Source of the DNA: Daejeonella lutea
GTDB taxonomy: Bacteria; Bacteroidota; Bacteroidia; Sphingobacteriales; Sphingobacteriaceae
Assembly: GCF_900168015.1 (NCBI RefSeq)
Contig: NZ_FUYR01000001.1
Location: 618,943 to 682,942, forward strand
Length of the DNA: 64,000 bases
Direction: 5' to 3'
In this document: positions 1 through 64,000 of the stretch, piece by piece
Position numbering within the stretch: position 1 is the stretch's first letter
How the letters are laid out: every line of letters starts with the position of its first letter
Notes under the pieces: generated by a model
What the model was told of the DNA's origin: nothing
Database searches by the model: none
Seen by the model: the letters and a program-made list of their open reading frames with translations, nothing else
Position numbers and translations under genes: made by a program

Positions 1-231
1 GCCAGAAACAAGTGGCTTCGCCCGGTAATCGGTAATCAATGCCTTCAGCCAGAAACAAGTGGCTTCGCCCAGTAATCAGTAATCGGTGCCTTCGGCCAGT
101 GACTAAACGCTTTAAGCGATATGGTACGTCTGCACTGATTACTGATTACTGATTACTGATTACTGATCACTGATTACTGATTACTGATTACTGATCACTG
201 CTTACTGATCAATGATCACCGATCACTAACC
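1..231. repeat. Composite intergenic repeat, copy A, with ACTGATT heptamer array
   Basis: The block begins with a unit containing GTGGCTTCGCCC, seen twice (around 12 and 59), followed by AGTAATCAGT arms and a short spacer with AAACGCTTTAAGCG. From 134 to 231 it becomes about fourteen consecutive 7-bp units of ACTGATT or ACTGATC, decaying at the end. The AATCAGT arm near 71-87 is complementary to the right array, so the single strand can fold into a long hairpin. Related copies lie at 11030-11417, 13062-13440 (inverted) and 56780-56920. About 90 bp of unremarkable sequence separates it from the downstream anti-sigma gene. I see no gene in 1-320. Confidence 0.85.
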
Positions 232-320
232 CCCCTCACCAACCCCCGATAAATATTTTCTCTTCCGGACTAGGGGATACCCCCGCTTTTTCCCTCTACC
301 ATATAAAATCATCTTACACT

Positions 321-1478
321 TTGGAAAAAGCAGCGTTTTATAAATTACTGGATAAGTATATTTCCGGTGAGGCTTCTCAGGAAGAGGAGCAGCAATTGCT
401 TAATTTTTACGGCAGCTTCAATAAATCCAGTAATGCTGATCTTTCTGACCTTGGTGAGAAAATGGAAAGTCGCATGTTGCAGGCTCTCGACTTAGATGAG
501 CAAGTTCAGTCCAGCCGATGGAAACCTTTCGGGAAATTTGCCATAGCTGCTAGTGTAATTATGGCGGTCGCTTTATCACTATATTTTTACACTGGGAGTG
601 AAGAAATAGAACCTGAAACCTTTGCGGAAATAGATGTAAAGAATGATATTGCTCCAGGAGATAACAAAGCTATACTGACCCTTGCCGACGGATCGAGGAT
701 CAGTCTTGATGATGCTGCGGAGGGCTTTGTTGCCAGCCAGGGAAATACTTCGATCACGAAAACAGAAGACGGACAGATTGTATATAACAAGAATGGGGGG
801 GGAATGAGGAGTATGAATGGTTCAACGGCTGCTAATACGATCCAGACACCAAAAGGGGGAAGATACCAGATCCGACTCCCGGATGGCAGCAGGGTATGGC
901 TGAATTCTGCTTCGACGCTGACATATCCTACAACCTTTGCAGTAACTGAACGAAAAGTTAAATTAATTGGTGAGGCATATTTTGAGATCGCGAGGAATAA
1001 AAAAGTTCCCTTCCGCGTCGAGAGTAACAATCAGACTGTTGAAGTTCTCGGGACCCACTTTAATGTTAACTCATATGAAGACGAAGCCTACATTAAGACG
1101 ACACTTTTGGAAGGAAGCGTACGTATTATACTAAACTCGTCAAATCCAAAGGGAAAGCTGCTGAAACCGGGAGAACAATCCTTAACAAGTGCTTCGCAGG
1201 CTGATATTAAAGTGCAGGATACGGACATTGAAAAGGCAATTGCCTGGAAAAACGGATATTTCAAATTCAAAAACACCCCGATTAAAGACATTATGAGGGA
1301 GATTGAGAGGTGGTATGACGTGGAACTGGTTTATGACGGCAAGCTGGCTCCTGATGAATTTACAGGATATATCTCGAACGAAGTAAAGATATCCGGGGTG
1401 CTGAAAATGCTTGAAGAAAGCGGCGGGATAAAATTCAGTGTCAAAGGAAGAAAATTAAAGGTCAAATCAATTCAATAA
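321..1478 (+). CDS. FecR-family anti-sigma factor
   Basis: A 385-residue inner-membrane regulator that would hold an ECF sigma factor and release it when the partner TonB-dependent transducer is loaded. The cytoplasmic N-terminus starts with the typical KLLDKYISGEAS-type sigma-binding region. One membrane segment lies at about residues 73-91. The FecR domain covers about 172-275 (core TPKGGRYQIRLPDGSRVWLN), and a DUF4974-like C-terminal domain about 308-385 ends the chain. The start is TTG at 321; no in-frame ATG lies close upstream and the N-terminus is complete by family comparison. No sigma-factor gene fits in the 320 bp before it, so the partner is probably left of the window. The gene precedes an STN-domain SusC, the usual partner. 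Confidence 0.93.
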   Translation: MEKAAFYKLLDKYISGEASQEEEQQLLNFYGSFNKSSNADLSDLGEKMESRMLQALDLDEQVQSSRWKPFGKFAIAASVIMAVALSLYFYTGSEEIEPETFAEIDVKNDIAPGDNKAILTLADGSRISLDDAAEGFVASQGNTSITKTEDGQIVYNKNGGGMRSMNGSTAANTIQTPKGGRYQIRLPDGSRVWLNSASTLTYPTTFAVTERKVKLIGEAYFEIARNKKVPFRVESNNQTVEVLGTHFNVNSYEDEAYIKTTLLEGSVRIILNSSNPKGKLLKPGEQSLTSASQADIKVQDTDIEKAIAWKNGYFKFKNTPIKDIMREIERWYDVELVYDGKLAPDEFTGYISNEVKISGVLKMLEESGGIKFSVKGRKLKVKSIQ

Positions 1479-1548
1479 CAATTAAACGATTCACATATGA
1501 TAAAAAAGAATACCAGCTAATTGATTTCTGAAAAGACCTGACAAAAAA

Positions 1549-1573
1549 CCGCCCCGGATTGCGCCCGGAGCGG
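1549..1573 (+). terminator. GC-rich hairpin after the FecR gene
   Basis: An imperfect stem (CCGC-C-CCGG pairing with CCGG-A-GCGG, one mismatch) with a loop of about 7 nt sits between the anti-sigma gene and susC1. A short T run follows only about 20 bp later. It could be an attenuating terminator that separates low regulator expression from high porin expression, or simply an RNA hairpin. Folding evidence is by eye only. Confidence 0.4.
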
Positions 1574-1656
1574 ATGAATAAAGTTATGGCCTTTTTAAAA
1601 AAATCCGCAAGTACGAGATTCTATTAATTCACCAAAACAATTTAAAATGTAAAAGT

Positions 1657-4600
1657 ATGAAAAATGTTTTACTACGCGAGTGGAACAGTTCCTGGGTAAA
1701 CACCGGGGATTTTCCTAAATTGAGACTGCATTCACTTGTCTCAAATCAAACATTAAGAATCATGAAGCTAACTACCATTTTTATCCTAGTGGCTTTTATG
1801 CAAGTAAGTGCTAAAGGCTTCTCACAAAATGTTACGTTAAATGAAAAGAATGCTAATCTGGATAAGGTTTTCACTGAGATCAGAAAACAAACGGGTTACG
1901 ATTTCTTATACAATACCAGGCTGCTGAGAAATACAGTTCCTGTTACTGTAAATACCAAGAACTCTTCGTTGGAGTCAGTTCTTGCGCAGGTTTTCAAAAA
2001 CCAGCCTTTAACGTATTCGATCACCGAAAATACCATCATCCTGAAAAGGAAAGATGAGCGTTTTATGGAGGAAGTTTCGAAATTCTCTATTATGCCATCT
2101 GAGCGTGATAACCGGACATTTTCTGCAAGCCAGTCGGCAGGCGTAGTTTCAAACTTCGCTATCAAGGCTGAACGTATTGACGTAAAAGGTAAAGTTATTG
2201 ACGGAACCGGTGAGCCATTGATCGGCGTAAGTGTACGTGTTAAAGGGTCGCAGGTTGGGGCTTCAACAGACGTACAAGGTAACTTTACAATCGATGCACC
2301 GGCTAACGCCGTTCTTGTGTTTACCTATGTAGGTTATGTAACTCAAGAGGTTGCTGTTAACGGCAGAACTTCAGTAAACGTAACTCTTGCTGAAGACCGT
2401 CAGGCTTTAAGTGAAGTTGTAGTAACAGCACTGGGTGTAACTAAAGCGAAAAGAGGATTAGGATATGCCGTTCAGGAAGTAAGAGGTGATGCATTCACTG
2501 AAGCTCGTCAGAATAACATAGCTAACTCATTAACTGGTAAAATTGCCGGTGTTGATGCAACTCAGGCAAATGCCGGTGTTGGTGGTTCAAGCCGTATCAT
2601 CATTCGTGGTAATACATCATTGAATGGTAACCAGCAGCCGCTTTATGTAGTTGATGGTATGCCTATTACAAATAACAACAGGAGTGGTGGTACCAGTACT
2701 GGCGGATTGAACGTTGACCGCGGTGACGGTATTTCAAGCATGAACCCGGATGATATCGCTACAATTTCAGTACTAAAAGGTGGTGCTGCTGCAGCTCTTT
2801 ATGGTAGTCAGGCTGCAAACGGAGTTATCCTTATTACCACTAAAAAAGGATCAGCACAGCAAGGTGTTGGAATTGAAGTGGTATCTGATGCTAACTTCGG
2901 TACCCCATCAGTATTTCCTAACTGGCAGTATGAATATGGACAAGGAAATGACGGTGTAAAACCGGCTACTGCTGCTGCTGCGCTAAGCTCAGGCCGTTTG
3001 TCTTACGGTGCAAAACTTGACGGCTCAATGGTAATGCAGTTTGACGGCGTGATGCGTCCTTATTCTGCCGTTAATGTAAAGCAGAATATTTTAAACTACT
3101 ATCAAACACAGCGTAATTTTTCGAACACTGTGGCATTCAATGCAGGTACTGAGAAATTGAGAATGAGACTTTCTGTGAGTGACGTCCGCGCAAATGATCA
3201 GCAGCCAAACTCTAAATATTTCAGAAAGAACGGACAGGTGAATGTTACCGCAAAAATGGGTAAGAATGATTTCGTGACTGTTGAAACAAGTGCTCAATAC
3301 AACGTGATCGATGCTAGTGACAGACAAGGAATCGGTTACGCAGAGATCAATGCAGCATGGCCGGTATATTTGGCTGCCAATGTTGTTGATGTGCGCAACA
3401 TGCGTGGTACAGATCCTAGCCGTCCTGGTATCAATGCTGCTACAGGTAGGGAATTAGAGTGGAATCCGGTACCAGCTGCCGTAAATCCATACTATGCTGC
3501 TTACCAATTACATAATGAGGATACACAGAAGAGATTAATTGGCCGTTCAAGTGTGCAGTTCAACATCCTTCCTAACCTTTTTGTTAAGGGTACTGCAGCT
3601 ATTGACAGAGCTGATTTTTCTGCTAAATTCTATGTTCCAATGACCAATCAGTTTACACCTCTTGGTTATTACCAGTCAAATATTGAGGACGATCAGAAGA
3701 TCAACTTCCAGGTGATCAGCAATTACAATCAGCGTTTTGCTTCTGACAAGATCGGGCTGAATGTGTTAGGGGGTGTTCAAAAAGAAAGAAACAGAGGATT
3801 TGGAAGTACATTAAATGGTGATACCTGGGTTGTCCCTAATTTTTACAGCTTGACGAACCTTGTTAACCGAAGCCTGGTTAATGAGGGTGTTGGGGCAAAT
3901 GGAACAAACTCGGTGTTTGGTGAGGTAAACCTTGATTACAATAATATCCTGTACTTAACAGTTACCGGACGCCAGGATTGGTTTTCCGTATTAAACCCTG
4001 GGTTTAACTCAATTTTCTACCCATCAGTTGGTGCAAGTTTTATTCTTTCTGATGTGGTTAAGATGCCAACATTCTTAAACTATGCTAAACTACGTTCATC
4101 ATGGGCTGAAGTTGGTAGTGCTACAGTAGCTGCCGGTAGTATTAACCAGACTTATTCTGTTAATACAATAAACGCTTACGGCTTACCAACATTAAGTAAT
4201 CCTACTACGTTGAACAATCCAAATATCCGCCCGGTTACTGTACAAACAATTGAAGGTGGTGCTGAATTGCAATTCCTTGACAGCCGTCTTGGATTAGATG
4301 TAAACTACTATTCCAGAAGAACCCGAAATGATATCCTTTCGCCGCCAATTTCAGCTGCAACAGGATTTAACGCAGGTCGTCGTAACCTTGGATTGGTAAC
4401 CAACAAAGGCTGGGAGATCAGCTTGAATGGTACGCCGGTTAAGAAAGAGAACTTCAGCTGGGATGTGAACTACAATTTTGGTTATAACCAAAGTAAGATC
4501 GTTGAGCTGGCCGAAGGTATTGATGTACTAACAGTTGGAAGTGCGATCGGTGGCCCGACAATCATCAACGGAGTTGGCCTTCCTTACTCGACCGTAAGAG

Positions 4601-5232
4601 CTAACGTAATGAAGAGAGATGCAAACGGGACGTTAGTTTATAATGCAGCAACCGGTTATGAGGTTCAGGAACTTCGTGATCTGGGTGTTGGTAACCCGCC
4701 AACACAAATGGGTCTTGGAAACAACTTCCGTTACAAGAGATTCTCTTTAACAATTGATTTAGATTCTAAATTCGGTGCAGTTGGTTACAGTAACCTGATC
4801 CAGTATGCAACCCGTTTTGGTCATACTAAAGCTACTTTGCCAGGCAGAGAAGGTGGTTTAACCGTTACCGGTGTTACTGCTACTGGTGCTCCTTTCACAA
4901 AATTATGGCCAGTTGTTGACCTTGATACCTACTACAATAACTTTGGTAGTGCGTATCCTGGACAGTTTGTATATAGCACTGACTTCGTGAAATTACGTCG
5001 TGCAGTTCTTCGCTACAATTTACCGACTACCGCCCTTAAGTTTATGAGAGTGCAACAAGCCTCGATTGGTGTTACCGGTTTAAATCTTGCTATCCTTTAC
5101 CAGGACAAAGCAGTTAAGGAAGCAGGTATCGATCCTGAAATCCAGGAAACTACTGGTAATGCTCAGGGAAGTCAGGGAGTTATGGCACCTAGAACCAGGA
5201 ACGTTGGCTTTAACCTGAATTTAAGATTCTAA
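1657..5232 (+). CDS. SusC/RagA-type TonB-dependent outer-membrane transporter with STN signalling domain (SusC1)
   Basis: A 1191-residue outer-membrane porin that imports glycan or sugar-acid ligands with the following SusD lipoprotein, energised by TonB. An N-terminal extension of about 35 residues precedes the signal peptide that begins at Met36 (MKLTTIFILVAFMQVSAKGF); ATG 1657 or ATG 1762 could be the real start. The STN domain (about 58-130) marks it as a transducer that signals to FecR. A carboxypeptidase-regulatory-like beta-sandwich covers about 174-255, ending in the TonB-box-like EVVVTALG. Then come the plug (LYVVDGMPI near 330) and the 22-strand barrel ending in an aromatic F. The pairing with FecR upstream suggests sigma/anti-sigma induction. 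The substrate cannot be read from sequence; the downstream enzymes suggest an amino-sugar or sugar-acid ligand. Confidence 0.95.
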   Translation: MKNVLLREWNSSWVNTGDFPKLRLHSLVSNQTLRIMKLTTIFILVAFMQVSAKGFSQNVTLNEKNANLDKVFTEIRKQTGYDFLYNTRLLRNTVPVTVNTKNSSLESVLAQVFKNQPLTYSITENTIILKRKDERFMEEVSKFSIMPSERDNRTFSASQSAGVVSNFAIKAERIDVKGKVIDGTGEPLIGVSVRVKGSQVGASTDVQGNFTIDAPANAVLVFTYVGYVTQEVAVNGRTSVNVTLAEDRQALSEVVVTALGVTKAKRGLGYAVQEVRGDAFTEARQNNIANSLTGKIAGVDATQANAGVGGSSRIIIRGNTSLNGNQQPLYVVDGMPITNNNRSGGTSTGGLNVDRGDGISSMNPDDIATISVLKGGAAAALYGSQAANGVILITTKKGSAQQGVGIEVVSDANFGTPSVFPNWQYEYGQGNDGVKPATAAAALSSGRLSYGAKLDGSMVMQFDGVMRPYSAVNVKQNILNYYQTQRNFSNTVAFNAGTEKLRMRLSVSDVRANDQQPNSKYFRKNGQVNVTAKMGKNDFVTVETSAQYNVIDASDRQGIGYAEINAAWPVYLAANVVDVRNMRGTDPSRPGINAATGRELEWNPVPAAVNPYYAAYQLHNEDTQKRLIGRSSVQFNILPNLFVKGTAAIDRADFSAKFYVPMTNQFTPLGYYQSNIEDDQKINFQVISNYNQRFASDKIGLNVLGGVQKERNRGFGSTLNGDTWVVPNFYSLTNLVNRSLVNEGVGANGTNSVFGEVNLDYNNILYLTVTGRQDWFSVLNPGFNSIFYPSVGASFILSDVVKMPTFLNYAKLRSSWAEVGSATVAAGSINQTYSVNTINAYGLPTLSNPTTLNNPNIRPVTVQTIEGGAELQFLDSRLGLDVNYYSRRTRNDILSPPISAATGFNAGRRNLGLVTNKGWEISLNGTPVKKENFSWDVNYNFGYNQSKIVELAEGIDVLTVGSAIGGPTIINGVGLPYSTVRANVMKRDANGTLVYNAATGYEVQELRDLGVGNPPTQMGLGNNFRYKRFSLTIDLDSKFGAVGYSNLIQYATRFGHTKATLPGREGGLTVTGVTATGAPFTKLWPVVDLDTYYNNFGSAYPGQFVYSTDFVKLRRAVLRYNLPTTALKFMRVQQASIGVTGLNLAILYQDKAVKEAGIDPEIQETTGNAQGSQGVMAPRTRNVGFNLNLRF

Positions 5233-5250
5233 TCTTTTAAATCTAAGAAC

Positions 5251-6858
5251 ATGAAAAAGACATTTTTAAAAACGATATATGCGGCGGGGGCAATTGTTCT
5301 GACCTTAGTGGCGCCATCCTGCGATACTGAAGCGCTGACCGATCTGAACAAAAACCCAAATGCGATCGAGACAAATATTCCTGAGTATTCTTTTACTGCA
5401 CTTGTTTTAAACAGTGGACCGGGTCAGAATTACCGGGCTTTAGGACAAGGTATGCAATATTTCTCAAGCTATAAGGAAGTTCCAGCTACTGGTGATAAGT
5501 TCTATAACTTCAGCGGTACAGTTGGCGAATTTAATATTTATACGTCACAGTGGAACAGGGTTAATAACCTTGTTGCTATGATACCAGGGCCGGAAAATGT
5601 TAATAAACGGGCAGCTGCTGAAATTCTAAGAATTCTAGAATTTCATCAATCTACAGATCAGTTAGGCGATATGCCCTATTCAGAGGCGATGAAGGGTGAT
5701 GGAAATTTAAAACCTAAGTATGATACTCAGCAAAGTATTTATATGGCAATGTTAAATGAGCTGGATGCTGCGGTAAAATCGTTTGATGCTACAAAACCAA
5801 ACGTATTCGGCAATGCAGACCCATATTTCAAAGGTGATGTTGCTAAATGGAAAAAGTTTGGATACACCCTGATGCTTCGCCTGGGTATGCGTATGTCTGA
5901 AAAAGATGCAGCCAATTCGAAACTTTGGGTTGAGAAAGCTGTAGCAGGAGGTGTTATGACCGCCTTTGCAGACATCGCATATATCAAATATGCTAACGTT
6001 ACTGGCCAGATGAATCCACGTGTGAATGGAATGATCACTGGTGACTTTGCAGCACCGGGTGGCGATAACGTTGAAGGAAGTAAATGGACAGCACGTTTTA
6101 TCGATCACCTGAAAACAACTCAGGATCCACGTTTGCCAGTTATTTCAGTGGTATGGGTGCCATCGGGTACTACATATACAGCAAATAACACTCCGGCAAC
6201 TCAGCGCGGGATGAAAGAGGGTGCGGTAAATACCAGGCCGTCAGATTTTGATACATATTCAGAGCCATCATTGCTTTACCTGGATCGTGGTTCACCGATT
6301 ATTACTATGGGACCTGCTGAAGCATATTTGATCATTGCAGAAGCAGCAGCCAGAGGATGGAATGTTGGAACAACAGCAAAAGCAGCTTATGACAATGGTG
6401 TTCGTGCAGCAATGGCACAATGGGCATTATGGCCTACTGTAGCACCGCACTCAGGTGCCATCAGTACAGCTCAGGTAGATGCCTATCTTGCCGCAAACCC
6501 GTACCCAACAGCCGGTACACTGGCGCAACAACTTGAATTTATTGCTACTCAGCACTGGGTTTCTATGCTGGGCGATGATTATGAAGTGTGGTCTAACTGG
6601 AGACGTATTAAATATCCGGTATTTAACTATGCCAACTGGACTAACCAGGCCGGACAAAAAGTCTCTTACCCAGGTAACGTCACTGCTGGAAAGATGTTCA
6701 GAAGGTTCTCCTATCCAATTGCAGAGCGTAACGTTAATAACACGAATTATCTTGATGCGATAAAACGCCAGAACTTCTCTGAGGAAGCAATTGATCTTTT
6801 GCAGGGTAGAATGTGGTGGGATGTTGGTCCGGGTACAGGACAAAGCAATGTCAATTAA
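5251..6858 (+). CDS. SusD/RagB-family nutrient-binding lipoprotein (SusD1, SusD-like_2 type)
   Basis: A 535-residue surface lipoprotein forming the lid over SusC1. The signal peptide ends in a lipobox (LVAPSC) with the acylated Cys near residue 24. The TDLNKNPNA start of the mature chain and the TPR-like helical pattern (RLGMRMSEKDA, YLIIAEAAARG) are typical of the RagB/SusD-like_2 branch. Length is normal. The gene starts 18 bp after susC1, so the two are surely co-transcribed. A hairpin at 6922-6957 closes the pair. Ligand specificity is not visible in the sequence. Confidence 0.93.
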   Translation: MKKTFLKTIYAAGAIVLTLVAPSCDTEALTDLNKNPNAIETNIPEYSFTALVLNSGPGQNYRALGQGMQYFSSYKEVPATGDKFYNFSGTVGEFNIYTSQWNRVNNLVAMIPGPENVNKRAAAEILRILEFHQSTDQLGDMPYSEAMKGDGNLKPKYDTQQSIYMAMLNELDAAVKSFDATKPNVFGNADPYFKGDVAKWKKFGYTLMLRLGMRMSEKDAANSKLWVEKAVAGGVMTAFADIAYIKYANVTGQMNPRVNGMITGDFAAPGGDNVEGSKWTARFIDHLKTTQDPRLPVISVVWVPSGTTYTANNTPATQRGMKEGAVNTRPSDFDTYSEPSLLYLDRGSPIITMGPAEAYLIIAEAAARGWNVGTTAKAAYDNGVRAAMAQWALWPTVAPHSGAISTAQVDAYLAANPYPTAGTLAQQLEFIATQHWVSMLGDDYEVWSNWRRIKYPVFNYANWTNQAGQKVSYPGNVTAGKMFRRFSYPIAERNVNNTNYLDAIKRQNFSEEAIDLLQGRMWWDVGPGTGQSNVN

Positions 6859-6921
6859 TAGTAACCAATATGTTATCAATGTTTGTAGAAATATGAACGC
6901 ACAATTAATATATTAGCATTA

Positions 6922-6957
6922 CAATAAGGGGAGATTAGATTTAATCTCCTCTTATTG
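6922..6957 (+). terminator. Long stem-loop after SusD1
   Basis: The sequence CAATAAGG-GAGATTA pairs with TAATCTCC-CTTATTG around a 4-5 nt loop, nearly perfectly self-complementary. The following T run is weak (TTGTTT). Its position directly after susD1 suits a terminator or 3'-end stabiliser that lowers expression of the enzymes relative to SusCD. Confidence 0.55.
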
Positions 6958-6990
6958 TTTAAAACCGACTCAACTAAAATTAAAAATACA

Positions 6991-8208
6991 ATGAAACGGA
7001 GAGATCTAATCAAATACCTTTCAGTTGCCCCGATAGCGGGCGCTGCTGTGGGAACAGGGATGCCATTTGTTGCTGAGGCTGCCGCCCCGGCAAAAGCTAA
7101 AAGAGATGTTATAAAAGAACTTGGCCTGCGGACCTTTATCAACGCTGCTGGTACTTATACCACCATGACGGCATCGCTGATGCACGAAGAAGTTGTTGAT
7201 ACAATTAATGAATCGGCAAAGCATTTTGTGATGATCAATGACGTTCAGGATAAGGTTGGTGAAAAGATCGCTGCTATTTGTCATGCAGAATCAGCCATGG
7301 TCACCGCAGGATGCTGGTCGGCACTTGTTTTAGGTACGGCTGGTGTGCTGACCCGTATGGATCGTAAGAAAGTTGCGCTGCTGCCAGACGTAAGCAGCTT
7401 TGATAAAAACGAAGTGATCGTTCAAAAATCACACAATGTTGGATATGTTCATGCCTTAACAAACACCGGGATCAAACCCGTTGTGGTTGAGACAGCTGAA
7501 GAGCTTGAAAGAGCAATAGGACCAAAAACCGCGATGATGTATTTCCTTAACGCTGTAGCGCCAGAAGGAAAGATTCAGCACCAGGAATTTGTTGCGATTG
7601 CAAAAAAGCATAATATTCCTACCCTGATTGATATTGCTGCCGACATTCCGCCAGTTGAAAACCTTTGGAAATATACCGATATGGGCTTCGACCTGACGTG
7701 TATCTCAGGGGGTAAAGCCATTCGCGGTCCGCAAAGTGCCGGCTTGCTTATTGGTAAGAAAGACCTTATTGCCGCAGCCCGATTAAGTGCTCCGCCAAGC
7801 GGCGGAAATATCGGCCGTGGTATGAAAGTAAATAAAGAGGAAATCCTGGGAATGTATGTCGCCCTTGACAAATATGTAAACCAGGATCATGAAAAAGAAC
7901 AAAGAGAATGGGATGCTCAGGTGGCTACGATCACCAATGCTGTTAAAAAAGTTGATGGGGTGACTACAGCAGTAACCGTTCCACCAATTGCTAATCATAC
8001 GCCGAAGATCACGGTTTCCTGGGACCAGACAAAAGTTAAAGCTACACCGAGAGCCATCATGAAAGCCCTTCAGGACGGAAACCCGTCAATTGAGACTATG
8101 GGTGGCCGTGACGGAATTGATATTACTGTGTTCATGCTTAAACCGGGTGAAGAGAAGATCGTAGCTAAACGGTTGCAGGAGGAGCTGGCGAAGGCTGCGG
8201 CGGTATAA
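6991..8208 (+). CDS. Tat-exported PLP enzyme of the SelA-like / DgaE (D-glucosaminate-type ammonia-lyase) family
   Basis: About 405 residues. From ATG 6991 the protein starts MKRRDLIKYL, a twin-arginine signal, with the hydrophobic stretch ending near VAEAAAPA; an upstream TTG at 6955 would hide that signal, so 6991 is preferred. The fold is the type I PLP fold of COG1921 (selenocysteine-synthase-like). The candidate Schiff-base Lys is K242 in SGGKAIRGPQ, and DIAADIPP supplies the Asp contacting the pyridine. COG1921 relatives act as D-glucosaminate-6-phosphate ammonia-lyases rather than on tRNA. Export with bound PLP implies a non-phosphorylated substrate. The next gene is an amidohydrolase of the family that commonly neighbours COG1921, and KDG kinase and KDPG aldolase follow. 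Inferred job: elimination of ammonia from a 2-amino-2-deoxy-aldonate to give a 2-keto-3-deoxy acid. Substrate unproven. Confidence 0.82.
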   Translation: MKRRDLIKYLSVAPIAGAAVGTGMPFVAEAAAPAKAKRDVIKELGLRTFINAAGTYTTMTASLMHEEVVDTINESAKHFVMINDVQDKVGEKIAAICHAESAMVTAGCWSALVLGTAGVLTRMDRKKVALLPDVSSFDKNEVIVQKSHNVGYVHALTNTGIKPVVVETAEELERAIGPKTAMMYFLNAVAPEGKIQHQEFVAIAKKHNIPTLIDIAADIPPVENLWKYTDMGFDLTCISGGKAIRGPQSAGLLIGKKDLIAAARLSAPPSGGNIGRGMKVNKEEILGMYVALDKYVNQDHEKEQREWDAQVATITNAVKKVDGVTTAVTVPPIANHTPKITVSWDQTKVKATPRAIMKALQDGNPSIETMGGRDGIDITVFMLKPGEEKIVAKRLQEELAKAAAV

Positions 8209-8215
8209 GAAGAGG

Positions 8216-8351
8216 GTTGTTAGGTGTTAGGCATTAGGCTTTAGGCTTTAGGACTGACCCTAACGCCTAATACCTAACTCCTAATACCTAACTCCTAATA
8301 CCTAACCCCGAATACCTAACGCCTAACACCTAACGCCTAATACTTAACAAC
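8216..8351. repeat. CCTAANN heptamer inverted-repeat block
   Basis: The left arm is GTTGTTAGGTGTTAGG followed by more TTAGG units. After a CTGACC turn it becomes CCTAATA/CCTAACT/CCTAACG units with a 7-bp period, ending CCTAATACTTAACAAC, the near-complement of the left end. The right arm is longer than the left, so folding leaves extra repeats single stranded. It fills most of the gap between the PLP enzyme and the amidohydrolase. No ORF is visible. Confidence 0.85.
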
Positions 8352-8378
8352 TAAGGCCCAATCATTTAACGATAACTT

Positions 8379-9650
8379 ATGCACAAAAGAATAACACTTC
8401 TATTTCTTTCCGGGCTCCTCATGCTCTCCAGTCTCGTTCATGGCCAAGCCCTTCCCGCGGCGAGAACCTACGCTATGCTTATCAAAGGCGGACATGTGAT
8501 TGACGCTAAAAATAAGATCAACGAAGTGATGGACGTTGCCATTCAGAATGGCAAAATCGCAGCGGTAGCTAAGAATATAGATCCTGGACTGGCTTCACAG
8601 GTTGTGAACGCTACAGGTATGTACGTAACGCCAGGACTCATTGATCTTCATGCCCACGTTTTTGCCGGCACAGAGCCTGATCATGCGTACAGCAACGGCA
8701 GCAGCGCACTTCCTCCGGATGGCTTTACATTTCGCGCTGGAGTTACTACCGTAGTCGACTGCGGTGGGGCAGGATGGAAGTCCTTTCCAACATTCAAGAA
8801 AAATATTATCGACCAGTCGCGAACCAGGGTGTTATCATTTTTGAATATCGTAGGAGAAGGCATGCGCGGTGAGGCTGTATATGAACAGAATGTTAATGAT
8901 ATGGATCCTAAAAAGGCAGCTGAAACAGCGCTGGCCAATAAGGAACATATCGTCGGATTCAAGCTCGCACATTTCCATGATTCAAGCTGGGTGCCGGTGG
9001 AACGACTCCTACAGGCGGGCAAAACAGCGAACATGCCTGTAATTGTTGATTTCGGTGGTCATGACAGTCATGCTCCTCTTTCCATTGAAAAATTATTCAC
9101 CCAATATCTCCGTCCGGGGGATATTTATACACACGTATATACAGAGTTAAAACGCCGCGATCCTGTAGTTGATCTTAAAACTCGTCAATTGCGGCCTTTT
9201 GCATTGCCGGCACAAAAGAAGGGGATCATCTTCGACGTTGGATTTGGTGGCGGAAGTTTCAACTTCAATCAGGCTATTCCATCTATAAAAGCTGGATTTC
9301 TTCCAAATACCATGGGGACAGACTTACACATCGGCAGCATGAATGGAGCTATGAAAGACCAGTTAAATGTACTTTCTATCTTCCTGGCCATGGGCATGGA
9401 TATCCCTGGAGTTATTGCCAGAAGTACATGGGCACCGGCACAGGCAATCAAACGCGAGGAGCTCGGAAATTTATCCGTGGGTGCAATTGCGGATGTTGCT
9501 GTTATCAGTGTTCGCAAAGGTAAGTTCGGTTTCAGGGATATAGAAGGTAACAGGCAGGACGGCACGCAGAAATTGGAGTGCGAACTGACCGTAAAAGGTG
9601 GCAGGGTAGTCTATGATTTGAATGCGATAGTGGGAGCCCCGTCAAGGTAA
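8379..9650 (+). CDS. Exported amidohydrolase/deacetylase-family metalloenzyme (EF_0837 / COG3964 type)
   Basis: A 423-residue dihydroorotase-like TIM-barrel amidohydrolase. A Sec signal peptide (LLFLSGLLMLSSLVHGQ) predicts a periplasmic location. The N-terminal beta-sandwich carries LIKGGHVIDAKNKI. Metal ligands are visible: H91 and H93 in DLHAHVF, the likely carbamylated K195 in GFKLAH, His in FGGHDSH, and D315 in GTDLH. COG3964 members are metal-dependent hydrolases of N-acetyl or O-acetyl sugar-acid or amino-acid-like substrates and often sit next to COG1921 PLP enzymes and KDPG aldolase, as here. The inferred role is removal of the N-acyl group from an N-acetylamino-aldonate before deamination. 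The alternative of an ester or lactam substrate cannot be excluded. Confidence 0.82.
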   Translation: MHKRITLLFLSGLLMLSSLVHGQALPAARTYAMLIKGGHVIDAKNKINEVMDVAIQNGKIAAVAKNIDPGLASQVVNATGMYVTPGLIDLHAHVFAGTEPDHAYSNGSSALPPDGFTFRAGVTTVVDCGGAGWKSFPTFKKNIIDQSRTRVLSFLNIVGEGMRGEAVYEQNVNDMDPKKAAETALANKEHIVGFKLAHFHDSSWVPVERLLQAGKTANMPVIVDFGGHDSHAPLSIEKLFTQYLRPGDIYTHVYTELKRRDPVVDLKTRQLRPFALPAQKKGIIFDVGFGGGSFNFNQAIPSIKAGFLPNTMGTDLHIGSMNGAMKDQLNVLSIFLAMGMDIPGVIARSTWAPAQAIKREELGNLSVGAIADVAVISVRKGKFGFRDIEGNRQDGTQKLECELTVKGGRVVYDLNAIVGAPSR

Positions 9651-9845
9651 GTTGTACGTTATACGTTATACGTTCTACGTTGCACACGAACCCAGGTGCT
9701 AAAATGTATGTCATAAGTGATACGTTTAGCAATTGTGGTTTACGATAAGAAGAATTAAAGCTGATAATTGAACTCGAAACTTTCAACACTTAATTACGTG
9801 GACACAGAACGTAAAGATTAAAAACTACAAATCGAAACGTACAAC
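9651..9845. repeat. TACGTTN heptamer block with inverted ends
   Basis: It begins GTTGTACGTTATACGTTA with three to four TACGTTN units and ends AACGTACAAC, the exact complement of the first ten bases. The interior is less ordered, with isolated ACGT-containing words. A second member is at 27411-27489. It fills the gap between the amidohydrolase and the BNR lipoprotein and ends 4 bp before the start codon at 9850. Confidence 0.75.
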
Positions 9846-9849
9846 TCAG

Positions 9850-11028
9850 ATGATTAGATCCAAAAGACAATTTCCCCCGGTACTGGCAATACCTCTTTTT
9901 CTGGCAGTCGTGCTTGCGGCTTGTAGTCCGGCCAAAGAAACGACAGACCTTTCTGGTAGTGCGGATAGCCTGTTAGCCGATTTCAGAGTTGCACCTCAGG
10001 GTGATACAAGTATCTCAAACAGAAAATTTGAGCAGGTTCCGTCAATTGCTGCCAGTGCAGATGGTAAGGTAATTTATGTTGCGTGGTACTCCGGGGGGCC
10101 TGCCCCTGGTCCCGGCAATTTTGTTACAGTTTCAACCAGTAAAGATAATGGGGAATCATGGGTTAATGACCAACTGGTTGTATACCCGAAGTCTGGTTCA
10201 ACGCGGTTTTTTGACCCTGCGCTCTGGCGGGATGATAAAGGTCAGGTGCGCTTATATTATGGTTCCGCAAATGATAGCCTGTTATGGGATGGTTTCGGTG
10301 GAGTGAATTCTGTAGATATTAGTTTGGCAGGATCGGCTATTAAATATGCGAACCCTTTGCGGCTGGTTGATGGTGTTATGAGTAATAAGCCCATTTACAT
10401 CGCCGCGAAAAAGCTTACGTTGATGCCGGTGTATGTGGACAAGGCTCCAAAACCCGATAGCGCCGATGTGAAATACCCACAAAACGGAGCTTTCATATAT
10501 TCAAACGATCAAAGCGGACTTAAACTATACTCAAAAATTGTTTTGCCTGATTCAATTCGAATACACGACGAGCCGCAAGTTGTTGAAGTTTCTTCCACTG
10601 GGAATTTACTTACGCTGCTAAGGACTACTAAAGGAATATACTCGGTGAGCAGCTCTGATTACGGAAAAACCTGGTCGGAACCTCAGCCATTTACCGCCTC
10701 CGGGCCGACAACATCGAGCCGGTTTTACATTGGCAAGCTTGCTTCAGGAAACTTATTGCTTGTGTCGAACAACAGCACTACACGGAATAACATGACTGCT
10801 TCAATATCAAAGGATGGTGGGAAAACATGGCCTTACCAATTGCTTCTTGATGCGAGAGAAAATGTTTCATACCCCGACGCAGATCAAACTCCGGACGGAA
10901 ACATTCATGTAGTATTTGATCGCGATAGAACAGGAGCAAAGGATATTTTGTATTTCCGTTTTACTGAAGAGGATGTGCTGAAGGGATTGGAGGGGAATGT
11001 GTTTAAGAGGAGAGTTAACGGGAAATAA
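9850..11028 (+). CDS. BNR/Asp-box sialidase-like lipoprotein
   Basis: 392 residues with a lipoprotein signal peptide (VVLAAC lipobox). Three Asp-box motifs S-x-D-x-G-x-x-W are readable: SKDNGESW at about 97, SSDYGKTW at about 269 and SKDGGKTW at about 320, the mark of a six-bladed BNR propeller. The sialidase-superfamily fold is clear. True sialidase activity is not, because I cannot place the full arginine triad and Tyr/Glu pair by eye. It may bind or cleave acidic or amino-sugar glycans and feed the aldonate pathway. Location: outer or inner membrane, lipid anchored. It lies between two heptamer-repeat blocks, so its transcription relative to its neighbours is unclear. Confidence 0.78.
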   Translation: MIRSKRQFPPVLAIPLFLAVVLAACSPAKETTDLSGSADSLLADFRVAPQGDTSISNRKFEQVPSIAASADGKVIYVAWYSGGPAPGPGNFVTVSTSKDNGESWVNDQLVVYPKSGSTRFFDPALWRDDKGQVRLYYGSANDSLLWDGFGGVNSVDISLAGSAIKYANPLRLVDGVMSNKPIYIAAKKLTLMPVYVDKAPKPDSADVKYPQNGAFIYSNDQSGLKLYSKIVLPDSIRIHDEPQVVEVSSTGNLLTLLRTTKGIYSVSSSDYGKTWSEPQPFTASGPTTSSRFYIGKLASGNLLLVSNNSTTRNNMTASISKDGGKTWPYQLLLDARENVSYPDADQTPDGNIHVVFDRDRTGAKDILYFRFTEEDVLKGLEGNVFKRRVNGK

Positions 11029-11029
11029 A

Positions 11030-11417
11030 CCGTGGCTGCGCCCTTGTTTGAGTGACTTCGCCCGGTAATCAGTTATCAGTGGCTGCGCCCGGTAACTAGA
11101 CGCTGTGTTTTACGAGGCTGGGCCCTTATTTAAGTGGCTTCGCCCAGTAATCAGTAATCGGTGGCTTCGGCCAGTGACTAAACGCTGTCAACGCAGTGGG
11201 TAAATTTGCACTGATTACTGATCACTGATCACTGATTACTGATCACTGATCACTGATCACTGATTACCGATTACTGATTACCGATTACTGATCACTGATT
11301 ACCGTATACTGATTACAGATTACCGATTACTGATCACTGATTACCGTATACTGATTACTGATTACCGATTACCGATTACTGATCACCGATTACTGATAAC
11401 TGAATACCGATCACCAA
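11030..11417. repeat. Composite intergenic repeat, copy B, with about 29 ACTGATN heptamers
   Basis: The left half repeats GTGGCTTCGCCC-like words, CAGTAATCAGT arms and GACTAAACGCTGT. From 11210 to 11417 it is an almost unbroken tandem of 7-bp units ACTGATT, ACTGATC, ACCGATT and a few ACCGTAT variants. It is the longest array in the window and ends 4 bp before the KDG-kinase ATG at 11422. The whole 11029-11421 gap is this repeat; no ORF or conventional promoter is seen. It resembles copy A and, inverted, copy C. Confidence 0.9.
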
Positions 11418-11421
11418 ACTC

Positions 11422-12414
11422 ATGAATAAAAACATCCTTTGCTGCGATTGGGGAACCAGCTCATTCAGACTTCGATTAGTTGACGTCTCAGATTACCGTG
11501 TAATCGCAGAACACTTATCTTCTGAAGGAGTTGCCGCTACTTTTAGTTCTTGGCAGGCTGCAGGCTCCGATGACAGGTTCAACTTTTATGCTTCGAAATT
11601 GCTTTCAGCCATCAGCCAATTGTCACAAGATCAAAATATTAATCTTTCCGGTATTCCCGTAATTGTTTCCGGTATGGCTTCCTCGTCTATTGGGATGGAA
11701 GAGATTCCTTATGCCATGGTGCCCTTCAGTCTCGATGGCAGCAGTATGTCGTCCAGGGTAATTGAAAATTTTAATTGTAATGGCGGCTCATTAATTATTG
11801 TTTCGGGTGTTAAAACCTCCGATGACGTAATGAGAGGGGAGGAGGCACAACTGATCGGCTTGCTCAGCCTGGATGAGGCTCCAGGGGCTGACGGGGAAAA
11901 ATCAATTTTTGTATTTCCCGGCACACATTCAAAACATATGATGGTGAATGGGGGAATTATGACAGGGTTTAAGACCTACATGACAGGTGAGATCTTCAAT
12001 ATTATGTCGCAACACAGCATTTTGAAAGATTCCATTAAGGTTTCTTCAAATCTGACCGATCCTGGCAACCAGGATGCCTTTGCAAAGGGTGTTGAGCATT
12101 CTGGTGTATCTAATGTTCTTAATACATTATTTTCAGTCCGCACAAATCAGTTATTTTCCAAATATTCAAGGGAGCAAAACTCGTTGTTTTTAAGCGGTCT
12201 GCTTATTGGTACTGAACTACGGGAGCTTAAGAAAGATAACTTCGGCAAATTAATAATTTGCAGCGGCAAGCATCTGTATGAGCATTACAGGATTGCGGCA
12301 GGGATACTTGATTTAGCAAAAAACATTACTTTTATTCAGCCGGAGCTGATAGATAAAGCTACTATTGCCGGGCAGGTGCGAATTTTTAATTCAGTAAGTA
12401 AATTCAATGAATAG
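11422..12414 (+). CDS. dgoK: 2-dehydro-3-deoxygalactonokinase / KDG kinase, DgoK type
   Basis: 330 residues, cytoplasmic, no signal peptide. The N-terminus ILCCDWGTSSFRLRLVD is the ATP-binding start of the DgoK branch of the ASKHA kinases, and FPGTHSKHMMVNGG is the internal DgoK signature. It phosphorylates a 2-keto-3-deoxy-sugar acid at O-6 with ATP. Its stop overlaps the aldolase start by 8 bp, so the two are translationally coupled and act in sequence. The heptamer array ends 4 bp before the ATG, so the leader is made of repeat sequence. Whether the natural substrate is the galacto or gluco epimer cannot be read here. Confidence 0.92.
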   Translation: MNKNILCCDWGTSSFRLRLVDVSDYRVIAEHLSSEGVAATFSSWQAAGSDDRFNFYASKLLSAISQLSQDQNINLSGIPVIVSGMASSSIGMEEIPYAMVPFSLDGSSMSSRVIENFNCNGGSLIIVSGVKTSDDVMRGEEAQLIGLLSLDEAPGADGEKSIFVFPGTHSKHMMVNGGIMTGFKTYMTGEIFNIMSQHSILKDSIKVSSNLTDPGNQDAFAKGVEHSGVSNVLNTLFSVRTNQLFSKYSREQNSLFLSGLLIGTELRELKKDNFGKLIICSGKHLYEHYRIAAGILDLAKNITFIQPELIDKATIAGQVRIFNSVSKFNE

Positions 12415-13051
12415 CATGGGATTTTCATGGGAGGCATTTCAAAAAGTGCCGGTTGTGGGTATAGTAAGAGGTCTTACATTCGATGAGATCAAGGAGATCT
12501 TGCCGTTATATATTTCCGCAGGTTTAACTACCATCGAAATTACGATGAATACCCATGCTGCGACAGATATCATTCGATATACAGTGGACAGTTACGCAGG
12601 TCAGCTTAATGTGGGAGCCGGAACTGTTTGCGATGAAAGGGGCTTGGAGCAGGCACTTGCTGCCGGTGCTCAATTCATCGTTACTCCGATAATTAGTGAG
12701 AATGTAATCAGAAGCTGTGTGAAGAGCGATATTCCGATCTTTCCCGGAGCATTTACACCAACCGAAATTTATCGCGCCTGGGAATGTGGCGCGTCTATGG
12801 TTAAAGTTTATCCAGCAACTTCGCTGGGTTCAGGCTATATCAAAGATGTCAAGGCTCCATTGAATCATATTAAACTCATGCCCACCGGAGGGATCAATAA
12901 AGACAATATTGGGGAGTTTATGAAGGCAGGGGCTGAAGGTTTAGGTGTGGGGAGTCAACTTTTTGATAAAGAGCTAATAAAGAGTAGAGATTGGAAAGGG
13001 CTGGAGGGGCATTTTAGGTTGTTTGTGGAGTGTTTTGTGGGTGAGGATTAG
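12407..13051 (+). CDS. KDPG / KDPGal aldolase (Entner-Doudoroff type)
   Basis: 214 residues, the normal length for class I Eda/DgoA aldolases. It cleaves 2-keto-3-deoxy-6-phosphogluconate (or galactonate) to pyruvate and glyceraldehyde-3-phosphate in the cytoplasm. The catalytic Glu is E44 in TIEITMN and the Schiff-base Lys is K133 in MVKVYPA; GAGTV and MPTGGIN are the phosphate-binding loops. The start at 12407 overlaps the kinase stop; ATG 12416 is an in-frame alternative. Together with the kinase it completes the lower half of the sugar-acid route. Confidence 0.95.
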   Translation: MNSMGFSWEAFQKVPVVGIVRGLTFDEIKEILPLYISAGLTTIEITMNTHAATDIIRYTVDSYAGQLNVGAGTVCDERGLEQALAAGAQFIVTPIISENVIRSCVKSDIPIFPGAFTPTEIYRAWECGASMVKVYPATSLGSGYIKDVKAPLNHIKLMPTGGINKDNIGEFMKAGAEGLGVGSQLFDKELIKSRDWKGLEGHFRLFVECFVGED

Positions 13052-13061
13052 TGATCTGTAG

Positions 13062-13440
13062 TCGGCCTGCCTGCCGGTAGGTAGTTAATTAGTAATCAGT
13101 AATCACTAATCAGTTTGACTGGTGCATACGTACCAATCGACAACCGCAAAGTCATTACTTGTTTATGGAAAAGAGATTTGTAATCAGTGTTCAGTAATTA
13201 GTAATCAGTGAACAGTAATCAGTAATCGGTAATCAGTAATCAGTAATCGGTAATCAGTAATCGGTAATCAGTGCTGACGTACCATAAGCTTACAGCGTTC
13301 AGATACTGTCCGAAGGCACAGATTACTCATTACCTGGCGCAGCCTCTTAAAACACAGCGTCTAGTCACTGGGCGAAGCCACCGAATACTGATTACTGGGC
13401 GAAGCCACTTAAATGAGGGCGAAGCCACTTAAATGAGGGC
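13062..13440. repeat. Composite intergenic repeat, copy C, inverted relative to A and B
   Basis: It begins with a palindrome-like CTGCCTGCCGGTAGGTAG near 13068-13085. AATCAGT/AATCGGT heptamers follow in two runs (about 13087-13115 and 13180-13275), and then the complement of the copy B unit: GACGTACCATAAGC, ACAGCGT, CTAGTCACTGG and three GGGCGAAGCCAC words. Its orientation is opposite to copies A and B, so B and C flank the kinase-aldolase pair as a large inverted repeat. The entire 13052-13500 gap is explained by this block apart from about 60 bp before the transporter. Confidence 0.88.
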
Positions 13441-13500
13441 GCATCCACTGAGCGTCCCCGAATAATAAAATGTATAATCATTAAACCAATACCGTTTTAA

Positions 13501-14802
13501 ATGAAGATAAAAAACTATCGTTGGATCATAGTAAGCCTCCTGTTCACCGGAACGGTAATTAACTATCTTGACCGACAGGTGATCGGCCTGCTAAAACCTA
13601 CCCTGGAAGCAGAATTTAGTTGGTCTGAATCTGATTTTGGAAGTTTGATGTCCGCATTTTCGTTTGCTTATGCGATAGGACTGCTAATCTCCGGGAAGTT
13701 CATCGATAAGGTAGGCACTAAAATAGGCTATAGTGTAGCTGTTGTTGTCTGGAGTGTCGCTGGAATGCTTCATGCCGCAGCCAGATCGGTAACAGGGTTT
13801 GGAATTGCAAGGGCTGCTCTGGGTATAGGCGAGGCCGGTAACTTTCCAGCCGCAGTTAAAGCTGTTTCAGAGTGGTTTCCCCGGAAAGAGCGTGCGCTGG
13901 CAACTGGAATTTTTAATTCAGGAACAGCGGTTGGCAGTGTCGTCGCTCTGATATTGGTACCGTTGATCATGCAAAGTTATGGCTGGCAGGGTGTGTTTGT
14001 AATCACCGGTGCTTTAGGGTTCATATGGCTGGCATTCTGGTTATTCTTTTACGAAATACCCAGTCGGCAGAAACGTCTGACTAAAGACGAACTTTTATAT
14101 ATTGAAGGTGACAAAGAGGATGAATCGGGCACTCAAATCCAGGCAAAAAGTTCAGCTTCGTGGGTAAAGCTATTTTCCTTGCGGCAAACATGGGCTGTCA
14201 TCACTGGTAAACTGTTGATTGATCCAATCTTCTGGTTTTTCGGGATCTGGCTGCCTTCTTATTTTTCAGCCGCGTTTAACCTCAACTTGAAGGTCATAAG
14301 TTGGGAATTGATGACTATTTATGCTGCAACCACCGTTGGAAGCATCGCCGGAGGCTATTTTTCCTCTGTTCTCATCAAAAACGGCTGGCCTACCTTGAAA
14401 GCAAGAAAGGGTGTATTGTTGATTGTTGCAATACTTGAATTAATCATCATGATTGCGATTGCCCGCTTTGTCACTGATAAATGGGTTGCCGTTGGCCTGA
14501 TCGCGGTAGCTGTGGCAGTTCACCAGGCCTGGGCCACTAACGTGTTTACAATGGCTTCTGATATGTTTCCAAAGGAAGTGGTCAGTTCCGTTGTGGGGAT
14601 TGCGGGAATGTCTGGGGCTGTTGGTGGCATACTTTTCCCATTGCTCGTCGGGAAGATACTTGATATATACAAAGCCGGAGGAAATCTTACAGGAGGCTAT
14701 AATGTAATATTTACCATATGCGGTATAACCTATCTGGTAGCCTGGACTATTATTCATTTATTAACCAGAAGGGCTCCCAAAATAGAAAAGCTCGCAACAT
14801 AA
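13501..14802 (+). CDS. MFS sugar-acid transporter, ACS / hexuronate (ExuT-like) family
   Basis: 433 residues with about 12 membrane segments. The N-terminal RWIIVSLLFTGTVINYLDRQ and RAALGIGEAGNFPAAVKAVSEWF stretches are signatures of the anion:cation symporter family, whose members carry hexuronates, galactonate and 2-keto-3-deoxygluconate with protons. Given exported upstream enzymes and cytoplasmic kinase and aldolase, the most economical inference is that it imports the 2-keto-3-deoxy acid (or its parent aldonate) across the inner membrane. No signal of regulation is visible; the leader holds repeat copy C. Confidence 0.9.
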   Translation: MKIKNYRWIIVSLLFTGTVINYLDRQVIGLLKPTLEAEFSWSESDFGSLMSAFSFAYAIGLLISGKFIDKVGTKIGYSVAVVVWSVAGMLHAAARSVTGFGIARAALGIGEAGNFPAAVKAVSEWFPRKERALATGIFNSGTAVGSVVALILVPLIMQSYGWQGVFVITGALGFIWLAFWLFFYEIPSRQKRLTKDELLYIEGDKEDESGTQIQAKSSASWVKLFSLRQTWAVITGKLLIDPIFWFFGIWLPSYFSAAFNLNLKVISWELMTIYAATTVGSIAGGYFSSVLIKNGWPTLKARKGVLLIVAILELIIMIAIARFVTDKWVAVGLIAVAVAVHQAWATNVFTMASDMFPKEVVSSVVGIAGMSGAVGGILFPLLVGKILDIYKAGGNLTGGYNVIFTICGITYLVAWTIIHLLTRRAPKIEKLAT

Positions 14803-14813
14803 ACTGGTACTAA

Positions 14814-14850
14814 GGCTTTAGGGATCAGGTGTTAGGGCTGACCTAAAGCC
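14814..14850. repeat. Short CCTAAAG inverted repeat
   Basis: GGCTTTAGG (14814-14822) pairs perfectly with CCTAAAGCC (14842-14850) around a loop ending in the same CTGACC turn as the block at 8216-8351. A TTTTCC run follows. It looks like a short member of the CCTAANN family and could act as a terminator after the transporter gene. Confidence 0.65.
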
Positions 14851-14898
14851 CTAATTTTCCTCACTTAATCATTATCTCTAATCCCAAATACAAATTAT

Positions 14899-15828
14899 AT
14901 GAATTCACTTTTTATTCAAAATCTTAAAAACAACGCGAGAAGAATCGCCCTAGCCTTAATCCTTACGGCACCCATTTTTATTCAATCTGCCAAAGCCCAG
15001 CTATACAACTTCACCGAAGAGCAGATGAAAAGCTTTACTGCTACAAATCCTTTTGGTCGTTTTCCCGGGGGACGTCCCATGATCCCTGACGCCGTACTGG
15101 ATACTTTCCGTCAAATGCAAATCCAGGTGGTAGAGGCGGTAGGTTCTATCCCACGGGAATATGCCAATCAATATGAAGCAGGTTGGAAAACACTGCAGCC
15201 AAACAAAAAGCTTTATGGGAGAGCATTTACTGTGCAGTTTATTCCTTCAAGGCCTGACCTGGTTGCAGGTATGCAGAGCGAGGCAACGAAAAACAACTTC
15301 ACCGGACTGAGGAACCAGACCACGATTGACATGCTGCAAAAAAATGACCTTGTCGTTGTCGACCTCTTTGGCAAAGTACAGGGCGGTACTTATGTTGGCG
15401 ATAAGCTTGCTTACTACATTTATAAAACAACAGAGACAGGTGTTGTGGTCGATGGCGGGATTTATCTGCTAGAGAACATGGCACAAAGCGGCATGCAGGC
15501 GTTTTATAGAGGAACTTATCCTGGACCCTTGAGTAACGCAACCGTTTCCGGCATAAATGTACCGGTGAGAATTGGAAATGCTATAATCATGCCCGGCGAC
15601 CTCATTATCGGCGATCAAGATGGAATCCTGGCCGTTCCACCACAATTTGTTTCTGCAGTAATAAAAAATGTAATCCGCGATCGTCGGAGAGATGTGTGGA
15701 TGAAAAAAGCATTTGATTTGAAACGATTTAAATCGAGTGATATTTATGGTCGTCCGAAAGATCCGGAGCTGCTGAAGCTGTTTGAAGAGTATTTGAGGAC
15801 GGGGGATGCGAAGTTGCTGCCGAAATAA
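14899..15828 (+). CDS. Exported RraA-family protein, catalytic Arg-Asp pair missing (RraA-1)
   Basis: 309 residues with a Sec signal peptide (LALILTAPIFIQSAKAQ), so periplasmic, whereas classic RraA and HMG/CHA aldolases are cytoplasmic. The RraA fold is recognisable from the central GVVVDGG and the later PGDLIIGDQDGILAVP. In active aldolases the sequence after VDG reads xxRD; here the matching positions are Y189-L190, so pyruvate-type aldolase chemistry is doubtful. It may be a binding or scaffold protein, or use other residues. It follows the transporter and precedes a small membrane protein by 38 bp. A paralogue with the RD pair lies at 27566-28492. Confidence 0.82.
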   Translation: MNSLFIQNLKNNARRIALALILTAPIFIQSAKAQLYNFTEEQMKSFTATNPFGRFPGGRPMIPDAVLDTFRQMQIQVVEAVGSIPREYANQYEAGWKTLQPNKKLYGRAFTVQFIPSRPDLVAGMQSEATKNNFTGLRNQTTIDMLQKNDLVVVDLFGKVQGGTYVGDKLAYYIYKTTETGVVVDGGIYLLENMAQSGMQAFYRGTYPGPLSNATVSGINVPVRIGNAIIMPGDLIIGDQDGILAVPPQFVSAVIKNVIRDRRRDVWMKKAFDLKRFKSSDIYGRPKDPELLKLFEEYLRTGDAKLLPK

Positions 15829-15866
15829 ATAAGATTAAAACCAATAACTAATAACGTACTGTTTAA

Positions 15867-16244
15867 ATGAAGGCCTTTAACATCATATTCTGTATCCTCT
15901 TTTTGATATCCGCCGGGCTCCAATACAATGATCCGGACCCGTATTTATGGATACCTATTTATCTATACGGTGCATTTTTATGTTTCAAAGCTTACCAGGG
16001 AAAATACTACCCTAAGGCCTACATCGCCGGAATCGTAGTATCTATTGCTTATGGGGTATATCTCTTTTTCGATAAGTATGGTGTGCTTTCCTGGCTAAAT
16101 GAGCACAATGCAGAGAATATAGCCCAGAGCATGCAAGCTTCAGCTCCCTGGATTGAAGAAACACGTGAGTTTTTCGGTTTGTTGATCCTGGTGATTGTCT
16201 TATTAATCAATTACACATCTTACAGAAGAAAGAAGAATTTCTGA
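15867..16244 (+). CDS. TMEM220-like small membrane protein
   Basis: 125 residues with four likely membrane helices (about 3-16, 27-43, 51-67 and 103-117). The motif AGLQYNDPDPYLWIPIYLYG is the hallmark of the transmembrane-220 family found in bacteria and animals. Function is unknown; no catalytic residues are apparent. It lies between RraA-1 and the CBM9-like gene on the same strand, so it is probably co-transcribed. Confidence 0.8.
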   Translation: MKAFNIIFCILFLISAGLQYNDPDPYLWIPIYLYGAFLCFKAYQGKYYPKAYIAGIVVSIAYGVYLFFDKYGVLSWLNEHNAENIAQSMQASAPWIEETREFFGLLILVIVLLINYTSYRRKKNF

Positions 16245-16329
16245 TTTTATTAGAGTTACAGTTTGGCTAGGATGAGCTCACCCGACGGGTTTTCAAATTC
16301 CTCATTAATATCGATTTAATTATTTCAAA

Positions 16330-17430
16330 ATGAAACGTAGTTTTATAATACTCATAGCTGTAATGGCAATTTCGGCTAAGCTTTTCGCTCAGCAAACCGA
16401 CGAAAAACTAGCTCCTATATTGACTGTCCCGCGCTCGTATACTGTTCTCAAAACATCCCAACCATTAACTATAGACGGTAAAAATGATGACGCCGCTTGG
16501 GCTAAAGCTGCCTGGTCTGAACCCTTCGAAGATATTGAAGGTAAACCTGAGAAGAAGCCAGCAACATCGACCCGCTTTAAGCTTTTGTGGGATAATGAGA
16601 ACCTCTATGTTTACTGCAGGTTCGATGAAGAGCATATTTGGGCTACACTAAAGGAGCATGACCAATCCATATTTCAGGATAACGCGCTTGAGATGTTTAT
16701 CGATCCGGACGGAGACACCCATAATTACATGGAATTTCAGATCAATGCATTTTCCGCGGTGTGGGATCTTCTTTTAAATAAGCCGCCCCGTAACGGTGGG
16801 CCGAGTATTACCGACTGGGATATAAAAGGCTTGAAAAAAGCTGTCTATATTGATGGAACGTTAAATAACCCTTCTGATAAAGACAAATTCTGGGGCATTG
16901 AATTGGCTGTTCCGTTGAGAACTTTCCGTTTCGGTGGAAACAGCACGATGCCAAAAGTTGGGAGCACCTGGAAAATGAATATTACGAGGGTACAAAGAGA
17001 AGTGGATATTAAGGAGGGGGCATATGTGAAACGTCTGGGAACCAACGGCAGGCCGATGCAACCTGGTTATAGCTGCTGGTCTGTTCCGGGGATAATCAAT
17101 TTTCATTACCCGGAAAGGTGGGGAGTGGTGCGGTTCGCCGATGAGAACGAGACCAACCTGCAATTTCTGAATGAAGAGGGTGAAAAACTCAAACTCAGCC
17201 TGTGGAAATACTATTATTTGCAGCAGGATTATAAAGCTAAAAATGGCAAGTACGCCCCGACTTTGGAAATGCTTAAAAAGGATTTTCCTGGTGTAAGTTT
17301 TGCTGATTCGCAGTTGATCAAGCTCGTAGCAACAGACTTACAGTTCGTACTTCAGGCAGAAAGCGCCAAACTAAAAATTGCATATTCAGTCGATCACGAA
17401 AGCAAATTTGTCTCCAAAATGTTGCCTTAA
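16330..17430 (+). CDS. Exported CBM9-like carbohydrate-binding protein
   Basis: 366 residues with a signal peptide (FIILIAVMAISAKLFAQ). A CBM9-like beta-sandwich spans roughly 35-270: LTIDGKNDDAAWAKAAW opens it, LLWDNENLYVYCRFDEEHI and LEMFIDPDGDTHNYMEFQIN follow. The C-terminal about 70 residues contain LSLWKYYYLQQDYKAKNGKY, reminiscent of pilin-like or DUF tails in such proteins. It probably binds a glycan or sugar acid at the periplasmic or outer face; enzymatic activity is not evident. It ends 268 bp before SusC2. Confidence 0.82.
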   Translation: MKRSFIILIAVMAISAKLFAQQTDEKLAPILTVPRSYTVLKTSQPLTIDGKNDDAAWAKAAWSEPFEDIEGKPEKKPATSTRFKLLWDNENLYVYCRFDEEHIWATLKEHDQSIFQDNALEMFIDPDGDTHNYMEFQINAFSAVWDLLLNKPPRNGGPSITDWDIKGLKKAVYIDGTLNNPSDKDKFWGIELAVPLRTFRFGGNSTMPKVGSTWKMNITRVQREVDIKEGAYVKRLGTNGRPMQPGYSCWSVPGIINFHYPERWGVVRFADENETNLQFLNEEGEKLKLSLWKYYYLQQDYKAKNGKYAPTLEMLKKDFPGVSFADSQLIKLVATDLQFVLQAESAKLKIAYSVDHESKFVSKMLP

Positions 17431-17576
17431 AATTTCTGATCCCCGTTAACATGTATTTTAAAAAAATGTTTTAGGATTTTTTTGCGCATTAATATCGCTT
17501 TAAATACCTGTTTATAAGGTAGTTTCGTTGGTATAATATCATTAATCTTTAAACATTTTAGGACTTCTGTAAATAT

Positions 17577-17606
17577 TTGACATAATGAAATAAATGTTTA
17601 CTTTAG
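17577..17606 (+). promoter_or_regulatory. Candidate Bacteroidota-type promoter for SusC2
   Basis: TTG at 17577-17579 and TACTTTAG at 17599-17606 are separated by 19 nt, close to the Bacteroidota -33 TTG / -7 TAnnTTTG pattern with one mismatch in the -7 box. The site is about 93 bp upstream of the susC2 ATG. The rest of 17431-17698 shows no ORF or repeat. Confidence 0.4.
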
Positions 17607-17698
17607 GAATGCCGAACGATTACGTTATGCTGATATGGGTATTACGTGAAAATGAGGCGAAACAATTAATTATTTATACCTAACACAAAAAAAGTTTT

Positions 17699-20600
17699 AT
17701 GATGAAAAAAATTTACAAACTAGTCGTGTTACTGTTACTTTGCCAGACCTACGTGTTTGCGCAAAATATCAGCGTAACCGGTAAGGTTACTGACTCTGAC
17801 AATCTGCCCCTTCCAGGCGTAAGCGTGAAGGTTAGCGGATCCGCTCAGGGTGTAAGTACTGACGCTAATGGTAATTTTACATTGTCAGTTCCAGGAACAG
17901 GAACTCTTGTATTTACCTCTATTGGCTTCGTAACACAAACCGTTCCTGTGCAAGGCCGTACCACTCTGAACATCAGAATGGCTAACGACTCACAGCAGCT
18001 GGAAGGAGTTGTAGTTACAGCTTTGGGTATCGAAAGATCTCAAAAGAGCTTGACTTACAACACCACAAACATCTCTGCAGAGGAGCTAAACGCTGTTAAG
18101 GGAGCAAACGTCCTTAACTCATTAGCAGGTAAAGCTGCGGGTGTGTTCGTCACTCAGGGTAATGGTGGTCCGGGTTCTTCTCCGCGTGTAATCATTCGTG
18201 GTAACAAATCAATTTCTCAGGGAAATCAGCCGCTGTATGTTGTTGATGGTATTCCTATGGGATTCTCTGATTTTAACCAGGAAGATGTAGAAAGCTTACA
18301 GGTCCTTCAAGGTCCTTCAGCTTCTGCGCTTTATGGTAGCCAGGCAGCGAATGGTGTTATTATGATCACTACCAAAAAAGGTAAATTGGGATCTGTTAAC
18401 GTGGATTTCGCAAGTACTGCAATGTATGACAAACCATTGTTATTGCCTGATATCCAGACTGACTTTGGTGCTGGTCTAAACGGCGCTGTTGTTTCTACTC
18501 CTATTAACGATAGCTGGGGACCTAGAATTTCTAACGGAAGCGAAGATCACGTTAAAGATTTTTTTAGGACCGGAGAAAACTATATCAACAGTTTGTCCGT
18601 AAGTAGTGGTAATGCAACTCAGAGAATTTATTTCTCATACGCTAACACTCAGAACAAAGCTTTGATACCAGGATACGATTATACTCGCCACAACGTAACC
18701 CTCAGAGGAAACACCAGTCTTTTCAAAGACAAGGTAGCTCTGAATGGCGGTATTAATTATATCAACAACAATACCCAAAATGTTAACGGTAACGGTTGGA
18801 CTGATAGCCCGATGTTTGGATTATATTTATTTCCTGTTAGTGATAACATGGCTAAATACAGTGCGAATAATGGTACGGTTTGGAATGCAACCCGTGGTTT
18901 ATGGGATCAAAACTGGCCTTATATTAAAAATGAGCACAGTTCAAACCAAAATCCATATTGGTTAGTAAACTTCCGTCAAAACGAAAACTTGGGTAACCGT
19001 ACGGTTATGAATGTCGGTGCAAAATGGAATATCACTAACTGGTTGAATTTCTCTGCAAGGGAGACTTATACATTGCGTGATGGAAATACTGAAACCCGCG
19101 TTTATGCTGGTGCAGAGCCAATCAACTACGGTGCTAATGGTGCTTATGCCAGAGGTTTTAGTGGAAGCAGCGACTTTTACACTGAGTTATTATTGAATGC
19201 CAACAAAAACTTCGGTCAGAACATTACATTAAATGCTTCTGCAGGTTTCATCAACTCTCAGGGAAGAGCTCAAAGTGTTAGTTTGTCTAACAATGGTTCA
19301 GCGAATACACTTGCTTATCCAAATGCATTTTCTGTACAGGGATTAAATGGTACTACCGGACAATTCAACTCTTCTGAAGCATTGACCAAATATTTGGAGC
19401 AAGCTGTGCTTGGAACTGCTTCAATTGGATGGAAAGAAACGTTATTCTTAGACGTAACTGGAAGAAATGAGTGGAGCTACACAGTAGATAAGCCATTCTT
19501 CTACCCTTCAGTTGGTTTAGGTTACATCCTTACTGAAACAATCGGATCTAATGATATTCTTTCTTTTGCAAAGATCCGCGGTTCTTATGCTGAAGTAGGT
19601 AACTCTCTACCAAGAGGTGCTAACAATAGAAATCCATACTACAGTCTTGCAAACAACGAAAACATCAATGGTAGAGGAAGCTTGCCGTTCTTTAGCGGTA
19701 CTGATACAGCAACCTTAACTCCTGAGCGTACTAAATCATGGGAGATTGGTGCAGAAGTTCGTTTGTTAAAAGACAAATTCAACTTAAGTGTTACTTACTA
19801 TAACGCATTAACTGATGATCAGGTAATTTCAATCACTGCTCCGTCAGGTGCTGGTGCAACGAACTTCTTCATCAACGGTGGTTCTGTATTGAACAAAGGA
19901 ATTGAAGCTGGTTTAAGTTACAATGGTAAATTCGGTGCTGTAAGCTGGACTCCTAGCTTTAACTTCTCGAAAAACGTAAATGAGATTAAATCTCTTAGCC
20001 CATTATTGTCAGCTGACCGTTTCGTTCTTGCTGGTGGTAACAGGTTAGTTCACTCATGGCTTGCTCGTCCGGGAGGCGCGCTTGCGGCAGGTCGTACCCC
20101 GGCATTCATGGACATGTATGGTAAAACTTACGTGAGAGATGCTGCTGGAAATATTACCTACAATGCGACTACAGGATTGCCGATCATTTCCCCTGTCGAT
20201 AACCAATTCGTAGGAAATGCTAACCCAGATTTCTTGTTAAACATGAACAACCAGTTCGCTTACAAGAGATTCACTTTATCATTCCTTGTTGATGGTCGTT
20301 TCGGCGGACTTACTTCTTCATCTACTGAGCAGTGGTTAGACTACAAAGGTTTATCACAACGTTCAGGTGATGCACGTAACTCATCTGATGGCCTTATGGA
20401 TATTGGTGGTCCAAAAAGAGTTAGTCCTGAACTTTATTATTCTTTCATTTCTGCAAAAGCAGATGGTGGAGCTTTAGCTGACGCTTACCTTTTTGACACA
20501 ACTAACATCCGTTTAAGAGAGCTTGCTCTTGGATTCACATTGCCTAAGTTTACTAATGCAGTTAGAAACATGAGCTTAACTTTAGTTGGAAGAAACTTAT

Positions 20601-20731
20601 TCTTCTTCCATAGAGAAGCACCGTTCGATCCTGAATTGGCTAACGGTACTGGTGATGGTGGTCAAGGTTTTGAATCATTCCAAATGCCTTCTGCAAGATC
20701 TATAGGATTAACCTTAAGAGCAGGACTATAA
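17699..20731 (+). CDS. SusC/RagA-type TonB-dependent outer-membrane transporter (SusC2)
   Basis: 1010 residues without an STN domain, so a plain transporter rather than a sigma transducer. The signal peptide is KLVVLLLLCQTYVFAQ. A carboxypeptidase-regulatory-like domain spans about 24-100 (ISVTGKVTDSDNLPLPGVSV), with the TonB-box-like GVVVTALG following. The plug contains QPLYVVDGIPM, and the barrel ends in GLTLRAGL. Two in-frame ATGs open the gene (MMKK). SusD2 follows by 23 bp. The surrounding cytochromes, lactonase and sugar dehydrogenase suggest that it delivers the aldose or glycan oxidised in the periplasm. Confidence 0.95.
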   Translation: MMKKIYKLVVLLLLCQTYVFAQNISVTGKVTDSDNLPLPGVSVKVSGSAQGVSTDANGNFTLSVPGTGTLVFTSIGFVTQTVPVQGRTTLNIRMANDSQQLEGVVVTALGIERSQKSLTYNTTNISAEELNAVKGANVLNSLAGKAAGVFVTQGNGGPGSSPRVIIRGNKSISQGNQPLYVVDGIPMGFSDFNQEDVESLQVLQGPSASALYGSQAANGVIMITTKKGKLGSVNVDFASTAMYDKPLLLPDIQTDFGAGLNGAVVSTPINDSWGPRISNGSEDHVKDFFRTGENYINSLSVSSGNATQRIYFSYANTQNKALIPGYDYTRHNVTLRGNTSLFKDKVALNGGINYINNNTQNVNGNGWTDSPMFGLYLFPVSDNMAKYSANNGTVWNATRGLWDQNWPYIKNEHSSNQNPYWLVNFRQNENLGNRTVMNVGAKWNITNWLNFSARETYTLRDGNTETRVYAGAEPINYGANGAYARGFSGSSDFYTELLLNANKNFGQNITLNASAGFINSQGRAQSVSLSNNGSANTLAYPNAFSVQGLNGTTGQFNSSEALTKYLEQAVLGTASIGWKETLFLDVTGRNEWSYTVDKPFFYPSVGLGYILTETIGSNDILSFAKIRGSYAEVGNSLPRGANNRNPYYSLANNENINGRGSLPFFSGTDTATLTPERTKSWEIGAEVRLLKDKFNLSVTYYNALTDDQVISITAPSGAGATNFFINGGSVLNKGIEAGLSYNGKFGAVSWTPSFNFSKNVNEIKSLSPLLSADRFVLAGGNRLVHSWLARPGGALAAGRTPAFMDMYGKTYVRDAAGNITYNATTGLPIISPVDNQFVGNANPDFLLNMNNQFAYKRFTLSFLVDGRFGGLTSSSTEQWLDYKGLSQRSGDARNSSDGLMDIGGPKRVSPELYYSFISAKADGGALADAYLFDTTNIRLRELALGFTLPKFTNAVRNMSLTLVGRNLFFFHREAPFDPELANGTGDGGQGFESFQMPSARSIGLTLRAGL

Positions 20732-20754
20732 TAAAAATTAGAAACGAGAAAAAA

Positions 20755-22350
20755 ATGAAAAGAACATTAATTAACAACGGTTTTAAACTACTCAGTTTAG
20801 GATTATTACTTTCAGTAGCATCTTCTTGTACGGACAAGATGGAAGGCATCAATGAAAGTAACCTGAAAAACATCGCTCCGGATGATTTAAAAATGGATGC
20901 GAATGAGGGAGGTTTCCTTCTTCCGGCTATGATCAGGGCGGTTAACCATCCAGGTACAAGTAATCAAACGCAGCAAAACTTGCTGGCTGAGTCTTACGCA
21001 AATTACCTGGAGGCTCCAAGTAACTTCCTGGGTAACGTAAATACAACAACCTATGCAACCAAGGGTATTTCCTGGACTGGTGCATGGACTATTCCAACGA
21101 ATGGTATCATGAACAACTGGCTGCAAATGAAAAAGAACGGATTCGATACCAAGTATCCCGATCTTTATGCAATTGCACTTATCCTTAAAGTTGCCGGCGG
21201 ACACCGGATCATTGATACTTATGGAGTTTATCCATATGTAGAATATGGTTTGACTGCTGAGCCTAAATGGAATTCACCGAAGGAAGCATATACGCAGATG
21301 TTTAAAGATCTGGATATTGCTGTAGCTTCATTACTTGCTGCGGAAAAAGCAGATCCGAATGCTGATAATATCCGTTTCAAAAAATGGGATCCGTCGACAT
21401 TTGCCGGTGACTACGTAAAATGGACAAAGCTTGCAAACACGCTACGTTTACGTCTGGCCATGCGCCTTTCTGGAACTGCTGATGCAGGTATGGCTAAAAC
21501 TGAAGGTGAGAAAGCAGTGCTTGCTGCTAACGGTGGATTACTTGATGAAAACACTGGTCATTGGTCAGTATTATCAGCAGATGGTGTTAACGGTCACTTT
21601 ACCATGACTAACGCATGGTCTGATACCCGTATCTCTGCAGCTGTAGTTACATACCTTGAAGGCTTTGGTGACCCAAGACTTCCTGTATACGCTCTTCAGG
21701 CAACTGATCCAGCGGTAGCAGGTACTTACAGGGGAATTCGTCCTGGAGTAGATCGTCCTACGAAAGTTATCTATGAAAACTACTCTAAATATAACGTAGC
21801 ATCAAACACTCCAATGAAACAAGTGGACGGTTCAGAAAGTTATTTCTTGAGAGCTGAAGGTGTATTGAAAGGATGGAACATGGGTACTGGAACTGTGCAG
21901 TCGTTCTACGAAGCGGGAATTAGAGCTTCATTAAAATTGAATGGTGCGCCTGAAGGTAATTACCTTAACAGTACTTCAATGCAATTAGCTTATGTAGATC
22001 CAAAAAGACCAAATAACCAATACGACAGCCCTAGATTGTCTGACGTAACTGTTAAATGGAATGATGCTGCGACTAACGAACAAAAATTGGAAAAGATCAT
22101 CACACAAAAATGGATCGCTTTGTTCCCAGAAGGAGCAGAAGCATGGTCTGAGTTCAGAAGAACTGGTTACCCTAAGCTGTACCATATCATGGCGCCAGCT
22201 AATCCGCTTCTTCCGCTTGGAACATTTATTAACCGTGTGACTGTTCCGGCTGTTCAGGCTGCTGCAAGTCAGGCACAATATAATGCTGCGGTTTCTGCCT
22301 TCCTTGGAGGTAAAGATGACGAAACAGTAAAATTGTATTGGGCTAAATAA
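20755..22350 (+). CDS. SusD/RagB-family nutrient-binding lipoprotein (SusD2)
   Basis: 531 residues. The lipobox SVASSC puts the acylated Cys near residue 25. The DKMEGINESNLKNIAPDD mature start and the helical repeats with RLRLAMRLSGTAD are typical of the SusD-like_2 branch, as in SusD1. It caps SusC2 at the cell surface. A strong intrinsic terminator ends the pair at 22373-22404. Confidence 0.93.
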   Translation: MKRTLINNGFKLLSLGLLLSVASSCTDKMEGINESNLKNIAPDDLKMDANEGGFLLPAMIRAVNHPGTSNQTQQNLLAESYANYLEAPSNFLGNVNTTTYATKGISWTGAWTIPTNGIMNNWLQMKKNGFDTKYPDLYAIALILKVAGGHRIIDTYGVYPYVEYGLTAEPKWNSPKEAYTQMFKDLDIAVASLLAAEKADPNADNIRFKKWDPSTFAGDYVKWTKLANTLRLRLAMRLSGTADAGMAKTEGEKAVLAANGGLLDENTGHWSVLSADGVNGHFTMTNAWSDTRISAAVVTYLEGFGDPRLPVYALQATDPAVAGTYRGIRPGVDRPTKVIYENYSKYNVASNTPMKQVDGSESYFLRAEGVLKGWNMGTGTVQSFYEAGIRASLKLNGAPEGNYLNSTSMQLAYVDPKRPNNQYDSPRLSDVTVKWNDAATNEQKLEKIITQKWIALFPEGAEAWSEFRRTGYPKLYHIMAPANPLLPLGTFINRVTVPAVQAAASQAQYNAAVSAFLGGKDDETVKLYWAK

Positions 22351-22372
22351 GTACAAAACTCGTCTAATTTTG

Positions 22373-22404
22373 AAAGCCCCCCGAAATATCGGGGGGCTTT
22401 TTTT
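22373..22404 (+). terminator. Strong Rho-independent terminator after SusD2
   Basis: A perfect 12-bp stem, AAAGCCCCCCGA pairing with TCGGGGGGCTTT around an AATA loop, is followed by a run of seven Ts. It closes the susC2-susD2 unit. Downstream genes need their own promoter or readthrough. Confidence 0.95.
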
Positions 22405-22482
22405 ATGTTATAGCAAACCTGATAGTGTATTTCTTGTTTTTTTTTATAGAATTGCATTATAATAATCAATATACACTACGTC

Positions 22483-23094
22483 ATGCCAAAAAAGTTAAGC
22501 CAGATACTCGCCATTACTGCCTGTACATTCATCATCGCCTGTGGAACTTCTACAAATGAACGCGGAATAGCATCAACTACTACTGACCCGAGTGCTAAAG
22601 GAAGCGCTTATAGAAGTTATGACGGTTTTGCCCCTGCAACCAACAATACACCTGCAGCTGCTGCTGCACCTGGCGCAACTACAACAGTTCCGGCTGCCGA
22701 TACAGTTTTATCTGCGACTCCTGTTACAGGAACAGTTCCTGTCGCTGGTACTGCTGCAGTAACGCCGGCAACAACATCAACAACTCCAGCTAAGCCAGCT
22801 GCTACAGCGAAACCAGCCGCGGCGGATGATGGTGGAGATATCAAAAAAGGGGAAGCACTTATTTCCAAATCTGACTGTGTTGCTTGTCATAAAGTTGATG
22901 TGAAGGTTTTAGGTCCTGCCTACAAGGATGTGGCTGCTAAATATCCCAATAATGCTGCAACTGTAAATCAACTGGTAGAAAAAGTTAAAAAGGGTGGTAG
23001 CGGTGTTTGGGGACCTGTTCCAATGTCACCACACCCTGCCTTGTCTGACGACGATGCAAAGGCGATGGTGAGGTATATACTTTCGCTTAAGTAG
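22483..23094 (+). CDS. Lipoprotein cytochrome c with Ala/Thr/Pro-rich linker
   Basis: 203 residues. A lipoprotein signal (FIIACG lipobox) is followed by about 90 residues of low-complexity Ala/Thr/Pro/Val linker (about 30-118). A class I cytochrome c domain then carries CVACH at 132-136 as the haem site and M181 in PVPMSPHP as the likely axial ligand, ending in MVRYILSLK. The design is that of a tethered electron shuttle able to reach partners in the periplasm. It is a plausible acceptor for the sugar dehydrogenase encoded 2.9 kb downstream. Confidence 0.92.
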   Translation: MPKKLSQILAITACTFIIACGTSTNERGIASTTTDPSAKGSAYRSYDGFAPATNNTPAAAAAPGATTTVPAADTVLSATPVTGTVPVAGTAAVTPATTSTTPAKPAATAKPAAADDGGDIKKGEALISKSDCVACHKVDVKVLGPAYKDVAAKYPNNAATVNQLVEKVKKGGSGVWGPVPMSPHPALSDDDAKAMVRYILSLK

Positions 23095-23100
23095 CGGAAG

Positions 23101-23140
23101 AGTAATCAGTGATCAGTAATCAGTAATCAGTCATCGGTAG
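23101..23140. repeat. AATCAGT heptamer array, left flank of the four-helix-bundle gene
   Basis: About five AATCAGT/GATCAGT units with a 7-bp period follow the cytochrome stop. They are the reverse complement of the array at 23706-23738, so the two enclose the gene at 23178-23552 as inverted repeats. Confidence 0.8.
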
Positions 23141-23177
23141 GGATCGGAGAGGCATATCGTTTTGGAAATGCTTTTTT

Positions 23178-23552
23178 TTAATTACAGAAGGATTCTGATT
23201 TGTTGATCATTGAGTTAAGCATTTTGCCAATTTCATTATATTGTGATATTAGGTCATCACCCATTTCGCGCGATATATAAAGGCAGTCGACAGATACTTC
23301 GAGCCAGTGCTGAGTTTCTAACTGCTCTCCGTCTGCATCAGTGAGCTTGCTTACAAAATGCCGGGGATACTTTCGCTTAGCCCATGATTCGGCTATTTGA
23401 GCACCCACGGATCTTGATGATCTACGCATTTGATCTGTCAATGAATACCGTTCTTCTTTCGGAAACGAATGAGTGATCTCGAATACCTTTTTAGATAAGA
23501 CTCTAGCAAGCCTATAAACATGCAGGTCCTTGTAGCTCTGAACATATTCCAT
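23178..23552 (-). CDS. Four-helix-bundle protein, 23S rRNA intervening-sequence (S23, TIGR02436) family
   Basis: 124 residues, a typical family length. The start YVQSYKDLHVYRLARVLS and the middle DQMRRSSRSVGAQIAESWAKR are the family signature; the chain is almost entirely helical. Family members occur within 23S rRNA intervening sequences, as free-standing genes in Bacteroidota, and are distantly related to the Avd accessory protein of diversity-generating retroelements. Function is unknown; nucleic-acid binding by the basic face is an inference. It is the only minus-strand gene among plus-strand catabolic genes and is bounded by inverted ACTGATT heptamers, suggesting that it travels with them. 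Confidence 0.9.
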   Translation of the reverse strand: MEYVQSYKDLHVYRLARVLSKKVFEITHSFPKEERYSLTDQMRRSSRSVGAQIAESWAKRKYPRHFVSKLTDADGEQLETQHWLEVSVDCLYISREMGDDLISQYNEIGKMLNSMINKSESFCN

Positions 23553-23865
23553 TTCTAAATCTACGAACAGCCTGCTAACGGACCTAAATTTTACCGTTCC
23601 ATCAATACTATCAACGCACGGCGTCTTTTGCCACTTTTGAAACCATTCTCCACCTATACACTTATTACCTCCGTGGACAGACCGATTACCTGCCGGCAGT
23701 CAGGCAGATTACTGATTACTGATTACCGATCACTACCCGCGACAAAACTGTAACATAATTACTATGTAATTGCTGACCCCGCCAAAGAGTTATATATTGC
23801 ATATAATTAAATTTTAGCTGGGGCGTTAAAGCCCATGTTTAACGTCTATTAATTCTATTGGCATT
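23553..23865. other. Gene-free stretch upstream of the lactonase
   Basis: 313 bp with no convincing ORF. Positions 23690-23709 hold a CCTGCCGGCAGTCAGGCAG palindrome-like word related to the one at 13068. Heptamers follow to 23738. The AT-rich last 120 bp probably contains the promoter and leader of the SMP-30 gene, but I could not fix a -7 box. Confidence 0.6.
23686..23738. repeat. CTGCCGGCAG word plus ACTGATT heptamers, right flank of the four-helix-bundle gene
   Basis: CCTGCCGGCAGTCAGGCAG is followed by ATTACTGATTACTGATTACC, the inverted counterpart of the AATCAGT array at 23101-23140. The same combination of a CTGCC word and heptamers occurs at the left end of copy C at 13066. Confidence 0.78.
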
Positions 23866-24804
23866 TTGAAAGCTATACACATAGTACCCCCGAGGACTTC
23901 AATCAAAACTGCTCTTCTATCGCTTTGTTTATCAACCGGATTCTTCGCCTGTCAGGCACAAAATACTGACAAGGACTTGTTTAGGTCATCGGCATTTACT
24001 CCATTGAAAAGTTTCCCGAGCGGGGTTGAAGGCCCTGCTGTTAATGCATCGGGTACTGTTTATGCAGTCAATTTTGGCAAACAGGGAACTGTTGGGCAGG
24101 TGACCCAAGGCGGTGAGGCAAGCCTTTTTGTAGCATTACCTGCGGGTAGTATTGGAAACGGTATACGGTTTAACAGCAAAGGGGAGATGTTCATTGCCGA
24201 TTATACAAAGCATAATATCCTTAAGGTAAATATGCTTACAAAGGAGGTAAGTGTTTTTGCTCACAATGCCAAGATGAGTCAACCCAATGATATTGCTATT
24301 GACAGCAAGGATCGTTTATATGCCAGTGACCCAAATTGGAAAGCGAGTGCAGGGCGAATTTGGAGCATAGATACAAACGGGAAGTTTAAATTGCTTGATA
24401 CTATGGGGACCGCAAATGGTATTGAAGTCAGCCCCGATGATAAACGCTTATATGTGAATGAATCTGTTCAACGTAAAGTTTGGGTTTATGATCTTTCGGC
24501 AGATGGAGCAATCAGTAATAAGCGGCTATTTCATGAATTTCCTGATTTCGGCATGGATGGTATGCGTTGTGACGTAGACGGTAACCTTTATATTTCACGA
24601 CATGGCAAAGGTACAGTCGTCAAGCTTTCCCCTGCAGGTAAGGTTTTGCAGGAAATTAAACTCATTGGCAAGCTTCCGAGTAATGTCGCTTTTGGTGGTC
24701 CGGACGGTCGCACGATGTATGTAACACTACAGGATAATGGTAACCTTGAGAGCTTCCGTGTGGACAAACCCGGCCGCGAATGGAATATGCAAAAGAAGAA
24801 ATAA
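23866..24804 (+). CDS. SMP-30/gluconolactonase-family lactonase, exported
   Basis: 312 residues, a six-bladed beta-propeller that hydrolyses sugar lactones. The start is TTG at 23866, giving MKAIHIVPPR and a signal peptide with a possible lipobox (GFFAC). Metal-ligand residues are in place: E55 in VEGPAV, N141 in QPNDIAID and D231 in MDGMRCD. It sits with RidA, cytochrome c and the PQQ-type dehydrogenase, so it likely opens the aldonolactone made by that dehydrogenase in the periplasm. RidA starts 30 bp after its stop. Confidence 0.88.
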   Translation: MKAIHIVPPRTSIKTALLSLCLSTGFFACQAQNTDKDLFRSSAFTPLKSFPSGVEGPAVNASGTVYAVNFGKQGTVGQVTQGGEASLFVALPAGSIGNGIRFNSKGEMFIADYTKHNILKVNMLTKEVSVFAHNAKMSQPNDIAIDSKDRLYASDPNWKASAGRIWSIDTNGKFKLLDTMGTANGIEVSPDDKRLYVNESVQRKVWVYDLSADGAISNKRLFHEFPDFGMDGMRCDVDGNLYISRHGKGTVVKLSPAGKVLQEIKLIGKLPSNVAFGGPDGRTMYVTLQDNGNLESFRVDKPGREWNMQKKK

Positions 24805-24834
24805 TAACATAAATCAATCTAATAGAATATTAAA

Positions 24835-25302
24835 ATGAAAACAGAAAGAAGATCGGTATTAAAGAAATTATTTGCCTCTGCAGTAGGTGTAACAGGTCTT
24901 GGAGCCGTAGCTAATGCAAAGGTCCTTAATTCTACCCCTGAAAAAGTAGCTGGCAATATAGTGGAATATCAGGGTAAGAAATTGTTTTCCAATCACGTAA
25001 TACATAATGGCTTGGTTTACATCGCTGGTAAAGGTGCGCATACTGACCCATTTGATATTAAATCACATACCGAGATTGTGTTAAAAGAACTTGAGAAAGA
25101 GCTTATCAAGGCTGGATCGTCGATGCAGAAAGTTTTGAAGGTGACTGTATACCTAAACGATATTGCTGACTATAAAGGCATGAATGAAGTATATATGGGT
25201 CGTTTTGGCGATAAACCGCCTGTTCGTTCTACTATTGCAGTTGCTAAAGGAGGTGTTCCCGGCGATTCTCTGGTGGAAATGGATGCGATCGCATATATCT
25301 AA
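24835..25302 (+). CDS. Tat-exported RidA-family enamine/imine deaminase
   Basis: 155 residues: a RidA/YjgF domain of about 115 residues plus a 40-residue N-terminus reading TERRSVLKKLFASAVGVTG, a clear twin-arginine signal. Usual RidA proteins are about 130 residues and cytoplasmic, so export is unusual. The substrate-carboxylate-binding Arg is conserved as R131 in PPVRSTIAVAK. RidA hydrolyses the enamine/imine products of PLP-catalysed eliminations to 2-oxo acids plus ammonia. The only such enzyme nearby is the Tat-exported DgaE-like protein at 6991, which suggests that both act in the periplasm on one route. Confidence 0.9.
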   Translation: MKTERRSVLKKLFASAVGVTGLGAVANAKVLNSTPEKVAGNIVEYQGKKLFSNHVIHNGLVYIAGKGAHTDPFDIKSHTEIVLKELEKELIKAGSSMQKVLKVTVYLNDIADYKGMNEVYMGRFGDKPPVRSTIAVAKGGVPGDSLVEMDAIAYI

Positions 25303-25474
25303 GATAAGTGCGTTAAGCTCAGTTAACACTTTTAAGGTTACAACTATATTGGGTTTAGAAATATGGTTGTAGCCTTTCGTCCAATTTTTAATTCTGTCCT
25401 TCTGGGACATTAATTTTAAAATAATGGGTTTGAAAATGCTATCCGGCAGAGCCCATCTATGACATTCAACAATA

Positions 25475-25942
25475 ATGAAGAAGATAAGATTTTACAGTGT
25501 GTTAGTATTATGTTGTGCGGGTGCTTTCATATTATCATCATCAACTAACTATACTTCAAAGGTTGTTTCAGACCTTAATAATTCAGCAATTTCAGCTGAC
25601 ACGGTAGTGCAGGAGCCGTTCGTGGCTCCGGCATGGGCCGACACAATTAAGAACCCGATTGGCAGCTCTCCAGAAGTCATCGCTAAGGGAGAAGAAATTT
25701 ATAACTTGTATTGCTTTGCATGTCATGGTGAGACAGGCTACGGTGATGGCGCGGCAGGTGGTGCAATGGGTGTGAAGCCGGCAAATTTTCATGACCCGAA
25801 ATTTTCAAAACAGAAGGATGGGACTATTTTTTGGAAATTGACGAATGGAAAAGGAAATATGCCACCATTTAAAGAAATTTTAAAAGAAGAACAAAGGTGG
25901 CAGCTTATTGCATACCTAAAGGAATTTGGAAAACAGAAATAA
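25475..25942 (+). CDS. Periplasmic mono-haem cytochrome c
   Basis: 155 residues with a signal peptide (VLVLCCAGAFILSSS). The haem site CFACH is at 80-84 and the likely axial Met in GNMPPF. It ends 7 bp before the start of the sugar dehydrogenase and is surely its electron acceptor partner. The arrangement (small cytochrome c then soluble PQQ-type dehydrogenase) matches other bacterial aldose-oxidising pairs. Confidence 0.93.
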   Translation: MKKIRFYSVLVLCCAGAFILSSSTNYTSKVVSDLNNSAISADTVVQEPFVAPAWADTIKNPIGSSPEVIAKGEEIYNLYCFACHGETGYGDGAAGGAMGVKPANFHDPKFSKQKDGTIFWKLTNGKGNMPPFKEILKEEQRWQLIAYLKEFGKQK

Positions 25943-25949
25943 ACCCATC

Positions 25950-27404
25950 ATGCGCTCTTTACGATTTAGCTTTTTACCAATTGCTCTATATGCGCTCGTA
26001 CCTGTTGTTGTAATAGCTCAACAAACTACGACCCCTCCAGCCACACAAAGGCCACCACGTCCGGTTCCGGTAGAAACTACACCGGTTGCCCTTAGAAGTG
26101 ACATAAAAGTTGAACGGTATATGGCTATAGGGCCAAAGGCAGTCCGCTTACTTGTCCAGCCAGGAACCGGGACATTTTATTACACTAATTTTGATGGGGG
26201 TGTATTCAAAGTGAACACTTCGGGTGGCGCTCCGGTATCGGAACAGATCCTATCGGCCGCTGACCATGGTATCACCCGCCTGCAGGGTGCAATTTTTTCA
26301 GGCAACAATCTTTACCTATGCGGCAATATAAGTGTTAATAACGGCAAAGGAAATAAGGGAAGAATGGTTAGGTTCAACATTACGTCATCCAATAAACCGG
26401 AGATGACTGTTGTTTTCAATACTGTCGAGTACGGCACGAATGCTACCACTTTTGATCATGGATGGAATGCCCTTGAAGTTAGCCCTGATGGTAAATATAT
26501 TTATGCCAATACTGGAGCGAGGACAGACCATGGTGAGGTTCAGGATAATAGAGGTGCATATCCGAATGCACGCGATAATGCTTTAACAGCGAAGATCTTT
26601 CGGATTCCGGCCGATGCTAAAGATCTGGAGCTGCAAAATGATCTCGCTAAACTTAAAGCTGACGGATTTATTTACGCGGAGGGGATACGTAATGCGTATG
26701 ATATCGCATTTGATTCTTCCAATAATCTATTTGCTGTTGTAAACTCCTCAGATTACGATCATAATGAAGATATGTTCTGGATCAGACAGGGACACCACTA
26801 CGGGTTTCCCTGGGTGATGAGCGGTATTGAAAACCCGCAGCAGTACCCTGATTGGCAGCCAAATCCTGATACAGATCCGTTTATACCACGGAGTGCGCAT
26901 GCCTGGGCAGTGAAATATTTCCGTAATGACCCCGAATTTCCTAAAATCCCTGAAGGTGTAAAGTTCACAGCAGGAGTCCAAAATCTGGGACCCGATGCTA
27001 ACGAATATCGCGGGCACTCAGGAAAGGTTTTGGATGGAGATAACACAGGTGTAACGACAAGCACGTTTACGCCTCATAGCTCACCGCTGGGCCTGGTATT
27101 CGACCGTCAAAATGCCTTAGCTGGCGATTTGAAGGGTACTGGTTTTGTTCTTAGAAACTCTCTAGGTGCCCGTTCGAGTATGATGAAGCCATTTACAGAT
27201 CAGGGCCGAGACCTGTTGCACCTCAAAATGACCTACAATCCTTTAACTGATAATTATTTTGTAAAGACAACCCGAGTTGCAGAATTGTTCAATAATCCAA
27301 CTGACGCTGTGTTGATAGGTAACGAGCTTTACATTATCGAATATGGAAATGTTCAGGGAAGTATTTGGAAGCTAACGCTGCCCGGGAAGTCGAAGAAGAA
27401 GTAG
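25950..27404 (+). CDS. PQQ-dependent glucose/sorbosone-dehydrogenase-type sugar dehydrogenase
   Basis: About 484 residues from ATG 25950; an in-frame TTG at 25926 would overlap the cytochrome stop and disturb the signal peptide (FLPIALYALVPVVVIAQ), so 25950 is chosen. A Thr/Pro-rich stretch (about 26-45) leads into a six-bladed propeller of the GSDH family, with FIYAEGIRNAYDIAFD and NEDMFWIRQGHHYGFPWVMS as recognisable blade and PQQ/Ca-site segments. It oxidises aldoses at C1 to lactones in the periplasm, passing electrons to the cytochrome encoded just upstream. Sugar specificity is unknown; an N-acetylhexosamine would fit the neighbours. Confidence 0.88.
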   Translation: MRSLRFSFLPIALYALVPVVVIAQQTTTPPATQRPPRPVPVETTPVALRSDIKVERYMAIGPKAVRLLVQPGTGTFYYTNFDGGVFKVNTSGGAPVSEQILSAADHGITRLQGAIFSGNNLYLCGNISVNNGKGNKGRMVRFNITSSNKPEMTVVFNTVEYGTNATTFDHGWNALEVSPDGKYIYANTGARTDHGEVQDNRGAYPNARDNALTAKIFRIPADAKDLELQNDLAKLKADGFIYAEGIRNAYDIAFDSSNNLFAVVNSSDYDHNEDMFWIRQGHHYGFPWVMSGIENPQQYPDWQPNPDTDPFIPRSAHAWAVKYFRNDPEFPKIPEGVKFTAGVQNLGPDANEYRGHSGKVLDGDNTGVTTSTFTPHSSPLGLVFDRQNALAGDLKGTGFVLRNSLGARSSMMKPFTDQGRDLLHLKMTYNPLTDNYFVKTTRVAELFNNPTDAVLIGNELYIIEYGNVQGSIWKLTLPGKSKKK

Positions 27405-27410
27405 TTGAAC

Positions 27411-27489
27411 GTTGTACTTTATACGTTATACGTCTGGTTCTATAGCACAGCGTTTAGTAACGTAAAACGTATAACGTACGACGTACAAC
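27411..27489. repeat. TACGTTA inverted-repeat hairpin
   Basis: GTTGTAC followed by TTATACGTTATACGT pairs with ACGTATAACGTACGACGTACAAC across a loop of about 25 nt. The ends match those of the block at 9651-9845 (GTTGTACGTT / AACGTACAAC). It fills the gap between the dehydrogenase and RraA-2 and may act as a transcript-end hairpin. Confidence 0.8.
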
Positions 27490-27565
27490 TCCAATTGTCA
27501 ATTAAAATTTGTTTATTTAAATGTTAAAAAGCCATTGATGGCTCGGAGACAAAAACTAAAAGTCT

Positions 27566-28492
27566 ATGAAAATAAAAAATGCCCTGCTGCTTTCGCTTAC
27601 AGTTTGCCTTCTTTACGGGGGTTATGCTTCAGCTCAGACGATGTCAAAAGATGAGTTAACTTATCTTACGTCCGAATGGAAAGGTGATCGGTTCCCTGAT
27701 GGCAGGCCGAAAATTGCGGATGATTTGCTTGCAAGAGCAAAGAAAATCGGAATCGATGATGCATGGACTGTTTTGAAGAATTTAGGTTATACCAATCAGT
27801 TTGAACTAGGATGGAAAACTGTTAACGATCTTCCTGTCACTGGTCGGGCGATGACGGCGATGTTCATGCCTACCAGGCCTGATATTGAGAAAAATATAAA
27901 AGAACGAGGTACAAAACAAGGACGGATTGGTAATACGAATGCCTGGCCAATTGATGTCCTGACTAAAGGTGATATTTACGTGGCTGATGGCTTCGGAAAA
28001 ATTGCCGGCGGAACTCTAATGGGAAGTACTCTTGGCACGTCAATCTTCACAAAATCCGGAAACGGTGTTGTGTTTGATGGTGCTGCCAGGGATGTACAGG
28101 GACTTGCTGAAATCCAGGGTTTCAATGCATTTGTGCGTGACTTTCACCCATCTTTCCTGGAGGATATGCTGTTGATGGGACTCAATACTCCAATACGGAT
28201 AGGAAAGGTTATGGTACTTCCGGGCGATCTTGTTATTGGCGGACGAATAGGGGTTCTCTTCGTGCCTGCACATCTTGCCGAACAAGTTGTAGCAACTGCT
28301 GAATTTGTCACCTTAAAGGATAAATTTGGATTTGAAGTCATCAAAGCCGGACGCTACACCACCGGGCAAATAGACAGCCAATGGACGGATCCAATTAAAG
28401 TTGATTTCCTGAAGTGGTTAGATCAGCATCCTGAAGAAGGGAAAATGACGAGAGCGCAATTGGATGTAATGATGAGCAAAAGAACCTGGTAA
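27566..28492 (+). CDS. Exported RraA-family aldolase-like protein with intact Arg-Asp pair (RraA-2)
   Basis: 308 residues, Sec signal peptide (LLLSLTVCLLYGGYASAQ). The motif FDGAARDVQG holds R175-D176, the pyruvate- and metal-contacting pair of HMG/CHA-type class II aldolases and oxaloacetate decarboxylases, so chemistry is possible, unlike in paralogue RraA-1 at 14899. The N-terminal about 90 residues (EWKGDRFPDGRPKIADDLL) match RraA-1 in layout. Its periplasmic location is unusual for the family. A retro-aldol or decarboxylase step on a branched or keto sugar acid is possible, but the substrate is unknown. It is followed 37 bp later by a BASS transporter. Confidence 0.84.
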   Translation: MKIKNALLLSLTVCLLYGGYASAQTMSKDELTYLTSEWKGDRFPDGRPKIADDLLARAKKIGIDDAWTVLKNLGYTNQFELGWKTVNDLPVTGRAMTAMFMPTRPDIEKNIKERGTKQGRIGNTNAWPIDVLTKGDIYVADGFGKIAGGTLMGSTLGTSIFTKSGNGVVFDGAARDVQGLAEIQGFNAFVRDFHPSFLEDMLLMGLNTPIRIGKVMVLPGDLVIGGRIGVLFVPAHLAEQVVATAEFVTLKDKFGFEVIKAGRYTTGQIDSQWTDPIKVDFLKWLDQHPEEGKMTRAQLDVMMSKRTW

Positions 28493-28529
28493 CACTAAAC
28501 ATATCACTTAAACCTTAAACTATATCACT

Positions 28530-29672
28530 TTGAAACCATCACCTTTTTCCAAAATCGCTTTAGGACTGTCTGTCTTGTCGCTCCTGGTTGCTCTCTTCCT
28601 GAGCTTCAGCGGGAACATTGAAAGTGCGGGCCCGCTTTACATTGCCTTTTTCGTATTATTAGCAATTGGCTTCAGGGGCTATGAAAATCTCAAAGGCTTT
28701 GCCTACACCGTTACAATTTTTGCAGCAGTAACAACAGCACTTTATTTCCCCCAATATTTCGTAGAGTTTAATGGCTTTAAGTTCAGTACACTTATTTCGC
28801 CATTGATTATGATCATTATGTTTGGGATGGGAACATCAATGAGCGTGAAAGATTTCGCTGGAGTAATCAAAACCCCAAGAGGTGTTTTTATTGGTGTGGT
28901 TGCCCATTTTATTATTATGCCTCTAATGGGATTTGGACTAGCGAATCTTGGAATGAATGCGTTTGATTTCACACCAGAAATTGCAGCGGGTATCATCCTT
29001 ATTGGCTGTTCACCAAACGGAATGGCATCAAATGTAATTTCATTCCTGGCGAAGGCTAATCTTGCACTTTCGATTACCATTACAGCGGTTTCGACTATGC
29101 TGGCACCACTAGTAACGCCAGTACTGATGAAATTATTAGCCGGAGCTTTTGTGGAAATCGATGTGTGGCATATGATGTGGGATATCTGCAAAATGGTAAT
29201 CATTCCAATTGGAGCCGGTCTTGCATTTAATCATTTCGCTAGCGGTAAAGCTAAATGGCTGGATGACGCCATGCCGGTGGTTTCCATGGTTGGTATTGCA
29301 TTTATTATTGTTATTATCACGGCTGCGGGCAGAAATAGTTTATTAACGATCGGACCTGCATTATTACTGGTCGTGCTTATACACAATTTATGTGGTTACC
29401 TATTTGGTTACTGGTCTGGACGCCTGTTCAAAATGAATGAGCGCGATTGCCGTACAATGGCTATTGAGGTTGGAATGCAAAATGGCGGACTTGCATCAGG
29501 AATTGCAAATCAAATGGGTAAAATGGCAACCGTTGGTTTAGCTCCTGCGATATTTGGACCTTTAATGAATGTTACGGGTTCTATTTTAGCATCATACTGG
29601 CATAAGAACTCACCTAAGGAGTTTGATGAAAGCTTTAAAAAAGAAGCAGCTTCATTATCTTCCAAGCATTAA
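28530..29672 (+). CDS. BASS-family (bile acid:sodium symporter-like) transporter
   Basis: 380 residues with about 9-10 membrane helices. FGMGTSMSVKDFAGV and GCSPNGMASNVISFLAKAN are the crossover-region signatures of the bacterial BASS (SBF/ASBT-like) family, which imports organic anions such as keto acids, pantoate or pyruvate with sodium. The start is TTG at 28530. Next to RraA-2 it may bring a small organic acid product of periplasmic chemistry into the cell. The NTF2-like gene follows by 11 bp. Confidence 0.88.
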   Translation: MKPSPFSKIALGLSVLSLLVALFLSFSGNIESAGPLYIAFFVLLAIGFRGYENLKGFAYTVTIFAAVTTALYFPQYFVEFNGFKFSTLISPLIMIIMFGMGTSMSVKDFAGVIKTPRGVFIGVVAHFIIMPLMGFGLANLGMNAFDFTPEIAAGIILIGCSPNGMASNVISFLAKANLALSITITAVSTMLAPLVTPVLMKLLAGAFVEIDVWHMMWDICKMVIIPIGAGLAFNHFASGKAKWLDDAMPVVSMVGIAFIIVIITAAGRNSLLTIGPALLLVVLIHNLCGYLFGYWSGRLFKMNERDCRTMAIEVGMQNGGLASGIANQMGKMATVGLAPAIFGPLMNVTGSILASYWHKNSPKEFDESFKKEAASLSSKH

Positions 29673-29683
29673 AATTTATAGAG

Positions 29684-30118
29684 ATGAAAAAGATTTTAAG
29701 TCTACTCATATTATTGTCTGCCGCTACTTTGGTCAACGCCCAGACTAAGCATGAACTTGCAGTAGCCGCCGCCGTAGAAACATTAAACAAAGGCATATTA
29801 AATCCTGATAAAGCATTGTTGGAGGGTATTGCTTCCGATGCTCTATCCTATGGACATTCAGGCGGTAAAGTGCAGAATAAAGCTGAATTTGTAGAAGATC
29901 TACTGCACGGGACATTTGACTTCCTCAGTGTATCAACCTCAAATCAGAAAATAACTGTTTCCGGCAAGAATGCAATTGTTCGCCACACGTTTGTAGCTAA
30001 AGCTACTAACGCCGGCACACCGGTAGATCTGAATATCGGCAACCTTCTCGTTTGGAGAAAGGAAAGCGGTAAGTGGAAACTTGTAGCACGACAGGCATTT
30101 AAAATTCCAGGAACCTAA
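29684..30118 (+). CDS. Exported NTF2-like (SnoaL/DUF4440) protein
   Basis: 144 residues with a signal peptide (LSLLILLSAATLVNAQ). The cone-shaped NTF2-like domain is suggested by SDALSYGHSGGKVQNKAEFV and NLLVWRKESGKWKLVARQAF. Such proteins are small-molecule binders or weak enzymes with no fixed function. It ends the transporter transcript, with a strong terminator 23 bp after its stop. Confidence 0.82.
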   Translation: MKKILSLLILLSAATLVNAQTKHELAVAAAVETLNKGILNPDKALLEGIASDALSYGHSGGKVQNKAEFVEDLLHGTFDFLSVSTSNQKITVSGKNAIVRHTFVAKATNAGTPVDLNIGNLLVWRKESGKWKLVARQAFKIPGT

Positions 30119-30140
30119 ATTCAAAGGTTAGTAATATGAA

Positions 30141-30167
30141 AGTGCGCAGGATTTGCGCACTTTTTTT
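30141..30167 (+). terminator. Rho-independent terminator after the NTF2-like gene
   Basis: An 8-bp stem AGTGCGCA / TGCGCACT with a GGATT loop is followed by seven Ts. It marks the end of the catabolic transcript. Confidence 0.95.
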
Positions 30168-30256
30168 GTGAATATATTTTAATAAAATTTAATACACCAT
30201 TATTTCTTGAGCGCTAAGGTTAAGGCGACCGAATGGTGGCAGTTTGATCACGCATT

Positions 30257-30889
30257 ATGATAAAACCAGACAGCTTAATATTTGATATGGACGGCACATT
30301 ATGGGACGCTGTCGACTCCTATGTGATGTCCTGGAATGAAGGAGCAAAGCTCGAGAACATTGACAGGACATTTACCAGGGCTGATCTGGATCATGTAATG
30401 GGTTGGGAGCGGGGAAAAGTTCTGCCTTATATGTTCCCTGATAAGTCGGTTGAAGAGCAGGAAAGAATATACGAGACGATAAACCAATGCCGTGCGAAAA
30501 TTATACCTGAACACGGCGGGATAATTTACAATGGTGTTCGTGAAGGCATTATTGAACTGGCATCAAAATATAAGTTATTCATTGTCAGCAATTGTCCGAA
30601 AGGCTTAATAGTAGAATTTATGAAATGGGCGGGCTTGCAAAGTTATTTTGTTGATGAAATGGCACATGGCGTGAACTCGATGCCTAAGAGCCATAACATC
30701 AGACTGCTAATGGATAAACACAGCCTTGTGAATCCGGTTTATATTGGCGACACCCATGGTGACAGCCGCGATAGCCGTGTCGCAAAAATTCCTTTTGCAC
30801 TCGTAACTTACGGGTTTGGGGACAGCCAGGATTATGACTTCAAGTTTGATGATTTTACTTCCCTGACAAAATATTTCATGGCTTTGTAA
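30257..30889 (+). CDS. HAD-superfamily hydrolase (phosphatase-like)
   Basis: 210 residues. The nucleophile motif FDMDGTLW gives D10 and D12; the second motif is FIVSNC, and the fourth is YIGDTHGDSRDS. It is a cytoplasmic subfamily-IA HAD enzyme with a helical cap (about 15-85), most likely a small-molecule phosphatase of the phosphoglycolate-phosphatase type. Substrate is not predictable. It stands alone between two transcription units. Confidence 0.88.
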   Translation: MIKPDSLIFDMDGTLWDAVDSYVMSWNEGAKLENIDRTFTRADLDHVMGWERGKVLPYMFPDKSVEEQERIYETINQCRAKIIPEHGGIIYNGVREGIIELASKYKLFIVSNCPKGLIVEFMKWAGLQSYFVDEMAHGVNSMPKSHNIRLLMDKHSLVNPVYIGDTHGDSRDSRVAKIPFALVTYGFGDSQDYDFKFDDFTSLTKYFMAL

Positions 30890-30948
30890 GGCTATATTCC
30901 AGATCTGTTAATAAATTAATTTCCTGAGTTTCAAAGAGGGTATAATTC

Positions 30949-30982
30949 TTGTGTAAGTGTTTAAAACATCTTTTAGTTTTTG
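30949..30982 (+). promoter_or_regulatory. Possible promoter of the kinase-phosphatase operon
   Basis: TTG at 30949-30951 and TAGTTTTTG starting at 30974 resemble the Bacteroidota TTG / TAnnTTTG pattern with a 22-nt spacer and one extra base in the -7 box. It lies about 55 bp before the first gene. Confidence 0.3.
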
Positions 30983-31036
30983 GGGTTGTAAGGACATTCA
31001 CCCTTTATTAAAAGCGAACGATAAAAAACACTTTAC

Positions 31037-31984
31037 ATGAAGCCCGAAACTAATTTCTGGAAGCGTATTGGAATTCAAGACTGGTTTCTAAGTGATACTG
31101 GTGTGAAATCCAAGGCACCCAAAGCACTTACCCCTAACGAGGTTTATAAGTATATAATTGAAAAATTCAAAGAATCAATTTCGGTATTGTCATTTGCTGA
31201 CCGAGTTGTGTTTTATCATGAATATATAATTTGCTTTAATCCTGAAGATTACAAAGAGTTCATGGAAGAAAAACGTGGAATCTTTGGTTTGATCGTTCAG
31301 GAAACTGTCAAGAAATTTTATGAGATCCTGACTCAGTCAAGAACTGAGTTAAGAGTAGTTGAACCTTCCAGTAATAAATGGGTGTTCAGATTTGTTTCAC
31401 ACCCGGATTACGAAAAAGGAGATAAAGGATTTATTGGAAAGCTATTGCCCGGAACAACTCAGAAAGACGAAAGTTTAAGAGTAACATTTATTCCCCGACA
31501 AACCGGACTAGCCCAAACATTTGATATCAATCAGGAAAATCTGAAGGGATTTACTTTTTATAGTGAAGGCTATTATGAAGTACCTTACGTGAATGATCTT
31601 ACTCCAGGAGAGAGCCAGGTAAGCACAGTTGAAAGCAAATCTCTTGCCCGATTCGAAACTATCCTTCCAGACAAGGCATTCGCCGGACATAAGGTGGAGT
31701 ATTTTATGACCGATGATGAAATTGTAGTATCCGGTTCTGATGAAACAAGGGATAGCAGCAATATATTCAAAATTCCTTCCGAATGGGTTGATACGCCGCA
31801 TCTTACAATAAAGTACAATAAATCTGATTCAAAGTTTTATCTGGCTTCCTATGGTGAGAAAACAATGGTTAATGAGAAAGAGATTCAAAAAAGCGATGTA
31901 AACGCACCGGTTTGGACTGAGTTACCTTTAAACTCCAAGATGATCCTCAACGGAATAATTGGTGTAAACATTTTTAAAGCATAG
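31037..31984 (+). CDS. FhaA-like protein with degenerate FHA domain
   Basis: 315 residues, soluble, no signal peptide. The N-terminal about 120 residues (SVLSFADRVVFYHEYIICFN, EDYKEF) resemble in layout the N-terminal domain of actinobacterial FhaA (DUF3662-like), a weak match by eye. The C-terminal about 90 residues look like an FHA beta-sandwich (IVVSGSDETRD, TPHLTIKYN, TMVNEKEIQ) but the phosphothreonine-binding Gly-Arg and Ser are not conserved. It is the first gene of a compact operon with PP2C, SEDS-PBP, a canonical FHA protein and a kinase. It may bind partners independently of phosphorylation. Function is inferred from context only. Confidence 0.6.
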   Translation: MKPETNFWKRIGIQDWFLSDTGVKSKAPKALTPNEVYKYIIEKFKESISVLSFADRVVFYHEYIICFNPEDYKEFMEEKRGIFGLIVQETVKKFYEILTQSRTELRVVEPSSNKWVFRFVSHPDYEKGDKGFIGKLLPGTTQKDESLRVTFIPRQTGLAQTFDINQENLKGFTFYSEGYYEVPYVNDLTPGESQVSTVESKSLARFETILPDKAFAGHKVEYFMTDDEIVVSGSDETRDSSNIFKIPSEWVDTPHLTIKYNKSDSKFYLASYGEKTMVNEKEIQKSDVNAPVWTELPLNSKMILNGIIGVNIFKA

Positions 31985-31988
31985 CAAT

Positions 31989-32087
31989 ATGTCGAACCTT
32001 TTGTCTTTCGTACTCCTGGCTGTTTGCATTTTTCTATTGCTTGCGCATTTTATCGATATAAAAAACACGTATAAAAAGAATGGTTGA
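31989..32087 (+). CDS. 32-residue single-span membrane microprotein
   Basis: An ORF of 33 codons including stop begins 4 bp after the FhaA-like stop and ends 8 bp inside the PP2C gene, so it is positioned for translational coupling on both sides. The product begins MSNLLSFVLLAVCIFLLLAH, one hydrophobic helix, and ends in a basic tail (IKNTYKKNG). No family is recognised. Length is small, so chance cannot be excluded, but the tight fit in an operon with otherwise minimal gaps and the clean helix-plus-basic-tail design support a real gene, perhaps a subunit or regulator of the membrane complex. Confidence 0.6.
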   Translation: MSNLLSFVLLAVCIFLLLAHFIDIKNTYKKNG

Positions 32088-33513
32088 TAATTTTTTCGGA
32101 CTTACGGACACCGGTAAGGTTCGCGGGAATAATGAAGATACCTTCATTGTCCAGTCCTCCAGGGGAGGTGAGTATATTCTTGCTTCTGCTATTGATGGAG
32201 TGGGTGGTTATTCTGGTGGCGAAATAGCTGCGGCCTTGGCCAGGGAAAGTATTATTGAATATTTCGAAAACCCGGGTGGTGACCTGACCACAATGATGAT
32301 CCAGGCTTTGGTGAATGCCAATGAGAAGATCTATAAGGAAAAAATTGAGGTCAAGGAGCATGACAGCATGGCCTGCGTCTTAACATTGGCTGTTGTTGAT
32401 ATTAAAAATAATCAGTTTCATTATATCCATGTAGGGGATACACGGTTGTATCTTTTAAGAGATGGTTCATTAGTAAAACTCACTAAAGACCAGTCATTCG
32501 TCGGATTTCTTGAAGATAGTGGCCGGTTAACGGAAGAGGCAGCAATGACGCATCCAAAGCGAAATGAGATCAATAAAGCTTTGGGTTTCAATACGGGGCT
32601 GGAAAACGATCATGATTATTTTGAAACCGGCAGTTCACCTTTTCTTCCTGGCGATATGATATTGCTTTGCAGCGACGGGCTAACTGACATGGTGAATAAA
32701 AAGGATATCACCGATATACTGACTAGTGATTCCAGCCTGGAAGACATGGCTCATCAATTGATTGACGCAGCGAATGCAAAGGGAGGGAAGGATAATATTA
32801 CTGCGGTTTTGGTAAGAAACGACAATCCTCTCCAAAAGCAGGAGGCAGTGAAACCTTCTGCGGTGGCAAAAAAAAAAGTGGTGTCGAATGAAAAACCCGG
32901 TCCTGAAAAGATAGTTGCGGATCCGGTTGTTCTAACACCAGAGCCGACCAGGAAGAAGTCGAATTCAACCGCGGTCATGCTACTTTCGATTTTATCGATT
33001 GGTTTATTGGCCAGCACAATCTATCTCCTTTGGATGCGTGGCCAACCACAAGCTGCCCAGGAACAGGTTCTGGTTGCGGATTCTGCTATCGTTTCGGGTG
33101 AAACCAGTTTGTCGCAGCAATTTGGAACTTTAAACGGCGATACACTTGTGCTCAATGATTCGGTATATCGTGAACCTATCACTATTTCAAAATCAGTAAA
33201 TTTTGATACCGATACTCTGTATGTTCTATCACGCGGGAAAATAGTCTTAAGGCCTGACTCGTCATTTAAGGGACCTGCATTTCTAATCCCCGCAAGTGGA
33301 CGAAATATTGTATTGAACGGTCTAACCTTTGATGGATTTGATATCGGCATAGCCAGTCAGAGTAAAAATGTTCGACTGGAAGGTGTAAAATTTATTAATG
33401 TTCGTGTGCCTGTACAATTCTCATTTAATGCTCCCTCAGATAGCTTTATGAATGGCACTCTGGCAGAAATTTTCATAAGAAAAGATTCACTGGTAGTTCC
33501 AATTAAACGTTGA
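32080..33513 (+). CDS. Transmembrane PP2C-type Ser/Thr phosphatase (PstP-like)
   Basis: 477 residues. Residues 1-250 are a PP2C catalytic domain with its metal-binding motifs: GNNEDTF, IDGVGGYSGG, LLCSDGLTDMV and GGKDNITAVL. A charged linker (about 251-295) leads to one membrane span (about 297-318), and about 155 residues outside the cytoplasm show a right-handed beta-helix-like pattern (NIVLNGLTFDGFDIGIASQ, NVRLEGVKFINVRV), perhaps a wall- or glycan-sensing region. Actinobacterial PstP has a similar cytoplasmic-phosphatase plus outer-domain layout. It should dephosphorylate targets of the kinase encoded last in the operon. The stop is 1 bp from the next start. Confidence 0.92.
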   Translation: MVDNFFGLTDTGKVRGNNEDTFIVQSSRGGEYILASAIDGVGGYSGGEIAAALARESIIEYFENPGGDLTTMMIQALVNANEKIYKEKIEVKEHDSMACVLTLAVVDIKNNQFHYIHVGDTRLYLLRDGSLVKLTKDQSFVGFLEDSGRLTEEAAMTHPKRNEINKALGFNTGLENDHDYFETGSSPFLPGDMILLCSDGLTDMVNKKDITDILTSDSSLEDMAHQLIDAANAKGGKDNITAVLVRNDNPLQKQEAVKPSAVAKKKVVSNEKPGPEKIVADPVVLTPEPTRKKSNSTAVMLLSILSIGLLASTIYLLWMRGQPQAAQEQVLVADSAIVSGETSLSQQFGTLNGDTLVLNDSVYREPITISKSVNFDTDTLYVLSRGKIVLRPDSSFKGPAFLIPASGRNIVLNGLTFDGFDIGIASQSKNVRLEGVKFINVRVPVQFSFNAPSDSFMNGTLAEIFIRKDSLVVPIKR

Positions 33514-33514
33514 T

Positions 33515-36500
33515 ATGGCCAGAATGAATTCTCAAATAAGCGGCAGAAGGTTTGAACGCCTTTTTTTAGGCCTTTTAACGGTCGTATTCGCAATTTTATT
33601 TTTCTCACTTTATCAGGTTCTTCAACGTGATTTCGAGGAAGTGCCGAAACGGCTTTCTGATGGAAGCATGGTCAATTTGAATGCCGGTAAGACAGCTGAA
33701 CGCATTAATAACTTGATGATCAAAGGTTACTACTTTGATGATAAGAAAGATATCGAACTCATAAGATCGACAGTTGAAAAAGGTAATCTCAGGAACAATA
33801 CAGAGATTGATAACATAGGTGAGCTTAATAAGAGGAAGTTCTTTGTAAATGCTGAGGAAGCGTACGCTGCCGGAGGAACCGTATTTAAGATGAGAGTTAA
33901 AGGCTCTCGTGCCTTATTGGGTTTCACCGGTGATGATTCATTACGATATAGCCAGGAGAAATCGAATCCGCCTGCACTGCCTTCAACTGTCGAAATCAAG
34001 TCGGGAGACCATAATATAAAGGGAGAAATAATTAATCCGGAAAAAGCACCCGTTCCGGGGGTCCTAGTGCGGTTAATAATGATTCTACCACAAGATAGCG
34101 TCTACAGTGACGAAGTAATGGAAGTAGAGCGACGTTTTACGGAAACAGGGACGGGATACACGAAAACATTAGTTGCAGACAGTACCAAAGGGCGACAGTT
34201 AGAATCGCTAACGGCTTATGCGCGTACTGACGCACAGGGAAAATTTCAGTTCGCTGGCTTGCCGAATGGTAAAGCTTACCAGGTGCTACCGCTGCAACCA
34301 GGCTTTCAATTTGGAACGTCAAGGGGCGTTCAGGAATTAGAAAAGGATGTTACGCTGAGCTTTACACAAAATATCCATACCATAAGACTACTTTCTACCA
34401 GAGATTTTAACATTCTGAAAAAGGAAAAGACGCTAATTGTGAGAACCCCGGAAGAGTTTGTGAATTGGTTCTGGATAATTATAGGAGGGTTTCTGGGTTC
34501 ATTTCTTATTGTGCACCTGCTATTATCTGTGAAGTTTCCTGAAGCTGATCAAATCATATTACCTGTACTTATGTTCTTCGGCGGGCTCTCATTGTTGACT
34601 TTGCTGAGCCTTCAGGACCCACTGCGCGATCGATTTTTCGCAAAGGATACCTTATTTTATTTGATTGCCGGTCTTGCAGGGCTTTGTATAATACTATTTA
34701 TTAACGTTAAAAAGCTAAACCCTGACTCGGGATTTTATCGAATGTTCGTTTTCAGGCGCAACAGGCTTGCAGCAAATGGGTGGCCATGGGCGGCTTTGGC
34801 CATTGGTCTTTTAAGTTTGACGATTGTGTTTGGTACCGGTCCGGAAGGAAGTGGGGTTAAGGTTAATTTGTTCGGGATACAGCCTAGCGAAATAGTCAAG
34901 TTTGGCATTATGTTTTTCCTGGCAGGTTTTTTTGCTACTAACGAGAAATTCATCTCTGAATATCGTTCCTACAGAAAACGCTGGTCATTTTTCTCATTTG
35001 CGTTAGCAGCTATCCTTATTTCTATTTTTCTTTTTCTGATACTGGGTGACTTAGGCCCATCAATGGTGATCTGTTTTACGTTCATTATCCTGTTCTCCTT
35101 TTCACGCGGCGATTTTATGTTTATGATCGCCTCTATTGTGCTTTATGTGCTTTCGATCTGGTTATTGAACAGCGTCTTACTGGCTACCTTGATTACAGTC
35201 GTTTTGCTAACCCTTGCCATGATATTCAAGCGGAAGCAGATGAGCGAATCATCAATAATGGCATTGGTTGTGATTTCAGGATTCTTACTTATTGACCAGA
35301 TTCCGCAATTGGATAAATTATTTCCAGGGCCCGTACAGCGATTAGTTGAGCGTAAGTCTATCTGGCAGGATGCCTGGAACAATGAAGTTTATGGTGGAGA
35401 CCATGTTGCCAATGGGATTTGGGCGATGTCTGGTGGAGGTATAAGTGGCCAGGGAATTGGGGAGGGCTTTGCAAAAAATATTCCGGAAGCTCATACCGAC
35501 ATGATTTTACCAGCTATTGGAGAAGAATTCGGCTTGGCTGGGATTGCCTGTATTTTTATTTTGTTTCTCATTTATCTTCATCGATCGATTTTAATCGGCC
35601 GGCAAACCGGCACCCCATTCTTGTTTTACTTATGTGCAGGAATTGGTATCAGTACTTTTGTTCAGTTCCTGTTAATCGCGGGTGGATCGACAGGCGCATT
35701 GCCTTTATCCGGGGTGTCGCTACCTTTAGTCAGTTACGGTGGTTCATCGCTACTCGCAAATATCATTGCCGCTGGATTTTTATTGTCGGCTTCGCGTGTA
35801 CGCGGAACTGAAGTTCAGATGAACTTTATCAGCAGGCAGCAAGACCGTAACCTGGTTCCTGCACTTGCAGCGGCATTTATTGGGGTGGTTTTGCTGACCG
35901 TAAATGTGGGATCATATTTAATTAATAATAATAAATGGGTTGTACAGCCAGCCCTTGTAGCCGACCGCAGCGGAGCCCGGATGTTCAGCTATAATCCGAG
36001 GATCACGATCCTTATGAATAAACTACAGGCGGGGTCTTTATTTGATCGCAATGGCCGGATTCTGGCAACAAGTAAACCTGAACTGATCAAAGGGCAGAGG
36101 CGCTTATTGTCTGCATCCGGAGCTGCTGGGTACGATCTGGATTCAGCAGTGCACAAGAGGCTTGATCGTTACTATCCATATGAGGAGCAGATGTTCTTCT
36201 GGACGGGTGATGCAAACACTGGAATTTTCAACGGGAGCACGAATGGCTATTTCGCCGAGTACGAGCATGCGGCAGAACTCCGGGGATTCCATACTCCGAT
36301 CACAAAGTTTAATGCTATTGCTACCAGATTCCAGGAAGATAGATTCCTGGCCCGGGGAGTACGTGAAATGACTGTAAGTAAAAAGGATTATAGTGAGCTC
36401 GCTCCGCTCTTACTGGCTGGTATAAATAGTAAGGAAGTTGAGGAATTCAAACAAAGAAATCGAGATGTTACCTTGACTCTGGATGCCGCGCTGCAGGCTA

Positions 36501-37663
36501 ATATTCAGGCCTCAATTGCCAAAGACGATTCACTAAAGGATAACAGGGTTTCTGTTGTTATCATGGAGGATTCAACGGGCGACGTGCTGACGTCTGCTGT
36601 ATACCCGCTTCCTGTCGTTAAGGATTGGGATATGATGACAATGACCCAAGCTGAACAGAACAAGTTGGCGAATTGGGTGACAACTTCAGATCTTGGTTTT
36701 ACCTATGCAACACAACCTGGTTCAACGGCGAAGGTACTAACGGCCATGGCATCATTTAACAAACTGGGAATTAGCGCAGCTGACAAAAAGTACCAGGTTA
36801 GTGCGTTTGAACGGATTCGTACCAAGGGTCTTGAGCCTGATGAAACCGGCCTTATAAGTCTCGAACGAGCTATTGTTAAGTCTAATAACGTATATTTCAT
36901 AAAGCTCGCAAATGAGGAGAAATTGCAGGAGAATATGGCTGACCTCTATCTTAAAACAGGGATGTTTTTAAGAGGGGTTGGAGGATATTATTTCTCCAAA
37001 GATGGTAATAATTCGGTACAGGAGAATAAGTGGCGTGAACTCTGGCGTAAGACTGAGTTTGATACAAGACCGAGATATAACCCTGCAAATATCAGGAGAA
37101 CGCGTGCGAAGGGTATCTCCGGAATGTCGTGGGGTCAGGGTGAATTGATAGCAACTCCGGCTGCCGTAGCACGCCTTGCTTCAGCAGTTTCAAACCATGG
37201 AAATCTTACTGATCATCGATATGTTTTGAAGATCAGCGAAAGTGATATGCCAGTAAAATCAAGCGTGCAACTTACAAATCCGCAGTATGCAGCTTTATTG
37301 AAGCAGTATATGATCAGACAAAGTGAAACAAAAACTGCGACTCTGGGCATTGCAGTAGGAGGTAAGACCGGAACTCCTGAGCGTATTTGGAAAGGTGAGC
37401 GGATCAATGACGGGTGGTATGTATTCTTTGCGCCAAAAGCCTCAGGAAGTGGTAATATTGTGGTATGTGTCCGGGTTGAATCAACAAAGGGCTCAAGTGA
37501 TGCTGTTAAAGCAGCTGCTCAGCATGTAATTCCGCAATTACTCAAGGCGAAATATATAAGAAGTTTGGTCGTTCCTGTTCAAACTCCTGTGTCCGTAATA
37601 CAGAATCCTGTAAATACATTACCGGAACCTGGAGTAGATTTGCAGGATACGGTAACGCAATAA
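33515..37663 (+). CDS. SEDS (RodA/FtsW) glycosyltransferase fused to a penicillin-binding transpeptidase
   Basis: 1382 residues. Layout: one N-terminal span (about 15-36); an outer region to about 310 containing a carboxypeptidase-regulatory-like segment (HNIKGEIINPEKAPVPGVLV); a SEDS domain with about ten helices at 315-761, including FGIQPSEIVKFG, AHTDMILPAIGEEFGLAG (conserved Asp D662) and SLPLVSYGGSS; another span at about 778-803; then a class B-like PBP domain to the end. All three transpeptidase motifs are present: S1070-T-A-K1073, S1123-N-N and K1284-T-G. It should both polymerise lipid II and cross-link the glycan, two jobs normally done by separate RodA and PBP2 chains. It lies between PP2C and FHA/kinase genes, suggesting phosphorylation control of wall synthesis. 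Confidence 0.95.
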   Translation: MARMNSQISGRRFERLFLGLLTVVFAILFFSLYQVLQRDFEEVPKRLSDGSMVNLNAGKTAERINNLMIKGYYFDDKKDIELIRSTVEKGNLRNNTEIDNIGELNKRKFFVNAEEAYAAGGTVFKMRVKGSRALLGFTGDDSLRYSQEKSNPPALPSTVEIKSGDHNIKGEIINPEKAPVPGVLVRLIMILPQDSVYSDEVMEVERRFTETGTGYTKTLVADSTKGRQLESLTAYARTDAQGKFQFAGLPNGKAYQVLPLQPGFQFGTSRGVQELEKDVTLSFTQNIHTIRLLSTRDFNILKKEKTLIVRTPEEFVNWFWIIIGGFLGSFLIVHLLLSVKFPEADQIILPVLMFFGGLSLLTLLSLQDPLRDRFFAKDTLFYLIAGLAGLCIILFINVKKLNPDSGFYRMFVFRRNRLAANGWPWAALAIGLLSLTIVFGTGPEGSGVKVNLFGIQPSEIVKFGIMFFLAGFFATNEKFISEYRSYRKRWSFFSFALAAILISIFLFLILGDLGPSMVICFTFIILFSFSRGDFMFMIASIVLYVLSIWLLNSVLLATLITVVLLTLAMIFKRKQMSESSIMALVVISGFLLIDQIPQLDKLFPGPVQRLVERKSIWQDAWNNEVYGGDHVANGIWAMSGGGISGQGIGEGFAKNIPEAHTDMILPAIGEEFGLAGIACIFILFLIYLHRSILIGRQTGTPFLFYLCAGIGISTFVQFLLIAGGSTGALPLSGVSLPLVSYGGSSLLANIIAAGFLLSASRVRGTEVQMNFISRQQDRNLVPALAAAFIGVVLLTVNVGSYLINNNKWVVQPALVADRSGARMFSYNPRITILMNKLQAGSLFDRNGRILATSKPELIKGQRRLLSASGAAGYDLDSAVHKRLDRYYPYEEQMFFWTGDANTGIFNGSTNGYFAEYEHAAELRGFHTPITKFNAIATRFQEDRFLARGVREMTVSKKDYSELAPLLLAGINSKEVEEFKQRNRDVTLTLDAALQANIQASIAKDDSLKDNRVSVVIMEDSTGDVLTSAVYPLPVVKDWDMMTMTQAEQNKLANWVTTSDLGFTYATQPGSTAKVLTAMASFNKLGISAADKKYQVSAFERIRTKGLEPDETGLISLERAIVKSNNVYFIKLANEEKLQENMADLYLKTGMFLRGVGGYYFSKDGNNSVQENKWRELWRKTEFDTRPRYNPANIRRTRAKGISGMSWGQGELIATPAAVARLASAVSNHGNLTDHRYVLKISESDMPVKSSVQLTNPQYAALLKQYMIRQSETKTATLGIAVGGKTGTPERIWKGERINDGWYVFFAPKASGSGNIVVCVRVESTKGSSDAVKAAAQHVIPQLLKAKYIRSLVVPVQTPVSVIQNPVNTLPEPGVDLQDTVTQ

Positions 37664-37732
37664 GTACATGATGGTGACAAAAAATCATAAGATTGGACTA
37701 TTTTTTGAAGTAAAATATCTAAATAAAATATA

Positions 37733-38524
37733 ATGTTCGACATATTTAAAGGCGATCAGGAAAGTAAAATGGATGTTAAGGCGTCCAGAGACGCGGCTCT
37801 GAGATTTATTAAAGAAGAGCTGCAAAAATTAGAAGGTGGCGAAGGTAAGAATATCCGCGGATTACAGCTTTTCGTAGCTTCTACCAACGACGAGAAGCAC
37901 GTCCTTGAAGCAGCAATGTATGTCGAAGATCCGGACAAGTTAAAAGAAGAGATCCAGAAGATTGCAGATGATTTTGATATTGAACTGCCGTTAACCTGGA
38001 CCATGGAGGTAGAATTTGTTGATAGTGTGCCGGCGGAAGCTAAAAAAGCATCAGATATCAACCTTGGCCTGTTCGTTAAAACCCGTCAGAATCTTATTCA
38101 AAAAGATTTGAAAGCCTGTATCCGGGTCCTAAATGGCGAGGCAGAAAAGGAAGAATATACCATTAATTCCGGAATAGATAAAGTGACGATTGGCCGTGAA
38201 AAAGCCGCGCAGGGTTCTGATGGATTTTTTCGTGTGAATAATATAGCGTTCCCTGGTGATAGTTCAAACGAGGCAAATAAATACATCAGCAGGCAACATG
38301 CCCACATTTCGTGGAACTCTGAAATTGGTTCATTTATGATATTTGCCGACGAAGGGGGAGTTCCACCTAATAATAAAATAAAAATAAAATCACTGAATAA
38401 TGATACTCCTTTCAAGTTGAATTCAACGCAGATCGGACATGTTCTACGAGAAGGGGACCAGGTTATTCTCGGAGAATCTGCAGTAATAGAATTTAGATTC
38501 CTTCCTAATGAGATTGAACAATAA
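37733..38524 (+). CDS. FHA-domain phosphothreonine-binding protein
   Basis: 263 residues, cytoplasmic. The C-terminal FHA domain (about 150-260) has the binding residues intact: R155 in TIGRE and S186-R-Q-H189 in YISRQHAHI, with GDQVILGE near the end. The N-terminal 130 residues (LQLFVASTNDEKHVLEAAMY) are of unknown fold; a similar N-domain plus FHA layout occurs in the FhaA-like gene at 31037, suggesting paralogy. It should recognise phosphothreonine on the kinase or on SEDS-PBP partners. Its stop and the kinase start share one base (TAATG), indicating coupled translation. Confidence 0.9.
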   Translation: MFDIFKGDQESKMDVKASRDAALRFIKEELQKLEGGEGKNIRGLQLFVASTNDEKHVLEAAMYVEDPDKLKEEIQKIADDFDIELPLTWTMEVEFVDSVPAEAKKASDINLGLFVKTRQNLIQKDLKACIRVLNGEAEKEEYTINSGIDKVTIGREKAAQGSDGFFRVNNIAFPGDSSNEANKYISRQHAHISWNSEIGSFMIFADEGGVPPNNKIKIKSLNNDTPFKLNSTQIGHVLREGDQVILGESAVIEFRFLPNEIEQ

Positions 38525-40149
38525 TGGGTAAGGTATTTACCATAACTGAAGGGCTGGAGAACATGGGCGCTATACGCACCGGTGGCCAGGGCTCCGTGTA
38601 TAAAGGTCGGCGGCTCGGCGAGATCATAAGTGCTGTAAAGCTTCTTCCAACACCTATTCACACTGAAGACAAAAAGGACAAGAACTACCGTGATTTTAGC
38701 AACGAGGTTGAGAAGCTTAAAAAGGTCAACGAAGTTCCTAATCCAAACGTTGTAAAAATTCTGAGCTCGGGCCTTACCGAAAGCGGCTCATTTCCTTTTA
38801 TAGAAATGGAGTTTATTGAAGGTCCGGATCTCGAGGAATTACTGAAAGCACCTAATGACCCGATCTTCAGTATTCATGAGCTTGTTAAGTTAGCCAACCA
38901 ACTGAGCAACGCTTTAGCACATTGCCATAAAGTTGGAGTAAAGCATGGCGATATAAAAAGCAATAATGTCAAATTCAATGCTTTTACTGGTAACTACGTT
39001 TTACTTGATTTCGGACTTGCTATTATGTCTGATGAAGAACGACGCACCAGCCTCCGTCGTGCCGGCGCTATTGAATTTATGGCTCCCGAGCAAAGTGAGG
39101 GGCAAATGTTGTTTGAAAGTGATGTATACAGTTTTGGAGTGATATTGTATGAATTACTTGCCGGCAGGGTACCGTTTCCCCTGAACGACAAGGGGGAGAC
39201 CGCACGAAATAAGGTCATGCTTTCGCACATGGAAGCACCTGTGCCAGATCCGCTCGAATTGCGTCGGAGGCATATTCCAAAAACCTGGTCACCAGAAAAA
39301 GCAGAAAGTGAGATGAGGGTGCCGGTGTGGGTGTTGGCGATTATAAAGCGGTGCCTGGAAAAAGAATCTGAATCAAGATTCAAGAACGGGGTCGAATTAC
39401 ATGAGGCAGTCGTAAAAGGTTTCACCGCTGATCTTGGAAACTCTGAAGTAGCGGTAAAGAGGAGCAGCCAGCTGGAAAAAGAAAACAATGAACTTCGTGA
39501 CAGGCTTCTGATACTCGAGGGACGCGAAATTAGTCAGGAACCCGTCGCGCCCGTCGCATACACTGATCCCGACAAAATAAGTTTGTCAAAGCCTTTGTTT
39601 TATGGATTACTTCTTTTGCTGTTCGGTCTGATCGCTTATACTGCGTACTCATTTTATAATTCGGAACCTACCGAAGACCGCGTTAAATCAATATATCCGG
39701 TTGATTCAGTTTCCGTTGACAGTACAGAATTAAATTCTGATCCTGAAATTAAAGCTAATGATGATCTAGACAAAAGAATTAGGTCTAGTATTGATTCTGT
39801 GGAGAGGGCTGAAGCAAAGAAACAGGACACGACCACAAACGAGCCTGTAGAACCGGTGGTTACTGAACCAGAACCTGAGCAGAACAATGAACCTGTGCCG
39901 GTGCCGACGGAAAATGAACCTGAGCCATCTCAGAGACCTCCAAAATACACTCTTTCAGTGACTAAAGCTTATTTTCACGATAGCCCGAACGAATCCTCCA
40001 GGAGAGAGGCCTTCCTAGTAAAATGGAATAATGCCGAATTAACCGCGTTGGATGACAAGAATGGCTTTATCTATGTGGTATTCTTTAATATTCAGGGCCA
40101 GGTTACAAAAGGCTGGCTCCGCAAACGCGACCTGCGGCGTATCAGTTAA
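38524..40149 (+). CDS. Transmembrane Ser/Thr protein kinase (PknB-like layout) with outer SH3-like domain
   Basis: 541 residues. The Hanks-type kinase domain covers about 1-300: glycine loop GGQGSVYKG (20-28), Lys K39 in SAVKLL, H141-G-D143 with N148, D162-F-G164 and A187-P-E189. The HRD Arg is Gly, so it is a non-RD kinase, possibly less dependent on activation-loop phosphorylation. A short coiled coil (about 313-330, LEKENNELRDRL) precedes one membrane span (about 357-378), then an acidic Pro/Glu-rich stalk (about 385-475) and a C-terminal SH3-like domain ending GWLRKRDLRRIS, a likely wall-facing sensor. It is the last gene of the operon. Confidence 0.93.
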   Translation: MGKVFTITEGLENMGAIRTGGQGSVYKGRRLGEIISAVKLLPTPIHTEDKKDKNYRDFSNEVEKLKKVNEVPNPNVVKILSSGLTESGSFPFIEMEFIEGPDLEELLKAPNDPIFSIHELVKLANQLSNALAHCHKVGVKHGDIKSNNVKFNAFTGNYVLLDFGLAIMSDEERRTSLRRAGAIEFMAPEQSEGQMLFESDVYSFGVILYELLAGRVPFPLNDKGETARNKVMLSHMEAPVPDPLELRRRHIPKTWSPEKAESEMRVPVWVLAIIKRCLEKESESRFKNGVELHEAVVKGFTADLGNSEVAVKRSSQLEKENNELRDRLLILEGREISQEPVAPVAYTDPDKISLSKPLFYGLLLLLFGLIAYTAYSFYNSEPTEDRVKSIYPVDSVSVDSTELNSDPEIKANDDLDKRIRSSIDSVERAEAKKQDTTTNEPVEPVVTEPEPEQNNEPVPVPTENEPEPSQRPPKYTLSVTKAYFHDSPNESSRREAFLVKWNNAELTALDDKNGFIYVVFFNIQGQVTKGWLRKRDLRRIS

Positions 40150-40210
40150 GTAAACCTGCCATTCGAATCGCAATTTCATTTTTTGTCATTCGCTTTCCAC
40201 TTTCCACCTA

Positions 40211-43120
40211 CTAGTGTGTCGTCTGCATCAAATAGTCAAATAAATTGACATCCGAGGAGATATTAAGCTTCTTTCTTAAACGGTACCTGCTGACTTCTAC
40301 TGCTCTTATGGTAATACTCATAAGTTGTGCGACCTCCTTCGATGATAAATTCATTTTAAGATAGGCGCAGAGTTTCAGCTCATTGGCAGTAATATTGGGA
40401 TGCTTCTCCTTAATTTCCGACAAAAAGTTGGAATGTACATGATCAAAATGGATGGCAAATTGATCCCAGTCAGCATCCCGCTTTTCAACTTCATTTAATA
40501 ACTTAAAAATTTGTTTGAAGTCTGACGAACGGTTCTCCGCATTTGGCATTTCTTCGAGCTTAGAAACAACTTCTTTTATTTTAGTTAAGACTTTACCCCG
40601 TTGAACGAGATGCATTGTTGTGCTAGCAAGCTCTTTATTTTTAAAATTTACATCAGCTTCCAATTTTTCATTTTTCAGTTTCACGATTTCGTTTTCGTTT
40701 CGTTCAACTTCAAGCTGATGGAGGTATTTAAGTTTTTCCTGCTCTTTTAAATGTCGTTTCTGCTGCCATTTAACAATTAGCCGTATTATTCCAAGAAGAA
40801 TAAGGAAGTAGATGAAATAGCTCAATTTACTTTGATACCAAGCTGGAAGGATTTCAAATGTATAGGATACCGGTTGGGAGGAGTTTCCGAGGTTATTTCT
40901 TGCCCTTACATGAAAAGTATATTTCCCCGGCGATAAATTAGTGTAATCTTTTTCACTCCGTTCTGACCAGGTTGACCAATCTTTGTCAAAACCCTCTAAC
41001 TGATAACTAAACTCGATATTATTCTGCTGTTCATATAAAGTTGAGGAATATTCGAAATGAATAGTATTATAGCTCGTACTTGGTATAGCTGTATGCGTTT
41101 CTGAATCTTGAGAAAAGGCAAGCTTACCTTTATTCAGGAAATATCCTCCAAAAATGACTGTGTCTCCCTTTCCGGAGGCTCGGACTTCACCTAAAAGCAG
41201 GTTAAGTTTGCTAATGTTTTGTTGATATTTTTGATAATTGAGATGGAATACACCTTTGGTTGCTCCGATAAAAACATTATTATCATCTACAGGGTAAATA
41301 GCTTCAAAACCCCCAACCACCTTTGATGTAAGCTCTGGAAAATAAACAACTGAATATGGTTTTTCAGAATTAGATTGGTTAAAATCAATTATCCCTACTT
41401 CTTTATTTGTAACGAACCAAATATTCCCGGCAGGGTCTTCCTTCAAGTATTGTATTGAAATGTCTTTTACAATATCGTATAGTTGCGGCGATTTTATAAA
41501 TCGATTAGTTTTCCTTTGATATTCATAAATTCCTTTTTCTGTTGCAATTACAATTCGGTTCTTGATGCGAAAAATGTAATTATATAACGTTGATGGGAGA
41601 CCATCTTTTTTTGTGAAGAGGGTTTTTTTGGTCATACTGTCAAAATTTGCTGAAAGCTCAATTTTATATATGCCATGATAGGGGTGGGAGGCCCAAATTG
41701 CATTTTCAGAGCGCTCATATAAAGCAAACCGAAGTGGGTCGTCTATCCCTCTGATGCGCCCTTTATCTATAAATTTACCTGATTCATAAACGATCTTGCT
41801 TAGTCCGTTGTACGTCCCGGCAATGATGTTTTTGTTTGTCTGGTATTCTGATACAGGGTTAAAGAGCCAGGTTCCCGGTGTGGCATAGATCTTCTCTACT
41901 CCATTTTCTTTGATATTAAAAGCACCATCTTCATGGGCAAGCAACAAACTATTATTTATTACCCCTAACCCCCAAACTTGTCCTTTAGTATTTGGAACCG
42001 GCTCAAACGAACCAGGTAGAAGGCTGATGTCATTTTCTAGTGAGGTAATTACAGTTGACCTAAACAGTCCGTTGGACGTACCGATGTATAAGCGCTTATT
42101 AAAAAGTTGTACGGCGTAACTTGTAACCTGGACATTTTTATTCGGATAAATATGCTTAATGGCGCTGTTAATAGCCATGAAATCAATCCCGTCATCTAAG
42201 CCTAACCAGAGATTTTTATTGTTATCGATGAAGACACTTCTAATGTTGTTTTTCTGTAAGCCCTCGGGAAACGAATATCGTTGAATTAATTTGCCATTCC
42301 GATCCATGATCAAGACGCCTCCGGAAGTTGTGCCAAGGGCATACCAATCATTATTAACTATCGTAGCACTGTAAATTCGATCATTAATGAAATCTTCGTC
42401 TAAGGATGTCTTTTTTTGTATTAAATTTCCGTCTTTCAGCAGGAATAGCCCATGTTTAAGGGTCGTAACCAGAAAAGTATCAAAACTGTATTCCAACATG
42501 GAGGTGATTGTTATCAACTTCATTACCGGATCGTTATTCAAAACTTCCCAGGAGCCATTTGAAAAGATCAATAAACCTTTGGATCGATCTTGTGCGTACA
42601 AACGGTTCTTTACTTTAGCCATGAACAACCATACCTGTTGTGGTTTGTAGATACTGATAGCACCGTCTTTAAATTGGAGTATTTTATTTAATGAACGGAA
42701 AAAAACCTGTCCATTTAGTATTCTGACATCCCAAACATCGGCGAACTGGCGTTCAGTATCGGGCAGTAGCTCTTTTAACGAGTTATATTTCAGTTTGCCA
42801 TGCTCGTCAGGAAAAAAATAGCCGATTTCATCCTGGCCTCCTATGTAGATTCTTCCATTCTTATCAATTTCCAGTGACCTTACAACTGTCCGGTTTGGTA
42901 GGGGATACAGATTCCAAAACCTACCATCGAAGGTCAGGAGACCTTCATTATTTCCGAAATACATGACACCGCGTTGATCTTGCCCAGTATCCCAGTTTTG
43001 TGTTCCAGCCTTATAACTCAGGTTGCTATAATTAATGATCTGGGGACTTCCAATTTGATTTTGGCCTTTCAAATAGGTCGAAAAAAAGAATAAAAACAGA
43101 GCAATGCAGAGTACCTTCAT
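40211..43120 (-). CDS. Membrane-bound LuxR-type regulator with beta-propeller and Y_Y_Y sensor
   Basis: 969 residues. A signal/anchor (LCIALFLFFFSTYLKG) leads to two-component-regulator propeller repeats in the periplasm (about 25-640, for example NIRSVFIDNNKNLWLGLDDG), a Y_Y_Y domain (about 690-755, NIEFSYQLEGFDKDWSTW), one span (about 763-785), a coiled coil (about 790-860) and a LuxR-type helix-turn-helix near the C-terminus (about 905-965, LSSKEVAQLMSITIRAVEVS). It lacks histidine kinase and receiver domains, so sensing and DNA binding are in one chain. It is transcribed away from SusC3 and very likely senses a beta-glucan fragment and activates that locus. Confidence 0.93.
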   Translation of the reverse strand: MKVLCIALFLFFFSTYLKGQNQIGSPQIINYSNLSYKAGTQNWDTGQDQRGVMYFGNNEGLLTFDGRFWNLYPLPNRTVVRSLEIDKNGRIYIGGQDEIGYFFPDEHGKLKYNSLKELLPDTERQFADVWDVRILNGQVFFRSLNKILQFKDGAISIYKPQQVWLFMAKVKNRLYAQDRSKGLLIFSNGSWEVLNNDPVMKLITITSMLEYSFDTFLVTTLKHGLFLLKDGNLIQKKTSLDEDFINDRIYSATIVNNDWYALGTTSGGVLIMDRNGKLIQRYSFPEGLQKNNIRSVFIDNNKNLWLGLDDGIDFMAINSAIKHIYPNKNVQVTSYAVQLFNKRLYIGTSNGLFRSTVITSLENDISLLPGSFEPVPNTKGQVWGLGVINNSLLLAHEDGAFNIKENGVEKIYATPGTWLFNPVSEYQTNKNIIAGTYNGLSKIVYESGKFIDKGRIRGIDDPLRFALYERSENAIWASHPYHGIYKIELSANFDSMTKKTLFTKKDGLPSTLYNYIFRIKNRIVIATEKGIYEYQRKTNRFIKSPQLYDIVKDISIQYLKEDPAGNIWFVTNKEVGIIDFNQSNSEKPYSVVYFPELTSKVVGGFEAIYPVDDNNVFIGATKGVFHLNYQKYQQNISKLNLLLGEVRASGKGDTVIFGGYFLNKGKLAFSQDSETHTAIPSTSYNTIHFEYSSTLYEQQNNIEFSYQLEGFDKDWSTWSERSEKDYTNLSPGKYTFHVRARNNLGNSSQPVSYTFEILPAWYQSKLSYFIYFLILLGIIRLIVKWQQKRHLKEQEKLKYLHQLEVERNENEIVKLKNEKLEADVNFKNKELASTTMHLVQRGKVLTKIKEVVSKLEEMPNAENRSSDFKQIFKLLNEVEKRDADWDQFAIHFDHVHSNFLSEIKEKHPNITANELKLCAYLKMNLSSKEVAQLMSITIRAVEVSRYRLRKKLNISSDVNLFDYLMQTTH

Positions 43121-43218
43121 TTATGTTCGTTTTGTTTCAAAATCTTTTCGGTAAAAAGTATCTTTTATGTTACCTCAATTTTAAATATAGAATTATTTAA
43201 TTGAAAGTAGTTGCAGTG

Positions 43219-43313
43219 TTGTAGTAGTAATCTTTGCTTGAATAGTAAATTTCGCAGAAAATATTCACTTCTGTATAGGTTTTGTAGTAGTAATAAAAGA
43301 TTGGATGTAGTAG
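43219..43313. promoter_or_regulatory. TGTAGTAG repeats, candidate operator of the beta-glucan regulator
   Basis: The 13-bp word TTGTAGTAGTAAT occurs twice on the + strand, at 43219-43231 and 43282-43294, and ATGTAGTAG follows at 43305-43313. All lie in the 282-bp intergenic region between the divergent regulator and susC3, and the last sits inside the proposed promoter spacer. Direct repeats at this place suit binding of a LuxR-type activator. I saw no other copy in the window, though this was not an exhaustive search. Confidence 0.5.
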
Positions 43314-43330
43314 ATAAGCACCTAAATTTA
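43301..43330 (+). promoter_or_regulatory. Candidate promoter of SusC3
   Basis: TTG at 43301-43303 and TAAATTTA at 43323-43330 are 19 nt apart, the same spacing as in the susC2 candidate. The -7 box deviates from TAnnTTTG at its last base, as expected for an activator-dependent promoter. It is about 73 bp upstream of the ATG. Confidence 0.4.
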
Positions 43331-43402
43331 GATTGCTTTGCCTTAACTAAAAGCTAAGCAAACTAAACTAGTTCTGTATTAAACATTTTAAAAAAATCAT
43401 TT

Positions 43403-46400
43403 ATGAAAAGAATCTTAACATTATTTCTCTTCATTTTCTGTGTACTTCAAAGCCCGGTTATAGCCTGGGCGCAGGATATGCAGGTAAGCGGAAAGGTAAC
43501 TTCCAAATCCGACGGTCTGCCGCTTCCTGGAGTTACAGTAACTGTGGAGGGGACGAACATTGGTACCAGTACCGGTGCGACTGGAACATTTACTATCTCA
43601 GTGCCAAAGTTAGGTTCAGTACTGACATTTAAACAAATCGGCATGTTAACACAGACGTACACTATCCAGGACCGGTCTGACATTAACGTGTCTATGGTGG
43701 AGAGCAACAGTGCCCTTGAGGAAATTGTTGTGGTGGGGTATGGCACTCAAAAGAAAAGTGTTGTTACAGGATCCATCTCGAGTGTAAATGCGGCTCAATT
43801 GGAAAATATGCCGGTAATGCGTATTGAACAAGCGCTCCAGGGACGTACATCCGGATTAACCATTGCTGCCGCCTCTGGTCAACCTGGGTCTTCTGCGACT
43901 GTTAGATTACGAGGGTTCACAACTTTTGGCGGTAATAATAACCCATTATGGGTTGTAGATGGAGTAGTAGTAGACAACGGAGGTATCGGATACCTTAATC
44001 AATCTGACATCGAATCTATTGAAGTTTTAAAAGACGCTGCTTCTGCAGCCATTTACGGTGCTAGAGCTGCAGCGGGGGTGATACTTATCACTACCAAAAA
44101 GGGCAAAACAGGCACTATGCAGGTTAATTACAATGGGTTTTTCGGGACTTCTGCACCGGCAGTCAAATTGGATCTCTTAAATGCAACGGAGTATGCGAGC
44201 CTAAGAAATGAAGCAGCTGTAAATGATGGCAAACCTCTCGTTTATACAAATCCAGCTTCATTCGGGGAAGGAACAGACTGGCAGGCACAAATTTTCAACA
44301 AGAGCGCCGCACGGCAGAATCATGAATTTAGTGTCAGCGGAGGCGGAGAAAGATCTTCTTTTTACTCATCTTTCGGCTACAATGAGCAGGAAGGCATTGT
44401 CGCTACAGATATTTCTAAATGGAGTCGTGCAAACGTGAGGCTTAATTCACAACATAAGTTGTCGAAGTGGTTCACCCTGGGGCAGAACCTTGGATATAGC
44501 ACATCAAAGTCTTATGGTATTGGAAACACTAATAGTGAATTTGGCGGCCCTCTAAGTTCAGCAATCAATCTGGATCCTATAACTCCGCTGGTAATCACTG
44601 ACCCTGCAGTTGCATCAGCCGCACCGTATAACCGGGCTGGTATAATGAGAGATGCTGCTGGAAATCCTTATGGGATATCAAGTACTGTAGCCCAGGAGAT
44701 GACCAATCCACTTGCCTATATTCAAACACGGCTGGGTAATAATAGTTGGGATCATAATATTATAGGTAATGTTTTTGCAGAAGCGTCACCGATTAAAGGT
44801 TTGATGATCAGGAGTTCATTGGGTACCAAATTAGCGTTCTGGGGTAACAATGCCTATAATCCAATATACTATTTAAACTCATCATCGTCAAATACAAGAA
44901 CTCAGTTTAGTCGCGGATTAAATTGGATGAGAACATTCAATATCACCAACACCGCTGCCTATACCAGATCGTTCAGTGATCACAATTTTACTATACTGGT
45001 AGGACAGGAATCTGCAAGCGACGGATTTTCTGAAAACGTTAGCACAAATTTCTTCGACATACCTGCTACTGATTACGAGTCAGCAACCTTGAGGTACAAG
45101 ACCGTAGCCGCAAACCGCACTACCGATGGTAGTGAAGGAACGGACCATAAGATATTCTCATTATTTTCCCGTCTAAATTACAATTACAAAGAAAGATATC
45201 TTGCTTCGGCACTTGTAAGAAGGGATGGTTCATCCCGCTTTGGCCCGGGCAATCAATATGGTATTTTTCCTTCATTCACTTTAGGGTGGGTGCCTACTAT
45301 GGAAACATTCTGGCCGGAAAACAAAGTGGTTAATTTCCTGAAAGTTAGAGGTAGTTATGGCGTAACAGGAAGCGACGGGATTGGTGATTTTGCATATGTT
45401 CCATTGGTTGGAAGCGGACGTAATTATTCATTTGGGAATGCAAATGTTATAAATATTGGTTGGAGTCCGGCTGCCGCTGCAAACCCTGACCTGAAGTGGG
45501 AAGAAACCGCTCAAACCAATATTGGAATTGATGCAGCTATTTTCGGGGACTTCAATATAACAGCTGATTGGTATAAAAAAGTCACCACAGGTATTCTTCA
45601 GAATCCGCCGGTTCCAGGTTATTTAGGTAGCGGCAGCCCCGCAGCAAATATCGCTGATATGGAAAATACTGGGTTCGAGTTTGAATTGGGGTATAAGAAA
45701 AAGTTAGGTGATTTTAATCTCGGCCTGGCAGCAAATTCGTCCTTCAATAAAAACAAGATCACAAAACTTAGTACAGGTGTTTCATTTATTACCTCGAATG
45801 CCGCAAGCTTCCAAACTTTAGGTTCTATCACAAGAACGCAGGTAGGTCGTTCATACAATGAGTTTTATGGGCATGAAAAAATTGGAATCTTTCAAACGCA
45901 AGCAGAAATTGACAGTTATGTTGGACCGGGTGGGGGCAAGCTTCAGCCGAATGCAAAGCCTGGCGACATCAAATTTGCGAACCTGAACGGCGATAATATC
46001 GTCGACGTTAATGATCGTACTTTCATCGGAAATCCAATGCCGAAAATGACGTACGGACTGACCTTAAATGTAGGATATAAAAACCTCGACCTGGTTGCTT
46101 TCGGAAACGGCGTTGCCGGAAACATGATTTTCCAGGGACTTCGACGCCTGGATGTGACGTATGCTAACCGACAAACTAAAGAATTGAATCGATGGACTGG
46201 TCCTGGAACATCTACTACCATTCCGCGAATTTCTGAGACTGATGCTAACAAGAATTACACAAATTTCTCTTCGATATATCTTGAAAAGGGCAATTATTTC
46301 AGGTTGAGAACACTTCAGTTAGGATACACTTTACCAAGAGCTTTTTCTAACAACATTAAAATTCAAAAAGCTCGAGTGTACGTTATGAGTGAAAACCTTT

Positions 46401-46519
46401 TCACGCTAACAAAATATACAGGTTATGACCCTGAAATTGGTGGGGATACTTTTAGTATTGATAGGGGAATCTATCCTCAGGCACGTTCTTTCATGGTTGG
46501 TTTAAACGTAGGATTTTAA
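43403..46519 (+). CDS. SusC/RagA-type TonB-dependent outer-membrane transporter (SusC3)
   Basis: 1038 residues without STN. The signal peptide is LFLFIFCVLQSPVIAWAQ; the regulatory-like domain spans about 27-105 (MQVSGKVTSKSDGLPLPG); the TonB-box-like EIVVVGYGTQKK follows; the plug has NPLWVVDGVVV and the barrel ends GLNVGF. The GYGTQKK type places it in the classic SusC branch, different from SusC1 and SusC2 (VTALG type). With SusD3 and three or four endoglycanases it imports beta-glucan oligosaccharides. SusD3 starts 11 bp after it. Confidence 0.95.
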   Translation: MKRILTLFLFIFCVLQSPVIAWAQDMQVSGKVTSKSDGLPLPGVTVTVEGTNIGTSTGATGTFTISVPKLGSVLTFKQIGMLTQTYTIQDRSDINVSMVESNSALEEIVVVGYGTQKKSVVTGSISSVNAAQLENMPVMRIEQALQGRTSGLTIAAASGQPGSSATVRLRGFTTFGGNNNPLWVVDGVVVDNGGIGYLNQSDIESIEVLKDAASAAIYGARAAAGVILITTKKGKTGTMQVNYNGFFGTSAPAVKLDLLNATEYASLRNEAAVNDGKPLVYTNPASFGEGTDWQAQIFNKSAARQNHEFSVSGGGERSSFYSSFGYNEQEGIVATDISKWSRANVRLNSQHKLSKWFTLGQNLGYSTSKSYGIGNTNSEFGGPLSSAINLDPITPLVITDPAVASAAPYNRAGIMRDAAGNPYGISSTVAQEMTNPLAYIQTRLGNNSWDHNIIGNVFAEASPIKGLMIRSSLGTKLAFWGNNAYNPIYYLNSSSSNTRTQFSRGLNWMRTFNITNTAAYTRSFSDHNFTILVGQESASDGFSENVSTNFFDIPATDYESATLRYKTVAANRTTDGSEGTDHKIFSLFSRLNYNYKERYLASALVRRDGSSRFGPGNQYGIFPSFTLGWVPTMETFWPENKVVNFLKVRGSYGVTGSDGIGDFAYVPLVGSGRNYSFGNANVINIGWSPAAAANPDLKWEETAQTNIGIDAAIFGDFNITADWYKKVTTGILQNPPVPGYLGSGSPAANIADMENTGFEFELGYKKKLGDFNLGLAANSSFNKNKITKLSTGVSFITSNAASFQTLGSITRTQVGRSYNEFYGHEKIGIFQTQAEIDSYVGPGGGKLQPNAKPGDIKFANLNGDNIVDVNDRTFIGNPMPKMTYGLTLNVGYKNLDLVAFGNGVAGNMIFQGLRRLDVTYANRQTKELNRWTGPGTSTTIPRISETDANKNYTNFSSIYLEKGNYFRLRTLQLGYTLPRAFSNNIKIQKARVYVMSENLFTLTKYTGYDPEIGGDTFSIDRGIYPQARSFMVGLNVGF

Positions 46520-46530
46520 AAATTATTCAA

Positions 46531-48054
46531 ATGAAAAAATATAACTTTTTAGCTGCTATCGCCGTGCTTGTGCTGGTGTCGGCATCATGTAAAAAATTCC
46601 TTGAAATTGAACCCCAGGAGCGTGTTCTGGTAGATAACTATTATCAAAATGCAGATCAGGCCTTCGGTGCTCTAGTCTCGGTTTACGACCAGTTCGCTAA
46701 TCAAGGGGGTGGATATCTGACCAAAGTAGGGGTGATGAACTCAGCCTCGGACGATCAGTTAGCAGGTGGAGGTGGTCCATCAGATATTAATGACTTTCAG
46801 GTAATCTCTAATTACACGCTGAATTCAAATGTGGGCCCATCTGGCTACCTGTGGAATAAAGGCTTCGCCGGAGTCTTCAGGTCAAACGCGTTTCTTGAAA
46901 AAGTAGCTCCAATAAATATGGATGCAACTTTAAAGAACCGTTATATTGCTGAAGTCAAAACAATGCGTGCAGGATTTTATTTTGACCTTGTTCGTTTTTT
47001 CAGGGCAGTACCATTATTAACAACCGCAGTAGATCCGGCAAAGATGTATGACGTTGTGCAGGCGACCCCGGCAGATGTCTATACCCAAATCGAAAAAGAC
47101 CTGACTGAAGCAATACCTAATTTACCAAATACTGTCCCGGCAGCTACCGAGGGTGGGCGACTTACTAAAGGAGCTGCGCAGGCTTTGTTAGGCAAAGTTT
47201 ATTTGTGGAGGGATAAGTATGCTGATGCAGCTAAGCTTTTCGCGGAAGTAAACGGAACTCCAGGCGGAACTAGTCAGTATGGATATAAATTGCTGGCTAA
47301 CTTTGATGATCTCTGGAAAACCTCCAATAAGTTTAATTCAGAGTCTATTCTTGAATTATCACATAGTACCGCATCTAACGGGGGATGGGGCAATGTGGGA
47401 AGTACCGAAGGGAATCTGTTGAATATTTTAGTTGGTCCGCGTGGTTATAAACCAACTGTAGCAACTGCCCCTGATTATGTATCAGGTTGGAGCTTCCAGG
47501 TATTTACTAAAGAGTTTTTCGATAAAATCCACTTTGATCCAAGAAATAAGGCAACTGTTGCAAATCTTGACAGTCTTGAGAAAAATGGCATTGCTACCTA
47601 TGAAAAAGGTTATAACAATACTGGTTATTTCGTGGAGAAATTTGCTGGTCGGGTATCCAACAAGGCCGCAACTGGCCAATTGGAATTGAATTTCGGACAA
47701 AATATGTACGAAATTCGTTTGGCCGACATTTACCTTCTGGAAGCAGAAGCATTGCTGAAAAGCGGTGCGGCCGTTGGAGCTGGAAGCAGGGCTTATCAAT
47801 TATTAAACGCGGTGCGTGCTCGTGTGAAACTTAACCCTGTTCCTGTGACAATGGATAACATCATGCTTGAAAGGCGCTTGGAACTTGCTGCAGAAGGTCA
47901 TCGTTGGCTGGATTTAGTCCGCTGGAAATTAGCTCCTACAGTACTTGCGTTTAAGGGATTCGTAGCCGGAAAACACGAAGTCCTTCCTATCCCCCAGGGC
48001 GAATTAAACAATACTAAGATCGAGCAACTGAAGGAATGGGGAGGTACTAAGTAA
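46531..48054 (+). CDS. SusD-type glycan-binding lipoprotein (SusD3)
   Basis: 507 residues. Lipobox VSASC with mature start KKFLEIEPQERVLVDNYYQN, classic SusD/RagB (PF07980/PF14322) branch. The C-terminal region MLERRLELAAEGHRWLDLVR is the SusD signature. It binds beta-glucan at the cell surface and caps SusC3. A hairpin with a T run follows directly, setting a step down in expression before the glycosidases. Confidence 0.95.
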   Translation: MKKYNFLAAIAVLVLVSASCKKFLEIEPQERVLVDNYYQNADQAFGALVSVYDQFANQGGGYLTKVGVMNSASDDQLAGGGGPSDINDFQVISNYTLNSNVGPSGYLWNKGFAGVFRSNAFLEKVAPINMDATLKNRYIAEVKTMRAGFYFDLVRFFRAVPLLTTAVDPAKMYDVVQATPADVYTQIEKDLTEAIPNLPNTVPAATEGGRLTKGAAQALLGKVYLWRDKYADAAKLFAEVNGTPGGTSQYGYKLLANFDDLWKTSNKFNSESILELSHSTASNGGWGNVGSTEGNLLNILVGPRGYKPTVATAPDYVSGWSFQVFTKEFFDKIHFDPRNKATVANLDSLEKNGIATYEKGYNNTGYFVEKFAGRVSNKAATGQLELNFGQNMYEIRLADIYLLEAEALLKSGAAVGAGSRAYQLLNAVRARVKLNPVPVTMDNIMLERRLELAAEGHRWLDLVRWKLAPTVLAFKGFVAGKHEVLPIPQGELNNTKIEQLKEWGGTK

Positions 48055-48064
48055 TAATTATTTG

Positions 48065-48099
48065 AAGCTGTCGGGGCAGTTCCCGGCAGCTTATTTTTT
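48065..48099 (+). terminator. Terminator-like hairpin between SusD3 and GH16
   Basis: AAGCTG-T-CGGG pairs with CCCG-G-CAGCTT around a six-base loop (one mismatch pair) and is followed by ATTTTTTAA. It lies 10 bp after the susD3 stop. Partial termination here would give more SusCD than enzyme. Its presence also argues against a start codon for GH16 at TTG 48062. Confidence 0.75.
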
Positions 48100-48118
48100 A
48101 AGATTTGGCTATAGACAG

Positions 48119-48973
48119 ATGAGAACCTTTATGTTTGCGTTTACTTCCCTGACAATTCTGTGTCTGGCCTGTACGAAAGACGGATCTACCCAAATTTCTA
48201 GGCCTGTAGCGTTTGTACCTCCAATTGATAAGGGATGGTCCTTTGAAACATCTGTATCGTGGTCTGACGAGTTTGAATACACTGGATTACCATCGCCAGC
48301 GAAATGGGGCTATGATATTGGAGGCTCTGGATGGGGTAACAACGAACTTCAATACTACACTGACAATATCAATAACGTCAGCGTTGGAAATGGTAAACTT
48401 ACAATTGCCCTGCGTAAAGAATACTTTAACGGAAAAGACTATACCTCAGCACGGTTGGTTAGCAAAGGTAAAGGTGATTTCCTATATGGTAGAATTGAGG
48501 TTAAAGCAAAGCTTCCCGAAGGGAAAGGAACCTGGCCCGCCATCTGGATGCTTCCCACAGATTGGGAATACGGAGGTTGGCCAAAATCAGGTGAAATCGA
48601 TATCATGGAACATGTTGGGTATGATCAGCACAGGGTCCATGTAACCGTTCATACCGAGGCATATAATCACGGTATAAAAACTCAAAGAGGAACTAACCGA
48701 ATAGTCCCTGCTACAAACACTGAGTTTCATTTGTACAGGGTTGACTGGACTCCATATGCCATAAGAGGATTTATTGACAATGAGCAGATGTTCGAATTCG
48801 TCAATGAAGGTAAAGGCTCACCGGTATGGCCATTTGATAAACGGTTTCATTTACTATTGAATATCGCATTTGGCGGAAACTGGGGTGGTTCTCAGGGCAT
48901 TGACCATGGTAATCTTCCGCAAACCATGGAAGTTGATTATGTACGCGTTTACAAAATGATTGATAAAAACTGA
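48119..48973 (+). CDS. GH16 beta-glucanase (laminarinase-like) lipoprotein
   Basis: About 284 residues from ATG 48119, which gives a lipoprotein signal MRTFMFAFTSLTILCLAC. The GH16 jelly roll carries the catalytic E159-I-D161-I-M-E164 (GEIDIMEH), the beta-bulge type EIDIME common in endo-beta-1,3-glucanases. WSDEFEYTG opens and VDYVRVYK closes the domain, so it is a stand-alone catalytic domain. Likely a surface enzyme that cleaves beta-1,3- or mixed beta-1,3/1,4-glucan for SusC3/D3. A TTG at 48062 would start within the terminator hairpin and is rejected. Confidence 0.93.
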   Translation: MRTFMFAFTSLTILCLACTKDGSTQISRPVAFVPPIDKGWSFETSVSWSDEFEYTGLPSPAKWGYDIGGSGWGNNELQYYTDNINNVSVGNGKLTIALRKEYFNGKDYTSARLVSKGKGDFLYGRIEVKAKLPEGKGTWPAIWMLPTDWEYGGWPKSGEIDIMEHVGYDQHRVHVTVHTEAYNHGIKTQRGTNRIVPATNTEFHLYRVDWTPYAIRGFIDNEQMFEFVNEGKGSPVWPFDKRFHLLLNIAFGGNWGGSQGIDHGNLPQTMEVDYVRVYKMIDKN

Positions 48974-49018
48974 CACATTGTGATGAGTAATGATATACCG
49001 CCGAATAAATATTTTACG

Positions 49019-50425
49019 ATGAGACTAAATGTTAAGTGTATTCTTCAGGTTGTATTGCTTCTATTTTCTCTTTCCGGATATGCCCAAAAGGCAGAAGGGG
49101 TTGCTTTGTGGTTAACAAATGCAGATCGGTCGGCTTTATTCGAAGAACAGCAACAACCAATGAGTTTTTCGAACCTTGAGACTAACGGACCTACGATTGC
49201 GGTCGACGATAAAAACAATTATCAGGAGATTGATGGATTCGGTTTTTCCCTTACACAGGGAAGTGCGATGCATATCATCAGGATGGAGCCTGCAGCTAGG
49301 GCAGCTTTACTCAAAGAACTTTTCGCGCAGGACGGGAAAAATATCGGTATAAGTTATATAAGACTGAGTATTGGTGCTTCAGATCTGAATGAACGTATTT
49401 TTTCATATAACGACCTGCCTGCAGGCGAGACGGATCCTGAAATGTTGAAATTCAATCTTGGCCCCGACCACCAGGATGTAATTCCGGTGATGAAGGAAAT
49501 TCTTACCATCAATCCTGACATTAAAATAATGGGTTCCCCCTGGTCGCCACCTGTTTGGATGAAGTTAGTACCGGATACCCGCGGATCGATGTTAAAGCCG
49601 GAATGGCATTCTGCTTACGCTAAGTATTTCGTTCGTTACATCCAGGATATGAAGAAGGAAGGAATAGCGATTGACGCAATTACCGTTCAAAATGAGCCCC
49701 TACATCCGGGCAATAATCCAAGTTTACTTATGCCTGCCCCGGACCAGGCAATATTTATTAAAAATCACTTAGGTCCGGCGTTTAAGAAAGCTGGGATAAA
49801 AACAAAAATAGTGCTTTTTGACCATAATGCAGACCGACCTGATTATGCTATTTCTATCATGGATGATCCTGAGGTGAAGCAATATGTGGACGGATCTGGT
49901 TTTCATCTCTATGCCGGACGAATAGAAGCGCTGTCAGACGTTCATGCTGCCCATCCGGATAAGAACGTTTACTTCACAGAACAGATGGTTACCGAGCGAC
50001 CAAACTCACCCCGAATTAACATAACCAATCCCGTTGGCAGGTTGATTATCGGAGCAACAAGGAATTGGAGCAGGAACGTCATAGAATGGAATCTTGCGGC
50101 GGATCCTCAAAATAAGCCATATACCGATCGGGGAGGCTGTCCATCATGCCAGGGTGCGATCACAATTGACAAGAACACCGTGACCCGAAACCTAGCCTAT
50201 TATTCAGTTGCCCACGCCTCGAAATTCGTCCGTCCCGGATCTGTGAGAATTTCGTCAAATGAAGTCGAAGGCCTTTTAAATGTTGCATTCAAAAATCCTC
50301 AAGGTAAAAGAGTGTTGATTGTAGCCAATACTGGTCCAGACTCCGCAGAATTTAACATTAAATCCAAGGGAAAAGTCCTTTCCACTAAGCTCAATAGCGG
50401 TTCTGTTGGAACCTACATTTGGTAA
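49019..50425 (+). CDS. GH30 glycosidase (glucosylceramidase / endo-beta-1,6-glucanase type)
   Basis: About 468 residues from ATG 49019, giving a signal peptide (ILQVVLLLFSLSGYAQ); GTG 48980 and ATG 48983 are in-frame alternatives. GH30 TIM barrel with side beta-domain: EIDGFGFSLTQGSA near the start, acid/base E226 in TVQNEP, nucleophile E321 in YFTEQM, and the C-terminal AYYSVAHASKFVRPGSVRI typical of subfamily 1-3 members. Beta-1,6-glucanase or beta-glucosidase-type action on glucans is expected. Between GH16 and GH5 it suggests a branched beta-1,3/1,6-glucan such as laminarin or fungal wall glucan as the target. Confidence 0.92.
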   Translation: MRLNVKCILQVVLLLFSLSGYAQKAEGVALWLTNADRSALFEEQQQPMSFSNLETNGPTIAVDDKNNYQEIDGFGFSLTQGSAMHIIRMEPAARAALLKELFAQDGKNIGISYIRLSIGASDLNERIFSYNDLPAGETDPEMLKFNLGPDHQDVIPVMKEILTINPDIKIMGSPWSPPVWMKLVPDTRGSMLKPEWHSAYAKYFVRYIQDMKKEGIAIDAITVQNEPLHPGNNPSLLMPAPDQAIFIKNHLGPAFKKAGIKTKIVLFDHNADRPDYAISIMDDPEVKQYVDGSGFHLYAGRIEALSDVHAAHPDKNVYFTEQMVTERPNSPRINITNPVGRLIIGATRNWSRNVIEWNLAADPQNKPYTDRGGCPSCQGAITIDKNTVTRNLAYYSVAHASKFVRPGSVRISSNEVEGLLNVAFKNPQGKRVLIVANTGPDSAEFNIKSKGKVLSTKLNSGSVGTYIW

Positions 50426-50460
50426 ACATCCATCGAGTAAAATACGAAACACCCATTTAC

Positions 50461-52239
50461 ATGATACGCTACATAAATAAATATTTGCAATTTCTAAGAA
50501 TTGTGTCTTTTCTGTTCATCATAATTTTCTTTAGTTCTTCTAGCCAAGCACAACTTTTGAAAACCGACGGAAAGCGCATTGTGAATGATAAAGGAAACAA
50601 TATTCTTTTACGTGGTATTGGACTTGGGGGGTGGATGTTGCAGGAGGGTTACATGCTGAAAATTAATCGGGAAGGCCAACAGTATCGAATAAGAGAACGA
50701 ATTGCGGAGCTGATGGGAAAGGAGCAGACTGATCAATTTTATGATCTATGGCTCTCTAATCACACCCGTAAAGCCGATATTGATTCGATGAAAGCATGGG
50801 GCTTTAATTCGGTTCGCTTACCAATGCACTTCAATTTGTATACCCTGCCCGTTGATCAGGAACCGGTGCCGGGAAAAGATACCTGGCTTGCCAAGGGATT
50901 TGCATTAACAGACAGTCTGTTATCATGGTGTAAACAAAATGAAATGTATTTAATACTTGATCTACATGCTGCTCCCGGCGGTCAGGGCAATGATCTGAAT
51001 ATTTCAGATAGAGATCCAGCAAAGCCATCATTGTGGGAAAGTGAAGATAATCAGAGAAAAACTATCGCATTATGGCATAGAATTGCCGAACGGTATGCTG
51101 ATGAACCCTGGATTGGTGGTTATGATCTTATAAATGAGCCAAATTGGGGTTTTGAAGATCTAAAAAATGACAAGAACGGCACGAAAGAGCAGAAAAATGA
51201 GCCTCTTCAGAAACTATTGAAAGATATTACAGCTGCAATCCGCCAAGTAGACAAAAAGCATATTGTTATTATAGAAGGTAATGGCTGGGGTAATAATTAT
51301 CGAGGTATTACACCTGACTGGGATGATAATATGGTCTTAAGTTTTCATAAATATTGGGCGTATAATGACGCGGCGTCTGCGTCAAATATGCTTAAGATGA
51401 GAGACCAATATAACATGCCAGTTTGGTTGGGGGAAACGGGAGAAAATTCCAACGTTTGGTTCACTGAAGCAATTCGATTGTTCGAGAATAATAACATCGG
51501 CTGGAACTGGTGGCCTTTAAAGAAGATTGGTAGTAATAACCCTGTAGAAATCAAATCCAACTTGAACTACGATCGCTTCGTTAACTATATAAATGGCCGG
51601 AACGGCGCAGGAAAACCTAAAGAAAGTGATGTATATAGCGGACTGATGGAAATGGCAACCTACGCAAGAATAGAAAATGCAATTATCCACAGAGATGTAA
51701 TTGATGCGATGATCAGGCAACCATTTTCGACGGAAGTAAGGCCGTATAGGAATCATATTATATCAAAAAATACTTTAGTAGAAGCGGTAGATTATGATAT
51801 GGGCAGGAATGGAATTGCTTACTTCGATACAGATACTGCAGACTATCACGTTTCCACAGGCAAGAATACGCCAGGCAACCGCGGCCGGATTTATAGAAAT
51901 GACGGTGTCGACATCATGAAGGACTCCACTTCATACAATCGGTATTTTGTTAGTAACATTGAGGATGGAGAGTGGCTTCAATACACGGTTGACGTTGTAA
52001 AAAAAGGAATTTATAAACTCAAATTTGAAGTCGCTTCGGGTAACGAAGAAGGCAAGATATCGGTAAAATCAGGTTCGACACTTCTTGTAAATTCCTTCCC
52101 GGTACCTAATACAGGGAATCCGAAAAAGTTCATGGAAATTACTATTGATAATGTAGCTTTAAGTTCTGGTAAACAAACGCTTAGGATTTATGCAGAAAGA
52201 GGAGGGTTCAATCTGCGATCATGGCGACTTTTAAGGTAA
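50461..52239 (+). CDS. GH5-family glycoside hydrolase with C-terminal CBM6
   Basis: About 592 residues from ATG 50461, which places the signal peptide (FLFIIIFFSSSSQAQ) correctly; a TTG at 50419 overlaps the preceding stop. The GH5 barrel spans about 30-400: NILLRGIGLGGWMLQEGY, acid/base E226 in LINEPNW and nucleophile E325 in WLGETGEN. Residues about 455-592 form a CBM6-like beta-sandwich (DGEWLQYTVDVVKKGIYKL, QTLRIYAERGGFNLRSW). Likely exo- or endo-beta-glucanase aided by glucan binding. The next gene starts 3 bp after it, so they are one operon. Confidence 0.92.
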   Translation: MIRYINKYLQFLRIVSFLFIIIFFSSSSQAQLLKTDGKRIVNDKGNNILLRGIGLGGWMLQEGYMLKINREGQQYRIRERIAELMGKEQTDQFYDLWLSNHTRKADIDSMKAWGFNSVRLPMHFNLYTLPVDQEPVPGKDTWLAKGFALTDSLLSWCKQNEMYLILDLHAAPGGQGNDLNISDRDPAKPSLWESEDNQRKTIALWHRIAERYADEPWIGGYDLINEPNWGFEDLKNDKNGTKEQKNEPLQKLLKDITAAIRQVDKKHIVIIEGNGWGNNYRGITPDWDDNMVLSFHKYWAYNDAASASNMLKMRDQYNMPVWLGETGENSNVWFTEAIRLFENNNIGWNWWPLKKIGSNNPVEIKSNLNYDRFVNYINGRNGAGKPKESDVYSGLMEMATYARIENAIIHRDVIDAMIRQPFSTEVRPYRNHIISKNTLVEAVDYDMGRNGIAYFDTDTADYHVSTGKNTPGNRGRIYRNDGVDIMKDSTSYNRYFVSNIEDGEWLQYTVDVVKKGIYKLKFEVASGNEEGKISVKSGSTLLVNSFPVPNTGNPKKFMEITIDNVALSSGKQTLRIYAERGGFNLRSWRLLR

Positions 52240-52242
52240 ACT

Positions 52243-53448
52243 ATGGACAATAGGAAGCGTCATTTATTGATATGGCTTTTGATTGGCTCAATGGTCGTTG
52301 CGCTTTCTCAATGTACGAATACAGGTAAAGTCGAAGCCTTTACCATTAACGATTTTGCAAGTTCAGAGACGTGCAAAAGCTGTCATAAGGATATTAGTGA
52401 GATGTATGCGGCTTCCGCTCACTTTCATACTTCTGCTCCTGCTGGAGAAGAGCTCCTAAAAAAAGCTTTACTGAAGCCAGAATTCCAATTCAGCGACAGC
52501 CTTAAGGTTGTTGTAGAAAGAAGGGAGCAAGGAGTTTATCAAGTCACCTACTCGCGGTCCAAAGAAATTGAATCGAAAAAGATTGATGTGGTCTTTGGAT
52601 CAGGTGAAAAGGCAATGACGTTTGGCTATTGGAGTGAAAGCGGATTAAATCAATTGCCGCTCACATTTTATACGAAAATGAATCAATGGGTGAATAGCCC
52701 TGGGTTTCCCACAGACCATCCCAATTATAAGCGGGCAATTATTGGCGGCTGTTTAGAATGTCATAGCTCATTTGCGAAAACAAAAGCAACAAAGACAGGC
52801 AGTCTGGCGGTTTCCGAACAAGTTATAAAAGGCTCTATTGCATATGGCATCGACTGCCAGCGTTGCCATGGACCTTCCGCGAAGCATGTTGCTTTCCACC
52901 AAGAAAATCCCGGGGTTAAAAAAGCCAATTTTATTATAAGTATTCAGTCGCTCAGCCGGCAGCAGAAAATCGATAATTGCGCAGTGTGCCACTCTGGAAG
53001 TGATCAGTCGAACCAAATATCAACTTTCGCTTTTCGACCTGGAGATACATTGGCAAATTACTATTATCCTTACAGCAATAGTAATTCTGAGCCAGACGTT
53101 CACGGTAATCAGTATCAAATGCTTGCAGGAAGTGCATGTTATATCAAGAGTGATATGGATTGTTCTTCTTGTCATAATACCCACAAAGCAGAAAAAAATA
53201 ATCCTATCCTGTACTCACAGCGCTGCTTGAACTGCCATAAGGTATCGGAGCATCCTTTAAACGATGGAATTGCAGCGTCGATATCCAATAATTGTATTGA
53301 TTGTCATATGCCAATGCAAGCATCCCGTCTAATTTCATTTCAGGAATCGGGAAAAATTAAAAAAGTTCCATATTTATTAAGGAGTCATAAAATTGGAGTT
53401 TATAAGGACGAGAGCAAGAAAATATCTTCTTACCTCAAATCACTTTAA
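52243..53448 (+). CDS. Seven-haem c-type cytochrome lipoprotein
   Basis: 401 residues. A lipoprotein signal (VVALSQC) is followed by seven CxxCH motifs at about residues 44, 170, 205, 246, 307, 328 and 351 (CKSCH, CLECH, CQRCH, CAVCH, CSSCH, CLNCH, CIDCH). The layout resembles cytochrome c554/c-nitrite-reductase-like multihaem families, but I cannot assign an activity. It starts 3 bp after the GH5 stop, so it belongs to the glucan operon, an unusual place. It might pass electrons from an oxidative sugar step or a copper monooxygenase; no such monooxygenase is seen in the window. Confidence 0.93.
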   Translation: MDNRKRHLLIWLLIGSMVVALSQCTNTGKVEAFTINDFASSETCKSCHKDISEMYAASAHFHTSAPAGEELLKKALLKPEFQFSDSLKVVVERREQGVYQVTYSRSKEIESKKIDVVFGSGEKAMTFGYWSESGLNQLPLTFYTKMNQWVNSPGFPTDHPNYKRAIIGGCLECHSSFAKTKATKTGSLAVSEQVIKGSIAYGIDCQRCHGPSAKHVAFHQENPGVKKANFIISIQSLSRQQKIDNCAVCHSGSDQSNQISTFAFRPGDTLANYYYPYSNSNSEPDVHGNQYQMLAGSACYIKSDMDCSSCHNTHKAEKNNPILYSQRCLNCHKVSEHPLNDGIAASISNNCIDCHMPMQASRLISFQESGKIKKVPYLLRSHKIGVYKDESKKISSYLKSL

Positions 53449-53595
53449 TTATTGAAGCTGAGCTGTGAAAATTAAAATCGTGATGACTAGTCAGCATTCC
53501 TATGTCCAATAAGGCTGCAACATTGGAGGAAAATGCCGATAAGTGTTTTGAAAAACGACCGGTTATATTGTTAATATTTAAATATTAAAGGACAA

Positions 53596-54960
53596 ATGAA
53601 AGAATTAGACCCGCACAACCTCAACCGGCGTAATGTGATGAAAATGCTGGCTGTAGGATCAACCGCAGGATTGCTGGGGTTGTTTGATAGCAAAAAAGTG
53701 ATGGCCGATACATATGAAACGCCATCGTATCAAAAAGGTCTTGCACCAGTCAAAATCAAAAGTGTCAGAGCTATAGGGTGCGCCCCAGGAGGGCCAAATC
53801 TCGTAGTTGTCAGGGTTGATACGACCGAGCCCGGTCTCTATGGTATAGGATGCGCAACCTTCAACCAACGCGCCACCCTTGTTGTCGCAGCTGTTAACAC
53901 GTACCTGAATGAGTTTTGCGTTGGGAAAGATGTTGATAATATCGAGGATATGTGGCAGTCGTGTTATGTTAGTTCTTACTGGCGAAATGGTCCGGTGCTG
54001 AATAATGCGCTCAGCGGACTCGACGAAGCCTTGTGGGATATCAAAGGAAAGCGTGCTGGTATGCCGGTATACCAGCTCCTGGGCGGAAAATCTCGTTTTG
54101 CCGTGCCGGTATATGTGCACGCCGATGGGCGAACTCCGGAAGCTGTAGCGGATAACGTACAGAAATTCATTGCCGAAGGAAACCGCTATGTGCGGATCCA
54201 ACAAGGATTATATGGTGCTACACAGTTGGCAACAGCGCCAGATTTTAAGGATGCTGGTTTTGGAATGCCGAGAGATGGATTTATGGATCAGCGTGAATAC
54301 TTGAAATCCCTCCCACCTTTGTTCAAAACAGTGCGAGAGCGTTGTGGCGATGAAGTAGAACTACTGCATGATATGCATGAGCGCATTGAGCCCATGGATG
54401 CAATAAATACCATCAAAAAGCTAGAAGATTACCGGCCGTTTTTCATTGAAGATCCATTCTCACCCGAAAATATGGAATGGTTCAAACAACTTCGCATGAC
54501 TACATCGGTACCCATTGCCATGGGTGAACTCTTCAATAACATCAACGAGTTTAAATTGCCAATGGTGAATCAGATGTTCGATTATATCCGCTGTCATGTT
54601 TCACAGATTGGTGGTATCACACCGGCTGTGAAAGTTGCGCGCCTGGGTGAATGGTTTAACATTAAAACCATCTGGCACGGCCCTAGTGACACGTCACCTG
54701 TCGGTCATGCTGCAAATTGCCATATGAGTTTAGCAATCTGGAATTTCGGACTATTGGAGCTTGGAGGTGGTAATTTTGGACCTAATATCAAAGAAGTTTT
54801 TTCAGGAAGTCCCACGGTGAACAAAGGGTATATGAATGTTAGCGATACCCCAGGATTAGGAGTTGATATAAATGAGACTGCAGCCGCAAAATTCCCAATG
54901 CGTAACAGTGTTTCAGGGTGGACGGTAAGGAAAAGGGATGGTACAATCATCAGACCATAG
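53596..54960 (+). CDS. Tat-exported enolase-superfamily sugar-acid dehydratase (ManD/RspA type)
   Basis: 454 residues. The N-terminus HNLNRRNVMKMLAVGSTAG is a twin-arginine signal. The barrel domain has metal ligands D259, E285 and E311 spaced 26 and 26 residues, with H261 and H361 as candidate acid/base residues, as in the mannonate-dehydratase subgroup; VRIQQGLYG supplies the Arg/Tyr pair. ManD-type enzymes dehydrate D-mannonate or D-gluconate to 2-keto-3-deoxygluconate. Export is unusual; known ManD proteins are cytoplasmic. The product is the substrate of the KDG kinase encoded at 11422, linking this locus to the first. Confidence 0.88.
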   Translation: MKELDPHNLNRRNVMKMLAVGSTAGLLGLFDSKKVMADTYETPSYQKGLAPVKIKSVRAIGCAPGGPNLVVVRVDTTEPGLYGIGCATFNQRATLVVAAVNTYLNEFCVGKDVDNIEDMWQSCYVSSYWRNGPVLNNALSGLDEALWDIKGKRAGMPVYQLLGGKSRFAVPVYVHADGRTPEAVADNVQKFIAEGNRYVRIQQGLYGATQLATAPDFKDAGFGMPRDGFMDQREYLKSLPPLFKTVRERCGDEVELLHDMHERIEPMDAINTIKKLEDYRPFFIEDPFSPENMEWFKQLRMTTSVPIAMGELFNNINEFKLPMVNQMFDYIRCHVSQIGGITPAVKVARLGEWFNIKTIWHGPSDTSPVGHAANCHMSLAIWNFGLLELGGGNFGPNIKEVFSGSPTVNKGYMNVSDTPGLGVDINETAAAKFPMRNSVSGWTVRKRDGTIIRP

Positions 54961-55003
54961 AAATTACCATGTATCAAGTATCAAAACCCAAGTATCAAAA
55001 GAC

Positions 55004-56287
55004 ATGACGAAATTTGTGAAAATTTACTTTTTAGGCATTTTGCTAGCAAGTATGCTGACATCAACCGCACAAATTATTGCACCGGTTAAAACTCAGGTTG
55101 TAAAAGATCAGGAGGGATTTAAGCTTATTAGAGATGGGAAACCCTATTTTGTTAAAGGAGCGGGCGGAACGAACCGCATGGAATTGCTCGTAGCATCTGG
55201 CGGTAATTCTATAAGAACCTGGGGTAGTAATAATGCCAAGGGTATCCTCGATAAAGCTCATTCGCTTGGTCTGACTGTTACTTTGGGACTTGATGTAGGC
55301 CGCGAGCGACATGGTTTTAATTATGATGATACTGCCATGGTTAGGAAACAACTTGATAAACTCACAAAAGAAGTTTTGCTTTATAAAGATCATCCGGCCT
55401 TATTAATGTGGGGCATAGGTAATGAATTAAATCTCAGTGCAAAGAACCCTAAAGTTTGGGACGCTGTGAATGATATTTCTAAGATGATCCACGGATTGGA
55501 CCCAAATCACCCGACAACCACGATGCTGGCCGGTGTCAACAAGACAGCAATTGCTGAAATAAAAGTCAGAACAACGGATATTGATGTGCTTTCTGTACAA
55601 ACCTATGGAAGTCTTCCTTCGGTTCCTGCTCAAATTGCGGCGAATAACTGGACTAAGGCTTACCTGGTAACAGAATGGGGTCCCACCGGACACTGGGAAA
55701 CTAAAGTTCTTCCATGGAAAGCTGCAATAGAAGAAACCAGCAGCCAGAAGGCCGCAGTTTATAGGAGCCGTTATGAATCATCGATAGGAAAAGACAACAA
55801 CTGTCTAGGGTCGTATGTGTTTCTTTGGGGGCAAAAACAAGAGCGTACCCCTACATGGTACGGCTTATTTACCGAGGCAGGTGAAGGATCCGAAGTTCTG
55901 GACGTGATGCAATATCTATGGTCAGGTAGTTGGCCCCAGAATCGTGCTCCTCATATCGAGTCTTTAACACTAGATGGCAAACAATTGCCTGAAGCAATTT
56001 ATCTTTCCAAAAATAAAGACTACAAAGTCGCTTCTGTAATAACCGATCCTAACAAAGACAAATTAACCTACAGGTGGGAGTTACTGCATGATGCCACTAG
56101 ATTAGGTGAAGGTGGTGACCGTGAAGAACGTCCTAAGGCAATCTCTGGTTTAATCTCCGAAAACACTTCGGGCAATATTACTTTGAAATCCCCTGAAACA
56201 CCAGGTGCATACCGTCTGTTTGTGTATGCTTCTGATGGAAAAAATAAAGTGGCAACGGGAAATATACCATTTTATGTGAATGACTGA
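55004..56287 (+). CDS. Exported clan GH-A TIM-barrel glycosidase
   Basis: About 427 residues from ATG 55004, chosen because it yields a normal signal peptide (FLGILLASMLTSTAQ); an upstream in-frame ATG at 54938 lies within the dehydratase gene. The barrel resembles the GH2 catalytic domain: GKPYFVKGAGGTNRMELL, acid/base E141 in GIGNELNLS and nucleophile E224 in LVTEWGP. The C-terminal about 95 residues form an Ig-like domain (YRWELLHDATRLGEGGDREE). It lacks the N-terminal GH2 sandwich domains, so it may belong to a distinct beta-glucanase family; the exact GH family is not assigned. Confidence 0.83.
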   Translation: MTKFVKIYFLGILLASMLTSTAQIIAPVKTQVVKDQEGFKLIRDGKPYFVKGAGGTNRMELLVASGGNSIRTWGSNNAKGILDKAHSLGLTVTLGLDVGRERHGFNYDDTAMVRKQLDKLTKEVLLYKDHPALLMWGIGNELNLSAKNPKVWDAVNDISKMIHGLDPNHPTTTMLAGVNKTAIAEIKVRTTDIDVLSVQTYGSLPSVPAQIAANNWTKAYLVTEWGPTGHWETKVLPWKAAIEETSSQKAAVYRSRYESSIGKDNNCLGSYVFLWGQKQERTPTWYGLFTEAGEGSEVLDVMQYLWSGSWPQNRAPHIESLTLDGKQLPEAIYLSKNKDYKVASVITDPNKDKLTYRWELLHDATRLGEGGDREERPKAISGLISENTSGNITLKSPETPGAYRLFVYASDGKNKVATGNIPFYVND

Positions 56288-56378
56288 ATAGTCAGTGTAA
56301 ACCCTTTGTTCAAGTTCAATTCACCAATTATAAGGTAGTGACATTTATACTAAAGCATTATTATACCTACTTTCGGCC

Positions 56379-56777
56379 ATGAGAATCATTGGAAATATCC
56401 TTGTAATATTTTTATTTCTTTTATCCTCCTGTTCGAAGGATTTTGAATTAAAAGATCTGCAGGGAAGATGGAAATATATAACAGTAGATAACAGAAATCC
56501 TCAGGATGTATTACCTGAGGGTGAGATTGAATTGCAGAACCCCGCAATCATTTTCGATAAAGACAATCTGATAATAGAGTGGGGCGGTAAGAAGTTGTCC
56601 TCCGGGAAATTTAGGATGGACGGCAAAATGATCCGATACATCGAAGATCTTCCAGGGAATCAAAAAAGAGAATTTCCGTTTTTAATAAAAAGCCTTAGCA
56701 AAACAGAACTTGTATTCCAAACCATGGAACAAAATACGACGACGGTAACTGCGACTAAGGTGAGTGGTGGTGACTAA
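56379..56777 (+). CDS. Small lipocalin-like lipoprotein
   Basis: 132 residues with a lipoprotein signal (FLFLLSSC). The mature part begins LKDLQGRWKYITVDNR and shows alternating strands, typical of the lipocalin-like small lipoproteins of Bacteroidota. No function is recognised. It is the last gene before the repeat copy D. Confidence 0.72.
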   Translation: MRIIGNILVIFLFLLSSCSKDFELKDLQGRWKYITVDNRNPQDVLPEGEIELQNPAIIFDKDNLIIEWGGKKLSSGKFRMDGKMIRYIEDLPGNQKREFPFLIKSLSKTELVFQTMEQNTTTVTATKVSGGD

Positions 56778-56779
56778 TC

Positions 56780-56920
56780 GTTGACTTCGCCTGGTAATCA
56801 GTAATCAGTGGACCGAGTAAAGGGTTGCTCGCTGGCTGTCATCGGTAGAATTTTACCTGACCAAACATGTGAATGTCTCCGCTGATTACCGGTTACTAAT
56901 TACCGATTACTGAACAATTA
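56780..56920. repeat. Composite intergenic repeat, copy D
   Basis: A shorter relative of copies A and B: TTGACTTCGCC, AATCAGTAATCAGT, a divergent spacer of about 80 bp, then ATTACCGGTTACTAATTACCG and ACTGA. It lies between two convergent transcription units (lipoprotein gene on +, yidC on -), where a bidirectional terminator would be useful. Confidence 0.75.
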
Positions 56921-56938
56921 CAGCCATCCTAAGCTATT

Positions 56939-58798
56939 CTACTTCTTCTTGCCTTTAACTGCAGGAGTTATATCCTTCTTCGCCTGTTGCTGTTGTCTCA
57001 TATAGTCTTCCATTCTTTGCTGGAAGCCCGATTTTTTCTTTTCGGTTGCTGGTTTCTTTTTATTTTCCTGAATCTGAGCGTGAATCTTATCATCATTAAC
57101 AAACATCCGGATAATATACTGTTGTGCGAAAGTCAACATATTAGCCAGGAAGTAGTAGTAATTTAATCCTGAAGGATAACTATTCAATACTCCGAAGAAA
57201 ATAATAGGCGTGATGTAACCGATATATTTCATCTGTCCTGTTGCACCCGATACCTGATTGTTAAAATAGGTATAAATCAGGGTAGATACAGTCATTAGTA
57301 TACACATCAAACTGATGTGATTGCCAAGGAATGGCAAAGTAAATCCTAATTGGAAGAACGCATCGAAGGTTGAAAGGTCTTCCATCCATAGAAAAGTTTG
57401 TTGCCTTAGCTCAAATAAGTTTGGAAAGAAGAAGAAGAATGCCATGATTATCGGCAACTGCAATAGCATCGGCAAGCATCCGCCAAGAGGATTCACGCCG
57501 GCTTTCTTATATAGTTTTAGATATTCCTGCTGTAATAGGGTAGGATTATCATCTCCAACTTTTGCCTTTATCTCATCCATTTCAGGCTTCAATACCCTCA
57601 TTTTTGCCATCGACAGGTACGATTTATACGTCAAAGGCAATAAGACAGTTTTCAGGAGAATAGTCAGTACAAGGATTATTAAGCCATATCCCCAGCCAAA
57701 GCCCTCCAGAAAGTTAAACACGGGTAAAACGATCCAACGGTTGATGTATTTTAAAGGCCAGTAGCCCATATCGATCTGCTTATCGATGTTAAACCCCTGT
57801 GCTTCTAAAGTGCTAAGCTTATTCGGCCCAAAATAGAATTCCATCGGGAAACTGGTAGTCTCTTGCCTGCCAAACGGAATTTGCATGTTAGCAGCAAAGC
57901 TCTTTACAATATTTGAATCAGGGCTTGTGTTTACTGATAACTCACCTTTGTCAAAGCTGTTTTTTGCAATTAGCACATTAGAAAAGAAATGTTGTTTGAA
58001 TGATATCCATTTTATTTTGCCCTCATTCAGTTCCTTTTTTTCTGATTCTAACTTTTCTAAATGATCAACACCAGCATCACCTTGATTGTAGTAAGCTGTA
58101 GAATACTGTTGCTCGCTCTTTAAATCCTTTTCTTTGAGCTTAAGAATAGTTTCCCAGTTCAAGGTAAGATGTTGCTGGGTGGGAGCTACCACATCCTGCA
58201 TACCTTTAGTGGCAATTGTAAGCCCTACGTTGTAGCTGTCACCTTTAAGCGAGTAAATGTAATCTATATATTTACCTGCCTCATATGTCAGACGCATGGT
58301 TAAGGAACCTGAGTCGGATTTGGCGACAGTTAACTTTGTGCCGGAAGGGGTAAAGTAAAGGTCATTAGTGCTGATATTCTTTCCGGCAGCACCGAAAATA
58401 AGCCCAAACCTATTGCCGTCCCCTTCAAACATCTTTAAAGGTTGTTTTGTGTAAGTCTGAAAACCTTTTAAGTGAACCGACGAAATCCGTCCGCCTTTTG
58501 GACTGATCTCAACCTTTAGTTTTTCGTTTTCTAGAATTACGGGACTTGCTGAACCGGAATTTGCAGATCCGAATGGACCCGCTAAAATTGCTGTAGAATC
58601 TATTTTGGGAGAAGCAGCTGGCACTCTTAATGTGTCAGCAGCTGGAGATTTTATTGGTTGCTGTACGCGAGCGAGTGAATCCTTTGTATTTCTAGCTTTC
58701 TCCCTTTTGATGTCTTCATCAGAAGGTTGCATTAAATAAGTGGAACCTACTAATATGATTAATATTAAAAATAGGCCCGTAAATGTATTTCTATCCAT
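56939..58798 (-). CDS. yidC: Membrane protein insertase YidC
   Basis: 619 residues, the usual length in Bacteroidota. N-terminal span (FTGLFLILIILVGSTYLM), a large periplasmic domain (about 60-350), then the 60KD_IMP insertase core with five conserved helices (WGYGLIILVLTILLKTVLLP, GGCLPMLLQLPIIMAFFFFF) and a Lys/Gln-rich tail. It inserts proteins into the inner membrane with or without SecYEG. It lies 17 bp after pyrG on the same strand, and the two are probably co-transcribed. Confidence 0.97.
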   Translation of the reverse strand: MDRNTFTGLFLILIILVGSTYLMQPSDEDIKREKARNTKDSLARVQQPIKSPAADTLRVPAASPKIDSTAILAGPFGSANSGSASPVILENEKLKVEISPKGGRISSVHLKGFQTYTKQPLKMFEGDGNRFGLIFGAAGKNISTNDLYFTPSGTKLTVAKSDSGSLTMRLTYEAGKYIDYIYSLKGDSYNVGLTIATKGMQDVVAPTQQHLTLNWETILKLKEKDLKSEQQYSTAYYNQGDAGVDHLEKLESEKKELNEGKIKWISFKQHFFSNVLIAKNSFDKGELSVNTSPDSNIVKSFAANMQIPFGRQETTSFPMEFYFGPNKLSTLEAQGFNIDKQIDMGYWPLKYINRWIVLPVFNFLEGFGWGYGLIILVLTILLKTVLLPLTYKSYLSMAKMRVLKPEMDEIKAKVGDDNPTLLQQEYLKLYKKAGVNPLGGCLPMLLQLPIIMAFFFFFPNLFELRQQTFLWMEDLSTFDAFFQLGFTLPFLGNHISLMCILMTVSTLIYTYFNNQVSGATGQMKYIGYITPIIFFGVLNSYPSGLNYYYFLANMLTFAQQYIIRMFVNDDKIHAQIQENKKKPATEKKKSGFQQRMEDYMRQQQQAKKDITPAVKGKKK

Positions 58799-58815
58799 TC
58801 TTTTCTAAAGTCTGT

Positions 58816-60426
58816 TTACTTCTTTTTTGCGTGTGCTAAAGAAGCGGCGACAAAGTTAACAAAAAGTGGATGAGGATTATCAACTGTTGATTTTAATTCC
58901 GGATGGAACTGTCCTCCAACGAAAAACGGATGATTTTTAAGCTCAATGATCTCAACAAGATTGTTTTCCGGGTTGATGCCAGAAGGGATCATTCCCGCTT
59001 TCTCAAATTGTTCTAAATATTTGTTGTTGAACTCATAACGGTGACGATGCCTTTCTGAAATCCGGCTTTTTCCGTAAATAGCCGCAGCTTTACTCCCTTT
59101 TCTAAGATCACAGGTATATGCACCCAGGCGCATTGTACCACCTTTATTTTTAATTTTCTTCTGTTCTTCCATCATGGAGATCACAGGGTTGGCTGCATTC
59201 TCGTCCATTTCTGAACTTTGCGCGTCTTTGAGTCCCAATACATTTCTTCCGAACTCAACAACGGCACATTGCATCCCGAGGCAAATACCAAAGAATGGCA
59301 GTTCGTTTTCACGTACATATTTGATAGCTGTAATTTTGCCTTCAATCCCTCGGCTTCCAAATCCCGGAGCAACTAAAACTCCATGGAGACCCCGGAGTTT
59401 TTCGGCTACATTTGCTTCGTTGATACTTTCGGAGTGTATACATTTTACTCTTACTTTGCATTCATTTTTAGCTCCTGCATGAATAAATGATTCAGTGATG
59501 GATTTATACGCATCCGGCAGCTCGACATACTTTCCTATAAGGCCAATTACAACCTCGGAAGTTGGATTCTTTAAATGTCCCAGAAAATCTTTCCAGCTTT
59601 CAAGATCGGGGTCATTTTTTAAAGGAAGTTTAAGTTTTCCAAGTACTGTTCTGTCCAGCTGCTCTTTAAGCATCAGCAATGGAACGTCATAAATTGTGGA
59701 TGCATCGATAGATTCTATCACTGCATTGATATTGACATTACAGAATAGCGCAATTTTCTTGCGTAACTCCTGTGGAATATGGTGTTCAGTACGACAAACT
59801 AGAATATCTGGTTGAATACCATATTCCAATAACATCTTTACCGAATGTTGAGTCGGTTTTGTTTTAAGTTCTCCCGCGGCAGCCAGGAATGGAACTAAAG
59901 TTAAATGGATGACAAGAGAGTTACTTGAACCTAATTCCCATCTTAACTGCCTCACTGCTTCTATAAATGGCAATGATTCAATGTCACCCACAGTACCACC
60001 GAGTTCAGTAATTACAATATCGAAATTCCCGCTTTCACCCAGGATCTGCATATTACGTTTTATCTCATCAGTAATATGCGGTACCACTTGAACGGTTTTG
60101 CCCAGGTAAGCTCCTTCGCGTTCCTTGTTTATTACATTTTGGTAAATACGGCCAGTTGTAATGTTATTTGCCTGAGAAGTAGGGACGTTAAGAAAACGTT
60201 CATAATGTCCAAGGTCAAGATCTGTTTCTGCACCATCTTCGGTAACATAACATTCTCCATGTTCGTAAGGATTCAACGTCCCGGGATCAATATTGATGTA
60301 AGGGTCGAACTTTTGAATAGTTACACGGTAACCTCTTGATTGGAGTAATTTGGCAAGAGAAGCGGAAATAATACCTTTTCCTAACGACGAAGTAACGCCG
60401 CCCGTAACAAAAATGTATTTGGTCAT
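58816..60426 (-). CDS. pyrG: CTP synthase
   Basis: 536 residues. The N-terminal synthetase domain begins [17 protein letters not shown] with the P-loop; the C-terminal class I glutaminase domain has nucleophile Cys in GICLGMQ (about 381) and the His-Glu pair in GGQFHPEL (about 507). It makes CTP from UTP, ATP and glutamine in the cytoplasm. Length and motifs are standard. Confidence 0.98.
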
Positions 60427-60516
60427 GATATTCGAAGGATTTGCTATGAATGTATTATTGATTAAATGCCCTGGAGGTCAGTTTTAATTAATAAAAACAT
60501 CGTTTTGTACGGGATT

Positions 60517-60524
60517 CAAAAGTA
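60517..60524 (-). promoter_or_regulatory. Candidate -7 box of the pyrG-yidC transcript
   Basis: On the minus strand the octamer reads TACTTTTG, a full match to TAnnTTTG, about 90 bp upstream of the pyrG start. No convincing -33 TTG was found at the right distance. Confidence 0.4.
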
Positions 60525-60588
60525 GGAAAAAAAATGATACTATGGGGATATGTTGAGAAAAACAGGCGTGTTGAAAAAAGATGACAAT

Positions 60589-60666
60589 GACAGTTGTGAG
60601 TTGACAGCGGCAATCCCTCTGGTCCACCCAGCTAACTGTCAACTGTTCCCTGTCAACTGTCAACTC
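60589..60666. repeat. AACTGTC heptamer inverted repeat
   Basis: The left arm is GACAGTTGTGAGTTGACAG; the right arm is AACTGTC, AACTGTT, CCCTGTC, AACTGTC, AACTC with a 7-bp period. The two are complementary across a loop of about 30 nt. It lies between divergent pyrG and the helicase gene, just upstream of the helicase -7 box. Sequence differs from the other heptamer families but architecture is the same. Confidence 0.75.
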
Positions 60667-60673
60667 TTTTACC

Positions 60674-60681
60674 TAACTTTG
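60674..60681 (+). promoter_or_regulatory. Candidate -7 box of the DEAD-box helicase gene
   Basis: TAACTTTG matches TAnnTTTG fully, 29 bp before the start codon. A clear -33 TTG is not seen; the expected position falls within the AACTGTC heptamers. Confidence 0.5.
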
Positions 60682-60709
60682 TGATTATTAATAATTAATT
60701 TTTATTCGT

Positions 60710-61936
60710 TTGACATTCAGTGATTTCAATTTTGACCCTCAGCTTTTTGAAGGTCTCCAAAGCATGGGTTACGTAAAGCCCACACCAATTCAACAACAAG
60801 CTATTCCCCTTATTTTAGAACATAAAGATCTGATCGCTTGTGCACAAACAGGAACAGGCAAGACAGCTTCTTATCTATTACCTGTGTTACAGCACATCAG
60901 TCTTGGGGACAAAAAACATACTAAGGCTTTAATTCTTGCTCCTACACGAGAGCTTGCGCAACAGATTGACCAGCAGGTTGAAGGTCTGGCCTATTTTGCA
61001 GGCATTAGCTCAATCGCTGTTTATGGCGGCGGAGACGGAATGATCTATGAACAGCAGCGACGTGCAATGCTCGAAGGCGTGGATATTATTATAGCGACCC
61101 CAGGGCGTTTGATTGCTCAACTTGCTTCAGGGGCGATTAAGCTTAATCACCTTCAATATCTGGTTCTCGACGAAGCAGATCGAATGCTAGATATGGGTTT
61201 TTACGACGACATATTACGGATTATCAGCAGTCTGCCTAAAGAGCGGCAAACCTTATTGTTCTCGGCTACTATGCCCCCGAAAATTCGGACACTGGCAAAT
61301 ACAATTCTTAAAAACCCAGAGCAAATTAATATCGCATTATCGCAGCCGGCTGAGGGTATTTCGCAGCAGGTTTACATGGTATATGATCCTCAAAAAGTCA
61401 AGCTTATTACCAGTCTGCTTAAGAATGGCGATTATAAAAGTGTGTTAATATTCTGCTCCAGAAAAGAAACTGTTAAAGACCTTAACAGAACCTTGAGAAA
61501 AGAAGGGGTGAAAGCTGAAGCATTCCATTCTGACCTTGAACAAGAGCAGAGAGAAACAATCCTCAGAGCATTCAAAAGCCGACATCTACCTGTAATAATT
61601 GGAACAGACGTTTTGAGCCGCGGAATAGATGTCACTGGAATAAGTTTAGTAATTAACTTCGATGTTCCACCTGATCCGGAGGACTATATTCACCGAATTG
61701 GAAGAACAGCAAGGGCAGAAACTAAGGGCACTGCAATAACTTTTGTGAACGAAAAAGACCAGCGGAGATTTTCGTTTATTGAAACCCTGATCGCAAAAGA
61801 AATTCCACGAATGAATTTACCGGAAGAACTAGGAGAGGGGCCGGCTTACAATCCAACCTTAAGACGCTCATCAGGCCCTAAAAATAATAACCGCAACGGC
61901 CGGAATAAAAAACCATGGCCTAAGAAGCAAGCTTAG
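60710..61936 (+). CDS. DEAD-box RNA helicase (RhlE-like)
   Basis: 408 residues. The start is TTG at 60710, giving MTFSDFNFDPQLFEGLQSMG with the Q-motif PTPIQQQAIP. Helicase motifs: AQTGTGKT, PTRELA, TPGR, DEAD, SAT, and C-terminal HRIGRTAR. The basic tail (NNNRNGRNKKPWPKK) suits RNA binding. It probably remodels rRNA or mRNA structure. Family placement is by motif and tail; RhlE is the closest type. Confidence 0.95.
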   Translation: MTFSDFNFDPQLFEGLQSMGYVKPTPIQQQAIPLILEHKDLIACAQTGTGKTASYLLPVLQHISLGDKKHTKALILAPTRELAQQIDQQVEGLAYFAGISSIAVYGGGDGMIYEQQRRAMLEGVDIIIATPGRLIAQLASGAIKLNHLQYLVLDEADRMLDMGFYDDILRIISSLPKERQTLLFSATMPPKIRTLANTILKNPEQINIALSQPAEGISQQVYMVYDPQKVKLITSLLKNGDYKSVLIFCSRKETVKDLNRTLRKEGVKAEAFHSDLEQEQRETILRAFKSRHLPVIIGTDVLSRGIDVTGISLVINFDVPPDPEDYIHRIGRTARAETKGTAITFVNEKDQRRFSFIETLIAKEIPRMNLPEELGEGPAYNPTLRRSSGPKNNNRNGRNKKPWPKKQA

Positions 61937-61974
61937 TTCGGGATCGGGTCTAAGGCTTTTGATCAGTCCTCAAC

Positions 61975-62379
61975 CTATCCCAATTTCTCGACATTTGGAA
62001 AGCGATCCTTTATATAACTTATGGCCGTTTTGCCATGTGGATGAGGATTACCCTGTGGATCAACATTTACAAATACCAGTCGGTCAATGGTCAGAATGCT
62101 TTTTCGCGTTATCATATTTCGTACCTCACAGGTAAGAGTTATAGAAGTACGGCCAAAATGAGTCGCCGTAATACCCAATTCTATAATATCTCCTTGCCTC
62201 GCTGAACTGACGAAATTGATTTCTGAAATAAGTTTGGTGACGACTTTCGGATTATCCAGCTGTACAATTGCATAGATCACGGCTTCTTCATCAATCCATT
62301 TTAACAAGCTTCCACCGAAGAGTGTTCCATTCGGATTCAGATCCTCTGGTTTAACCCATTTTCGTGTATGAAAATTCAT
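61975..62379 (-). CDS. Acyl-CoA thioesterase, hotdog fold (YciA-like)
   Basis: About 134 residues from ATG 62379 (MNFHTRKWVKPEDLNPNG). An ATG at 62442 in frame would add 21 residues unlike the family, so the shorter form is preferred. The hotdog motif NPNGTLFGGSLLKWIDEEA contains the catalytic-loop Asn and Glu region of the BFIT/YciA type. It hydrolyses acyl-CoA thioesters in the cytoplasm. It converges with the helicase gene, 38 bp apart. Confidence 0.9.
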   Translation of the reverse strand: MNFHTRKWVKPEDLNPNGTLFGGSLLKWIDEEAVIYAIVQLDNPKVVTKLISEINFVSSARQGDIIELGITATHFGRTSITLTCEVRNMITRKSILTIDRLVFVNVDPQGNPHPHGKTAISYIKDRFPNVEKLG

Positions 62380-62494
62380 TATATATTTTATTGTAAATTT
62401 ACGAAAACGAATATTTCGGTTTGTCATTAGACAGTCTAACATTTATTAAAACAAAGCAATTGAAAATGTTATTTAATAGTCATCAATAATTATT

Positions 62495-63364
62495 ATGGTA
62501 ACTCTTCAGAATGAATTTTTAAAGGTTGAGATTAGTCCCTTAGGCGCCCAGCTTACTTCGATAGTTAATAAGTTCAACAAAGTCGAGCATCTTTGGCAGG
62601 GAAATCCCGCAATTTGGGCTTTTCACGCACCCAATTTATTTCCGGTTGTGGGTGAATGCTTTAATAAGGAAATTAAAGTGAATGGCAGCGTTTATCCAAT
62701 GGAAAGACATGGCTTTGCGAGGACTTCTCAATTTGTGATGCAGGACTGTACCGATGTCCATGCTAAATTCTCGCTGACACATTCGGAAGCAACACATAGA
62801 TCTTATCCATTTAAGTTTACCTTTCAAGTTCTTTATGACCTTTTTGACTCTGAGTTAAGAGTTAGCTATAAAGTGATCAATTTGGATGAAGGCGCAATTT
62901 GCTTTTCAGTTGGAGCCCATCCGGCATTTAATATTCCTTTTTTTAAAGGAGAAAAGTATGATGATTATTACATTGAGTTCGAACAAGAGGAAGAGCTTAT
63001 CAAACATCTTTTCTCGGATGACGGATATTTTAACGGTCAAACGGAAACCGTTGTGCAGAACGGTAATAGAATCGACCTCAAAAAGGATCTATTTTCAGCG
63101 GGAGCCCTTGTTTTTAAGAAACTGATATCCAGGGAGGTCCTTATCAAAAATCATAAAACACCAAATTTCATCTCAGTCTCGTTTCCACATTTTGAATCTC
63201 TTGGCATTTGGGCGGCACCTGGCGGTGACTTTGTTTGTATTGAGCCCTGGTTAGGATACGGTGACAACATTGGTGGGCCGGGCGAATTCCGGAATAAAGA
63301 AGGAATAAGAACACTTGAGCACGGGCATGTCTTCGAAGTCGATTATACGATCGGTATCACTTGA
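62495..63364 (+). CDS. Aldose 1-epimerase (LacX-like)
   Basis: 289 residues, the galactose-mutarotase-like fold. Visible motifs: NLFPVVGEC, MERHGFAR (His), VGAHPAFN (catalytic His) and CIEPWLGYGD (catalytic Glu). It interconverts alpha and beta anomers of aldoses in the cytoplasm. It overlaps the convergent methyltransferase gene by 8 bp. Confidence 0.92.
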   Translation: MVTLQNEFLKVEISPLGAQLTSIVNKFNKVEHLWQGNPAIWAFHAPNLFPVVGECFNKEIKVNGSVYPMERHGFARTSQFVMQDCTDVHAKFSLTHSEATHRSYPFKFTFQVLYDLFDSELRVSYKVINLDEGAICFSVGAHPAFNIPFFKGEKYDDYYIEFEQEEELIKHLFSDDGYFNGQTETVVQNGNRIDLKKDLFSAGALVFKKLISREVLIKNHKTPNFISVSFPHFESLGIWAAPGGDFVCIEPWLGYGDNIGGPGEFRNKEGIRTLEHGHVFEVDYTIGIT

Positions 63365-64000
63365 TGATCGTAAGCCGAGCAAGGTATTGATCCATATCAT
63401 CCTCCAATAAATGCTCGCACAGAAATCCATGCGAATGTGAAATGCTTTTTAAACGGTCGAAATCGATATACAGCCATTTGAACCATTCACCTTTAATCGA
63501 GTTATATTCATATTGATATGATATTTCTCCGAAGTATTGTTGTATCGGGAAATTGGATGTGTTATACAAGTAAGATATGTCAGACGAGTCCAGAATTATT
63601 TGGCCGTCCTTGTTAAGCATTTTCTTTAGGTGTGGGAGCAATTTATTTAAGCCATCAATATCACCGCATATACCTAGCCCATTCATTAGCAGTAAAAGTG
63701 TATCATAACTTCTCTGGCTTGAAAATATGTCCTCATTGATTATACTTTTTACGCCTCTCATTTTCATGATTTCGCAAGCAAGGGCTGAGATTTCCAGAGC
63801 TGTAACTTCAAATCCACTTGCCTGAAGTATTAGTGAATGAGCGCCAACACCTGCACCGATATCGAGAACCCGACCTTTACATGAGGTTAAAGCATATACT
63901 TCAAGATCTGAAAGGTCTTCTTCGGTTCTGAAAAACACTTCAATTGGCATATCTTCTGGCGAACCATAGTTATTATGTAGCCATAGTTTCCCGGGCTTAT
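63357..64000 (-). CDS. Class I SAM-dependent methyltransferase, partial (5' end beyond window)
   Basis: The minus-strand frame stays open to the right edge: upstream of Met at 63950 the codons read KLWLHNNYGSPED, the conserved start region of this family, so the true start is past 64000. Motif I is VLDIGAGVGAHSL, with VTALEIS and LLLMNGLGI following. At least 214 residues are present. Substrate is unknown. The C-terminus is complete. Confidence 0.85.
   Translation of the reverse strand, partial: KPGKLWLHNNYGSPEDMPIEVFFRTEEDLSDLEVYALTSCKGRVLDIGAGVGAHSLILQASGFEVTALEISALACEIMKMRGVKSIINEDIFSSQRSYDTLLLLMNGLGICGDIDGLNKLLPHLKKMLNKDGQIILDSSDISYLYNTSNFPIQQYFGEISYQYEYNSIKGEWFKWLYIDFDRLKSISHSHGFLCEHLLEDDMDQYLARLTIIK

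Follow-up and report, generated by a model that had tools for sequence, protein, structure and literature searches.

Control of cell wall synthesis by Ser/Thr phosphorylation has been studied mainly in Gram-positive bacteria and mycobacteria. The actinobacterial locus comprises fhaA, fhaB, pstP, rodA, pbpA, pknA and pknB, as named in passages of two papers (PMC6554272, PMC3989709). A passage of the former also places a pknB-fhaA cluster in a subset of Firmicutes, and such a cluster in more than one phylum is thus already in print (PMC6554272). For FhaA of C. diphtheriae, excerpts of PMC11898655 and PMC10166564 report that the DUF3662 (FhaA_N) part is essential, while its FHA domain can apparently be dispensed with. 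For the synthase itself, the existence of single-ORF SEDS-PBP fusions is stated in a portion of PMC10449877. No description of the operon in Bacteroidota was found among the matches listed, which comprised titles and abstract openings of open-licence PMC papers.

The window, the whole 64,000-nucleotide stretch of Daejeonella lutea DNA that was analysed, contains at 31037-40149 a compact run of six ORFs. Its intergenic distances of 4, -8, 1, 69 and -1 bp, obtained by ORF calling, agree exactly with those of the first-pass annotation, whose list of parts (FHA proteins, microprotein, PP2C, SEDS-PBP fusion and kinase) is likewise confirmed by domain matches and ORFs. We consider the module to be probably a self-contained accessory peptidoglycan synthase that can be transferred and is controlled by Ser/Thr phosphorylation, related at a distance to the fhaA-pstP-rodA-pbpA-pknB locus. 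Its features and flanks are as follows:

30257..30889, + strand: HAD hydrolase gene that borders the site upstream and lies outside the module
31037..31984, + strand: FHA1, a predicted diverged FhaA homologue, with an FhaA_N-like domain at about residues 28-112 and a C-terminal FHA fold
31989..32087, + strand: 32-aa single-pass membrane microprotein with an HFxDIKN-like conserved tail and an 8-bp overlap with the PP2C start
32080..33513, + strand: PP2C-type Ser/Thr phosphatase, PP2C part at residues 1-245, TM helix 299-317, possibly beta-helix-like tail on the far side of the membrane
33515..37663, + strand: SEDS-PBP fusion of 1382 aa, predicted to unite a peptidoglycan polymerase with a transpeptidase
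33626..34459, + strand: domain at the N-terminus of the fusion, flanked by two TM helices, with a CarboxypepD_reg match (2.9e-5) below the Pfam cut-off
34529..35824, + strand: SEDS domain of the fusion, residues 339-770, with Asp D662
36551..37516, + strand: Transpeptidase domain of the fusion, residues 1013-1334, with S1070xxK1073, S1123xN1125 and K1284-T-G
37733..38524, + strand: FHA2, an N-terminal domain without family assignment and an FHA domain with an intact phospho-Thr pocket
38524..40149, + strand: transmembrane Hanks-type Ser/Thr kinase with HGDxKSNN and DFG
56379..60426, mixed strands: 132-aa ORF (+), yidC (-) and pyrG (-), which border the site downstream

FHA, PP2C, SEDS, PBP and kinase genes are clustered here as in the actinobacterial-type pstP-rodA-pbpA-pknB locus, and the parallel with actinobacterial wall control that had been drawn from the DNA letters holds: an FhaA-like FHA protein, a PP2C, a SEDS protein, a class B PBP, a second FHA protein and a transmembrane kinase recur in a similar order. 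The sequence FhaA-like protein, small membrane protein, PP2C, SEDS, PBP, kinase matches the actinobacterial order. Unlike in that locus, SEDS and PBP are fused and carry an extra N-terminal domain, no PASTA was found, FHA2 is located after the PBP, and the distribution is patchy, with two further SEDS/PBP sets in the genome. By its published description, the Firmicutes pknB-fhaA cluster is the same kind of cluster outside Actinobacteria. A compact Gram-negative version from Bacteroidota, in which a single protein holds both polymerase and crosslinker, would be a clean system for the connection between kinase, FHA scaffold and synthase. Promoter and terminator scans remained at chance level.

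Conserved synteny across genera had been set beforehand as a test, and the order FHA1, PP2C, SEDS-PBP, FHA2 on a single strand is kept in 85/87 related loci, the other two being interrupted by contig ends. A kinase directly adjoins the block in 79 of the 87, lies within it or one ORF off in L036, L037 and L050, and varies in placement among loci (upstream, downstream or between). This variability bears on a reading in which kinase and phosphatase are mere neighbours of a core of FHA1, microprotein, SEDS-PBP and FHA2, with phospho-control secondary. Three distant loci of one genus (L039, L041, L042) hold just the FHA/microprotein/SEDS-PBP core, and neither kinase nor PP2C was detected within the 20 kb examined around them. 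We nevertheless judge this reading unlikely, given the adjoining kinase in most close loci, the FHA2 phospho-Thr pocket (G154 R155, S186 R187, H189, N214) that is invariant in 50/50 sequences, and a genome in which PP2C is fused to the synthase.

The fusion joins FTSW_RODA_SPOVE (PF01098, 1.2e-46) and Transpeptidase (1.2e-22) matches in a single ORF. Residues D662 of the SEDS domain, which we take to be the catalytic Asp, S1070, K1073, S1123 and N1125 are kept in 96/96 fusions, and K1284 and G1286 in all 95 that reach that point, with T1285 replaced by Ser (KSG) in 11 of these 95. The predicted catalytic residues of the SEDS-PBP are, at the level of sequence, demonstrably intact. Pfam gives no match to the PBP_dimer/pedestal domain (PF03717) in the fusion; the protein contains a DRNG..LA motif, presumably typical of that region, of which D844 and G847 occur in 96/96. 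CarboxypepD_reg-like matches were also obtained in the distant fusions L040, L042 and L044.

In the window's genome, the fusion is the third SEDS protein beside two canonical SEDS/PBP sets. A SEDS tree without core actinobacterial RodA/PbpA, for which the tree program warns of long branches, groups the SEDS domains of 16 fusions in a single clade (SH-aLRT 100), separate from the 21 FtsW and the 20 RodA rows, and places the Rhodococcus plasmid fusions outside this clade. The protein shares its two catalytic domains and their motifs with RodA-PBP2 and FtsW-FtsI complexes and with known single-ORF fusions; what sets it apart is a SEDS clade of its own, an additional N-terminal domain and the phospho-control genes linked to it. 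The Rhodococcus fusions are likewise one-ORF SEDS-PBP proteins and are plasmid-borne; in contrast, they measure about 941-946 aa, begin their SEDS domain at residue 1, form a separate branch, and have no FHA, kinase or PP2C among their annotated neighbours.

FHA1 scores 13.9 bits against Pfam FHA, under the cut-off of 20.7, and the confident C-terminal part of its AlphaFold model (whole model: pLDDT 73.6, pTM 0.49) matches FHA folds in Foldseek, including FhaA 3oun at 2.7e-5; an FhaA N-terminal structure is absent among the 50 of 736 Foldseek matches listed. A PDB profile search with FHA1 gave no match, and hhalign comparison with FHA2 (probability 2.6) shows that the two proteins are not closely paralogous. 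Mycobacterial and corynebacterial FhaA consists of FhaA_N and FHA, whereas the window's FHA1 has no Pfam FhaA_N match and has lost Arg and Ser from its phospho-Thr pocket (GR, S, H, N). These two residues are gone in the 39 close members aligned, and the pocket is retained in distant FhaA-like members. FhaA_N (PF12401) has zero Pfam matches in 39 close FHA1 proteins and none in the window's own genome. In a distant branch of Bacteroidota, the FHA gene that precedes the fusion, or in a single genome precedes PP2C, matches FhaA_N. Such matches were found in 5/296 Bacteroidota genomes, exactly those five that carry the distant fusion, with three of the matches above the cut-off, and the gene adjoins the fusion in all five, only PP2C intervening in G030. 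Among 14 control genomes, FhaA_N matches occur only in Corynebacterium.

Aligned by hhalign, FHA1 matches the distant FhaA_N-FHA proteins at E 3.8e-12 over 267 columns, mostly via the FHA part, and its C-terminus gives 7.9e-13. The N-terminal domain alone matches FhaA_N at E 2.5e-5 with a score of 29.8, where 150 column-shuffles reach at most 16.7. This N-terminal match varies with the set used: 8.6e-8 with five intermediate sequences, without shuffle control; a weak E 0.0014 with nine sequences, whose score of 21.6 compares with 19.4 for the best of 100 shuffles; and no match with the close set alone (E 0.58). Profile comparison links FHA1, as a predicted FhaA homologue, to the FhaA_N proteins. 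The loss of its pocket beside a kept FhaA_N-like domain bears on the role of FhaA_N, and the apparent dispensability reported for the FHA domain in C. diphtheriae fits a scaffold able to lose its FHA pocket.

The first-pass annotation had proposed that the same logic was assembled independently in a Gram-negative lineage, that is, that Bacteroidota themselves combined kinase, phosphatase and FHA proteins with a duplicated RodA/PBP2 or FtsW/FtsI. Considered first and then rejected on the FhaA_N and profile evidence, this reading is distinctly improbable, although the sensor parts differ from PASTA, Pfam detects no FhaA_N in the close branch, and the fusion is missing from most surveyed Bacteroidota. 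It is opposed by FhaA_N beside the fusion in the distant branch, by the profile link from FHA1 to FhaA_N proteins, and by a fusion SEDS domain that falls outside Bacteroidota FtsW and RodA. Because of the distant-branch FhaA_N, the FHA1 profile link and the matching gene order, convergence appears less likely than common ancestry or the transfer of an ancient cluster.

The microprotein is real, as had been proposed: its ORF is present in 85/85 checkable loci (76 plus 8 by search, L122 from the DNA directly), and pS of 0.74 vs pN of 0.24 (2926 pairs, 77 sequences) indicates that it is under purifying selection. Directly after FHA1/FhaA, a TM ORF of ~22-35 aa occurs in the 85 close loci checked and at five distant loci, persists even where PP2C is missing or fused to the synthase, and has a 66-aa version in the distant locus L151. 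It occupies what we take to be the fhaB position of the actinobacterial locus. We tentatively suggest, as a rather doubtful conjecture, that SEDS-PBP depends on it as a membrane subunit or activator, which would make the module portable and independent of the host divisome/elongasome. If true, a portable peptidoglycan synthase would carry its own activator, scaffold and phospho-switch, and the microprotein would be a testable new SEDS partner.

Both regulatory enzymes have one TM helix apiece by hydropathy. The phosphatase matches PF13672 at 7.5e-14 and the Stp1/IreP model at 3.3e-61 (206.7 bits, under the cut-off of 230). Its D39 G40, D199 G200 and D238 N239, presumably the metal-binding residues, are invariant in 22/22, and PstP is nearest by name among solved PP2Cs (2cm1, 3.6e-35), with others close behind. 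The beta-helix-like tail ascribed to it has modest support: a pectate-lyase-like profile is matched in 7/22 homologues (best 1.5e-5) and Beta_helix in 2/22, while the window's own tail matches neither. FHA2 has a Pfam FHA match of 3.2e-5, no FhaA_N among the 25 families listed, and one chance-like match only in the PDB profile search (E 0.01). The kinase (protein kinase domain match 1e-32) gives no PASTA match, in line with the claimed absence of these repeats, and none occurs among the matches listed for 22 kinases (25 of 34 families); the SH3-like tail also claimed for it was not confirmed among these same matches.

What we infer about activity, substrates, sensing, complex formation and direction of transfer may be put as follows. 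By descent, the module would be a divergent Bacteroidota branch of an fhaA-pstP-rodA-pbpA-pknB type locus. A single polypeptide, the SEDS-PBP, would both polymerise lipid II and crosslink the strand, in addition to the two canonical SEDS/PBP sets of the genome. The outer domains of the transmembrane kinase and phosphatase may read the state of the envelope, and between them the two enzymes would determine how cytoplasmic Thr residues are phosphorylated on the synthase, on one another, or on both. FHA2, its pocket intact, would read the phospho-Thr mark; FHA1, its pocket lost, would serve the synthase as a constitutive scaffold, and the complex would include the microprotein as a small subunit in the membrane.

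The fusion block occurs in 24/151 genomes of the family and 3/19 of the genus, so that the label "Bacteroidota operon" needs narrowing: the operon is present in Bacteroidota, but patchily, with some distant loci lacking kinase and phosphatase. In 4/8 sister genomes, the site is present without the block, the downstream flank (132-aa ORF, yidC, pyrG) lying close to HAD, and one block copy is plasmid-borne. For a wall-synthesis operon, presence or absence as a block among sister species together with a plasmid copy would be unexpected. No direct repeat of at least 10 bases common to both block edges was found in L161 or the window (short edge stretches), no tRNA lies within 24000-60000, and a plasmid search with a distant FhaA_N protein gave no match. 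The fusion tree of 91 rows mixes locus handles and family names in its labels, and its counts were not used for transfer claims. L044 is a second fusion in the genus of L039, L041 and L042, with no adjoining FhaA, and L151 has an FhaA-PP2C pair with no fusion on its short contig.

Patchiness, plasmid copy and block-less site would also suit an anti-phage or abortive defence module whose kinase/phosphatase pair acts on the wall, and the kinase domains match the PADLOC PD-T4-6 and mad6 profiles. These look like generic kinase models, however; PADLOC gives no match at 1e-5 for the four non-kinase proteins tested, the module consists of wall-synthase parts whose catalytic residues are intact, and the site's identified genes, yidC and pyrG among them, have housekeeping roles. 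With PADLOC matches confined to kinases, the defence reading was rejected as very improbable. An accessory synthase for a special task, a drug- or stress-tolerant or developmental wall, that is switched by the kinase rather than serving general wall control, is possible though doubtful. The solved PBPs that match the fusion include PBP2a, weakly (2e-9), but this similarity stays far below the family thresholds and seems common to the class as a whole. A special task would fit a patchy third synthase, and in two distant genomes a LysM-SLT lytic transglycosylase gene adjoins the module.

The gene calls in the window give one compact module:

31037-40149, + strand: FHA1 (the FhaA-like first gene), a 32-aa microprotein, PP2C phosphatase, SEDS-PBP fusion, FHA2 and kinase

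These six ORFs and all five intergenic gaps are exactly those of the first-pass annotation; the genome carrying them is 4.03 Mb in 10 contigs. The operon is real, conserved and above chance, and the locus is a new variant of an already known locus type. Three points are unusual: the synthase is a single chain, the microprotein is conserved, and the block is wholly present or absent. No description of the operon in Bacteroidota was found among the literature matches listed. According to PMC10166564, the DUF3662 (FhaA_N, PF12401) part of C. diphtheriae FhaA is essential and its FHA domain apparently dispensable, and mycobacterial FhaA reportedly works via PbpA. Other papers report that SEDS-PBP fusions occur naturally as a single ORF (PMC10449877), deal with FhaA (PMC11898655) and with RagB as a regulator of RodA (PMC12457691), or cover the membership of the actinobacterial locus (PMC3989709).

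A named-genome scan gave 265 relatives among 290 candidate stretches; the best 80 of the 265, mostly from Sphingobacteriaceae and Chitinophagaceae, were combined with six further genomes and one Spirosoma plasmid into a set of 87 loci. FHA1, PP2C, fusion and FHA2 follow the same order on one strand in 85 of the 87, the other two being interrupted by contig ends. In locus L116 the fusion is separated from FHA2 by 4.2 kb, and in L037 and L050 two kinase genes are placed after PP2C and before the fusion. The block has a kinase as its immediate neighbour in 79/87 loci; among the other eight a kinase lies inside the block or one ORF off in L036, L037 and L050, and the remaining five are cut by contig boundaries at one or both ends. 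Of these five, L056 and L084 show no adjoining kinase downstream and L097 none upstream, in each case the side present in the sequence. Pedobacter panaciterrae O48 has the module twice on one contig (L104, L109), with FHA1 split into two ORFs in one copy.

Between FHA1 and PP2C, a small transmembrane ORF of 22-35 aa is found in every locus having both genes (85/85; 76 from the ORF scan, eight from a motif scan and L122 by eye from the DNA), with pS of 0.74 and pN of 0.24 over 77 aligned copies. In the distant, FhaA_N-bearing Bacteroidota branch, a small transmembrane ORF also follows FhaA in L039 to L043 (27-45 aa from the longest start, 27-31 aa from the likely start), and L151 has a 66-aa version. 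The candidate also occurs in the three loci lacking PP2C (L039, L041, L042) and in the one whose PP2C is part of the synthase chain (L043). The close microproteins and the distant ORFs are alike in position, size and transmembrane character only, and their alignment is not strong.

From its N-terminus, the 1382-aa fusion runs through a TM helix, an outer domain that matches CarboxypepD_reg below threshold, another TM helix, SEDS (residues 339-770), a further TM helix and the transpeptidase. It is the third SEDS of the genome, since two others are present, on contig C4 and at C10:1.73 Mb, each of which has a gene for a PBP_dimer-type PBP no more than about 7 kb away. Similarity to E. coli and the SEDS tree suggest the names FtsW and RodA for these two, the C4 gene being a near tie between the E. 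coli proteins (129 versus 124 bits). Across 96 aligned fusions, five of them distant, D662, S1070, K1073, S1123 and N1125 are kept in all 96, and K1284 and G1286 in all 95 that extend that far; T1285 is replaced by Ser in 11. In L043 (7261-11415, 1384 aa) PP2C is joined to the SEDS-PBP N-terminus, so that phosphatase and wall synthase are physically linked.

The SEDS tree has 59 rows, including 16 fusions (11 close, 5 distant; the near copy L042 omitted); core actinobacterial proteins are not among the rows, and the tool warns of long branches. All 16 fusions group together in a clade with SH-aLRT 100, and neither the Bacteroidota FtsW and RodA rows nor the two E. coli proteins fall in it; E. 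coli FtsW is itself separate from the Bacteroidota FtsW rows. Judging by this placement, the fusion is unlikely to be a recent duplicate of the host RodA or FtsW, and the shared clade of close and distant fusions is consistent with a single origin. Two lone fusions of 941-946 aa on Rhodococcus plasmids (L184:8077-10902, L185:7477-10317) fall outside the clade on a separate long branch. The canonical RodA of the window's own genome (L157) has an unusually long branch (1.24).

FHA1 is taken as a putative diverged FhaA. The gene preceding the distant fusion has FhaA_N and FHA matches, L042 at 7e-5 and L043 at 0.0052, both lying below the Pfam protein cut-off in that scan. Across 296 Bacteroidota genomes PF12401 matches five, three above cut-off, and these are the same five that carry distant fusions in a parallel survey; they are not independent, because three belong to one genus. 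In all five the FhaA_N gene lies beside the fusion, with PP2C alone intervening in G030. Full-length FHA1 aligns with the distant FhaA_N-FHA proteins over 267 columns (E 3.8e-12), and much of this signal is that of the FHA part (E 7.9e-13 alone). For the N-terminal part alone, the close set gave no match (E 0.58), nine sequences gave E 0.0014 (score 21.6; the highest of 100 shuffles reached 19.4), and sets of at most 13 close and 10 distant members gave E 2.5e-5 (score 29.8; the highest of 150 shuffles reached 16.7); five intermediate members gave 8.6e-8, a figure without shuffles. The three-member genus has additional FhaA_N copies elsewhere in its genomes. Second FhaA_N-FHA paralogues in one genus follow an 1130-1168-aa protein (L152:4122-8825, L153:5558-10372, L154:3626-8329), with no fusion seen in the fetched stretches around them.

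In PP2C, D39, D199, D238 and N239 are unchanged in 22/22. The kinase motif is HGD instead of HRD in 59/61 downstream and 52/53 upstream copies. The phospho-Thr pocket is unchanged in FHA2 (50/50); that of FHA1 has lost Arg and Ser and keeps His and Asn (39/39). The FHA2-position protein has an N-terminal HEPN_Swt1 domain in L040:12434-13804 and L043:11478-12752. These two distant modules are preceded by a gene for a LysM-SLT lytic transglycosylase (L040:4071-6341, L043:3948-6152), and a WD40-bearing kinase is encoded farther upstream.

The fusion occurs in 12/296 genomes of the phylum (7 close, 5 distant) and 10/395 of the class (threshold 1e-60), and FHA1 in 24/151 of the family and 3/19 of the genus; the block is also on a Spirosoma oryzicola plasmid. 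Genomes G703, G717, G729 and G734 share with the window the run of BASS, NTF2-like (both our own labels), HAD, 132-aa ORF, yidC and pyrG and lack the block; three of them have one or two intervening ORFs without a window match. In L161 (Daejeonella) the block is flanked by the NTF2-like gene on one side and the 132-aa ORF on the other, and HAD is absent. Upstream of yidC, G674, G122, G764 and G695 have different genes, and G695 has the module at another place. The block behaves as one unit, with a distribution compatible with gain or loss alike. Window positions 40211-56287, which separate the operon from the 132-aa ORF and yidC, hold a block whose first gene encodes a Y_Y_Y/Reg_prop/GerE regulator; this block is absent at the equivalent site of L161 and four sister genomes, and therefore a second insertion or loss adjoins the first.

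Several points count against the reading. No kinase or PP2C was found in the fetched 20 kb of L039, L041 and L042; L044 has a kinase and no FhaA beside the fusion; L151 has FhaA and PP2C without fusion, on a 9.3-kb contig. Of the sensor tails previously proposed, beta-helix-like on PP2C and SH3-like on the kinase, the former fold gained modest support and the latter none.
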